Part shown: positions 1-36,289 of the stretch, one piece after another
Layout of the letters: the number at the start of each line of letters is the position of its first letter
How positions within the stretch are numbered: position 1 is the first letter of the stretch
Origin: Clostridia bacterium
Lineage (GTDB): Bacteria; Bacillota; Clostridia; Oscillospirales; RGIG8002
DNA: 36,289 nt
Direction: 5' to 3'
NCBI GenBank assembly: GCA_017453725.1
Contig: JAFTEJ010000072.1
Span: forward strand, 1 to 36,289
Notes under the pieces: model-generated
What the model saw: the letters and a program-made list of their open reading frames with translations, nothing else
What the model was told of the DNA's origin: nothing
The model's database searches: none
Position numbers and translations under genes: made by a program

Positions 1-591
1 GGTGTTCTGCGACGAACTATAAGACAGACTCGTCAGATCGAGCTTATAAATCAAATAATAACTGCTGGCGCTTTTAGCGGATATGCCCGCGGAAGCGGTT
101 ATAAAGGTCTTAAACTTGCTGCTGGCGAGAATGACGTTAGCGTTCTTCTCTCCGAGAGCCTCATAAAACGCCTGGTTACCGGCAATCTTGAAATAGAGCG
201 CCTTCTTATTCGACAGCTCGGCGTTTCCGAAAGGATTGACGTCGTCTATCAGGGTCGATATCGCTCTGATAGTAGCGGTCTTAGCGGTCGACAGATAAAT
301 ATGGTTATAATTGTCGCTCGAGTGACCGCCCTTTTCAGCGGAAGTAGTCGCGGTAAAGACTACTCTGCCGAAATCGTCCTTCGAATAGGAAACGTTAGAG
401 GCGTTATGCGCGGCGTCCAGATAGCCGTTGTTGCACATCTGGGACTGCTGCACCTGCTCAAGCGTGTACTGGTTGATGAACGGGATGTGCATCTGCACTT
501 CCGTGGCGGCGGAGACGTTGAAAACAACTACGCCGCTGAAGAGCGCCAGTACCATCGCGAAAGCAAGCAGTGAACTAAGGATTTTTTTCAT
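1..591 (-). CDS. Large secreted adhesin-like protein, N-terminal part only (3' end outside window)
   Basis: An open frame of 197 codons runs off the left edge of the window, so only the N-terminus is seen. It begins with a clear Sec signal peptide (KK n-region, hydrophobic core, VSAA cleavage region near residue 29) that is almost identical to that of the 1931-aa protein ending at 1490. The mature part resembles the N-terminus of the 1284-aa protein at 7989-11843: both have a QYT motif soon after the signal peptide and then an LIDxxxPFGxxxLSNK motif leading into beta strands. The chosen ATG at 591 is preceded by AGAGGAAG about 8 nt upstream. An in-frame ATG at 717 with a stronger Shine-Dalgarno would add 42 basic residues. 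I prefer 591 because the signal peptide then starts the protein. Function is unknown; a surface or substrate-binding role is inferred from the module type only. Confidence 0.85.
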   Translation of the reverse strand, partial: MKKILSSLLAFAMVLALFSGVVVFNVSAATEVQMHIPFINQYTLEQVQQSQMCNNGYLDAAHNASNVSYSKDDFGRVVFTATTSAEKGGHSSDNYNHIYLSTAKTATIRAISTLIDDVNPFGNAELSNKKALYFKIAGNQAFYEALGEKNANVILASSKFKTFITASAGISAKSASSYYLIYKLDLTSLSYSSSQNT

Positions 592-714
592 TTTTGTGCT
601 TCCTCTTTTCTTGATGAATTTTTCGCGTGATCGGGTTTGATTTGACTGAACATAGGTTTCGATCGGATGCTTTTTTCGCGCCGATGGGTGGCGGCGTTCA
701 TCCGACCATTTTCG

Positions 715-728
715 CATCACTCCTCCTT
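715..728 (-). promoter_or_regulatory. Strong upstream Shine-Dalgarno plus ATG in the leader of the first secreted gene
   Basis: On the minus strand AAGGAGGA (plus 721-728) lies 3 nt before an ATG at 717. This ATG is in frame with the signal-peptide ATG at 591, with no stop between them. It is either an alternative start that gives a long basic N-terminal extension or a regulatory site in the leader. The leader of the 1931-aa gene keeps an equivalent strong Shine-Dalgarno, but there the frames after it are closed. Confidence 0.45.
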
Positions 729-856
729 GATACTTGATTTTATATACATTTTTTCGCTGCTGAAATTGAAAACTGTGCGGCGAAATTATCGGACGGCAGC
801 GTGTTTTGCACCTTACTCCTCACAAAAACACTACCACCCCGTATATATACGCTGGT

Positions 857-886
857 ATTATAACAATTCGTACACAATTTTGTCAA
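857..886 (-). promoter_or_regulatory. Sigma-A-type promoter for the first secreted gene
   Basis: Read on the minus strand, a perfect TTGACA (plus 881-886) and a perfect TATAAT (plus 857-862) are separated by 18 nt, in AT-rich DNA. Transcription would start near 850, leaving a leader of about 260 nt before the ATG at 591. Confidence 0.85.
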
Positions 887-1033
887 GAGTTTTAGCGAAA
901 AAGAGTAAAATTTATATGCTTTTTTAACATTTTTCACTCATTGCGACGTATGTGCGGATTGTAACCAGCAACGGAACGGCGGGGATTTCCCGCTTCTATC
1001 AGGCGTACGCAAAGCCGCCCGCGCAAGCCGTAG

Positions 1034-1214
1034 GGGCGATTTTAATCGCCCGCCGGCGTGCAGCTGCTCGCGCAAGCGAGCATCATAACTGCCGCCGCAG
1101 GCGGCATCATAGTTGTAAACTCTAAACTGATTGAGTTTAGAGCTTAGAGTTATGATCGCCCTACGGGCGAGTTGTGAGTTCGCATACGGCGAACGCTGCG
1201 CCGCCTGCGGCGGC
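1034..1214. repeat. String of seven short GC-rich hairpins
   Basis: Seven small perfect inverted repeats follow one another: 1034-1051, 1065-1082, 1091-1105, 1120-1142, 1157-1169, 1179-1193 and 1200-1214. Most have 5-7 bp GC-rich arms with loops of 2-6 nt. The one at 1120-1142 has AT-rich 9-bp arms. There is no credible coding frame. This looks like a patchwork of dispersed palindromic intergenic elements in the 898-bp gap between the first and second secreted genes. Confidence 0.7.
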
Positions 1215-1218
1215 GACA

Positions 1219-1365
1219 CCTCATCCGCCCCTTCGGGGCACCTTCCCCTCAAGGGGAAGGCTTTCCGACGCCCACTTCGACCGGGGAAGGCTTCCGACGT
1301 CAGCCTTTCCCTCCCTCAGTCGCCTGCGGCGACAGCTCCCTCGTCTGAGGGAGCTCCCCGTGCGC
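1219..1365. repeat. Dispersed palindromic repeats (CCTTCCCC/AAGGGGAAGG and CTCCCTC types)
   Basis: Two repeat types stand side by side. The first contains the palindrome CCTTCCCCTCAAGGGGAAGG, which recurs at about 12558-12577 together with the CCTCATCCG lead-in and the GACGCCC tail. The second has CTCCCTCAGTCGCC, a GC loop and GAGGGAGC, and a diverged copy lies in opposite orientation near 12126-12190. They are noncoding and probably a multi-copy intergenic family of this genome. Confidence 0.65.
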
Positions 1366-1390
1366 CCTGCTTCCCTACCCCGCGCGGTGA

Positions 1391-1426
1391 CAAAAACGCG
1401 GAGCCGTCCGAAGACGACTCCGCGTT
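1391..1426 (-). terminator. Intrinsic terminator of the 1931-aa secreted protein gene
   Basis: On the minus strand a 13-bp stem with one G-T pair and a UUCG-type tetraloop (arms at plus 1396-1408 and 1413-1425) is followed directly by a T tract (plus 1392-1396). It lies about 65 nt after the stop codon at 1490. Confidence 0.92.
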
Positions 1427-1489
1427 CAGCGGTATTATTGCGTATACCTTTGCGTTCGGCTCGCGCCTCGCGCTTTCGTGAGCGTCCCC

Positions 1490-4400
1490 TTACAGGGTGA
1501 CGTTCTCTACGATCAGCAGTCCGTCCTCGTTGACGGTGCCCGTATAGTTGGCGGGCTTGTCGCCTACGAAGAACCAGGTGCTGTAGTTCTCGCCGGCGCG
1601 GTTGATGCCGACGTAGGATGTGACGGTCACTCCGCCCGTGTACATATCAGCGATCTCTTCGCCGTTATAGGTGAAGTATACGCGCTTGAAGAGTACGAGC
1701 TTCTTGAGCGCGGAGTTATCCTTGCCGGAAGCGCGGAGCAGCGACTGATACGCGGGCGCGGTGTAGGAAATCGTCTCAACCTGCATCTCGACGCCGGGCA
1801 TAAAGTTGCCGATAACGGTCAGGCCGTTGACGTCGGAGAAGTACTTCTCGGTGTAAGCCGGAGCGTTGACGGTCAGGGCGATCTCGGCTTCGATGCCTTC
1901 ATAGAGGTCGACGAAGTCGGCGTCCGGAGTGAAGGTGACCGCGAATACGCTTTCGCTCTGAGCAATAAGCGGAACGACGTCCGGAGTTACCCAGGCCCAG
2001 GTGCCGGTCACGATGCCGGTATCGGCGTCCGTAAGGGCGGACTCGCCGATGGCCTGCGGATAGGTGATCGCGGCGGCGGTCGGCAGGACGTAGTTCTTGA
2101 TTATGCCCTTGCCGATGGTTCCGGTCGCGTCACTGTCGACCGTGTCGGAGGCGACGCCGGAAACGAGCTTCGCGTAGATCGTGGTGCCGATCTCGTCGGC
2201 GGTCAGCTCGTAGGTCTCGCCGGTGCCGAGCTTGTCGCCGTCGGCGTTGTACCACTCGATGGCGTAGTTCGTGCCGATGAGCGCCGGGATGTCCGCGACG
2301 GTGGCGGTCAGGGTCTCGGTGTATCTCTCAACGCCGCTGATCGTAACGGAAGCGTCGCCGAAGGTGGTCTTCGTCGTCTTCGCCGTTACGGTCGTGGCTT
2401 CGGAAGCGATGTGGTCGTCGGTGTCCTTGATGCGGACGGAGATCTGATACTCCGTGTCGGCTGCAAGGTCTTCGAAGACGTTGCTGTCCTGCCACTCGCC
2501 GGTGCCGAACTTATACTCGGCTTCTTCGATAGCGTCGATGGTTATGGTGCTGTCGGTAGCGGTGTAGGTCACGGTGGGAGCGGCGGGCTTATCGATGATC
2601 CTCTTGAGGACCTTCGCGGCGGCGTCGATGGCGGCCTGGTCGGCTTCGAGGTTGTAGTAAGCCTCAACACCGGCGGCGATTTCCGCGGCCCACAGGGTGG
2701 CGTCGATGGCCTTGACGGCGTCGATGTTCGCCTTGAGGGCGGTGCGGTCGGCGGCGGTGAAGCCGTCGAGGATCGCCTGGACGGCGGCGGTGGCGTCGAG
2801 GACGTCATCGCGGTCGACGGAGGTCTTCGTCGCGGCGGCGGCAGCCAGAGCTTCCGCGTATCTGTTCTCGTAGTCATAAGCCTGAACGGCGGCTATGACA
2901 GTGTCGAGAGCGGCCAGATCTTCGGGGGTGGAGGGGTAGATGCCCTTGTAGCCCTTCATATCGGAAACGGTAATGGTCGTGCCGTTGTCAACGCCGTAGG
3001 CTTCGATGATGAAGACGATGGCGTACTCGAGCTCATTCTGAGCGAATACGTTGGACCACCAGGCCTTTTCAAAGGCGCTGAACGGGATGTTGATGTAGCC
3101 GTCAGCGGCAACGTATTCAGGCTTGATGTTAAGCGCGTACATCTCTCTGTGTCCGGAGAAGGGAGCGCTCGGCGCGCAGTTGGAGAGACCGATAAGCACT
3201 CTTTCCGCCTTGCCGCCGGTCACTTCGAGCTTGAAGCGGATACCTTCGGCCTTGGAAAGTCCGGCAACGTTCAGCGCCGGATAAGCGCCGTTTTCTTCGG
3301 GCTGCAGGGTCTGGCTGCGGTCCATATTCTTCCAGCCCATCGACTTGCCGGCGAAGTCGGCGGTCGCGGTCATGGAGAAGCTGCCGTCAGCGGCAAAGGT
3401 GGTGTTGTTGGAGAAGTCGCCGGCGTTCCAGACGTTCGGTCTGTTCAGACCGTCGCCGATGGAGTCGCAGAGCTTGTTGCTGTTAGCGGTGACGGTGGCG
3501 TTGACAGCCTCGGTCGTCCAGCCTTCCATCAGGTTGCCGGTGACGGACTTGATATCGGGATACTCGAGAGCGGCGATAGCTGCGCGTGTGGCGTCGAGGT
3601 CGCCGGAGTTGACGGCGGTCTGCAGCGCAGCCCAGCTGTCAGCACTGTAGTTGGATTCCCACAGATCCGCAACGAGATCAGCGGTGGTAAGAGCTCTGTA
3701 GCCCTTGACATCGGAGATCTTTATCTCGGTGCCTTCGGCAGCGCCGTAAGCTTCAACGATAAAGACGATGACGTTCTCGAGCTCGCTCTGCGCAAACGCG
3801 TTGCACCAGAAGGCTGCCTCGAAATAGCTGAACGGGATGTTGATATAGCCGTCAGCAGCGACGTATCCGGGCTTGATCTTCATCGCGTACATCTCTCTGG
3901 TCGTGTTAGAGCAGTTGGAGAGACCGATGAGGATTCTATCGACGGGCTTGCTGGCCTCGAGCTTGAAGCGGATGCCTTCCGCCTCGGAGAGTCCGGCAAC
4001 GGTCAGCGCCGGATAAGCGCCGTTCTTATTGGGCTGCAGGGTCTGGCTGCGGTCCATATTCTTCCAGCCCATCGCCTTGCCCGTGAAGTCGGCGGTCGCT
4101 TTCATGGAGAACCAGCCGTCGCCGGCGGTGAAGGTGGTGTTATTGGAGAAGTCGCCGGCGTTCCACGCGCCGTTGATGTTGAGGCCTTCGCCGATGGAGT
4201 CACAGAGCTTGTCGCTGTTCGCGGTGACGACGGCGTTGACAGCCTCGGTCGTCCAGCCGGAGAAGAAGCTGCCGGTGGTCGCGATGGTCTCGTAAGGAAC
4301 GAGCTTAGCGATGGCGGCGTCACGCGCTTCCTTGGTCTTCGCGACAGCGAGGGCGGCTTCGTAGGCGGCCCAGCTCTCGGCGGTGTAGTTGTATTCCCAG

Positions 4401-7285
4401 ATGTTGGTGATCAGCTCGTCTTCGATGTCGAAGTCTCTGCCGGAGTAACCGTAAACGTCGGAGATCTTGACGGTCGTGAACTTGGATACGCCGTAAGCTT
4501 CAACGATGAATACGATGACGTCCTCGAGCTCGCTCTGAGCGAAGGAGGAGGTCCACCAGGCGTTCTCGAACACGCTGAAGGGGATGTTGACGTAGCCGTC
4601 AGCCGCGACGTATTCGGGCTTGACGTTGATCGCGTACTGCTCGCGGACGAACTTGGAGCAGTTGGACAGACCGATGAGCAGTCTTTCGACGGTGCCGTCC
4701 TCGACCTCGATCTTGAAGCGGATGCCGTCGGCCTTGGAGAGTCCGGCGACGTTCAGCGCCGGGAAGGCGCCGTTATCGGCGGGCTGCAGGGTCTTGCTGC
4801 GGTCCATATTCTTCCAGCCCATGGACTTGCCGGTGAAGTCGGCGAGAGCCATCATGGAGAACCAGCCGTCGCCGGCGGCGAAGGTGGTGTTGTCGGAGAA
4901 GTCGCCGGCGTTCCATACGTTGGGCTTGTTAAGGCCGTCGCCGATGGAGTCGCAGATCTTGCCGCTGTTCGCGGTGACGACGGCGTTGACGTCCTGCGTC
5001 GTCCAGCCGGAGAAGAAGCTGCCGGTCACGGGCTTCGTGTAAAGCGGGACAAGGGCGTCCTTCGCGGCGATGAGGGCTTCCTTATCGCCCGCGGCGGCCG
5101 CGGCCTTCAGAACCGCCCAGCTGTCGGAGGTGTAGTTGTACTCCCAGAGATCGCCGACGTAATCGGAAGGATCGAACGCCTTGTATCCGGTGAGGTCGGA
5201 GATCGTGAGGGTGGTGCCTTCGGTCACGCCGTAGGCTTCGACGATGAAGACCTTGACGTCCGCGATGTTCTCAGCGGTGAAGGCGTTGCCCCACCACGCC
5301 TTTTCAAACGCGGTGAAGGGTATGTTGATGTAGCCGTCGGCGCCGAAGTACGCGGGAACGAGATTGAGAGCGTACATTTCCTTCGCGCCGCCGGTGGGGC
5401 CGCAGTTGGAGAGACCGATGAGCAGACGCTCATAGGAGCCGCCCTCGCTGACGTCCAGCTTGAAGCGGATGCCCTCGCCGTTCTCGATGCCCTCAGCGTT
5501 GAGCGCGGGATAAGCGCCCGCGGAAGCGGTGTTCATCGTGTTGCGGTCGAGGTTCTTCCAGCCCATGGACTTGCCGGCGAAGTCGGCGGTCGCGGTCATG
5601 GAGAAGTTGTTTTCCGCGGCGAAGGTGGTGTTATCGGAGAAGTCGCCGGCGTTCCATACGTTGGGGGTGTTCAGACCGTCGCCGATGGAGTCGCAGACCT
5701 TTTCGGGGTTGGCGACGACAGGCACGTTGACGTTGGCGGTGGTCCAGCCCTGCATCATGTTGCCGGTGGTGACGTCGATGACAGCGGGCTGAAGGTCGGT
5801 AACGGCGGCCTCTATCGCGTCCTCGTTACGGGTCGAAACGGCGTCCTTGACGGCAGCCCAGGATTCGGGAGTGTAGTTGGCTTCCCAGAGATCGTCGGTC
5901 GGATCGTAGACGGACTTTCTGAAGAGCTGCATATCGGAGACGACGAATCTCTTCCATTCCGTGTTGCAGCCGCCGCCGACATACTGGAGGATCATATTGC
6001 CGTAAAGCTGGGTCGTATTGGCGTACTGAGAGAGGACCTGATCAGCCCAGCCGCTCTTCATATCATTGAAGTAGAAATACAGATAGCCGTCGGCGTAGTT
6101 CGGGAACATCTCGCCGGAGGCGCAGCTGTACTCGGCTATGAAGGTGGGGTACCAGGTGTTGCTGAAGGACTTCTCATTGGAACCGACGAGCTTCAGGCTG
6201 ACGGTGACTCTGCCGTGGCCGTCCCAGCTGTAGGTGACGGGGTCTCCGCCGCCGGTAGCGGTCGTGGAGATACCTATGCGGATACCGTCCCACTTCTGCA
6301 TCTCGCCTATCGCCTTGTAATCGCCGAAGACGTCGCCGTTCTGCTGCTTGGCGGCAGTGTCGGTGTTCGTCTGGGTGGACCACTGCTGGGTCCAGTTGTT
6401 CGGCTTATAGTCCTTGGTCGGGAGCAGGCCGTGAGTGGAGTTGCCCCTCATAACGCCGGCCTTGTCATAGAACTGGAGCGCGGTGCCGGTGGCGCCGGTT
6501 TCGGCGAGCGCGACGGCGTTGTTCGCGTCGAGGTTAGCCTGAGTCCAGTCGTTGAAGCCGGGCAGATCCTGATACTCATAGAGATCGGCGATGCTGCCGT
6601 TTCTGACGTAACCCTGAAGATCGGAGAAATAGACGGTCGTCGGAGCGGCGTACATCAGGAAGGATATACCGTTGATCTTGTTCAACTCGGTGGAACGAAG
6701 CTTCTCGGTATTCGTCGTGCTGGCTCTGGTGAGGCGGCCGAAATCGATGACGTTATAGCCTTCGCTGTCGAGCTCGGGCTTGCCTCTGTAGCGCCAGTAG
6801 TTGCCCCAGCCGCTGGCCTGGACGATGAATCTGTATTCACCGTAAACGCTGACGGGCTTGCCGTCGGCGTCGGTCAGCTTGAAGCGGATACCGTTCATCT
6901 CGCCGAGCGTCTTGGTTCCCTCAACGGGAGTCCAGGGGTTGACAGACAGAGTCGCGCCACTGTTGTATTTGTAAGTGACGATCGACTGAGTGTACTTCTG
7001 GTTGTTGGCGGGGTTTGTGGTAAGCTTCAGCTCGCCGGGCTTTTCGGTCAGCTCGAGTTTGCTGGAAACGGCGTTGTAAACCGCGCCGTTAGCATAGCCG
7101 ACGTTGCCGGAGAGCGTGTCGAGCTCCGCCTGAGTGGTCTGCGTGAAACCGGTCAGGTCGAAGTAGTCGTACGTTACCAATGCGTTGGGGTCTTCAATAG
7201 CGGCGGAAGTATTGAACAATACGACTCCGCTGAAGAGGGCGAGCACCATCGCAAAAGCAAGCAGTGAACTAAGGATCTTCTTCAT
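1490..7285 (-). CDS. 1931-aa secreted multimodular protein with four tandem beta-sandwich/FIVAR units
   Basis: The ATG at 7285 gives a signal peptide at once (cleavage near residue 29) and has AGAGGAAG about 8 nt upstream; a further in-frame start at 7330 has no Shine-Dalgarno. Layout: two unlike beta-sandwich modules (about 30-228 and 232-458), then four tandem units beginning near residues 508, 755, 1005 and 1250. Each unit has a beta-sandwich of about 190 residues; the first three end in a helical FIVAR-like stretch (YNYTxxSWAxL). Next come a helical region (1453-1565), an FN3-like domain (1567-1640), two Ig-like domains (1644-1725 and 1730-1807) and a C-terminal domain (1811-1931) shared with the 1284-aa neighbour. 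Every unit keeps one Cys in a CDSIGxGLN motif and another in GLSNC. No catalytic site, dockerin, SLH or LPXTG is visible. A role in binding glycans or surfaces is inferred. The gene has its own promoter and terminator. Confidence 0.92.
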   Translation of the reverse strand: MKKILSSLLAFAMVLALFSGVVLFNTSAAIEDPNALVTYDYFDLTGFTQTTQAELDTLSGNVGYANGAVYNAVSSKLELTEKPGELKLTTNPANNQKYTQSIVTYKYNSGATLSVNPWTPVEGTKTLGEMNGIRFKLTDADGKPVSVYGEYRFIVQASGWGNYWRYRGKPELDSEGYNVIDFGRLTRASTTNTEKLRSTELNKINGISFLMYAAPTTVYFSDLQGYVRNGSIADLYEYQDLPGFNDWTQANLDANNAVALAETGATGTALQFYDKAGVMRGNSTHGLLPTKDYKPNNWTQQWSTQTNTDTAAKQQNGDVFGDYKAIGEMQKWDGIRIGISTTATGGGDPVTYSWDGHGRVTVSLKLVGSNEKSFSNTWYPTFIAEYSCASGEMFPNYADGYLYFYFNDMKSGWADQVLSQYANTTQLYGNMILQYVGGGCNTEWKRFVVSDMQLFRKSVYDPTDDLWEANYTPESWAAVKDAVSTRNEDAIEAAVTDLQPAVIDVTTGNMMQGWTTANVNVPVVANPEKVCDSIGDGLNTPNVWNAGDFSDNTTFAAENNFSMTATADFAGKSMGWKNLDRNTMNTASAGAYPALNAEGIENGEGIRFKLDVSEGGSYERLLIGLSNCGPTGGAKEMYALNLVPAYFGADGYINIPFTAFEKAWWGNAFTAENIADVKVFIVEAYGVTEGTTLTISDLTGYKAFDPSDYVGDLWEYNYTSDSWAVLKAAAAAGDKEALIAAKDALVPLYTKPVTGSFFSGWTTQDVNAVVTANSGKICDSIGDGLNKPNVWNAGDFSDNTTFAAGDGWFSMMALADFTGKSMGWKNMDRSKTLQPADNGAFPALNVAGLSKADGIRFKIEVEDGTVERLLIGLSNCSKFVREQYAINVKPEYVAADGYVNIPFSVFENAWWTSSFAQSELEDVIVFIVEAYGVSKFTTVKISDVYGYSGRDFDIEDELITNIWEYNYTAESWAAYEAALAVAKTKEARDAAIAKLVPYETIATTGSFFSGWTTEAVNAVVTANSDKLCDSIGEGLNINGAWNAGDFSNNTTFTAGDGWFSMKATADFTGKAMGWKNMDRSQTLQPNKNGAYPALTVAGLSEAEGIRFKLEASKPVDRILIGLSNCSNTTREMYAMKIKPGYVAADGYINIPFSYFEAAFWCNAFAQSELENVIVFIVEAYGAAEGTEIKISDVKGYRALTTADLVADLWESNYSADSWAALQTAVNSGDLDATRAAIAALEYPDIKSVTGNLMEGWTTEAVNATVTANSNKLCDSIGDGLNRPNVWNAGDFSNNTTFAADGSFSMTATADFAGKSMGWKNMDRSQTLQPEENGAYPALNVAGLSKAEGIRFKLEVTGGKAERVLIGLSNCAPSAPFSGHREMYALNIKPEYVAADGYINIPFSAFEKAWWSNVFAQNELEYAIVFIIEAYGVDNGTTITVSDMKGYKGIYPSTPEDLAALDTVIAAVQAYDYENRYAEALAAAAATKTSVDRDDVLDATAAVQAILDGFTAADRTALKANIDAVKAIDATLWAAEIAAGVEAYYNLEADQAAIDAAAKVLKRIIDKPAAPTVTYTATDSTITIDAIEEAEYKFGTGEWQDSNVFEDLAADTEYQISVRIKDTDDHIASEATTVTAKTTKTTFGDASVTISGVERYTETLTATVADIPALIGTNYAIEWYNADGDKLGTGETYELTADEIGTTIYAKLVSGVASDTVDSDATGTIGKGIIKNYVLPTAAAITYPQAIGESALTDADTGIVTGTWAWVTPDVVPLIAQSESVFAVTFTPDADFVDLYEGIEAEIALTVNAPAYTEKYFSDVNGLTVIGNFMPGVEMQVETISYTAPAYQSLLRASGKDNSALKKLVLFKRVYFTYNGEEIADMYTGGVTVTSYVGINRAGENYSTWFFVGDKPANYTGTVNEDGLLIVENVTL
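2945..5764 (-). repeat. Four tandem ~740-bp coding repeats (R1-R4)
   Basis: Inside the 1931-aa gene four units follow each other, starting near plus 5764 (R1), 5023 (R2), 4273 (R3) and 3538 (R4), spaced 735-750 bp. They share long stretches of near-identical DNA, for example around the codons for CDSIGDGLN, WNAGDFS, GKSMGWKN and ADGYINIPF. A fifth, more diverged copy lies in the neighbouring gene at about 10005-10583. Confidence 0.93.
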
Positions 7286-7332
7286 AATTGCTTCCTCTTT
7301 TCTTTCATAAAATTTCGCGAGTTTGATCACGA

Positions 7333-7411
7333 TTAAAGACTGAATAATTGACGGATCCCCGTCGGGTGTGACGGCTCCACCGTCAGCCGTGCTTCATTCA
7401 CTGTCCTCCTT
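7333..7411 (-). promoter_or_regulatory. Leader with strong Shine-Dalgarno and short upstream ORFs
   Basis: About 120 nt before the main ATG the minus strand has AAGGAGG (plus 7404-7411, with the flanking T). It serves either an ATG at 7397 with a four-residue ORF (M-K-H-G-stop, ending at 7383) or a GTG at 7401 with a 22-residue ORF ending at 7333. The leader aligns with that of the first secreted gene, including the strong upstream Shine-Dalgarno and the AGAAAAGAGGAAGCA block before the true start. A role in translation control is inference. Confidence 0.4.
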
Positions 7412-7530
7412 ACCGTAATGGGACCGAGCGCTTCGCCCGGTCAAGAAAACGGCAAAACGCCGCGCTTTGAGCCGGATCGAAACCGCGTTTGGGTATAGTA
7501 ACACACATTTTCAGTCTACTATATACTCGT

Positions 7531-7559
7531 ATATTATCACATTGTTTTCGTTTTGGCAA
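7531..7559 (-). promoter_or_regulatory. Promoter of the 1931-aa secreted protein gene
   Basis: On the minus strand TTGCCA (plus 7554-7559) and TAATAT (plus 7531-7536) are 17 nt apart, with TGTGA just before the -10 (an extended -10 TGn). The leader would be about 240 nt. Confidence 0.65.
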
Positions 7560-7724
7560 TACTTTTTAAAGAAAAATGCAAATTTTTTTCTTTGATTTTT
7601 CACAGAAACTATTTATCGGGATTCGCGGATTATCGGGATTCGCGGAAATCAACCGGCGTAACGCCTGAGCCCGGAGAACCGACAGGCGATTGATAACCGC
7701 CCCTACCCGCAACGCGAAGCGCGT

Positions 7725-7840
7725 CTGTCATTCCGAGGAGCCGCGAACGCGCCGACGAGGACTCCCCTTCCCTATACAGAATACAGACTTCCTGCGTATG
7801 ACGGGGGATCCTTCGGCGGCAAGCCGCCTCGGGATGACAG
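7725..7840. repeat. CTGTCAT-type palindromic intergenic repeat
   Basis: The element begins with CTGTCATTCCGAG (7725-7737) and ends with CTCGGGATGACAG (7828-7840), its inverted copy with one mismatch. The first 41 bp recur as a direct copy at 12059-12099 with three mismatches. Related CTGTCATCCTGAG ends occur at 12250 and 12498. The stretch has no convincing coding frame. Confidence 0.75.
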
Positions 7841-7868
7841 AAACACACGCCCGCTGTCAGGCGGATTT

Positions 7869-7929
7869 CGCTTCGAACGCAAAGGCGTTCGAAGCGAAAA
7901 AAGGCGGGGCGTCCGAACCGGACGCCCCG
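7869..7929 (-). terminator. Double hairpin terminator after the 1284-aa secreted protein gene
   Basis: On the minus strand a 10-bp GC-rich stem (arms at plus 7906-7915 and 7919-7928, 3-nt loop) is followed by a run of six T (plus 7897-7902). Immediately beyond is a second perfect hairpin with 12-bp arms (7869-7880 and 7885-7896, 4-nt loop). Together they make a strong terminator about 60 nt after the stop codon. Confidence 0.9.
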
Positions 7930-7988
7930 AAAGGAGAAATTAGCTGCCTCCCCGCAAACGCATCTAAGCAGGGAAGTGAATTATTCAA

Positions 7989-10900
7989 TTATGCGATGTC
8001 CGCAACAAAGCCGCTGACGGAAATCACGCCGTTGGCGTCGACAACGCCCTGCGCACTCATGACCTCGCCGTCGGCGAAGAACCAGACGGTGTAGGTCTCG
8101 CCGGCGCGGCTCGGGCTGAGCTGAGCGCTGAGGGTCAGCGTGCCGGCGTAGCAGCGGCTTTCGAACGTAACGCTCTTGAAGAGGACGAGGTTGTTGCCCT
8201 CGCTGTCTCTCGCGGCGCGGAGCAGCGCAAGGTAGGAAGGCTTGCCGGCCTTGACTTCCTCAACCTTCACAACGGGGTCGATGCCGATATAGAACTCGCC
8301 GGTCAGCGAGATTCCGGAGGCGGCGTCAGCCACGGTGCATTCCTCGGTGTTGCTCGCGATGACGACCGTGACGTTAACGGTGACGGTCTTGTAGCACTCG
8401 GCGTCGGCCGGAGTGAAGACTGCCGCGAAGGTGCTGCCGGACTGTTCCGCGTCGGGAATCAGATCCGGATCGGCCCAAGCCCAAGCGCCTTCGACGCTCG
8501 CTTCGCCGCCGATGAGCTGCGCGGAGCCGAGCTTGTCGCCGATCATAATGGTAACGTCGGCGGGGTTGACGGAGATGACCGGAGTCGCCTTGTCAATCGC
8601 GGCGGTGGGTTCGCTGACGAGCGTTCCCTCGTAGTTCGCGGCGGTGACGGAAACGGTCAGGGCCGTGCCGATGTCGCTCGCGACGACGGTGTATTCGGAG
8701 CCGGTGCCGACTTCCTCTTCGCCGTTGCTCCAGACGTATGTCAGCTCGCCGGGCTCGTCGCCGATGCCGGTGACTGCCGCGGTCAGGGTCGCGCCGAACA
8801 CGGCTTCGCCCTCGATTGCGACTTCACCCGTAACGGGAGCCTTCGCGGTCTTTACGACCAGCGGCGTGGACGGCGCGGAGGGGTTGTATCCGCCGATGGC
8901 GGCGACTCTCGCGTAGAAGGTGTATTCGGTGTTGGCTTCGAGTCCGGTATACTCGGTGACGCCGGACCACTCGCCGTCCTCGCCCATTCTGTATTCGATG
9001 CTGTCGGGACCGAGATTCAGCGTGATGCTGTTATAGGTGACCGAAGCGACGGTCGGAGCCGCGGGGGCTTCCGGAGTCGCGGCGGCAACGAGTCCCGCGG
9101 CGGCGTCCGCGATCTGAGCGGCGGTGGCGTCCTTGTTGTAGTAAACAGTCATAGCGTCGGCGTATCCGTCGAGGCCGAGGTCCTTATACTGAACGAGCGC
9201 GGTCTTCAGCGCGGCGCGGTCGATGCCTTCGTAGAGGATGACCTGCCAGCCGTAGATGTCCTTGTTGACGTTGGCGTAAAGCTCAAAGACGCCGTACTTC
9301 GCCTTTTCCCTGATCTGCTCCTTGGTCCAGTCGCCGTACCAGTCGCCGTTACCGCCCTCAACGATTTCATCCATATAGTAGGTGAAGTAACCGTCGACGT
9401 ACTGCGGCAGGTGCTGCTTGGTAAGCATACCGCTCCAGTTCTCTTTGCCGACGCCGTCCTTATAAGCGATGGCCATCTGATCCAGCTTGTTGGTGACGGC
9501 GTTCTCGACCTGGAATCTGAACGCGATAATATCGTTGAGCGTATAGCCGCCGAGCATAGCGATGAGGTCTTTCCCATCAAAGGATTCAACCCTACCGAAA
9601 TAGCAGTCAAACTCGTTGAAGCCGGTAGTCAACGGGTCGACCATCTTGGCGGGAACGAAGCCCCAGCTTCCGTTGGTAAGCGAATACTTCATTCCTCTCT
9701 CGGTCTTGACGAAGATGCATCCGCCCTTGTCGTACGCCGGGAACTGATCCATTTCTTCCTGAGTGAAGATGCTGAAGCCGGGGACGTCGACGATCGCGGC
9801 GTCGGGATCCTTGTAGCCGTAAAGAACCTCAAGGATTCTATCGGTCATCTCTTCGTAATCGGAGGTATAGTTCGCGGCGAGCGAAAGCTCGGCAGCCTCC
9901 GCAACGAGGGCGGAATATCTGCCGTCGATATCGAACGCCTGCAGCATGGCAACAGCGGCGGCGAGCTTCTCAGCGTCTTCGGCGGTGGCGTTGTTGAGTT
10001 CCTTGTATCCGCGGAAATCGGAGAAGGTGATGGTCGTTCCGTCTTCGACGCCATAGGCTTCGATGATGAGAACGATAGCCAGATCAAGGTCGTCCTGTGT
10101 GAAGGCCTTGCCCCACCACGCCTTCTCGAAGTAGCTGAACGGGATATTGATATAGCCGTCTTCGGCTACGAATTCGGGCTTGATGCGGAGCGCGTACTGC
10201 TCGAACGAATGTCCGGCGCAGTTGGAGAGACCTATCAGGATTCTCTCAACGGAGCCGTCGGCTTCGAGCTTGAAGCGGATGCCGTCCGCCTTGGAAAGCC
10301 CGGTCGCGTCAAACGCGGGATAGCCGTAGTTGGCTTCGGTGGCGAGCGTTCCGCTGCGGTCCATGTTCTTCCAGCCCATCGACTTGCCCGCGAAACTGTC
10401 AAGCGCGGTCATGGAGAAGTTGTTATCCGCCTCGAAGGAGGTGGTGTTGGTGAAGTCGCCGGCGTTCCAGACGTTCTCCTTGTTCAGGCCGTCGCCGATG
10501 GAATCGCAGAGCTTGACGCTGTTCGCGTCAACGACGTCATTGACGGCAGCGGTCGTCCAGCCATCGAAGAAGTCGGCGGTCGTGCTCTTTGTGGGCAGCG
10601 CGACGAGGCCGGCGTAGGCGGCGTCGAGGAGCACTATCGCACCCGCGGCGTCTTCATCATATATAGCCCACGCCTCGTCGATGGCGGAAAGGAGCGCTTT
10701 GTAGCTCTTCGTGGTGTAGTTGTACTGCCACGCGTTCACGCAGGCGTCAAACGCGGAATATACGTCTTCGTCGGCAAGCTCTTCAAGGATGAGCATTCTG
10801 ACGACTTTGATGTGATAGCGCAGCTCGTCGAGCGTGGCGTTCGGATTCGTATAAGCCGAATCGGCGGCGCTGACTTCACTGTAATGCGCGTAGCCGGAAT

Positions 10901-11843
10901 CGAAGAAGTCGAGATTGTCCGCCATCGTAAGCAGGGCGTCGAGGTCGGTCTTCGCCTTCTCGTAGCCGAACTTGATCTCGTCGATCGCGTCGTTCAGTCT
11001 CGTGGTGATCGCGTCGATTTCGGACTGAGTGTGGCTCTCGGCGTTCTTGTAGGTATCCTCGGCGGTCTCGATGAGGGAGGCGGTGAACTCCGCCTTCTTC
11101 GCGGCCTGGATGGCTCTGCCTAGCTCGGCGCTGTCAACGCTGCCGTAAGCGTGGAAATCGTCGATGTAGAAGGAAAGGCGCTTGCCGGCCATAGAGGCGG
11201 TGTTCTCAAATCTGATCTGGAACTGATCGATTCCGCCGTAGTAGGTATCGGGGATATCCTGGCAGTCACGCCACCAGCCGCCCGCGGCATCGCCGCCGAC
11301 GAATGTAGTGCCGTACCAACCGGTTTTTGCCCATTCGACAACGTAGTAGTCGCCTTCCCTGTCGGCGGCTCTGAAGTCGATGGCGATCTTCTTCGTGGAG
11401 CTGCCGAAGCAGAAGCTGATGCTTCCGTTGAACGCGACGTCGCCGACGTTGACTATCTTGAATTTGAAGCCGAGCTTGTTGGAAAGATCAACGTCGCCGA
11501 AGGGAGAGAGCCCGTCGATGAGGACGTTCTTTCTCCACTGATCGTACTTATCGGCAGTGGCCATATTGCAGTTGTATCCGCCGTAAGCGTCACCGGTAGC
11601 CGGAACGGTAACGTTGAAGATCGTGTGACCTTCTTCGTCCTTCGTAAACTGCCAGTCGCTGCCGTACTCATAGTTGTCCGAGACCCTCTTGGCCATACGG
11701 TCCATCTGAGCGGGCGTGTACTGATTGAAGCCGGGCATCGCCATTTTCACGTATTCGACTGCCGAAGACGTGAAAAGCACGAGTCCGCTTCCCATTGCGA
11801 GCAGCATTGTAACCGCAAGCAATACGCTGAGTAGCTTTTTCAT
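7989..11843 (-). CDS. 1284-aa secreted multimodular protein
   Basis: The start ATG has a perfect AGGAGG/GGAGGAG Shine-Dalgarno 6-7 nt upstream and opens with a signal peptide (cleavage near residue 28). Modules: an N-terminal beta-sandwich (30-235) that begins MPGFNQYT and contains SPFGDVDLSNK; a long helical FIVAR-like region (238-418); one copy of the unit repeated four times in the neighbouring 1931-aa protein (about 421-613), with the same CDSIGDGLN and GLSNC cysteines; a second PGFxxFT-type sandwich (about 686-870); a short helical part; an FN3-like domain (925-1000); two Ig-like domains (1003-1085, 1088-1162); and the shared C-terminal domain (1166-1284). No enzyme motif, dockerin or cell-wall sorting signal is visible. 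It is a paralogue of the two genes downstream, is transcribed from its own promoter and ends in a strong terminator. A surface or matrix-binding role is inference. Confidence 0.92.
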   Translation of the reverse strand: MKKLLSVLLAVTMLLAMGSGLVLFTSSAVEYVKMAMPGFNQYTPAQMDRMAKRVSDNYEYGSDWQFTKDEEGHTIFNVTVPATGDAYGGYNCNMATADKYDQWRKNVLIDGLSPFGDVDLSNKLGFKFKIVNVGDVAFNGSISFCFGSSTKKIAIDFRAADREGDYYVVEWAKTGWYGTTFVGGDAAGGWWRDCQDIPDTYYGGIDQFQIRFENTASMAGKRLSFYIDDFHAYGSVDSAELGRAIQAAKKAEFTASLIETAEDTYKNAESHTQSEIDAITTRLNDAIDEIKFGYEKAKTDLDALLTMADNLDFFDSGYAHYSEVSAADSAYTNPNATLDELRYHIKVVRMLILEELADEDVYSAFDACVNAWQYNYTTKSYKALLSAIDEAWAIYDEDAAGAIVLLDAAYAGLVALPTKSTTADFFDGWTTAAVNDVVDANSVKLCDSIGDGLNKENVWNAGDFTNTTSFEADNNFSMTALDSFAGKSMGWKNMDRSGTLATEANYGYPAFDATGLSKADGIRFKLEADGSVERILIGLSNCAGHSFEQYALRIKPEFVAEDGYINIPFSYFEKAWWGKAFTQDDLDLAIVLIIEAYGVEDGTTITFSDFRGYKELNNATAEDAEKLAAAVAMLQAFDIDGRYSALVAEAAELSLAANYTSDYEEMTDRILEVLYGYKDPDAAIVDVPGFSIFTQEEMDQFPAYDKGGCIFVKTERGMKYSLTNGSWGFVPAKMVDPLTTGFNEFDCYFGRVESFDGKDLIAMLGGYTLNDIIAFRFQVENAVTNKLDQMAIAYKDGVGKENWSGMLTKQHLPQYVDGYFTYYMDEIVEGGNGDWYGDWTKEQIREKAKYGVFELYANVNKDIYGWQVILYEGIDRAALKTALVQYKDLGLDGYADAMTVYYNKDATAAQIADAAAGLVAAATPEAPAAPTVASVTYNSITLNLGPDSIEYRMGEDGEWSGVTEYTGLEANTEYTFYARVAAIGGYNPSAPSTPLVVKTAKAPVTGEVAIEGEAVFGATLTAAVTGIGDEPGELTYVWSNGEEEVGTGSEYTVVASDIGTALTVSVTAANYEGTLVSEPTAAIDKATPVISVNPADVTIMIGDKLGSAQLIGGEASVEGAWAWADPDLIPDAEQSGSTFAAVFTPADAECYKTVTVNVTVVIASNTEECTVADAASGISLTGEFYIGIDPVVKVEEVKAGKPSYLALLRAARDSEGNNLVLFKSVTFESRCYAGTLTLSAQLSPSRAGETYTVWFFADGEVMSAQGVVDANGVISVSGFVADIA

Positions 11844-11904
11844 AATTCTCCTCCTAAAACTAATATAGTCCTTTTGACAGTATCACTTCTGACACTATAT
11901 GGTG

Positions 11905-11933
11905 ATTATATCACATTATTTTAACATTTACAA
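11905..11933 (-). promoter_or_regulatory. Promoter of the 1284-aa secreted protein gene
   Basis: On the minus strand TTGTAA (plus 11928-11933) and a perfect TATAAT (plus 11905-11910) are separated by 17 nt, with an extended -10 TGA before TATAAT. The resulting leader is about 55 nt, much shorter than those of its two paralogues. Confidence 0.85.
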
Positions 11934-12058
11934 CACTTATTTTCAAAGATGATAGAAATATTTTGTAAAATTCGCACATCGCAACACGGAAAGCTGTGTT
12001 TTCGGCATAGCCGCGGCGCGGAAGCGGCAGCGCGGTTGATTCGGCAGGCGGAACCGTC

Positions 12059-12190
12059 CTGTCATTCCGAGGAGCCGCGAACGCGCCTATGAGGAATCCA
12101 CCGGGCAAACGCAGGGCGTTAGGTCTTGGCTCCCTCTGAGGAGGGAACTGTTGAGACTTGCTCCGCAAGTCACGACTGATGGAGAGATAA
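12059..12190. repeat. CTGTCAT half-element and CTCCCTC-type repeat
   Basis: Positions 12059-12099 are a direct copy (38/41) of 7725-7765. It is followed by a CTCCCTCTGAGGAGGGA stretch with a GACTTGC/GCAAGTC hairpin, a diverged copy of the element at about 1300-1365. It is noncoding and lies between the promoter at 11905 and the inverted pair at 12250-12498. Confidence 0.6.
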
Positions 12191-12249
12191 AGTCAAGCCG
12201 CGATTTCTGCGCGGAGTTTCAGCAGAAACCCGACCGAACGCACCCACGT

Positions 12250-12498
12250 CTGTCATCCTGAGCGGAGCGACCGCAGAGAGCGCAGTCGAAGGATCCTGAA
12301 GGTAACGGCATTGTAAAAGAAAAAGTGCGCATATGAAAACGTGAGTTGACCTTTCGCTTTCTTGTGCACACTCTTTGTTTTTGTTGTTGCTTTTGTCGGC
12401 GTGCTTCTGCTTTTGTCGGCTAACTTTTCCTTTACGGATCGCTCGTCTTTAAGATCCTTCGACTTCGCGGGCTTCGCCCGCTCCGCTCAGGATGACAG
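12250..12498. repeat. Inverted pair of 46-bp CTGTCATCCTGAG elements
   Basis: Positions 12250-12295 and the reverse complement of 12453-12498 share the first 20 bases (CTGTCATCCTGAGCGGAGCG) and the last 11 (GTCGAAGGATC), with a variable middle. The 157-bp interior includes a small direct repeat (GCTTTTGTCGGC near 12390 and 12409) and no credible gene. It could fold as a long stem or be two independent insertions in opposite orientation. Confidence 0.75.
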
Positions 12499-12557
12499 AC
12501 GCCGACTTCGTCGGCGACGCCTCATCCGTCACTCGCGCACTACGTTCGCTCGTGCCG

Positions 12558-12577
12558 CCTTCCCCTCAAGGGGAAGG
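12558..12577. repeat. CCTTCCCC/AAGGGGAAGG palindrome
   Basis: This is a second copy of the palindrome at 1241-1260, again preceded by CCTCATCCG (12520) and followed by a CGACGCCC tail. Confidence 0.6.
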
Positions 12578-12837
12578 CTTTCGACGCCCGCTCGCATAAG
12601 CAAGGAAGCGGCGCCTTTAGGGCGTGCAAATCAGGGATACGCCGGTCTTAAAAAGGATCTTTTCGCGCCGGTCTGCGTTGAAAGCGCTCGGAAACGGCTG
12701 CTGGCCGGCGAGGACAATACGCCTGATAAACGAATAAATCCGGTGCTTTCCGGTTTGTCGTCCTCGGCGGGCGTCAGCCCGCTGTCGTCCTCCGCGCCGG
12801 AAACCCCTCTGATTTCTATCGTTTTCAGGTGCGGAGC

Positions 12838-12946
12838 AGTTTTGAAAGACGAGAATTATTCTCAGCCGAAGCCGCAAAACGCAGGCAACCCTTCGGTTGT
12901 CAAGGCTTTGCGGCAAAAGATGGGGATAATTCTCCCTTTCAAAACC
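12838..12946. other. Nested three-helix hairpin, possible structured RNA
   Basis: The outer arms are GTTTTGAAAGACGAGAATTAT and its near-complement ending in TTTCAAAAC (about 12840-12862 with 12922-12944). Within them GCCGCAAA pairs with TTTGCGGC, and within that GGCAACC pairs with GGTTGTC around a four-base loop. The symmetry is the same on both strands, so the transcribed strand cannot be told. Confidence 0.45.
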
Positions 12947-13073
12947 GTGTTGTCCTCACCGGCAATCAGCCACCAGTATTCCTTCACGCTTTCGCCTTGC
13001 CCGACACAAAAATCTCTCTTTTTAAGATGCGAAGCAGTTTTGAACGAGATATTTATCGTTCAGGCAAAACAAC

Positions 13074-13112
13074 AAAACAGCGGTCATACTTGATGTATGA
13101 TCGCTGTTTTTT
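13074..13112. terminator. Bidirectional intrinsic terminator hairpin
   Basis: A 15-bp stem (13074-13088 with 13096-13110, one G-T pair, 7-nt loop) has AAAA at its left and TTTTTT at its right, giving a good U tract on the plus strand and a shorter one on the minus strand. It lies inside the MITE-like element. On the minus strand it could stop transcription coming from the GH16 gene that ends at 13276. Confidence 0.7.
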
Positions 13113-13207
13113 GTGAAGCTTGGGCGGGAAATAGCCGTTCAAAAACCGACTTATCCATGATTTGCACGCCCTTTTGCCGACACAGCGTTAAAAGAACGGT
13201 GAAATCT

Positions 13208-13231
13208 AAGGGCCGTCGATCGACAGCCCTT
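13208..13231 (-). terminator. Weak hairpin after the GH16 gene
   Basis: A near-perfect palindrome with AAGGGC/GCCCTT outer arms lies about 45 nt after the stop codon at 13276. On the minus strand it is followed only by AGATTT, so it is at best a weak terminator. The hairpin at 13074-13112 may do the main work. Confidence 0.35.
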
Positions 13232-13275
13232 CGATTTTGTAATTATTCGGTCAAGCAAAACTCATCCGTAAACTC

Positions 13276-16200
13276 TTATCGCGGAAGGGTTATAAGACCG
13301 ACCGCCGCGCGAAGAATATAAAGCGCGTCGCCCACGGTCACTTCGCCGTCTTTGTCAATATCGCAGCAAGCGATCATATACGGCGTCTCTTCCTTTATCT
13401 TAGCGGCGATACGCAGGGCGGCCAACGCGTCCGAAACGGTGATTACGCCGTCGCCGTCAGGGTCGCCGAGGACCGCGACCGGGCCCGCGTTGACGGTGAA
13501 GCCGATCGTGATCTCTTTATCGCGGTTGGTAACCTTAAGAACGTATTCGCCCGACTCGCTGACGGTTACTCCGGATCCGACGGACACGCCGTTGAGCTCT
13601 CCCCTGCCGACGTCCCAGGTGATAGTGACGGGCGCGTCATATACGCCGCCGTCCTCAACGCCTGTAACTATGGGCATTTCCGCTTCATCCTGATACGCGA
13701 CAAGGTCGTAATAGTAAACGCCGGTGGTCGTTTTGCCCGCGCCGGTGACGCCGATTATCTCCAACTTTGAAAGGTCGAGCCTTTCGTCTCCGCTGACGCG
13801 CACGAAATCCTTGAACGGCGCGGTGATTTCAGCTTTGTCGGCGCTTATCGATCCGACGTTGAACTTATAGAGCGTATCCCCGTTCTCGCCGGTATAGCCG
13901 ATAAGAATATCGCTGTCGTTGACGTCCTTGGTGGAATAGGTCTTGAATTTCAGCCCGGTATAATCGGTCATGTCGGCGACAAACGGGTTCTTGATAACTT
14001 CGTCTCCGACCTTGTTGCTGAATTCCCACTTTGTGCGCGTTGAGTATACGCAGAGGGCGTTATGGGTAACCCCGGCGTCGGTAACGTCGCGCATCGTGGC
14101 GCGGCAGGTAGTGACGGTCATAAGCGACGTATCCGAAGTCTGCCACGGCTTGAAACCGAAGATCTCGTTATCCTTGAGCGCGACAGCGCAGCGGACCGTT
14201 CTCGCGGCTGCGTCAACGTCCGCCTGATCGGCGGTGTATATCCTCGCGAGTTTCTTATACTTGTTCCTGACGCTTTCGAGGACTCCCCACGAACGGGCGG
14301 AATAATCATCGGGATCCGCCTCGGACGCGGCGAGAAGCGCGGCTTCGAGCTCCGAAACGTCAAGGCTTCCGGTGCCGAGATCCCAGCAAAGCGTATTCGC
14401 CTTCGCGTGGAAGGTTATGCCGTAAACCTTCGTGCCGTCAGCGGCGAAAACGGCGTCATGAACGGCGTTGCACTTCTCCTGTCTGCCGTTGAGAGTGCGG
14501 AGGTATTCGCCGTTCGCGGTGTAAAGTCTGCCGTAGCCGTCAAGGCTCATCAGAAGTATCATCTTGCCGTCCGGAGACCAGCGCGCCGTCGGAACGGCCT
14601 GCATAAAGCCGCCCATTACCGAAACGAGCTTGCCGGAGACGGCGTCAAAGAGTCTGCCGCCGTCGGCGCTTCCGCTGACAAGCAGCCTCGTTCCGTCCGG
14701 CGAGAACTCGCAGGTGCGGATCGAAGCGGAACTGACGTTCGCGGCCTCGTACTTCATCGTCTTGCCGGCGACGTCGTAAACGAATATTTTTCCGCCCTCG
14801 TCGGTCGTTGCGAGCAGCGAGCCGTCCGGAGACCACGCAAGGCCTCTGGCGCAGCGGATATGATCGCTGAAGGAGGCGTATTCGCTCAAGGCGCTGCCGT
14901 TTACTATATTGTATATGATTATCTTCCCGTTCGCGCAGGCGGCGGCAAGCTTGGTGCCGTCCGGCGAAAGCTTCAGGGTTCTGACGTTGCTGCCGGTAAA
15001 CGGGCCTTCGGTCACGGCGCCGCTCGAGGCGTCCATAATATACAGGTATTGCGATACGTCCTTTGAGGGAATAATGCCGGCGTTATCGCCCTCATTGGTG
15101 ATCCTGCCGCCCGCAAAGAGCTTACTGCCGTCCTGATTGAACGCGACCGCCTCTACGTAAAGGTTAGTGGATCTGCCGGTACTGAGTCTCCCGAAGGCGG
15201 GATTCGACAGCACGACGACGTACCCGCCGCGGGACGCCACGGCAAGCTTGCTGCCGTCGTTGCTGAAAAGAAGCTTGGAGATCTCGTTATATCCGCAGCC
15301 GTTACTCCTGAGCAACGAGCCGTCCGACGCGTCGGTGAGGTACGCCGTTCCCCTGTCCGCCGAAGCGACGTATTTGCCGTCCGGAGAGACGTCGAGAGCG
15401 CACATCCAGTTGCTGCCGGTGACCGCTTTCGACGGAGTAAGGATCTCGTCGTCATACGCGGTGACCTCCGAAATCTCGCCGGCGCGTTTGTAAACGCGGA
15501 CGTAATCGACGTACATAAACGTTTCGGCAGCCATATCGCTGTAGACCTGATTGCTGCCGGGTCCCTTGACGGAAACGTTAAGTATAAGATAGTGCGGGTT
15601 ATCGCCGAAGCCCCAGCGCAGCTCGTCGGTCTTCAGCAGCATCGACATATAAAGCATTCCGTCGATATAGCTTCTCGCCTGCGTTTCGTCCCATTCGACC
15701 GTGTAGGTATGATAATCATTCGAGTATTTTTCCTTGTTCTCGTTATATATGGTCGTTCCCTTCGCGGCGTGGATCATATAATCGTTGCTGGTATCACTGC
15801 CGTAGAGGTTGCCCTGATAGGTGAACCAGTGGTTCGTCGCGTAAACCGCGTAAGCGTCGCTGGAGTTATCGTTTATATCGTATTCGACCATATCGAGCTC
15901 TCCGTTGTACGGCCAGTTGCCGTACTGCCCCATCGCCCAGAACGCCGGCCACGAACGTTTGCCGTCCGTCATCTTGGCTCGCATCTCGATCTTGCCGTAG
16001 GTCACGCCGTAGGTGCCTTCGGTGTCGATCCACGCGGATGTGGCGTGATATCCGTTATATTCCTCCTTGGCGGTCCTTATAACGAGATTGCCGTCCTGGA
16101 GGTAAAGGTTGTTTGCGTCGTCGCGGTGATACTGCGGTTCGGTGTCGCCTCTCGTGTGCCCGACGGCGGGGATCCACTTTGTACGGTCAAGCGACGTGCC

Positions 16201-17550
16201 GTTGAACTCGTCACCCCAGACCTCGACCCATTCATCGGAAATGCACTTATAGACGTCCCACTCATAAGCGGAGCTGACGAGCGCGGGATTTCCGCTACTG
16301 ATACCGAGATACTTGCTGCCGCTCTTGAAGACGAATCTGCCGTTGCTTACGGTCACGGACCATTTCTGATAGGAATTATCTAGATCCTCGTTGTGCTCGA
16401 GCGTAAGCTTTCCGTTTTCGATAATACCGAGCGTCCTGTCGCGCGTCATACAAGCGGAGGTACCCTGGTTGATGAGCTTATAATCGCCGCTGCGCAGCTG
16501 CTTGTAGATCTGCCACTGCTGGGTCACGTCGCAGCCGTTGCCGACGCTCATCGAAAACGACTGGTCAGAAGACGTCCAGTCGAGTCTGGTGCTCGACGCC
16601 TGCTTTTTGAAGACGGTTTCGGTAAGCTCCGGTCCCCAAGTGACGACCTTTCCGGTCGCGGGATCGGAAATCTTATACACGTGGTCGTTATCGATCTCGC
16701 TGAGCGCGGTGACCTTCACTTCTTCATAAACGCGGTCGTCTCTCTCCACCGTTTCGGCGAAGGCGTTGACGCCGGAAATGTATACGCTCGTTCCCGGAAC
16801 GCCCGAAACTCCGAATCCGATGCGGTTCATAGCGCCCGAAAGGTCGATCTTTGAATCGGGAGTCGTCACTTCCGGATAGAATATCTCCCACGGGATATAA
16901 ACGTAGCCCTCTTTCGTGACAGGGACGTCGTAAACCGAAAGCAGCTCCTCTGTTCCGGCGTTAAGCTTGCCGACGTAGACCTCCAACCCGAAAATTGCCG
17001 AATAATCGCTCGCGGAAAGCCATATCGCCAGACCGTCAGTGAAGTACATCTCGACGCCGAACGGCGAATAAGCGCCGTCCTCGCCGGGAGCGTTGAAGAA
17101 GGTGCCGTAAGCATCGTCGAGCGTAAGCTTCAACGACTGCGCGGCGCCCGGCGCTTTGACAGCCGTTGTCAGCTCGGCGGCAACGGCAAATCCACGCATA
17201 CTCGCTATCTGCCCGGCCGTCCACTTATCGACGCCGTTGATATCCGTTCCGCCGGAAAGCTCCATAGGGATAAAGCCTTCCATAGCGGCGACGAGGGTTT
17301 CGTAAGCGCCGTCTATCTCGATCTGCGAAGCGGAGTCGTCGATGATAACGGCGTCTGCGGCAAGGAGCTTGCCGTAAAGATACTTTCTCGTCTGCTCGCT
17401 TCCGCCGGAGAAATAAAGCTCGCGAGCTTCATTCAGCTTTTGCTCAAGCTCCGCCTTCGTCGTTGAGGCGGACGCGCTGAACGTGAGTGTTCCGGCAAAA
17501 ATGCCGGCGATCATACAAAAAAGGATAAGTGCCGATATTAGCTTCTTCAT
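13276..17550 (-). CDS. Secreted GH16 glucanase with ricin-type lectin, WD40-like propeller and dockerin (1424 aa)
   Basis: A signal peptide (cleavage near residue 28) is followed by a FIVAR-like helical stretch (32-95), a beta-sandwich (103-266) like those of the adhesin-like neighbours, and a ricin-type beta-trefoil (275-436; QQW and QKW). The GH16 catalytic domain (442-690) has the ELDMVE signature: E551 is the expected nucleophile, D553 the assisting residue and E556 the acid/base. The bulged ExDxxE form fits laminarinase-type beta-1,3(4)-glucanases. Next come eight WD40-like repeats (about 710-1065; SPDGxxLA then a YD/FD strand), a FIVAR-like segment (1066-1126), a sandwich (1127-1290), an Ig-like domain (1292-1356) and a type I dockerin (1361-1420; two DxDxDG calcium loops and LRxA helices). 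It starts 76 nt after the kinase stop, without a U-tract terminator, so read-through from the operon is possible. GGGAGG lies 6 nt before the ATG. Confidence 0.93.
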   Translation of the reverse strand: MKKLISALILFCMIAGIFAGTLTFSASASTTKAELEQKLNEARELYFSGGSEQTRKYLYGKLLAADAVIIDDSASQIEIDGAYETLVAAMEGFIPMELSGGTDINGVDKWTAGQIASMRGFAVAAELTTAVKAPGAAQSLKLTLDDAYGTFFNAPGEDGAYSPFGVEMYFTDGLAIWLSASDYSAIFGLEVYVGKLNAGTEELLSVYDVPVTKEGYVYIPWEIFYPEVTTPDSKIDLSGAMNRIGFGVSGVPGTSVYISGVNAFAETVERDDRVYEEVKVTALSEIDNDHVYKISDPATGKVVTWGPELTETVFKKQASSTRLDWTSSDQSFSMSVGNGCDVTQQWQIYKQLRSGDYKLINQGTSACMTRDRTLGIIENGKLTLEHNEDLDNSYQKWSVTVSNGRFVFKSGSKYLGISSGNPALVSSAYEWDVYKCISDEWVEVWGDEFNGTSLDRTKWIPAVGHTRGDTEPQYHRDDANNLYLQDGNLVIRTAKEEYNGYHATSAWIDTEGTYGVTYGKIEMRAKMTDGKRSWPAFWAMGQYGNWPYNGELDMVEYDINDNSSDAYAVYATNHWFTYQGNLYGSDTSNDYMIHAAKGTTIYNENKEKYSNDYHTYTVEWDETQARSYIDGMLYMSMLLKTDELRWGFGDNPHYLILNVSVKGPGSNQVYSDMAAETFMYVDYVRVYKRAGEISEVTAYDDEILTPSKAVTGSNWMCALDVSPDGKYVASADRGTAYLTDASDGSLLRSNGCGYNEISKLLFSNDGSKLAVASRGGYVVVLSNPAFGRLSTGRSTNLYVEAVAFNQDGSKLFAGGRITNEGDNAGIIPSKDVSQYLYIMDASSGAVTEGPFTGSNVRTLKLSPDGTKLAAACANGKIIIYNIVNGSALSEYASFSDHIRCARGLAWSPDGSLLATTDEGGKIFVYDVAGKTMKYEAANVSSASIRTCEFSPDGTRLLVSGSADGGRLFDAVSGKLVSVMGGFMQAVPTARWSPDGKMILLMSLDGYGRLYTANGEYLRTLNGRQEKCNAVHDAVFAADGTKVYGITFHAKANTLCWDLGTGSLDVSELEAALLAASEADPDDYSARSWGVLESVRNKYKKLARIYTADQADVDAAARTVRCAVALKDNEIFGFKPWQTSDTSLMTVTTCRATMRDVTDAGVTHNALCVYSTRTKWEFSNKVGDEVIKNPFVADMTDYTGLKFKTYSTKDVNDSDILIGYTGENGDTLYKFNVGSISADKAEITAPFKDFVRVSGDERLDLSKLEIIGVTGAGKTTTGVYYYDLVAYQDEAEMPIVTGVEDGGVYDAPVTITWDVGRGELNGVSVGSGVTVSESGEYVLKVTNRDKEITIGFTVNAGPVAVLGDPDGDGVITVSDALAALRIAAKIKEETPYMIACCDIDKDGEVTVGDALYILRAAVGLITLPR

Positions 17551-17588
17551 AATTTACCTCCCGTTTAATTATGACTCATATATCAATA

Positions 17589-17618
17589 CCGGCGCGTACC
17601 CGCGAAGGCACGCGCCGG
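17589..17618. other. GC-rich hairpin between the kinase and GH16 genes
   Basis: Perfect 9-bp arms (17589-17597 and 17610-17618) enclose a 12-nt loop in the 76-nt gap. No T tract follows on the minus strand, so it is more likely an mRNA-stabilising or partial attenuating structure than a terminator. Confidence 0.5.
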
Positions 17619-17626
17619 AGCCGACC

Positions 17627-19546
17627 TTAATTGAAATTAAAGCTGACCGTACCGTTATCGAAATTGACCTTTCCCTGCCTGATGACGTCTTCGTTAATCT
17701 TGAAGACCCACTCCTTCGTTCCGCTGTTGCCCTTGAAGGTCACTTGGATGCCGTTCTTCACAAGGTCGGAATTGTAGTTGACGTCTACGAGGCGGAGCAC
17801 CGACTCTTTCTCGCCGGATTTCTCTTTGACGGTGTAGATGTCAACGTTGAAGCTCGTATAATCCTTGTATATCTCAGGAACATCAAATGTGAACGGCACC
17901 TGCTTTATCACAAGCGTACCGTCAGAGATAGTCAGGTCGACCTTGTCGCCCTGATTGAGGGTACCCTTGTCCGGATTTTGGGCTATGACAGTGCCGGCGG
18001 CTTTTTCGGAAGCGGCGGTAGTCACAACGCCCTTGTCAAGTCCCGCGTCCTTCAGCTTCTTCTCCGCTTCGGACTCGGTCAGACCGATGACGTTGACGAC
18101 ATCAACGGGACTTACGGAAGGACCGGTGCTGACGTATACGGTTATCTCTTCACCGATCTTGACCGGGGTGCCGCTTTTCGGATTAGTGCCGATGACAAGC
18201 CCTTCGGGCACGTCGTCGTCCGACTTCTTTTCTTCGACACAGGTGAGGTTGGCCTTCTGTATTTCAGCTTTTGCCGCCTGGAACGAAAGCTGCGCGACGT
18301 CCGGGACCTCGACTTTCTGAATGCCCTTGCTGACGGTCAGATATATGCGGTAACCCTCAGTGTTGACCTCCGTGCCGTCCTTTGGCTGCTGCGAAATTAT
18401 CTGCCCTTCCTCGTATTCATCGCTCCAGACCTTGTTCTGCTCCACGAAGACGAACTTGTTCGTATACTGCGTATCGTTGACAACGTCGCTGTAATACTTA
18501 CCCTTGAAATCGGGTATCACGACGGCGTTGTCTCCGCCTCCCGAAGCGATAAGAACGACGAGCACGACCGCGACAATGACGAGCACCGCGGTTATCGCGA
18601 TGAGTATGGGAACAAAGGAGGGAACCTTTGAACCCTGCTTGTCGGTCTGGGGCTTAATCTTACCGAAGTAACGCGTCTTGGCGGAATCGTCGGTCAGATC
18701 GTAGTCAAAAACAACGTCGGGATCGTTCTTTACCGCCTGGATATCCTTCATCATATCCGCGGCGGAAGCGAATCTCTTTTCGGGCGCTTTTTGCATCGCC
18801 TTCATTATGATCTGATCGACGCCTATCGGAATGGTATCGTTGATTATTCTGGGATTGTCCGGCTGTTTCTGGACGTGCTGGAGCGCGATGGAAACCGGCG
18901 TATCACCGTCAAACGGGAACTGCCCGGTCGTCAGCACATAGAATATCGCGCCGAGCGAATATATATCCGCCTTGAAATCCGTCTCGTTGCCGGACGCCTG
19001 CTCCGGACTGATATAGTGGACAGAGCCGAGCGCCATTTCGCTCATGGTCTTCGTATCTACCGAAGCCATACGCGCAATGCCGAAGTCCGTGACCTTGACT
19101 GTGCCGTCTTCGAGCAGCATTATGTTCTGCGGCTTCAGGTCGCGGTGGACCACTCCCCTCTCATGGGCGTGCTGGATGCCCTTGAGGGTCTGCTCCATAA
19201 TGGCGATCGCATCGTGCAGAGGGAGCACCTTTTTAACGTCTATATACTGCTGGAGCGTTATGCCGTTGATATACTCCATAACGATATACTGCGGTCCGTC
19301 GCCCGAACCTACGTCGTATATGCTGACGATATTGGGGTGCGAGAACATTGCTATCGCTTTAGACTCGTTCTTGAAACGGCGGCGGAACTCCTCATCCTCC
19401 GCGAATTCGTCCTTGAGTATCTTAACCGCAACGTTTCTCTCCGCGAAGCGGTCATAAGCCTTGTAGACGATAGCCATTCCGCCGACGCCGATGACCTCGC
19501 GGATCTCGTATCTGTTGTCAAGTCTTACTCCGAGATATTTATCCAT
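17627..19546 (-). CDS. prkC: PASTA-domain Ser/Thr protein kinase (PrkC/PknB/Stk1 family)
   Basis: A membrane-spanning eukaryotic-type kinase that senses cell-wall fragments in Firmicutes and phosphorylates division, wall and translation proteins. The cytoplasmic kinase domain (about 10-275) has the glycine loop GVGGMAIV, K42, the catalytic HRD at 134-136 followed by LKPQN, DFG at 154-156 and an SPEQ motif. One transmembrane helix lies near 310-334, followed by three extracellular PASTA domains (about 344-407, 411-476, 483-543). A further extracellular tail of about 95 residues (545-639), rich in beta strands, is not PASTA-like. The gene starts 3 nt after the stop of its phosphatase partner, with GGAGG 8-9 nt before the ATG. 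Next downstream is a secreted GH16 enzyme instead of the usual rsgA. Confidence 0.96.
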   Translation of the reverse strand: MDKYLGVRLDNRYEIREVIGVGGMAIVYKAYDRFAERNVAVKILKDEFAEDEEFRRRFKNESKAIAMFSHPNIVSIYDVGSGDGPQYIVMEYINGITLQQYIDVKKVLPLHDAIAIMEQTLKGIQHAHERGVVHRDLKPQNIMLLEDGTVKVTDFGIARMASVDTKTMSEMALGSVHYISPEQASGNETDFKADIYSLGAIFYVLTTGQFPFDGDTPVSIALQHVQKQPDNPRIINDTIPIGVDQIIMKAMQKAPEKRFASAADMMKDIQAVKNDPDVVFDYDLTDDSAKTRYFGKIKPQTDKQGSKVPSFVPILIAITAVLVIVAVVLVVLIASGGGDNAVVIPDFKGKYYSDVVNDTQYTNKFVFVEQNKVWSDEYEEGQIISQQPKDGTEVNTEGYRIYLTVSKGIQKVEVPDVAQLSFQAAKAEIQKANLTCVEEKKSDDDVPEGLVIGTNPKSGTPVKIGEEITVYVSTGPSVSPVDVVNVIGLTESEAEKKLKDAGLDKGVVTTAASEKAAGTVIAQNPDKGTLNQGDKVDLTISDGTLVIKQVPFTFDVPEIYKDYTSFNVDIYTVKEKSGEKESVLRLVDVNYNSDLVKNGIQVTFKGNSGTKEWVFKINEDVIRQGKVNFDNGTVSFNFN

Positions 19547-19549
19547 TCA

Positions 19550-20275
19550 TCAACCCTCCATTGAATTACCGCTTATCACGACCGCGGTGGCATTGTCCGT
19601 TCCGCCGCGTTCGACGGCAAGAGCGATCATACCGTCGACCGCTTCGTCGGGAGGTTTCTCCATTAACCCGGCGAGCTCGCTGCCGTCGACCAGGTTCGTG
19701 ACTCCGTCGGTGCAAAGCAATATGGAATAGTTTTTCGGCAAATAGTATTCGGTGTAATCCGCTTCGATCTCCGCGGCAACCCCGAGCGCACGCGTTATAA
19801 GGTTTCTGTTAGGATAGCTTCGCGCCTGATCCGGCGTCAGCTCGCCGCTTTCCAGCAGCTCCTGAACAACGGAATGGTCGCGTGTGAGCTGCTCAAGCTC
19901 GGTACCGTTGAACAGGTACGCACGCGAATCTCCCGCATGGACAAGATAGAGCGTACCGTCACGCACCGCGGCGGCGACGATGGTCGTGCCCATACCTTCG
20001 AGGGAATCTACTTCTTTTGATTTTTCATAAACAGCATAGTTCGCGGCGTCTATCGCGGAAAGAAGCACGTATTTCAGATCGGCGTTCTTCTCGGCGACGG
20101 AAACCCGCTTTGCAACGATGTCCGCGGCTATATCCGACGCGACTGCGCCGCCGTTGGCACCGCCCATTCCGTCACAAACAACGGCGTAGGCGAAGTTCTC
20201 GCCCTCGCCCATTATAAAGGCGTCCTGGTTTTCCTTCCGGACAAGCCCTATGTCGCTTGCTCCGTATACCCGCAC
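19550..20275 (-). CDS. prpC: PP2C-family protein phosphatase (PrpC/Stp)
   Basis: This metal-dependent Ser/Thr phosphatase reverses phosphorylation by the adjacent PASTA kinase. At 241 residues it has the normal family length. The N-terminus SDIGxVRKENQD, the VCDGMGG metal-binding loop, HAGDSRAYLF, LTRDHS and the late GGTDNATA motif are all present, so it should be active. The start is a GTG at 20275 with AAGGAG upstream inside the 15-nt gap after rlmN. The stop is followed within 3 nt by the kinase ATG, as expected for a translationally coupled pair. Confidence 0.95.
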   Translation of the reverse strand: MRVYGASDIGLVRKENQDAFIMGEGENFAYAVVCDGMGGANGGAVASDIAADIVAKRVSVAEKNADLKYVLLSAIDAANYAVYEKSKEVDSLEGMGTTIVAAAVRDGTLYLVHAGDSRAYLFNGTELEQLTRDHSVVQELLESGELTPDQARSYPNRNLITRALGVAAEIEADYTEYYLPKNYSILLCTDGVTNLVDGSELAGLMEKPPDEAVDGMIALAVERGGTDNATAVVISGNSMEG

Positions 20276-20290
20276 GGCACATCACTCCTT

Positions 20291-21337
20291 TCAAGCGTCC
20301 GCACGCTCTTTTTCATTATCGTAACGCAGCCTGAGCTGTCCGCAGGCGGCGTCTATATCTGTTCCGAGCTCGCGTCTGACCGTCGCGCTTATATGCTCGC
20401 GTTCGAGCGCGTTCAAAAACGCCCTCATACGCGCCGGGGACGGTCTCTCCCACTCGCACTCCTTCGAAGGATTCAGCGGTATGAGATTGACGTGCGCCAT
20501 TATCCCGCGCAGCTTTGAAGCGAGCTCTCTCGCGTTTTCATCTGAATCGTTGATCCCTTTTATCAGCGTGTATTCGATCGCGACACGGCGTTTGGTGTAG
20601 TCCGCGTATTCTTTCACTTCCGCAAGCAGGTCGCTCATCTTATACTTCGCCGCGACCGGCATTATCCGGCGGCGGATCTCGTCGTTCGGGGCGTGGAGCG
20701 ATACCGAAAGCGTCAGGCCGAGCCTCATTTCACGAAGCTGTCTGATACGCTCGACAAGCCCGCAGGTCGAAAGAGATATTCCCCTGACGCTCAGCCCGAG
20801 GCATCGCTCGTCGGTCGCCATCGCGATAAACGCCGTCACGTTATCGAAGTTATCAAGCGGCTCGCCGGTGCCCATCAAAACCACGTTTGATATTTTAACA
20901 CAAAACTGTCTTTCTGTAAAGATTATTTGGTCAAGCATTTCCGAAACAGTAAGATTACGCTTCAAGCCGCGCTTTGTCGAAGCGCAGAAGCGGCATCCCA
21001 TCCGGCAACCCGCCTGAGTGGAAATGCATACAGTGCTGCCGTGCTTATACTTCATAAGCACCGTTTCGACGGCGTTGCCGTCCGCGAATCCGTAAAGCAG
21101 TTTCGCTGTTTCTCCGTCGGACGACACCTGCGAGCGCAGTATCTCCGGACGAGAGATGAAGAAGCGGTCGGCAAGCCTTTCGCGAAGCTTCGCGGAAAGA
21201 TTCGTCATTTCCGAAAAATCAGCGACCCTATCCTTGTAAAGCCAGCGGAAGACCTGCGCAGTACGGTAGCTTTCGCATCCTTCGGCGGCAAGGATCTCGG
21301 CGAGCGCGTCAAATGTCAATGATTTTATATCCGTCAT
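20291..21337 (-). CDS. rlmN: 23S rRNA (adenine2503-C2)/tRNA methyltransferase RlmN, radical SAM
   Basis: This enzyme methylates C2 of A2503 in 23S rRNA and A37 in some tRNAs, with S-adenosylmethionine both as radical source and methyl donor. The 348-residue protein carries the iron-sulfur motif CRMGCRFCAS (CxxxCxxC), the GTGEPLDN motif and SLHAPNDEIRRRIMP. Further conserved cysteines include that in LSTCGLV and one near the C-terminus (ACGQLR), the latter the likely methyl-carrying Cys. The ATG at 21337 overlaps the rsmB stop by 4 nt (ATGA), so the two are coupled. The gene's place between rsmB and prpC matches the standard Firmicutes order. Confidence 0.96.
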   Translation of the reverse strand: MTDIKSLTFDALAEILAAEGCESYRTAQVFRWLYKDRVADFSEMTNLSAKLRERLADRFFISRPEILRSQVSSDGETAKLLYGFADGNAVETVLMKYKHGSTVCISTQAGCRMGCRFCASTKRGLKRNLTVSEMLDQIIFTERQFCVKISNVVLMGTGEPLDNFDNVTAFIAMATDERCLGLSVRGISLSTCGLVERIRQLREMRLGLTLSVSLHAPNDEIRRRIMPVAAKYKMSDLLAEVKEYADYTKRRVAIEYTLIKGINDSDENARELASKLRGIMAHVNLIPLNPSKECEWERPSPARMRAFLNALEREHISATVRRELGTDIDAACGQLRLRYDNEKERADA

Positions 21338-22638
21338 ATTTTTACCATTCTCGCAACGAAAAATCCGTCGGTGCCGTTCAGGTCCGGGCGAAGAGTGACG
21401 CGCCAGTCCTCACCGCCGTCCGGCAAAAGGAACGGCGACGGCGTAAAATCGCCGTTGTTCGCAAGGAACGCTTCTATGACCGCCTCGTTCTCCGCACGGA
21501 GCAGCGTGCAGGTAGAGTAAACGAGCGTCCCGCCCTTCCGCACGCAGCGGGCGGAATTTTCGAGTATCGCGGATTGTATGCGAGGCAGTTCCGAAACGTC
21601 GGAGGCGCGTTTGCGGCGTATCTCCGGCTTCTTCCTTATAACTCCGAGCCCCGAGCATGGAACGTCGCAAAGCACCCTGTCAGCCTCCGGGAGCACGCCG
21701 GTCGACGCGTCGCGCACCGCGGCGGTAAGTATCGTTATGCCGAGCCGTTCCGCGCCTTCGCGGATAAGCCCGAGCTTCTTTTCGCTTAAGTCAAAAGAGC
21801 GAAGCTCACCCTCGTTATTCATCATCTCCGATGCGGTAAAACTCTTGCCTCCCGGTGCGGCGCACACATCATAGACGCGCTCGCCCGGGCGCGCGGCGAG
21901 CACTCCGCAGCAGAACGCGGACGCTGCGTCCTGCACGTGGAACAGCCCTTCGCGGTAGGCGGCCAGCCCATCGACGCTCCCCGTTCCGGAAAGCGTCAGC
22001 ATTTCGGGGATAAAAGGGTGTTTTTCAGCTTTGACTCCGTCCGCCTCGAGCCTATCAGAAAGCTGCGCGGCGTCGGTTTTCAGCGTGTTGGCTCTTACGG
22101 TCAGCGGAGGTCTCCCCTCCGACGCGGCGAGTATCGCTTCCGCGCCGGCGAAGCCGTATTCGTATATCCATTCCTCAGCGATCCAGCTTTCAACGGAGTA
22201 TCGAATAGAAAGGTAACCGGCGGGATCCGCTTCCGCGTCCGGCAGGACGCTTTCCCCGCGGTGGCGGTCTATGTTGCGGAGCACCGCGTTGACAAAGCCG
22301 CCGGAGCGGCTGTCCACCGACTTCGCGAGCTCGACGCCCTCGTTTATCGCGGAATACGCGGGTATCTTATCGCAAAAGAGTATCTGATATGCGGAAAGGC
22401 GCAGTATCACCGAGATTTCCGGGCGGAGCTTCCCTTTTTTCGCCAGCTCGCGCCGTATATACGCGTCGAGCAGCGACTCGCGCTCAAGCGTTCCGTAGAC
22501 TATGCTCGCGGCAAGCGCGGCGTCCTGAGCGGAAAGCGCCGACGCCTTTATCTCCGCGTCGAGAGCGCGGGGCGAGAACGCGCCGTTCAGCGAAACCGCC
22601 TTCAGCACCCTGAAGGCGCACACACGCGCTCCGGTCAT
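21334..22638 (-). CDS. rsmB: 16S rRNA (cytosine967-C5)-methyltransferase RsmB
   Basis: The protein methylates C967 of 16S rRNA. Residues 1-140 form the NusB-like RNA-binding domain. The SAM-dependent methyltransferase fold follows, with motif I CAAPGGKS, DVPCSGLG (the release cysteine motif) and the catalytic STCTL. The RKKPEIR stretch is typical of the family. At 434 residues it is full length. The ATG at 22638 shares its A with the stop of the upstream peptidase gene (TGATG), and the end overlaps rlmN. Confidence 0.95.
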   Translation of the reverse strand: MTGARVCAFRVLKAVSLNGAFSPRALDAEIKASALSAQDAALAASIVYGTLERESLLDAYIRRELAKKGKLRPEISVILRLSAYQILFCDKIPAYSAINEGVELAKSVDSRSGGFVNAVLRNIDRHRGESVLPDAEADPAGYLSIRYSVESWIAEEWIYEYGFAGAEAILAASEGRPPLTVRANTLKTDAAQLSDRLEADGVKAEKHPFIPEMLTLSGTGSVDGLAAYREGLFHVQDAASAFCCGVLAARPGERVYDVCAAPGGKSFTASEMMNNEGELRSFDLSEKKLGLIREGAERLGITILTAAVRDASTGVLPEADRVLCDVPCSGLGVIRKKPEIRRKRASDVSELPRIQSAILENSARCVRKGGTLVYSTCTLLRAENEAVIEAFLANNGDFTPSPFLLPDGGEDWRVTLRPDLNGTDGFFVARMVKI

Positions 22639-23336
22639 CAGTCGCTTCTCCTGCCGAATATCATCAGCAAACGCAGGATGTTCATCAGCGTCACGAAGAA
22701 CGCCGCGACGTAGGTCATTGCGGCGGCGGTCAGCACTCTTCTCGCGCCAACCGCTTCCGTATCCGAAAGCGTGTTATGCTCGCGTATGGCCGCCATTGCT
22801 CTCCGGGAAGCGTCGAACTCGACCGGCAGCGTTATAAGCTGCACGAACAAGCCCGCGAAAAGAATTATAAACGCGGCCTTGAAAAGAATCATACTCGCGT
22901 TTTGGTTCGAAATCAGAACGGAGATTATCAGCAGCGGTATCGGCAGCCAGGAAACGAACTGCGTTATCGGAATAACGAAATTACGTATCCGCAGCGGAAA
23001 GTATCCGATGTTGTGCTGAACGGCGTGCCCCGCCTCGTGCGCGGCTATGCCGACCGCCGCAACGGAATCCCTGTCAAAAACCCCGGCGGAAAGGCGTATC
23101 GCCTTCGACTTGGGGTCGTAGTGGTCTCCGCTGTTGTTCTGCAGGCGCTCGATGCGCACATCGTAAATGCCGTTGGCGGAAAGGATCGCCTCCGCCATTT
23201 CTTTGCCCGTTACTCCTCTGGCTGTGCGCACCTGCCCGTATTTGCTGATAGCCGAATTGACGACTATCTGCGTGATGAGCATAAAAATCAGCGCCGGAAC
23301 CACAAGAATTATATACCAGCTGTCAATATACCACAT
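22638..23336 (-). CDS. Membrane zinc metallopeptidase (YugP-like, Zn_peptidase_2)
   Basis: This is a 232-residue integral membrane protein of the YugP/PF04298 family, whose physiological substrate is unknown. An N-terminal transmembrane helix (about 6-25) is followed by a soluble part with the zinc-binding HEAGH motif (AAHEAGHAVQH), then two or more hydrophobic segments and a C-terminal membrane helix. The start at 23336 (MWYIDSWYI) matches the usual family N-terminus and has GAGGAGTG about 6 nt upstream, overlapping the end of fmt. An upstream in-frame start at 23420 would add 28 unrelated residues and is not preferred. Its place between fmt and rsmB is common in Clostridia. Confidence 0.93.
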   Translation of the reverse strand: MWYIDSWYIILVVPALIFMLITQIVVNSAISKYGQVRTARGVTGKEMAEAILSANGIYDVRIERLQNNSGDHYDPKSKAIRLSAGVFDRDSVAAVGIAAHEAGHAVQHNIGYFPLRIRNFVIPITQFVSWLPIPLLIISVLISNQNASMILFKAAFIILFAGLFVQLITLPVEFDASRRAMAAIREHNTLSDTEAVGARRVLTAAAMTYVAAFFVTLMNILRLLMIFGRRSD

Positions 23337-23340
23337 ATAA

Positions 23341-24258
23341 TCACTCCTCGTTGAAAATCGGATGTCCGCGAAGGTACGCGGCGGAGTCCATACGTTTTCC
23401 GCCCTCGCCCTGTACTTCATTCAATAACACTTCTATGCCGTCTCCGCAGGCGACGGCGATCGAGCCGTCTTTTTCATAGGCTTCGCCCGCGGGGCGCACG
23501 GTCGTTTCGCCGACCGCCGCTTTGTAGACTTTCAGTTTGTTTCCTTTTATATCGGCGCGCGCAACGGGGTTCGGGTTGAGCCCCCGCACGAGATTGACTA
23601 CGCTCGCGGCGCTCTTCGTGAAATCAATGACCGCAGCTTCCTTTGAAATCATTGGCGCGTAAGTGGCTTTGCTCTCATCCTGCTTTATAGGAATTATCTC
23701 ACCCGCGTCAAGCTTTATAAGCGTTTCCGTAAGCAGTTCGGCGCCGACGGGAGCGAGCGCTTCGAAAAGCTCGCCCGCTGTCATTTCCGGCGGTATTCCG
23801 ACCTCGCGCACGGCGAGCATATCGCCCGTATCCATACCCTCGTCAAGCTGCATAATCGTCACCCCTGTAACGTTTTCGCCGTTGACAATAGCTGTTTGTA
23901 TAGGAGACGCGCCTCTGTACTTCGGCAGCAGCGACGCGTGGACGTTCACGCAGCCGAGGCGCGGAAGCGAAAGCAACGACGGCGGCAGTATCCTGCCGTA
24001 GGCAGCGACGACCGCGACGTCGGGAGAATACTTTTTGAATATCTCGTCGCCCTCGCCGCCACGGAGCGAAAGCGGCTGATACACCGGAAGCCCGACGCTT
24101 TCAGCGTAGGTTTTTACCGCGCCGGGAATGACCTTGTTTCCGCGTGCGTTGACTCTGTCCGGCTGCGTTATGACGGCGCAGACGCCAAAGCCGCGTTCGA
24201 CAAGCTCTTTCAGGGTGACGGCGGCAAAGTCCGGCGTGCCCATAAATACTACTTTCAA
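23341..24258 (-). CDS. fmt: Methionyl-tRNA formyltransferase
   Basis: It formylates initiator Met-tRNA using 10-formyltetrahydrofolate. The 305-residue protein opens with VVFMGTPDFA. It carries the signature NVHASLLPKYRGASPIQ with the catalytic Asn and His and the downstream DEGMDTGDM with the catalytic Asp. The C-terminal OB-fold part is present. The start is a TTG at 24258 with AAGGAG 8 nt upstream; the next ATG would cut into the first beta strand. It follows def by 5 nt, the classic def-fmt pair. Confidence 0.96.
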   Translation of the reverse strand: MKVVFMGTPDFAAVTLKELVERGFGVCAVITQPDRVNARGNKVIPGAVKTYAESVGLPVYQPLSLRGGEGDEIFKKYSPDVAVVAAYGRILPPSLLSLPRLGCVNVHASLLPKYRGASPIQTAIVNGENVTGVTIMQLDEGMDTGDMLAVREVGIPPEMTAGELFEALAPVGAELLTETLIKLDAGEIIPIKQDESKATYAPMISKEAAVIDFTKSAASVVNLVRGLNPNPVARADIKGNKLKVYKAAVGETTVRPAGEAYEKDGSIAVACGDGIEVLLNEVQGEGGKRMDSAAYLRGHPIFNEE

Positions 24259-24263
24259 GCGTA

Positions 24264-24746
24264 CTACTCCTTTTTGTCGCCCTTCAGCTCGTCCGGCTCA
24301 AGCATACGCAGAACACAGTCGATGAAGAGCTTTCCGTCAAGATGGTCTACCTCATGGCAAACAGCCCTCGCGGAAAGTCCGCTGACGGAGTACTTTACCT
24401 TTTTGCCCTCTAAGTTCAGAGCCTCAACGGTAACGTTCATAGGTCTGCTCGTGATGCCGTATTCGCCGGGGTAAGAAAGGCATCCCTCGATGTCCTCCTG
24501 ATGGCCGGACGTCTTTTTGATAACAGGGTTTATAAGCTCGACGACGCCTACGCCTTCGAGTTCTACAACGACTACGCGGCGGAGCACTCCTACCTGCGGA
24601 GCGGCAAGTCCGACTCCGTTGGCGAGCGCCATCGTTTCTTTCATGTCCTCGACGAGGGTGGCTATCCTATCGTCGATCTTTTCGACCTCGCGGGCGCGCT
24701 TGCGGAGCGTTTCGTCTCCGAATTCAATTATCTGCCTTACTGCCAT
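24264..24746 (-). CDS. def: Peptide deformylase
   Basis: This metalloenzyme removes the N-formyl group from new proteins, undoing the step made by Fmt. All three signature motifs are present in the 160-residue protein: GVGLAAPQ, EGCLS (the metal-binding Cys) and HEVDH (the two metal-binding His and the catalytic Glu). The ATG at 24746 has AAAGGAAA upstream. Only 21 nt separate it from the stop of the secreted GH16 gene, and no terminator is seen between them, so def is probably read through from that gene. Confidence 0.96.
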   Translation of the reverse strand: MAVRQIIEFGDETLRKRAREVEKIDDRIATLVEDMKETMALANGVGLAAPQVGVLRRVVVVELEGVGVVELINPVIKKTSGHQEDIEGCLSYPGEYGITSRPMNVTVEALNLEGKKVKYSVSGLSARAVCHEVDHLDGKLFIDCVLRMLEPDELKGDKKE

Positions 24747-24767
24747 TTTGATTTCCTTTCAATTCAT

Positions 24768-27700
24768 TCAAAACCGCGCCGCGGCACGCATTGTCAACAG
24801 CACGTCGGAAACCGTCAACCTGCCGTCGGAATCCATATCCATCCTCTCGACGGTGTCGATATCCGTGTTGGTGATACCGAGCGAAATGCGAAGCATCAGT
24901 ATCGCGTCGGTGATTCCCACCTGTCCGTCCCCGTCTATGTCGCCGCGAATCAGCTCCACGAACACGCAGGAGGCGTTCCCGGCGCAGAACGTCTCGGCGC
25001 AGCTTCCCTTTTCCCCGTAAATCTTCACGTTACGAGCCGCGAACGCGTCGTCGGCGCAGTAGGTCAAAGTCGACGGGAAGCGCAGCTTTTCGACCGGAGC
25101 CGTACCGAACGCGTCGGATTCAATCCGCTCGACCCCCTCGCGGAGGATAACCTCTCTCAGAGCGCGGGTGCTTCCGCAGATACCGCCAGGCACAGTCTTC
25201 ATACCGCTGCCGATAACGAGCTTGCGCAGACCGTGGCACCAGTCGAAGGCGTCTTCGCCGATAAATGTCACGGAATCGGGTATGACAAGCTCGGTAAGCT
25301 GCTTGCAGCCGTGGATCGATTCTCCGGCGATGTATTCGAGCCCATCCGGAAGTATAAGCTCTCGCAGCGACCAGAAATTGCGCAGCGCGTCCCTTTCAAT
25401 ACGCTTAAGGGTGGAGGGCAGCGTTAAGGTCATATTCCTGGCGTAGTTGCCCATATTGCCGAACGCCGCGACGCCTATCGTCGTCACTGGACAGCCGCCG
25501 AGCGTTTCGGGAACGACAATGTTTCTGTCGGTACCGCGGTAGCCGGTGACAGTCGCTTCCCCGTCAGAGATCGTATACAGGAAATCGCAGTCATATGAAG
25601 CTGATTCCGGTCCGGCTTCGCCGTCGACGCTCCAGCGGTGGAGCGCTTTCGGGAAGGTATATGTGGTCGCGTAAACGTATTCGCCGTCGGGCGAAAACTT
25701 CATTGAGAATACCTGCCCGTTTTGCTCGGTCATCGATGTAACGAGCGTGCGGCGGTAATTGCCGTCCGAGTCGTAAATCTTTATCCTGCCGTCGTAGCTC
25801 GCAACGGCGATCCTGTCACCGGACGGCGAGAACTCCGCGATAGCCGCCGTCTGCGAGAATCCGCCGAGGAGCTTCAGCAGCTCGCCGCTTTCGGCGTCGT
25901 AAAGGCGGGCGCAGTTATCGGCGGAGTTGACCAGCAGCTTTTTATCGTCAGCCGAGAAGCGAACGGAGGTCACGCTCGGCTTCTTCACGGTGTTCATTTT
26001 TTGTATGAGAGTTTTATCGGCGACGCTGAAGAGGTATATCTCGCCGCCCTCGTCCGTCACGGCAAGCATTGATGAATCGGACGAAAAGTCGACTCCGCGA
26101 ACCTGCGCGGCGCCGCAGTTCAGATGCGAGATCACGGAGAAGGTTTCGGTTTCGAGCAGAACGCATCTGCCGTCGAGCAGCGCGATCGCCAGCAGGCCCC
26201 CATCGTCCGAAAGCGCCATTCCCCTGCCCTCGCCGCCTATATCGGTCTCGTATTTCAGCGTGCCGGTCGAGACGTCGAACACGCGCATACAGTTAAGGCT
26301 GACAACGCTTCCGTCGAACTGGTTTCCGGCGCCGTTATGCGCCGCCCTCGCGGGCATATCGGCGGTTATGAGCCCGGTCCCGTCCTTCGTAAACAGCAGC
26401 TTGCTGTGGCAGACGGTGCCGTTGCATATACGCATCGGGGGCGCTTCGTAATCCGACGTATCGTAAATCAGTATCGTTCCGACAAAGTCGGCGACCGCGA
26501 GCTTCGAGCCGTCCGGCGAATACTCGATTGCGGAAAGGATATGCGACGGGAACGCAGTCATCATATGCTTCTGCAGACCGGTCGCGGCGTCTTCGATGAA
26601 AATGTAGCCCGTGCCGTCCGCAATCGCTATTTCGCTGCCGTCGGGAGAGAGCGCGAGCGGCATTTCGTTATCCCAGTCGTGCGAACGCGCAACAAGATCC
26701 GCCGCGGTGGAGGTATAGATCGTTTCCGGCGTCGTTTCGTCGGGAACGTAATCGCAGGCCGTTTCGCGCTTGCTGACGGTTATCCTGTCGATGTAATACA
26801 GATATTCTTCCGGGTAATCCTTGCCGGGAGTGAGCGTTCCGTCATTTTCACCCTGAATCCAGTTGTCGAGGATGATGAAATGCGGGTCGTCGCCGAAGGC
26901 GTACTTATCTTCGTTCGCTTTCGGATTGTGCGAGGCGTAAAGCATTCCGTCGAGGAACCAGCGCATCTGGTCGTTCTCCCATTCGAGCGCGAAGGTGTGG
27001 TAGTCTTCGCTGAACGGAACGCGGTTTTCGTTATAAAGCGTTCTGCCCTCCGACGTATGCGTTCCTCCGGTGGTAGTCCAGTGGCGCGTTCCGAAAAGGT
27101 ACGCGTCCGCGTCCGCCATCCCCTCGTTGCTTATCTCCATAACGTCGATCTCGCCGTTGCCGGCCCAGAGCGTCTCGTTCGCAAGAAGCCAAAGCGCCGG
27201 GAAGGTCCCGTAGCCGTGAGGAAGACGGGCTCGCATCTCGATCCTGCCGTAAGAGAAGGAATACTTGCCGGCGGTGTCGACCATTCCCGCGGCGGCTGCG
27301 TATCCGCCGTAGTCGCCTATATCGGCGCGGAGCACGAGGTTGCCGTCTTCGATATAAACGTGCTCGTCGTCGCCGACGTTTATAACAACGGCTTTATCGG
27401 TTTGCAGATGTCCGTCGGAGCGGTTCCACTTCGATTCGTCGAGCGTATCGAAATCGTCCGTCCAGTCGTCAATCCAGCCGGGCTCGCTTATACGCGCTAT
27501 CGTGAACTGCTTCGCTCCCGACGTTACGGCGGTCGAACGGACGCGGCGTCCGGAATAGGTGATAGCTCCGGCGTTTCTTATTACAAAGGTAAAGTATCCG
27601 TTTTTATACTGGATCGCCCACTCCTGCCTGAGGTTGTTCAAATCGACGTTGTCAGCGACGAGCTCGTTTGACGCGTTGGCGCTCCTTATGGTAAGAGCCG

Positions 27701-28031
27701 ACGCGCAGTATTTGTTTATTACCCTGTATCGGTTGTGAAGTGAAGGATCGCTGACAATCTGCCACTCCTGGTGCTTATCGCCGTCGACGGGATCGTCGAG
27801 AACAAGGGTCCCGTCCGGGTCTTTCTCCGCGTAGGTCAGCGCCCTGCCGTCGGCATCGTAGATTTTATAGTAGCAGTCCGGTGAAAAACCCGGCTCCGTA
27901 AGGACAGTTTCCTCATATCCGGTGTATCCCGCCCGTTCGACGCTTACCGTTTCGGCGGAAACAACGCCGGACGGAAGCAGTCCCGCGACGATAAACAGCG
28001 ATATTATTATTGCCGTCAGTTTCTTCATCAT
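24768..28031 (-). CDS. Secreted GH16 glucanase with ricin-type lectin, WD40-like propeller, LRR_5 repeats and dockerin (1087 aa)
   Basis: A paralogue of the 1424-aa GH16 protein at 13276. A signal peptide (cleavage near residue 26) is followed by a ricin-type beta-trefoil (about 38-182; QEW twice) and a GH16 domain (about 188-423) with EIDVME: E294 nucleophile, D296 and E299 acid/base. Eight WD40-like repeats follow (about 455-805). Next are BspA-like LRR_5 leucine-rich repeats (about 818-1015; repeated L-x-I/L-PxxxxxIxxxAF) and a C-terminal type I dockerin (about 1030-1087; DIDGDGQVGITDA and DMDSDGRLTVSD calcium loops). It sits between priA (34-nt gap) and def (21-nt gap), a junction that is normally direct. 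AGAGGAAA lies just before tandem ATGs at 28031 and 28028. The likely substrate is a beta-1,3(4)-glucan, by family. Confidence 0.93.
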   Translation of the reverse strand: MMKKLTAIIISLFIVAGLLPSGVVSAETVSVERAGYTGYEETVLTEPGFSPDCYYKIYDADGRALTYAEKDPDGTLVLDDPVDGDKHQEWQIVSDPSLHNRYRVINKYCASALTIRSANASNELVADNVDLNNLRQEWAIQYKNGYFTFVIRNAGAITYSGRRVRSTAVTSGAKQFTIARISEPGWIDDWTDDFDTLDESKWNRSDGHLQTDKAVVINVGDDEHVYIEDGNLVLRADIGDYGGYAAAAGMVDTAGKYSFSYGRIEMRARLPHGYGTFPALWLLANETLWAGNGEIDVMEISNEGMADADAYLFGTRHWTTTGGTHTSEGRTLYNENRVPFSEDYHTFALEWENDQMRWFLDGMLYASHNPKANEDKYAFGDDPHFIILDNWIQGENDGTLTPGKDYPEEYLYYIDRITVSKRETACDYVPDETTPETIYTSTAADLVARSHDWDNEMPLALSPDGSEIAIADGTGYIFIEDAATGLQKHMMTAFPSHILSAIEYSPDGSKLAVADFVGTILIYDTSDYEAPPMRICNGTVCHSKLLFTKDGTGLITADMPARAAHNGAGNQFDGSVVSLNCMRVFDVSTGTLKYETDIGGEGRGMALSDDGGLLAIALLDGRCVLLETETFSVISHLNCGAAQVRGVDFSSDSSMLAVTDEGGEIYLFSVADKTLIQKMNTVKKPSVTSVRFSADDKKLLVNSADNCARLYDAESGELLKLLGGFSQTAAIAEFSPSGDRIAVASYDGRIKIYDSDGNYRRTLVTSMTEQNGQVFSMKFSPDGEYVYATTYTFPKALHRWSVDGEAGPESASYDCDFLYTISDGEATVTGYRGTDRNIVVPETLGGCPVTTIGVAAFGNMGNYARNMTLTLPSTLKRIERDALRNFWSLRELILPDGLEYIAGESIHGCKQLTELVIPDSVTFIGEDAFDWCHGLRKLVIGSGMKTVPGGICGSTRALREVILREGVERIESDAFGTAPVEKLRFPSTLTYCADDAFAARNVKIYGEKGSCAETFCAGNASCVFVELIRGDIDGDGQVGITDAILMLRISLGITNTDIDTVERMDMDSDGRLTVSDVLLTMRAAARF

Positions 28032-28065
28032 TGATTTCCTCTTTATCAGACGCGGTCCGCCGCAT

Positions 28066-30513
28066 CTATTCCGGATTTATCTCCGCGGTGACCGAAACGC
28101 CCGAAAACGCCCTGCTTCTGTTTATCGTCACAAGCAGGTCGCCCAGGAATGCGCGGAAACGTTTTCCGTCGCGGCATTTCAGCATCAGGCGGAGCTTATG
28201 CCGTGAGGAAAACTTTGTTATCAGCTCCCGGTTCGGGCACATAACGCGGATCGGAAGCTGCGGATACCTTGATTTTATCATCGAGCAGATGAGCTCGTAT
28301 AACTGTCGCGATGCCCGCTCGCAGAGCTCCTCGCCCGCGGCGCTGACATTCAGCACGCACATATCGCAGAACGGCGGATAAAGCATCTGCTTGCGTATCA
28401 GTATTTCGTCTTCGTAAAACGCCTTATAGTCCTGCCCGGCGCCGAGCTTAAGGATCGGGTGGTTAGGAGCGTAGGTCTGAACGACCGCTCTGCCCGCCTT
28501 ATGCCTGCCGGACCTACCGATGACCTGCGTCATCATGGAGAACGTGCGTTCGTCGGCGCGGAAGTCGGTGTCGAACAGCGAAGCGTCCGCGGAAAGAACT
28601 CCGACGAGCGTTACGTTCTCAAAGTCCAGCCCCTTGGCGACCATCTGCGTACCGAGAAGTATGTCGTATTTGCCCTTCCCGAAGGCCGAAAGCATGCGCG
28701 AGTGCGATTCCTTCGAGGAGGTCGTGTCCAGGTCCATACGCAGCACGCGGACGCCGGGAAGCGCCGCTTCCAGCTCTTCAACCGCCTTCTGGGTGCCGGA
28801 ACCGCGATAATGCACCGTCGCCGTTCCGCAGGTCGGACAGACCTCCGTATATTCCTTCGACGCTCCGCAATAGTGGCACATCAGGCGCTTGTTCGCGCTG
28901 TGATATGTCAGCGGAATGTCGCAGTTATCGCATTTGAGCGCCTCTCCGCACTCGGAGCAGACGCCTGCTGTATTGTATCCCCGCCTATTGAGCAGAATTA
29001 TGGACTGCTCGCCCTTTTCGGCGTTCGCCTGAAGCTCGCCGAGCAGCAGCCGGCTTATGCAGGTCGCGTTGCCGTCAGCCGCTTCGCCGCGCATATCCGC
29101 CATATAGACTCCGGGAAGCCGGTTATCGCCGTAGCGTTCGTCCAGCTCAAAGAGCGAGTATCTGCCGGTCTTCGCGTGGTAATAGGACGAAACCGACGGA
29201 GTAGCGGACGCAAGCAGGAGCAGCGCGTTGTTCCCGGCGGCCAGGAATTTCGCAACGGATTGCGCGTGGTATCTCGGCGATTGCTCGGAATAATATGAGG
29301 AAACCTGTTCCTCGTCGATTATTATGAGTCCGATGTTTTTCAGCGGAGCAAAAATCGCGGAACGCGTTCCGACGGCAATCTTCGCGGCGCCGGATTCGAG
29401 TCTGCGGTATTCGTCCATACGCTCGCCGACGCTCAGCGCGGAATGTATGACCGCGACGATGTCGCCAAACGCGGCGCGGAAGCGCCGAACGGCCTGCGGC
29501 GTAAGCGTTATCTCCGGAACGAGCATTATCACGTCCCTGCCGTCGGCGACCGCCTTTTTCGCAAGCTCGATGTAGATGCCGGTCTTGCCGCTGCCGGTAA
29601 CGCCTCTCAAAAGCGCGCATTTAGGCTCGTCCGCTTCATAAAGCGCCGCGAGCCCGTCATAGACCTCACGCTGTCTTTCGGTCAGAACGAACTTTTCGCC
29701 GGTCTTCTGCGATTTTTCGGGAGTGCGGTCTATCCGCTCGCGGTAGACGGCGATCAACCCCTTCTTTTCAAGGGTTTTCAGCACGCCCTGAGTGACGCCG
29801 GTGTAGTAGCAGACGTCCTTCAGCGTCGCGGAGCCGTTTTCCAGCAGAAAACGGACGACGCTTTTGCCCTGTTCGGACAGTAGCTTCGTGAGCAGAAGCT
29901 CCTCCGCCTCGTCGGGCGAAACCCGCAGGCGGCAGCTGCTTCTTACGGCGTCGGCTCCGAGCCGCTTTGAAGCGGTCTCGCGGAGGATTATCCCCTCCTC
30001 GCAGAGCAGGTTAAGCGCCGCGACGTCGTGGAACACCCCTGCCTTCGATACGAACGCGGCGACGGAAACCGGCTTTTTCGCGGCGGCGATGATGTCGTAA
30101 ATAGACCGTTCCTCGTCGCTCATAACGTGGTCCCCGTCATAGGATTCGTTCACGGAGTACGCGTCGTACAGCCTGTAGTTGAGCCCTGCGGGAAGTATCG
30201 CGCGGACGGCGTCGAAAAAAGTGCAGAAGGTGGTTTCCTTCAGATAGCGCACCAGCTCGAGCTGCGCGTCGGACAGTATCGGCGAAGCGTCAAGAAGCGC
30301 AGTAAGCGGCTTTATCTTCGCCACGTCCGAGGAGTCGGACACCTCCATTATGATACCCTGACGCTTGCCGCTCGATCTGCCGAACGGCACGATCACGCGG
30401 CATCCAACGTCGGCGCTGTCCGCTATTTTCGGCGGCACGCGGTAGTCATACAGCTTATCCATGCCGAACGTCGCGCCGTCGACTGCAACTTTCGCAAACT
30501 TCAGGCTATCCAA
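28066..30513 (-). CDS. priA: Primosomal protein N' (replication-restart helicase PriA)
   Basis: A 3'-to-5' superfamily 2 helicase that reloads the replisome at stalled forks. It has the N-terminal DNA-binding domain (FGMDKLYDYRVP), Walker A GVTGSGKT, a Walker B box reading DEEQ where the classical form is DEEH, and eight zinc-binding cysteines (CSECG, CDNC, CHYCG, CPTCG). The helicase motifs GTQMVAKGLDF and QVIGRSGR complete the core. I place the start at the TTG at 30513, because GGGAG lies 6 nt before it, just after the rpoZ stop. A TTG at 30558 is in frame but has no Shine-Dalgarno and overlaps rpoZ. The length of 815 residues is normal. No coaBC gene lies between rpoZ and priA. Confidence 0.94.
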   Translation of the reverse strand: MDSLKFAKVAVDGATFGMDKLYDYRVPPKIADSADVGCRVIVPFGRSSGKRQGIIMEVSDSSDVAKIKPLTALLDASPILSDAQLELVRYLKETTFCTFFDAVRAILPAGLNYRLYDAYSVNESYDGDHVMSDEERSIYDIIAAAKKPVSVAAFVSKAGVFHDVAALNLLCEEGIILRETASKRLGADAVRSSCRLRVSPDEAEELLLTKLLSEQGKSVVRFLLENGSATLKDVCYYTGVTQGVLKTLEKKGLIAVYRERIDRTPEKSQKTGEKFVLTERQREVYDGLAALYEADEPKCALLRGVTGSGKTGIYIELAKKAVADGRDVIMLVPEITLTPQAVRRFRAAFGDIVAVIHSALSVGERMDEYRRLESGAAKIAVGTRSAIFAPLKNIGLIIIDEEQVSSYYSEQSPRYHAQSVAKFLAAGNNALLLLASATPSVSSYYHAKTGRYSLFELDERYGDNRLPGVYMADMRGEAADGNATCISRLLLGELQANAEKGEQSIILLNRRGYNTAGVCSECGEALKCDNCDIPLTYHSANKRLMCHYCGASKEYTEVCPTCGTATVHYRGSGTQKAVEELEAALPGVRVLRMDLDTTSSKESHSRMLSAFGKGKYDILLGTQMVAKGLDFENVTLVGVLSADASLFDTDFRADERTFSMMTQVIGRSGRHKAGRAVVQTYAPNHPILKLGAGQDYKAFYEDEILIRKQMLYPPFCDMCVLNVSAAGEELCERASRQLYELICSMIKSRYPQLPIRVMCPNRELITKFSSRHKLRLMLKCRDGKRFRAFLGDLLVTINRSRAFSGVSVTAEINPE

Positions 30514-30526
30514 GGCGTTCTCCCGT

Positions 30527-30718
30527 TCAGTGCTTGATCTTGGTCTTGCCGTCGGCAAAGTCTCTGACGGCGATCATCATGGGGCTTTCTTCGAGGACTT
30601 CTTCCTTGTCCTTCGCCTCGCTGGCGATCTCGCGGGCGCGTTTCGCCGCCGCGATAACGATGGAATAGGCGTTGTCGCCCTCCTTCGTCAGTTCACCGAT
30701 TGCCGGATGAAGCATCAT
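30527..30718 (-). CDS. rpoZ: DNA-directed RNA polymerase omega subunit
   Basis: This is a 63-residue protein with the omega features: MLHPAIGEL at the start and the NAYSIVIAAAKRARE helix, which helps the folding and assembly of the beta' subunit. AAAGGAG lies 6 nt before the ATG. It sits between gmk and priA, its usual place in Firmicutes. The C-terminal half is short and acidic, as in other clostridial omegas. Confidence 0.92.
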   Translation of the reverse strand: MMLHPAIGELTKEGDNAYSIVIAAAKRAREIASEAKDKEEVLEESPMMIAVRDFADGKTKIKH

Positions 30719-30759
30719 AATTTTCTCCTTCTTTCTTTGAATGTTGTATTTGAATAATA

Positions 30760-31338
30760 CTATTCCGCTTTCGCACGGGCGGACTCTATAGCCGCGCCCA
30801 GATCCGCCGCCGCCTGTTCAACTGTGTCGCTGACGACGACGTAGTCATATTCGTTTGCGCGTTCCATCTCGACGGCGGCTCTCGCCATACGCCGATCGAT
30901 GACTTCGGCGGTTTCGGTCCCCCTGCCTTCGAGCCGGCCGCGCAGCACCTCCATCGACGGCGGCTTGAGGAATATCAGCACCGCTTCCGGATAACGCTCC
31001 CTGACCTGAAAAGCGCCGTCGATCTCGATATCGAAGACGACGTCTTTCCCCTTCTTTATCGCGGAAAGCACCGGCTTGAGCGGCGTTCCGTAATAATTGT
31101 CGTTATAGACCGTATGCTCGAGCAGTTGTCCCTTCGCAAGCATTGTCTCGAACTTCCGGCGGGTAACGAAATAGTAGTCGACGCCGTCACGCTCGCCGGG
31201 GCGCGGCGCGCGCGTCGTCGCGGAAACGGAAAACACGCAGTCGCTCCGATCTTTCATATACTCGGCGAGTATGGTGCTCTTGCCGCAGCCGGACGGACCG
31301 GAAAAAACAACGAGCAGGCCGTTTTTATTATTCCTCAT
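30760..31338 (-). CDS. gmk: Guanylate kinase
   Basis: It phosphorylates GMP to GDP with ATP. The 192-residue protein has the P-loop GPSGCGKST, the GMP-binding SATTRAPRPGE and GVDYYF motifs, and the FDIEIDGAFQV strand (usually DIDxQGA). The ATG at 31338 overlaps the end of remA by 11 nt, and GGAGG-like purines inside the remA tail (ATGGAGGAAG) serve as ribosome-binding site. Confidence 0.96.
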   Translation of the reverse strand: MRNNKNGLLVVFSGPSGCGKSTILAEYMKDRSDCVFSVSATTRAPRPGERDGVDYYFVTRRKFETMLAKGQLLEHTVYNDNYYGTPLKPVLSAIKKGKDVVFDIEIDGAFQVRERYPEAVLIFLKPPSMEVLRGRLEGRGTETAEVIDRRMARAAVEMERANEYDYVVVSDTVEQAAADLGAAIESARAKAE

Positions 31339-31585
31339 TGCCCTCTTCTTCCTCCATACTTATCCTCGCGGCGATTGTTTCCGGCGCGACCGCCGACAGA
31401 ACGCCGTGCTCGGAATCGGTGACGACGACCGACTTGGTGCGCCTGCCGCAGGTGGCGTCGATGAGCAGTCCTTTTTCACGCGCTTCGGCGACGAGCCGCC
31501 GCGTCGGCGCGGAGACGCCGCCGAGCACCGCGACTACGCGGTCAGCGGCGAGCATATTGCCGTATCCGATGCTGATAAGTCTCAT
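31328..31585 (-). CDS. remA: RemA-like extracellular-matrix regulator (DUF370)
   Basis: This is an 85-residue DNA-binding regulator. In Bacillus subtilis, RemA forms rings that wrap DNA and activate matrix and osmoprotection operons. The N-terminus (ISIGYGNML) and the following RVVAVL and DATxGRRTKSVVVTDS motifs are diagnostic for the family. GGAGG lies 8 nt before the ATG. It sits between yicC and gmk, as in Bacillus (yloC-remA-gmk). Control of the nearby surface-protein genes is possible but only a guess. Confidence 0.93.
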   Translation of the reverse strand: MRLISIGYGNMLAADRVVAVLGGVSAPTRRLVAEAREKGLLIDATCGRRTKSVVVTDSEHGVLSAVAPETIAARISMEEEEGNEE

Positions 31586-31601
31586 TCGGAAAACCTCCGG
31601 T

Positions 31602-32486
31602 TTATTCTATATTCTGTATCTGCTCTCTGATCTTCTCGATTTCGGCCTTCACGTCGATGACGATACCGGTTATCTCCATATCGCTGCACTTGGAGCCGAT
31701 CGTGTTGATCTCCCTGTTCATTTCCTGAACGATGAAGTCGAGCCGCTTGCCGACCGGCTCGCCGCCCGACGCCTTCATCGCGGAGCCGAACTGCGCTATG
31801 TGGCTGCGCAGACGGACGATTTCTTCCGTGACGTTGGTCTTGTCGGAGAAGACAGCCGCTTCGGTAAGCAGTCTGCCCTCGTCGGGCTGGACGCTCTCGA
31901 GCAGTTCCTTTATGCGGCGTGAAAGACGCTCGTAGTATTCGCGGTTCAGTTCCGGAGCGCGCGCCTCGATCCTGTCGACAAAGCCGGAGATCAGCGCGAG
32001 CCGTCCGACGATGTCCTCCGCGAGCTTGGCGCCCTCGGTGCGGCGCATTTCGTTATAGACGTCAAGCGCCTGACCGACGACGGCGAACACGTCCGCGGAA
32101 AGCGCGTCCGCATCCTCCTCGGCGTCGTCGACGATGAAGACGTCCGGGAAGCGCGAGACCGCCGTGGCGGAAATGTCGTCGCGCAGCCCGTGCTTCGCGA
32201 TCATTTCCTTGAGCGCGGCAAGGTAGCTTTCGAGCAGTCCGTCGTTAAGGCGGACGCGCGCAAGGCTACCCTCGCTCTGGCGCACGGTGAGATACGCTTC
32301 TATCTTGCCGCGCGATATGCGCTCGCGCACAAGCTTTTTCAGCGGGTCCTCAAGGAAGCCGTACAGCTTCGGGATCCTGCTGTTGAACTCAAAATATCTG
32401 TGGTTGACGGAGCGGATCTCAAAAACGATCTCGCGTCCGTTCACGGAGGCCTCGGCTCTGCCGAAGCCCGTCATACTCAATACCAT
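31602..32486 (-). CDS. yicC: YicC/YloC family endoribonuclease
   Basis: This 294-residue protein has the family start SMTGFGRAE, EIRSVNHRYFE and the conserved C-terminal part (LDFIVQEMNREINTIGSK). YicC-type proteins are reported to be endoribonucleases that act on RNA tails and small RNAs. It is the first gene of the long minus-strand operon, with a promoter about 75 nt upstream. The Shine-Dalgarno (AAAGGAG) lies 13 nt from the ATG, unusually far; the start still agrees with the family N-terminus. Confidence 0.93.
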   Translation of the reverse strand: MVLSMTGFGRAEASVNGREIVFEIRSVNHRYFEFNSRIPKLYGFLEDPLKKLVRERISRGKIEAYLTVRQSEGSLARVRLNDGLLESYLAALKEMIAKHGLRDDISATAVSRFPDVFIVDDAEEDADALSADVFAVVGQALDVYNEMRRTEGAKLAEDIVGRLALISGFVDRIEARAPELNREYYERLSRRIKELLESVQPDEGRLLTEAAVFSDKTNVTEEIVRLRSHIAQFGSAMKASGGEPVGKRLDFIVQEMNREINTIGSKCSDMEITGIVIDVKAEIEKIREQIQNIE

Positions 32487-32558
32487 TCTGTATTATTCAC
32501 TCCTTTGGAATTCCGACGACCATAAACCGGCACAGTAATCCATAATATGAGTAATATA

Positions 32559-32586
32559 ATTATAGCACATTTTAAAGAATTATCAA
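32559..32586 (-). promoter_or_regulatory. Promoter of the yicC-remA-gmk-rpoZ-priA operon
   Basis: On the minus strand TTGATA (plus 32581-32586) and a perfect TATAAT (plus 32559-32564) are 16 nt apart, with an extended -10 TGC before TATAAT. This is the only clear promoter seen ahead of the housekeeping run. Confidence 0.85.
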
Positions 32587-32609
32587 GTCTTTTCTTATGA
32601 ATTATTGCG

Positions 32610-32641
32610 AAAAGCGCCCTTCCGAGCGTGCGGAAGGGCGC
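32610..32641 (-). terminator. Intrinsic terminator of the pncB-rlmH unit
   Basis: On the minus strand an 11-bp perfect GC-rich stem (plus 32614-32624 with 32631-32641, 6-nt loop) is followed by a short TTTT run. It lies about 20 nt after the rlmH stop codon and separates this unit from the yicC operon. Confidence 0.85.
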
Positions 32642-32662
32642 GTATAAGGCTGTGCCGAAGCA

Positions 32663-33142
32663 TTATTTATGGTATTTCGCGCCGGCGGAAATAGAAAAGG
32701 CACGGTATATCTGCTCAAGCAGCATCACGCGGAAAAGCTGATGCGGAAAGGTCATCTTCGATACCGAAAGCCGCGCGTCGGCGCTCCGTTTAACGTTCTC
32801 CGATATGCCGTGAGAGCTGCCGACGACAAAGGCGATCTTTCCCTTCCCTTCGGCGGAAAGGCGGTCTAGCGCGCGCGAAAGCTCCTCCGAGCTTTTCTGT
32901 TCGCCCTCAACGCACATGGCGACGACGTAACACCCCACGCACGCTTTGGCTATCGCCTCGCCCTCTTTTTCAAGCGCGGCGGCGATCTGCGCTTCAGACG
33001 GGTTTTCCGGCAGACTGTGCTCGGCGAGCTCCGCCACCGTAAGACGGCAGTAGCGCGAAAGCCGCTTGACGTATTCGGCGCAGGCGGCGGAAAGCCAGCT
33101 TTCCTTCAATTTGCCCACGCAGACGAGCTTGACGCTTATCAA
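32663..33142 (-). CDS. rlmH: 23S rRNA (pseudouridine1915-N3)-methyltransferase RlmH
   Basis: A SPOUT-fold enzyme that methylates pseudouridine 1915 in helix 69 of 23S rRNA on assembled ribosomes. At 159 residues it has the normal length, with the SAM-site stretch FVVGSSHGIS (usually GGxxG), the SKMTFPHQL motif and the C-terminal YHK. The start is a TTG at 33142 whose last bases overlap the pncB stop (TTGA), with AAGGAG 10 nt upstream inside pncB, so the pair is translationally coupled. Confidence 0.95.
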   Translation of the reverse strand: MISVKLVCVGKLKESWLSAACAEYVKRLSRYCRLTVAELAEHSLPENPSEAQIAAALEKEGEAIAKACVGCYVVAMCVEGEQKSSEELSRALDRLSAEGKGKIAFVVGSSHGISENVKRSADARLSVSKMTFPHQLFRVMLLEQIYRAFSISAGAKYHK

Positions 33143-34590
33143 ATGTTATACTGCTCCTTTTCCAGAATATCATGCTTGATGTCCCAAATGCGCTGCGACA
33201 GGTCGACGTAGTAGTTATGGGGGTTCTCGAAGCGGGTGACCTCGCCCCAGAGGGTGTCGATCTGCTCGGCGCAATACTTCTTTATGCTGTTGATGTCCGG
33301 AAGCTTATAGACCAGCCTGCCGCCGTCGAATATACGCTCGGTTATGAGTCTCGCCCTGAAGTTCGTGACGATCTTGCGCTTCCAGGTGAAGTCGGGGTCG
33401 AAGATCTCGTACGGCTGCGTATCGTCGATCGTTTCGTCGTAAGCCGTCACGACGTCGGCGATCGCCTTGCCGGTGTCGCGCTCATATAGGCGGTAGACTT
33501 TCTTGAAGTAAGGCGTGGTGATCTTCTGCGGATTCTCGCTTATCTTTATTTTCGGGACTATCTCGCCGTTTTCCTCGACCGCGCAGAGCTTGTAAACGCC
33601 GCCGAATACAGGCTCCGTCTCGCTTGTCACAAGGCGTTCGCCGACGCCGAAGAAGTCTATCTTAGCTCCCTGCATAAGGGTATCGCGTATTATGCGCTCG
33701 TCGAGGGAGTTGCTGACGACGATTTTGCAGTCGGGGTATCCCGCCGCGTCAAGCCGCTGACGTATCTTTTTCGTCAGGTAGGCGATGTCGCCGGAGTCGA
33801 TGCGCACACCGAGCGGGCGCTTACCCATCGGGACGAGGACGTTATCGAACGCCTTTATCGCGTTCGGCAGTCCGCTTTTCAGCACGTTATAGGTATCGAT
33901 GAGCAGCACGCAGGCGTCGGGGTAGGTCTCCGCGTATGCGGCGAAGGCTTCGTATTCGCTGCCGAACATCTGCACCCAAGAATGCGCCATAGTGCCGGAG
34001 CAAGGTATATCGAACTGCTGCGCCGCCATCACGTTCGAGGTGTTCGCGCATCCGGCGATGTAAGCGGAACGCGCCGCGAAAAGCGCACTGCTCGTGCCGT
34101 GGGCGCGGCGCGCGCCGAACTCGCTGACGGCTCTGCCGTCGGCGGCGCGGACGATGCGGTTCGCCTTCGTCGCGATGAGCGACTGGTGGTTTACGAGCAG
34201 CAGCAGCGCGGTTTCAAGAAGCTGCGCCTGCGCGACCGGGCCGCGCACCGTCACGAGCGGTTCGCCCGGGAAGACCGGAGTCCCCTCCGGTATCGCCCAG
34301 ACGTCGCAGACAAACTTGAAGTCGCGCAGATACTCGAGGAACTCCGCGGAAAAAATATTCTGACCGCGCAGGTAGTCTATATCTTCGCCGGTAAAGCGCA
34401 GATTGGAGATATAGTCCACTACAGACTCCAGCCCCGCGCAGACCGCGAAGCCGCCGCCGTCGGGTATCCTGCGGAAGAACGCGTCAAAATACGCGGTCTT
34501 TTCGCCGAAGTACTTGAGGTATCCGTTCCCCATCGTCATCTCGTAAAAGTCCGTGAGCATAGAGATATTTGGCATTCTGTCGTTATTCAT
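33139..34590 (-). CDS. pncB: Nicotinate phosphoribosyltransferase
   Basis: It joins nicotinate with PRPP to make nicotinate mononucleotide in the NAD salvage (Preiss-Handler) pathway. The 483-residue protein has the start MLTDFYEMTM, the EFGARRAHG motif, the GTMAHSWV stretch containing the regulatory His, and RIDSGD. AGGAGG lies 8 nt before the ATG. It has its own promoter and forms a two-gene unit with rlmH. Confidence 0.95.
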   Translation of the reverse strand: MNNDRMPNISMLTDFYEMTMGNGYLKYFGEKTAYFDAFFRRIPDGGGFAVCAGLESVVDYISNLRFTGEDIDYLRGQNIFSAEFLEYLRDFKFVCDVWAIPEGTPVFPGEPLVTVRGPVAQAQLLETALLLLVNHQSLIATKANRIVRAADGRAVSEFGARRAHGTSSALFAARSAYIAGCANTSNVMAAQQFDIPCSGTMAHSWVQMFGSEYEAFAAYAETYPDACVLLIDTYNVLKSGLPNAIKAFDNVLVPMGKRPLGVRIDSGDIAYLTKKIRQRLDAAGYPDCKIVVSNSLDERIIRDTLMQGAKIDFFGVGERLVTSETEPVFGGVYKLCAVEENGEIVPKIKISENPQKITTPYFKKVYRLYERDTGKAIADVVTAYDETIDDTQPYEIFDPDFTWKRKIVTNFRARLITERIFDGGRLVYKLPDINSIKKYCAEQIDTLWGEVTRFENPHNYYVDLSQRIWDIKHDILEKEQYNI

Positions 34591-34613
34591 AACGCCGCCT
34601 CCTGTTCAATACT

Positions 34614-34642
34614 ATTTTAACCCCTCGGCGGCATAATTGCAA
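34614..34642 (-). promoter_or_regulatory. Promoter of pncB-rlmH
   Basis: On the minus strand TTGCAA (plus 34637-34642) and TAAAAT (plus 34614-34619) are 17 nt apart. The leader is only about 20 nt and is mostly the Shine-Dalgarno region. Confidence 0.65.
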
Positions 34643-34742
34643 GACATTATTTATCCAACCGAAAAATTGCATAAATAATCATATGCTCTGTGGAGAAAAA
34701 AGCGCAATAACACGATTCCGTCAGCCGCGTGCGAAAAAAGTA

Positions 34743-34771
34743 TTGACAAATACCGCGCCTGATTCTATAAT
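34743..34771 (+). promoter_or_regulatory. Consensus sigma-A promoter of asnA-glnN
   Basis: TTGACA (34743-34748) and TATAAT (34766-34771) are both perfect and are separated by 17 nt. The leader of about 73 nt contains one simple 6-bp hairpin (34794-34799 with 34810-34815) and then AAAAGGAG before the asnA ATG. The leader is too short for a T-box. Confidence 0.92.
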
Positions 34772-34850
34772 CCAGAATATACAAAAATATAATGGCGGAT
34801 TGTTTTGAGTCCGCCGCTGACACCGAAGCACACGAAAAGGAGCAAAGAAA

Positions 34851-35858
34851 ATGAGCAGAATACACATCCCGGCGGGCTACGCCTCCGCCCTCTCCCTCTA
34901 TGAAACGCAGACCGCGATCGGACTTATCAAAAGGGTCTTTGAAGATAATCTCTGCTCCGCGCTGAATCTCAAGCGCGTTTCAGCGCCGCTTTTCGTCGAT
35001 CCCGCGACGGGGCTCAACGACGACCTCAACGGCGTCGAGCGCCCGGTGCTTTTCGATATTCCCGAAACCGGCGGACACGCCGCGGTCGTACACTCGCTCG
35101 CAAAGTGGAAGCGCCTGGCGCTTTACGAATACAGCTTCCCCGCCGACGAAGGGCTCTGCACCGATATGAACGCCATTCGCCGCGACGAGACGCTGGATAA
35201 CCTCCACTCCGTCTACACCGACCAGTGGGACTGGGAAAAGGTCATCACCCGCGAGGAAAGAAACGTCGATTACCTCAAAAACACCGTTGCCGCCGAGGTC
35301 GCCGCGATATGCGACACCCTCGATTTCATAAAATCAAAGTACCCGTCCATTACCCTGACGCTCGACCGCGAGGTCGCCTTCGTCACCACGCAGGAGCTCG
35401 AGGATATGTATCCCGATTTTACGCCGAAACAGCGTGAGAACGCCTTCCTGCGACAGCATCACACGGCTTTCATCATGCAGATAGGCGACAAACTCGCTTC
35501 CGGCGAAAAGCACGACGGACGCGCTCCCGACTACGACGACTGGAAGCTGAACGGCGATATTATGTTTTATAACCAGCTGCTCGACTGCGCGTTTGAGATT
35601 TCTTCAATGGGCATACGCGTCGACGCCGTTTCGATGGACGAGCAGCTCAAAAAGGCGAACGCCGACGAGCGCCGCCGCTTCCCCTTCCACAAAATGGTGC
35701 TCGACGGTACGCTGCCGCTGACGATAGGCGGCGGCATCGGACAGTCGCGGCTTTGTATGCTGCTGCTTGAGAAGGCGCACATCGGCGAGGTACAGGTCTC
35801 CGTATGGGACGCCGACACCGTCGCCGCATGCCGCAAGCACAGCGTAAAGCTGCTCTGA
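34851..35858 (+). CDS. asnA: Aspartate-ammonia ligase (asparagine synthetase A)
   Basis: It makes asparagine from aspartate, ammonia and ATP through an aspartyl-AMP intermediate, with a fold like class II aminoacyl-tRNA synthetases. The 335-residue protein matches the family length and has PLFVDPATGLNDDLNG, HSLAKWKR, the DMNAIRRDE motif and the C-terminal TIGGGIGQSRLCMLLL motif 3. AAAAGGAG lies 7 nt before the ATG. glnN follows after 15 nt, so the two ammonia-fixing enzymes are co-transcribed. Confidence 0.97.
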   Translation: MSRIHIPAGYASALSLYETQTAIGLIKRVFEDNLCSALNLKRVSAPLFVDPATGLNDDLNGVERPVLFDIPETGGHAAVVHSLAKWKRLALYEYSFPADEGLCTDMNAIRRDETLDNLHSVYTDQWDWEKVITREERNVDYLKNTVAAEVAAICDTLDFIKSKYPSITLTLDREVAFVTTQELEDMYPDFTPKQRENAFLRQHHTAFIMQIGDKLASGEKHDGRAPDYDDWKLNGDIMFYNQLLDCAFEISSMGIRVDAVSMDEQLKKANADERRRFPFHKMVLDGTLPLTIGGGIGQSRLCMLLLEKAHIGEVQVSVWDADTVAACRKHSVKLL

Positions 35859-35873
35859 CGGAAAGGAAAAACG

Positions 35874-36289
35874 ATGGATAATTACAACGACATACCCGGG
35901 CTTTTCGGCTCCAGGGTGTTCAACGATACGACGATGCGCGAACGTCTGCCTAAAGACGTTTACGACGCGCTTCACAAGGCGGTCGCCGAAGGGCGCGAGC
36001 TCGACAAGGCGGTCGCCTCCGCCGTCGCCTCCGCGAGGAAGGCTTGGGCGATCGAGAACGGCGCGACGCATTTCACGCACTGGTTCCACCCGATGACCGG
36101 CGTCACCGCCGAAAAGCACGACAGCTTCATCACTCCGCAGCCGGACGGCGGAGTAATTATGGAGTTCTCCGGCAAGGAGCTGCGCCGCGGCGAGCCGGAC
36201 GCCTCCTGCTTCCCCTCCGGCGGCCTCCGCGCCACGTTTGAGGCGAGGGGCTATACCGCGTGGGACCCGACCTCCTACGCCTTCCTGAA
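35874..36289 (+). CDS. glnN: Type III glutamine synthetase, N-terminal part (3' end outside window)
   Basis: A truncated frame of 138 codons starts at an ATG with GGAAAGGA about 6 nt upstream. The visible N-terminus carries family III features: [42 protein letters not shown] and the [25 protein letters not shown] stretch. The enzyme makes glutamine from glutamate, ammonia and ATP. It is paired with asnA, a second ammonia-using amide synthetase. The catalytic C-terminal part is not in the window. Confidence 0.96.

Follow-up and report, generated by a model that had tools for sequence, protein, structure and literature searches.

Candidate carbohydrate-binding units, remotely related to CBM11, in a tandem-repeat protein of a rumen Clostridia bacterium

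The array gene, its paralogues and their surroundings

The window, i.e. the whole stretch of 36,289 nucleotides that was analysed (contig JAFTEJ010000072.1 of the Clostridia bacterium assembly GCA_017453725.1, 1.64 Mb and 75% complete), carries a gene, P0002, encoding a large protein organised as an array of sandwich domains (Table 1). The N-terminus of P0002 reads like a signal peptide, and an in-frame GTG is located upstream of the ATG, at position 7330; the gene would cover 1490-7330 if this codon were used. Four tandem units had been described in this protein in an earlier note on this DNA, and their starts were found at residues 507, 754, 1004 and 1249, as claimed there. The fifth copy that it had placed in a 1284-aa protein was likewise recovered, in the paralogue P0003. 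The sandwich unit itself is about 195 aa long and the linkers of the array measure 51-55 aa. A helical segment of about 50 aa with the motif LWxYNYTxESW lies ahead of every unit, in a longer form in P0003, and a tandem model of units 3 and 4 (pLDDT 85) displayed a confidently helical linker. Since domain N1 was profile-homologous to the units and N2 to N1, about six sandwich domains of the P0002 array are, judging from these alignments, related to one another, and four alone of them bear the cysteine pair discussed below.

Table 1. Positions of the features of the array gene P0002 and of its paralogue P0003 in the window
Feature	Position	Strand	Remarks
P0002, array gene	1490..7285	-	1931-aa predicted secreted protein from the ATG at 7285 (MKKILSS...)
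N1	6596..7174	-	diverged sandwich domain without Cys pair; hhalign against the unit profile: probability 96.7, E 4e-10
N2	5912..6583	-	second diverged sandwich domain; hhalign N1-N2: probability 96.7
Helical linker ahead of unit 1	5768..5911	-	LWEANYTPESWAA...; helices inferred from the homologous unit 3-unit 4 linker in the tandem model
Unit 1	5180..5767	-	Cys codons 5693-5695 and 5402-5404
Helical linker 1-2	5027..5179	-	
Unit 2	4442..5026	-	Cys codons 4952-4954 and 4658-4660
Helical linker 2-3	4277..4441	-	
Unit 3	3695..4276	-	Cys codons 4202-4204 and 3911-3913; third Cys in FWCN
Helical linker 3-4	3542..3694	-	helices 198-202, 212-224 and 227-235; pLDDT 93-96 for most of the linker (tandem model)
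Unit 4	2945..3541	-	Cys codons 3467-3469 and 3176-3178; used for AlphaFold prediction
P0002 C-terminal region	1493..2944	-	helical and Ig/fn3-like segments, conserved terminal domain
P0003	7989..11843	-	1284-aa paralogue with one unit
P3N	11136..11756	-	P0003 N-terminal sandwich-like domain; weak link to N1 (hhalign probability 52, E 1e-4)
Unit 5 (P0003)	10002..10580	-	Cys codons 10506-10508 and 10218-10220
P3M	9222..9803	-	second P0003 sandwich-like domain; weak link to P3N (hhalign probability 63, E 7e-5)

No dockerin was found in P0002 or P0003 by Pfam scan, no catalytic domain was returned by the scans of these arrays and no LPXTG was seen on reading their C-termini; neither protein has an obvious cell anchor. 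Sortases occur in the genus, with no tie to these two proteins. A partial open frame without Pfam match is present at positions 1-720 (-), and its stretch 166-591 is 40% identical to the N-terminus of P0003; it is therefore likely to be another paralogue, truncated where the contig ends.

An open frame of 1929 aa (1478-7267, +) runs antisense to P0002, and long antisense frames likewise oppose the paralogues in L009, L010 and L011. This frame was rejected as a gene: P0002 contains a single TTA, CTA or TCA codon in 1932, at a GC3 of 0.83, and this near lack of such codons at high GC3 accounts for the long antisense frame.

Two further genes of the window (13276-17550 and 24768-28031, both -) encode secreted proteins combining a GH16 domain, a WD40 beta-propeller and a C-terminal dockerin, an unusual layout; BspA-type leucine-rich repeats are also found in the second. 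As possible relatives of the units, two domains of P0004, the GH16 protein, were also examined, without a convincing match. The gene at 24768-28031 is flanked by housekeeping genes def (24264-24746) and priA (28066-30558), and the gene run to which it belongs (17627-30558, -) also includes genes for a PASTA kinase and a PP2C, as well as rlmN, rsmB and fmt.

Analysis of the distribution of the unit showed that it was present in all four sampled genomes of the genus, with 43 matches in their retrieved contigs, and in none of the 55 other genomes sampled from the order. Among 391 genomes sampled across the class, just one marginal match of 48 columns (E 0.007) was obtained outside the genus, and a scan of genome contigs returned solely the water-buffalo rumen MAG RGIG8183, a member of the genus. 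The four genus genomes (G000-G003) are small, 1.6-1.9 Mb, and each encodes 52-73 dockerins and 1-5 recognisable cohesins. In G002, five paralogous array genes are close together on one contig (C18). A different context was provided by a 2124-aa protein (L058:5685-12056, +), in which one unit is combined with DUF4886 and a dockerin; the dockerin is present in its G003 counterpart too. Unit proteins of 2082-2114 aa resembling it were encountered in L057 and L053, and one cut by the contig end in L012.

Divergence of the units and the cysteine pair

Identity among the five window units was 59-74% at the protein level and 69-80% at the DNA level; dS was 0.35-0.72 and dN/dS 0.32-0.59. On this basis they are clearly homologous, though not near-identical. 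A unit profile scored them with domain E values of 3e-106 to 7e-116; as those five units had themselves served to construct it, its matches in other genomes (E down to 1e-110) are the better proof against chance.

The array of four homologous units agrees with the tandem multiplication of the module that had been proposed. The further assumption that this multiplication was recent, or that the units were kept uniform by gene conversion, can be evaluated from the related genomes. The orthologue of P0002 contains four units in all three species. In a tree of 41 units, unit 1 of the three species formed a clade (support 100/100), as did unit 2 (99/98), and dS between units within the window protein (0.34-0.65) was about equal to that separating them from their relatives at the same position (0.36-0.56). 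Because of these positional clades and of the similar dS within and between species, the array predates the divergence of the species and has not been homogenised in this genome; by their phylogeny, units 1 and 2 were duplicated before that divergence, and recent multiplication is refuted for them. Apparent traces of such events were, however, visible elsewhere. Units 3 and 4 of two relatives (G002 and G003) were 89-92% identical in protein, contained identical runs of 87-113 bases and had a dS of 0.20, versus 0.37-0.39 for unit 3 between species, a pattern compatible with conversion acting locally, or with renewed duplication, in these two lineages. The earlier proposal thus seems to apply to units 3 and 4 of two relatives and not to the window genome, and as an explanation of the four units as a whole it is very unlikely.

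One cysteine pair per copy had also been reported, and both cysteines (C25 and C122) were indeed present in all five window units; they were also kept in 39 of the 41 genus units in which the two positions are covered. This retention speaks for a structural disulfide stabilising the module outside the cell, as had been suggested. However, both informative losses concerned a single cysteine: of the pair, the unit at L011:1796-2350 (AC) retained just the second cysteine and that at L013:4714-5292 (CV) just the first. Nor is the degree of conservation particular to these positions, since 49 of the 192 alignment columns, both cysteines included, were at the same or a higher level. A third cysteine occurred at position 163 in 21 of 40 units, with three cysteines in total in 17 of the 40, and the region of C25 was modelled with low confidence in unit 4 (pLDDT 62-64). 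Finally, searches of the four genus genomes (three with a completeness of 97% or more) with models of DsbA, VKOR and DsbB found none of these enzymes, while positive controls were matched. Other clostridia possess such disulfide-forming enzymes (PMC12453122), so the lack of these three families is no proof against an oxidant. Owing to the single-cysteine losses, the three-cysteine units and the failure to find DsbA, DsbB or VKOR, a disulfide is doubtful, and the proposal of a disulfide-stabilised module is weakened to the point of being rather improbable. Conserved free thiols are a more likely state of the two cysteines than an obligate disulfide.

Fold and family relationships

No useful match was obtained for the units in Pfam, in NCBIfam or among PDB sequences, in agreement with the earlier note, in which the sandwich was not recognised as a named family. 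Six aromatic residues were invariant in 40 units (W8, W70, W162, Y135, Y149 and Y198), and Tyr182 was nearly so. The AlphaFold model of unit 4 (mean pLDDT 86.6, weaker at residues 21-40) was a jelly roll. Its top three VIA matches were CBM11 entries (Z 8.6, 8.3 and 8.2), followed by CIA30 (7.8), CBM30 (7.6) and CBM17 (7.1); for this predicted model, the CBM11 match had an rmsd of about 4 A over 135-140 residues. Foldseek on a single unit returned CBM30 (E 1.7e-3) and CBM11 (E 3.1e-3), with no match below 1e-3. Taken alone, the structural match constitutes moderate evidence: Z values of 7-8 are commonly obtained with models that have no clear relatives, and 8.6 barely exceeds the values frequently seen for unrelated models. 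Per-domain Foldseek matches of the two-unit model were again to CBM11. Its whole-length matches (Cry insecticidal proteins, vicilins and others) had an rmsd of about 20 A and TM scores of at most about 0.2, and were discarded as strings of beta-domains without meaning.

Independently of the structure, comparison of profiles supports a remote homology between the units and CBM11. An hhalign alignment of 40 units with CBM11 sequences from other Clostridia yielded a probability of 84.5, an E value of 7e-6 and scores of 40-42, versus a maximum of 23.1 for 60 column shuffles and 13-15 for reversed profiles. The homology spans about 100 C-terminal columns, in which Tyr182 of the unit falls on a CBM11 tyrosine that we take to be the platform residue Tyr152 of CtCBM11; the global profile alignment was too weak to place the remaining binding residues. 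Domains N1, N2, P3N and P3M did not individually match the CBM11 profile. Likewise, no unit reached the gathering score of the CBM11 Pfam model (PF03425), and that model had no match in the four genus genomes, while the same search found CBM11 in other Clostridia. According to the models and alignments, CBM11 is thus the family closest to the units by fold and profile, profiles having been compared for CBM11 and structure alone for CBM30, CBM17, CBM28 and CBM29. Since the units are absent from Pfam and fall outside the CBM11 family model, they were not filed as CBM11; they represent a candidate new CBM family of known fold, most likely CBM-like in its working.

Putative function and comparison with known systems

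The carbohydrate-binding role that had been put forward as a possibility is well supported by the fold match of the predicted model together with the CBM11 profile homology. We consider it probable, at about 0.6, that the units are jelly-roll modules remotely related to CBM11 and, at a looser level, to CBM30 and to the CIA30 fold, and that short helical spacers string them together into a fibre-binding array that is multivalent and non-catalytic. Such an array would be secreted; by acting on one polysaccharide, its several weak sites would provide high avidity and so keep the cell, or its enzymes, attached to plant fibre. The genomic setting, namely a dockerin-rich genus, the protein combining a unit with DUF4886 and a dockerin, and the GH16 genes of the window, was counted in favour of fibre binding. 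As mixed-linked beta-glucan is a ligand of CBM11 and the window contains two GH16 genes, beta-glucan is by analogy a plausible ligand, though a guess.

A shared jelly-roll fold does not by itself establish binding, and the lack of Pfam and PDB sequence matches for the units, of individual CBM11 matches for N1, N2, P3N and P3M, and of an obvious cell anchor or dockerin in P0002 and P0003 also counts against this reading. The units may instead be structural or adhesive stalk domains involved in protein-protein contacts or in a cell-surface lattice. This explanation would accommodate arrays in which the scans detected neither catalytic domain nor dockerin, the five paralogues lying side by side in G002 and the almost equally good fold match of CIA30, a non-sugar protein. 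It is at odds with the profile homology to CBM11, with the many invariant aromatics and with the use of the unit beside DUF4886 and a dockerin, and we regard it as unlikely. If the units do bind carbohydrate, they would constitute an unnamed CBM family with more than 40 copies over four dockerin-rich, rumen-type genomes; a non-catalytic, multivalent adhesion layer would be added to the picture of fibre breakdown in ruminants, and ready-made tandem polysaccharide binders would become available. A broader proposal, that the unit founds a genus-restricted CBM family whose dockerin-free multivalent arrays form a separate fibre-adhesion system of a cellulosome-type rumen lineage, is tentative and somewhat less probable than its opposite.

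Among known systems, the linkers recall FIVAR (PF07554) as helical spacers between sandwich units and by a YT-x-x-SW motif that we take to be FIVAR-like. They differ in being just some 50 aa long, and none of the five matched the FIVAR model even at E <= 10. CIA30/NDUFAF1 (PDB 7zkq and 7zkp), a mitochondrial complex I assembly factor that is neither sugar-related nor secreted, belongs to the same fold class (Z 7.4-7.8) at 6% identity; we know of no sugar-binding role reported for it despite its CBM11-like fold. The jelly-roll modules CBM30, CBM17 and CBM29 have the same overall fold (Z 6.9-7.6), and no sequence match to them was seen. With CBM11 (PF03425; CtCBM11 of Lic26A-Cel5E; PDB 1v0a, 6r31 and 6r3m), the units share the jelly-roll fold, profile homology and the aligned tyrosine, whereas identity in the structural match is 13-14% and there is no Pfam match. 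The units have in addition an N-terminal helix and a cysteine-bearing loop, and a different loop replaces the R-x-DYQPP of CBM11. Moreover, CBM11 is a single module on a glucanase, whereas the units occur in tandem arrays with helical spacers.
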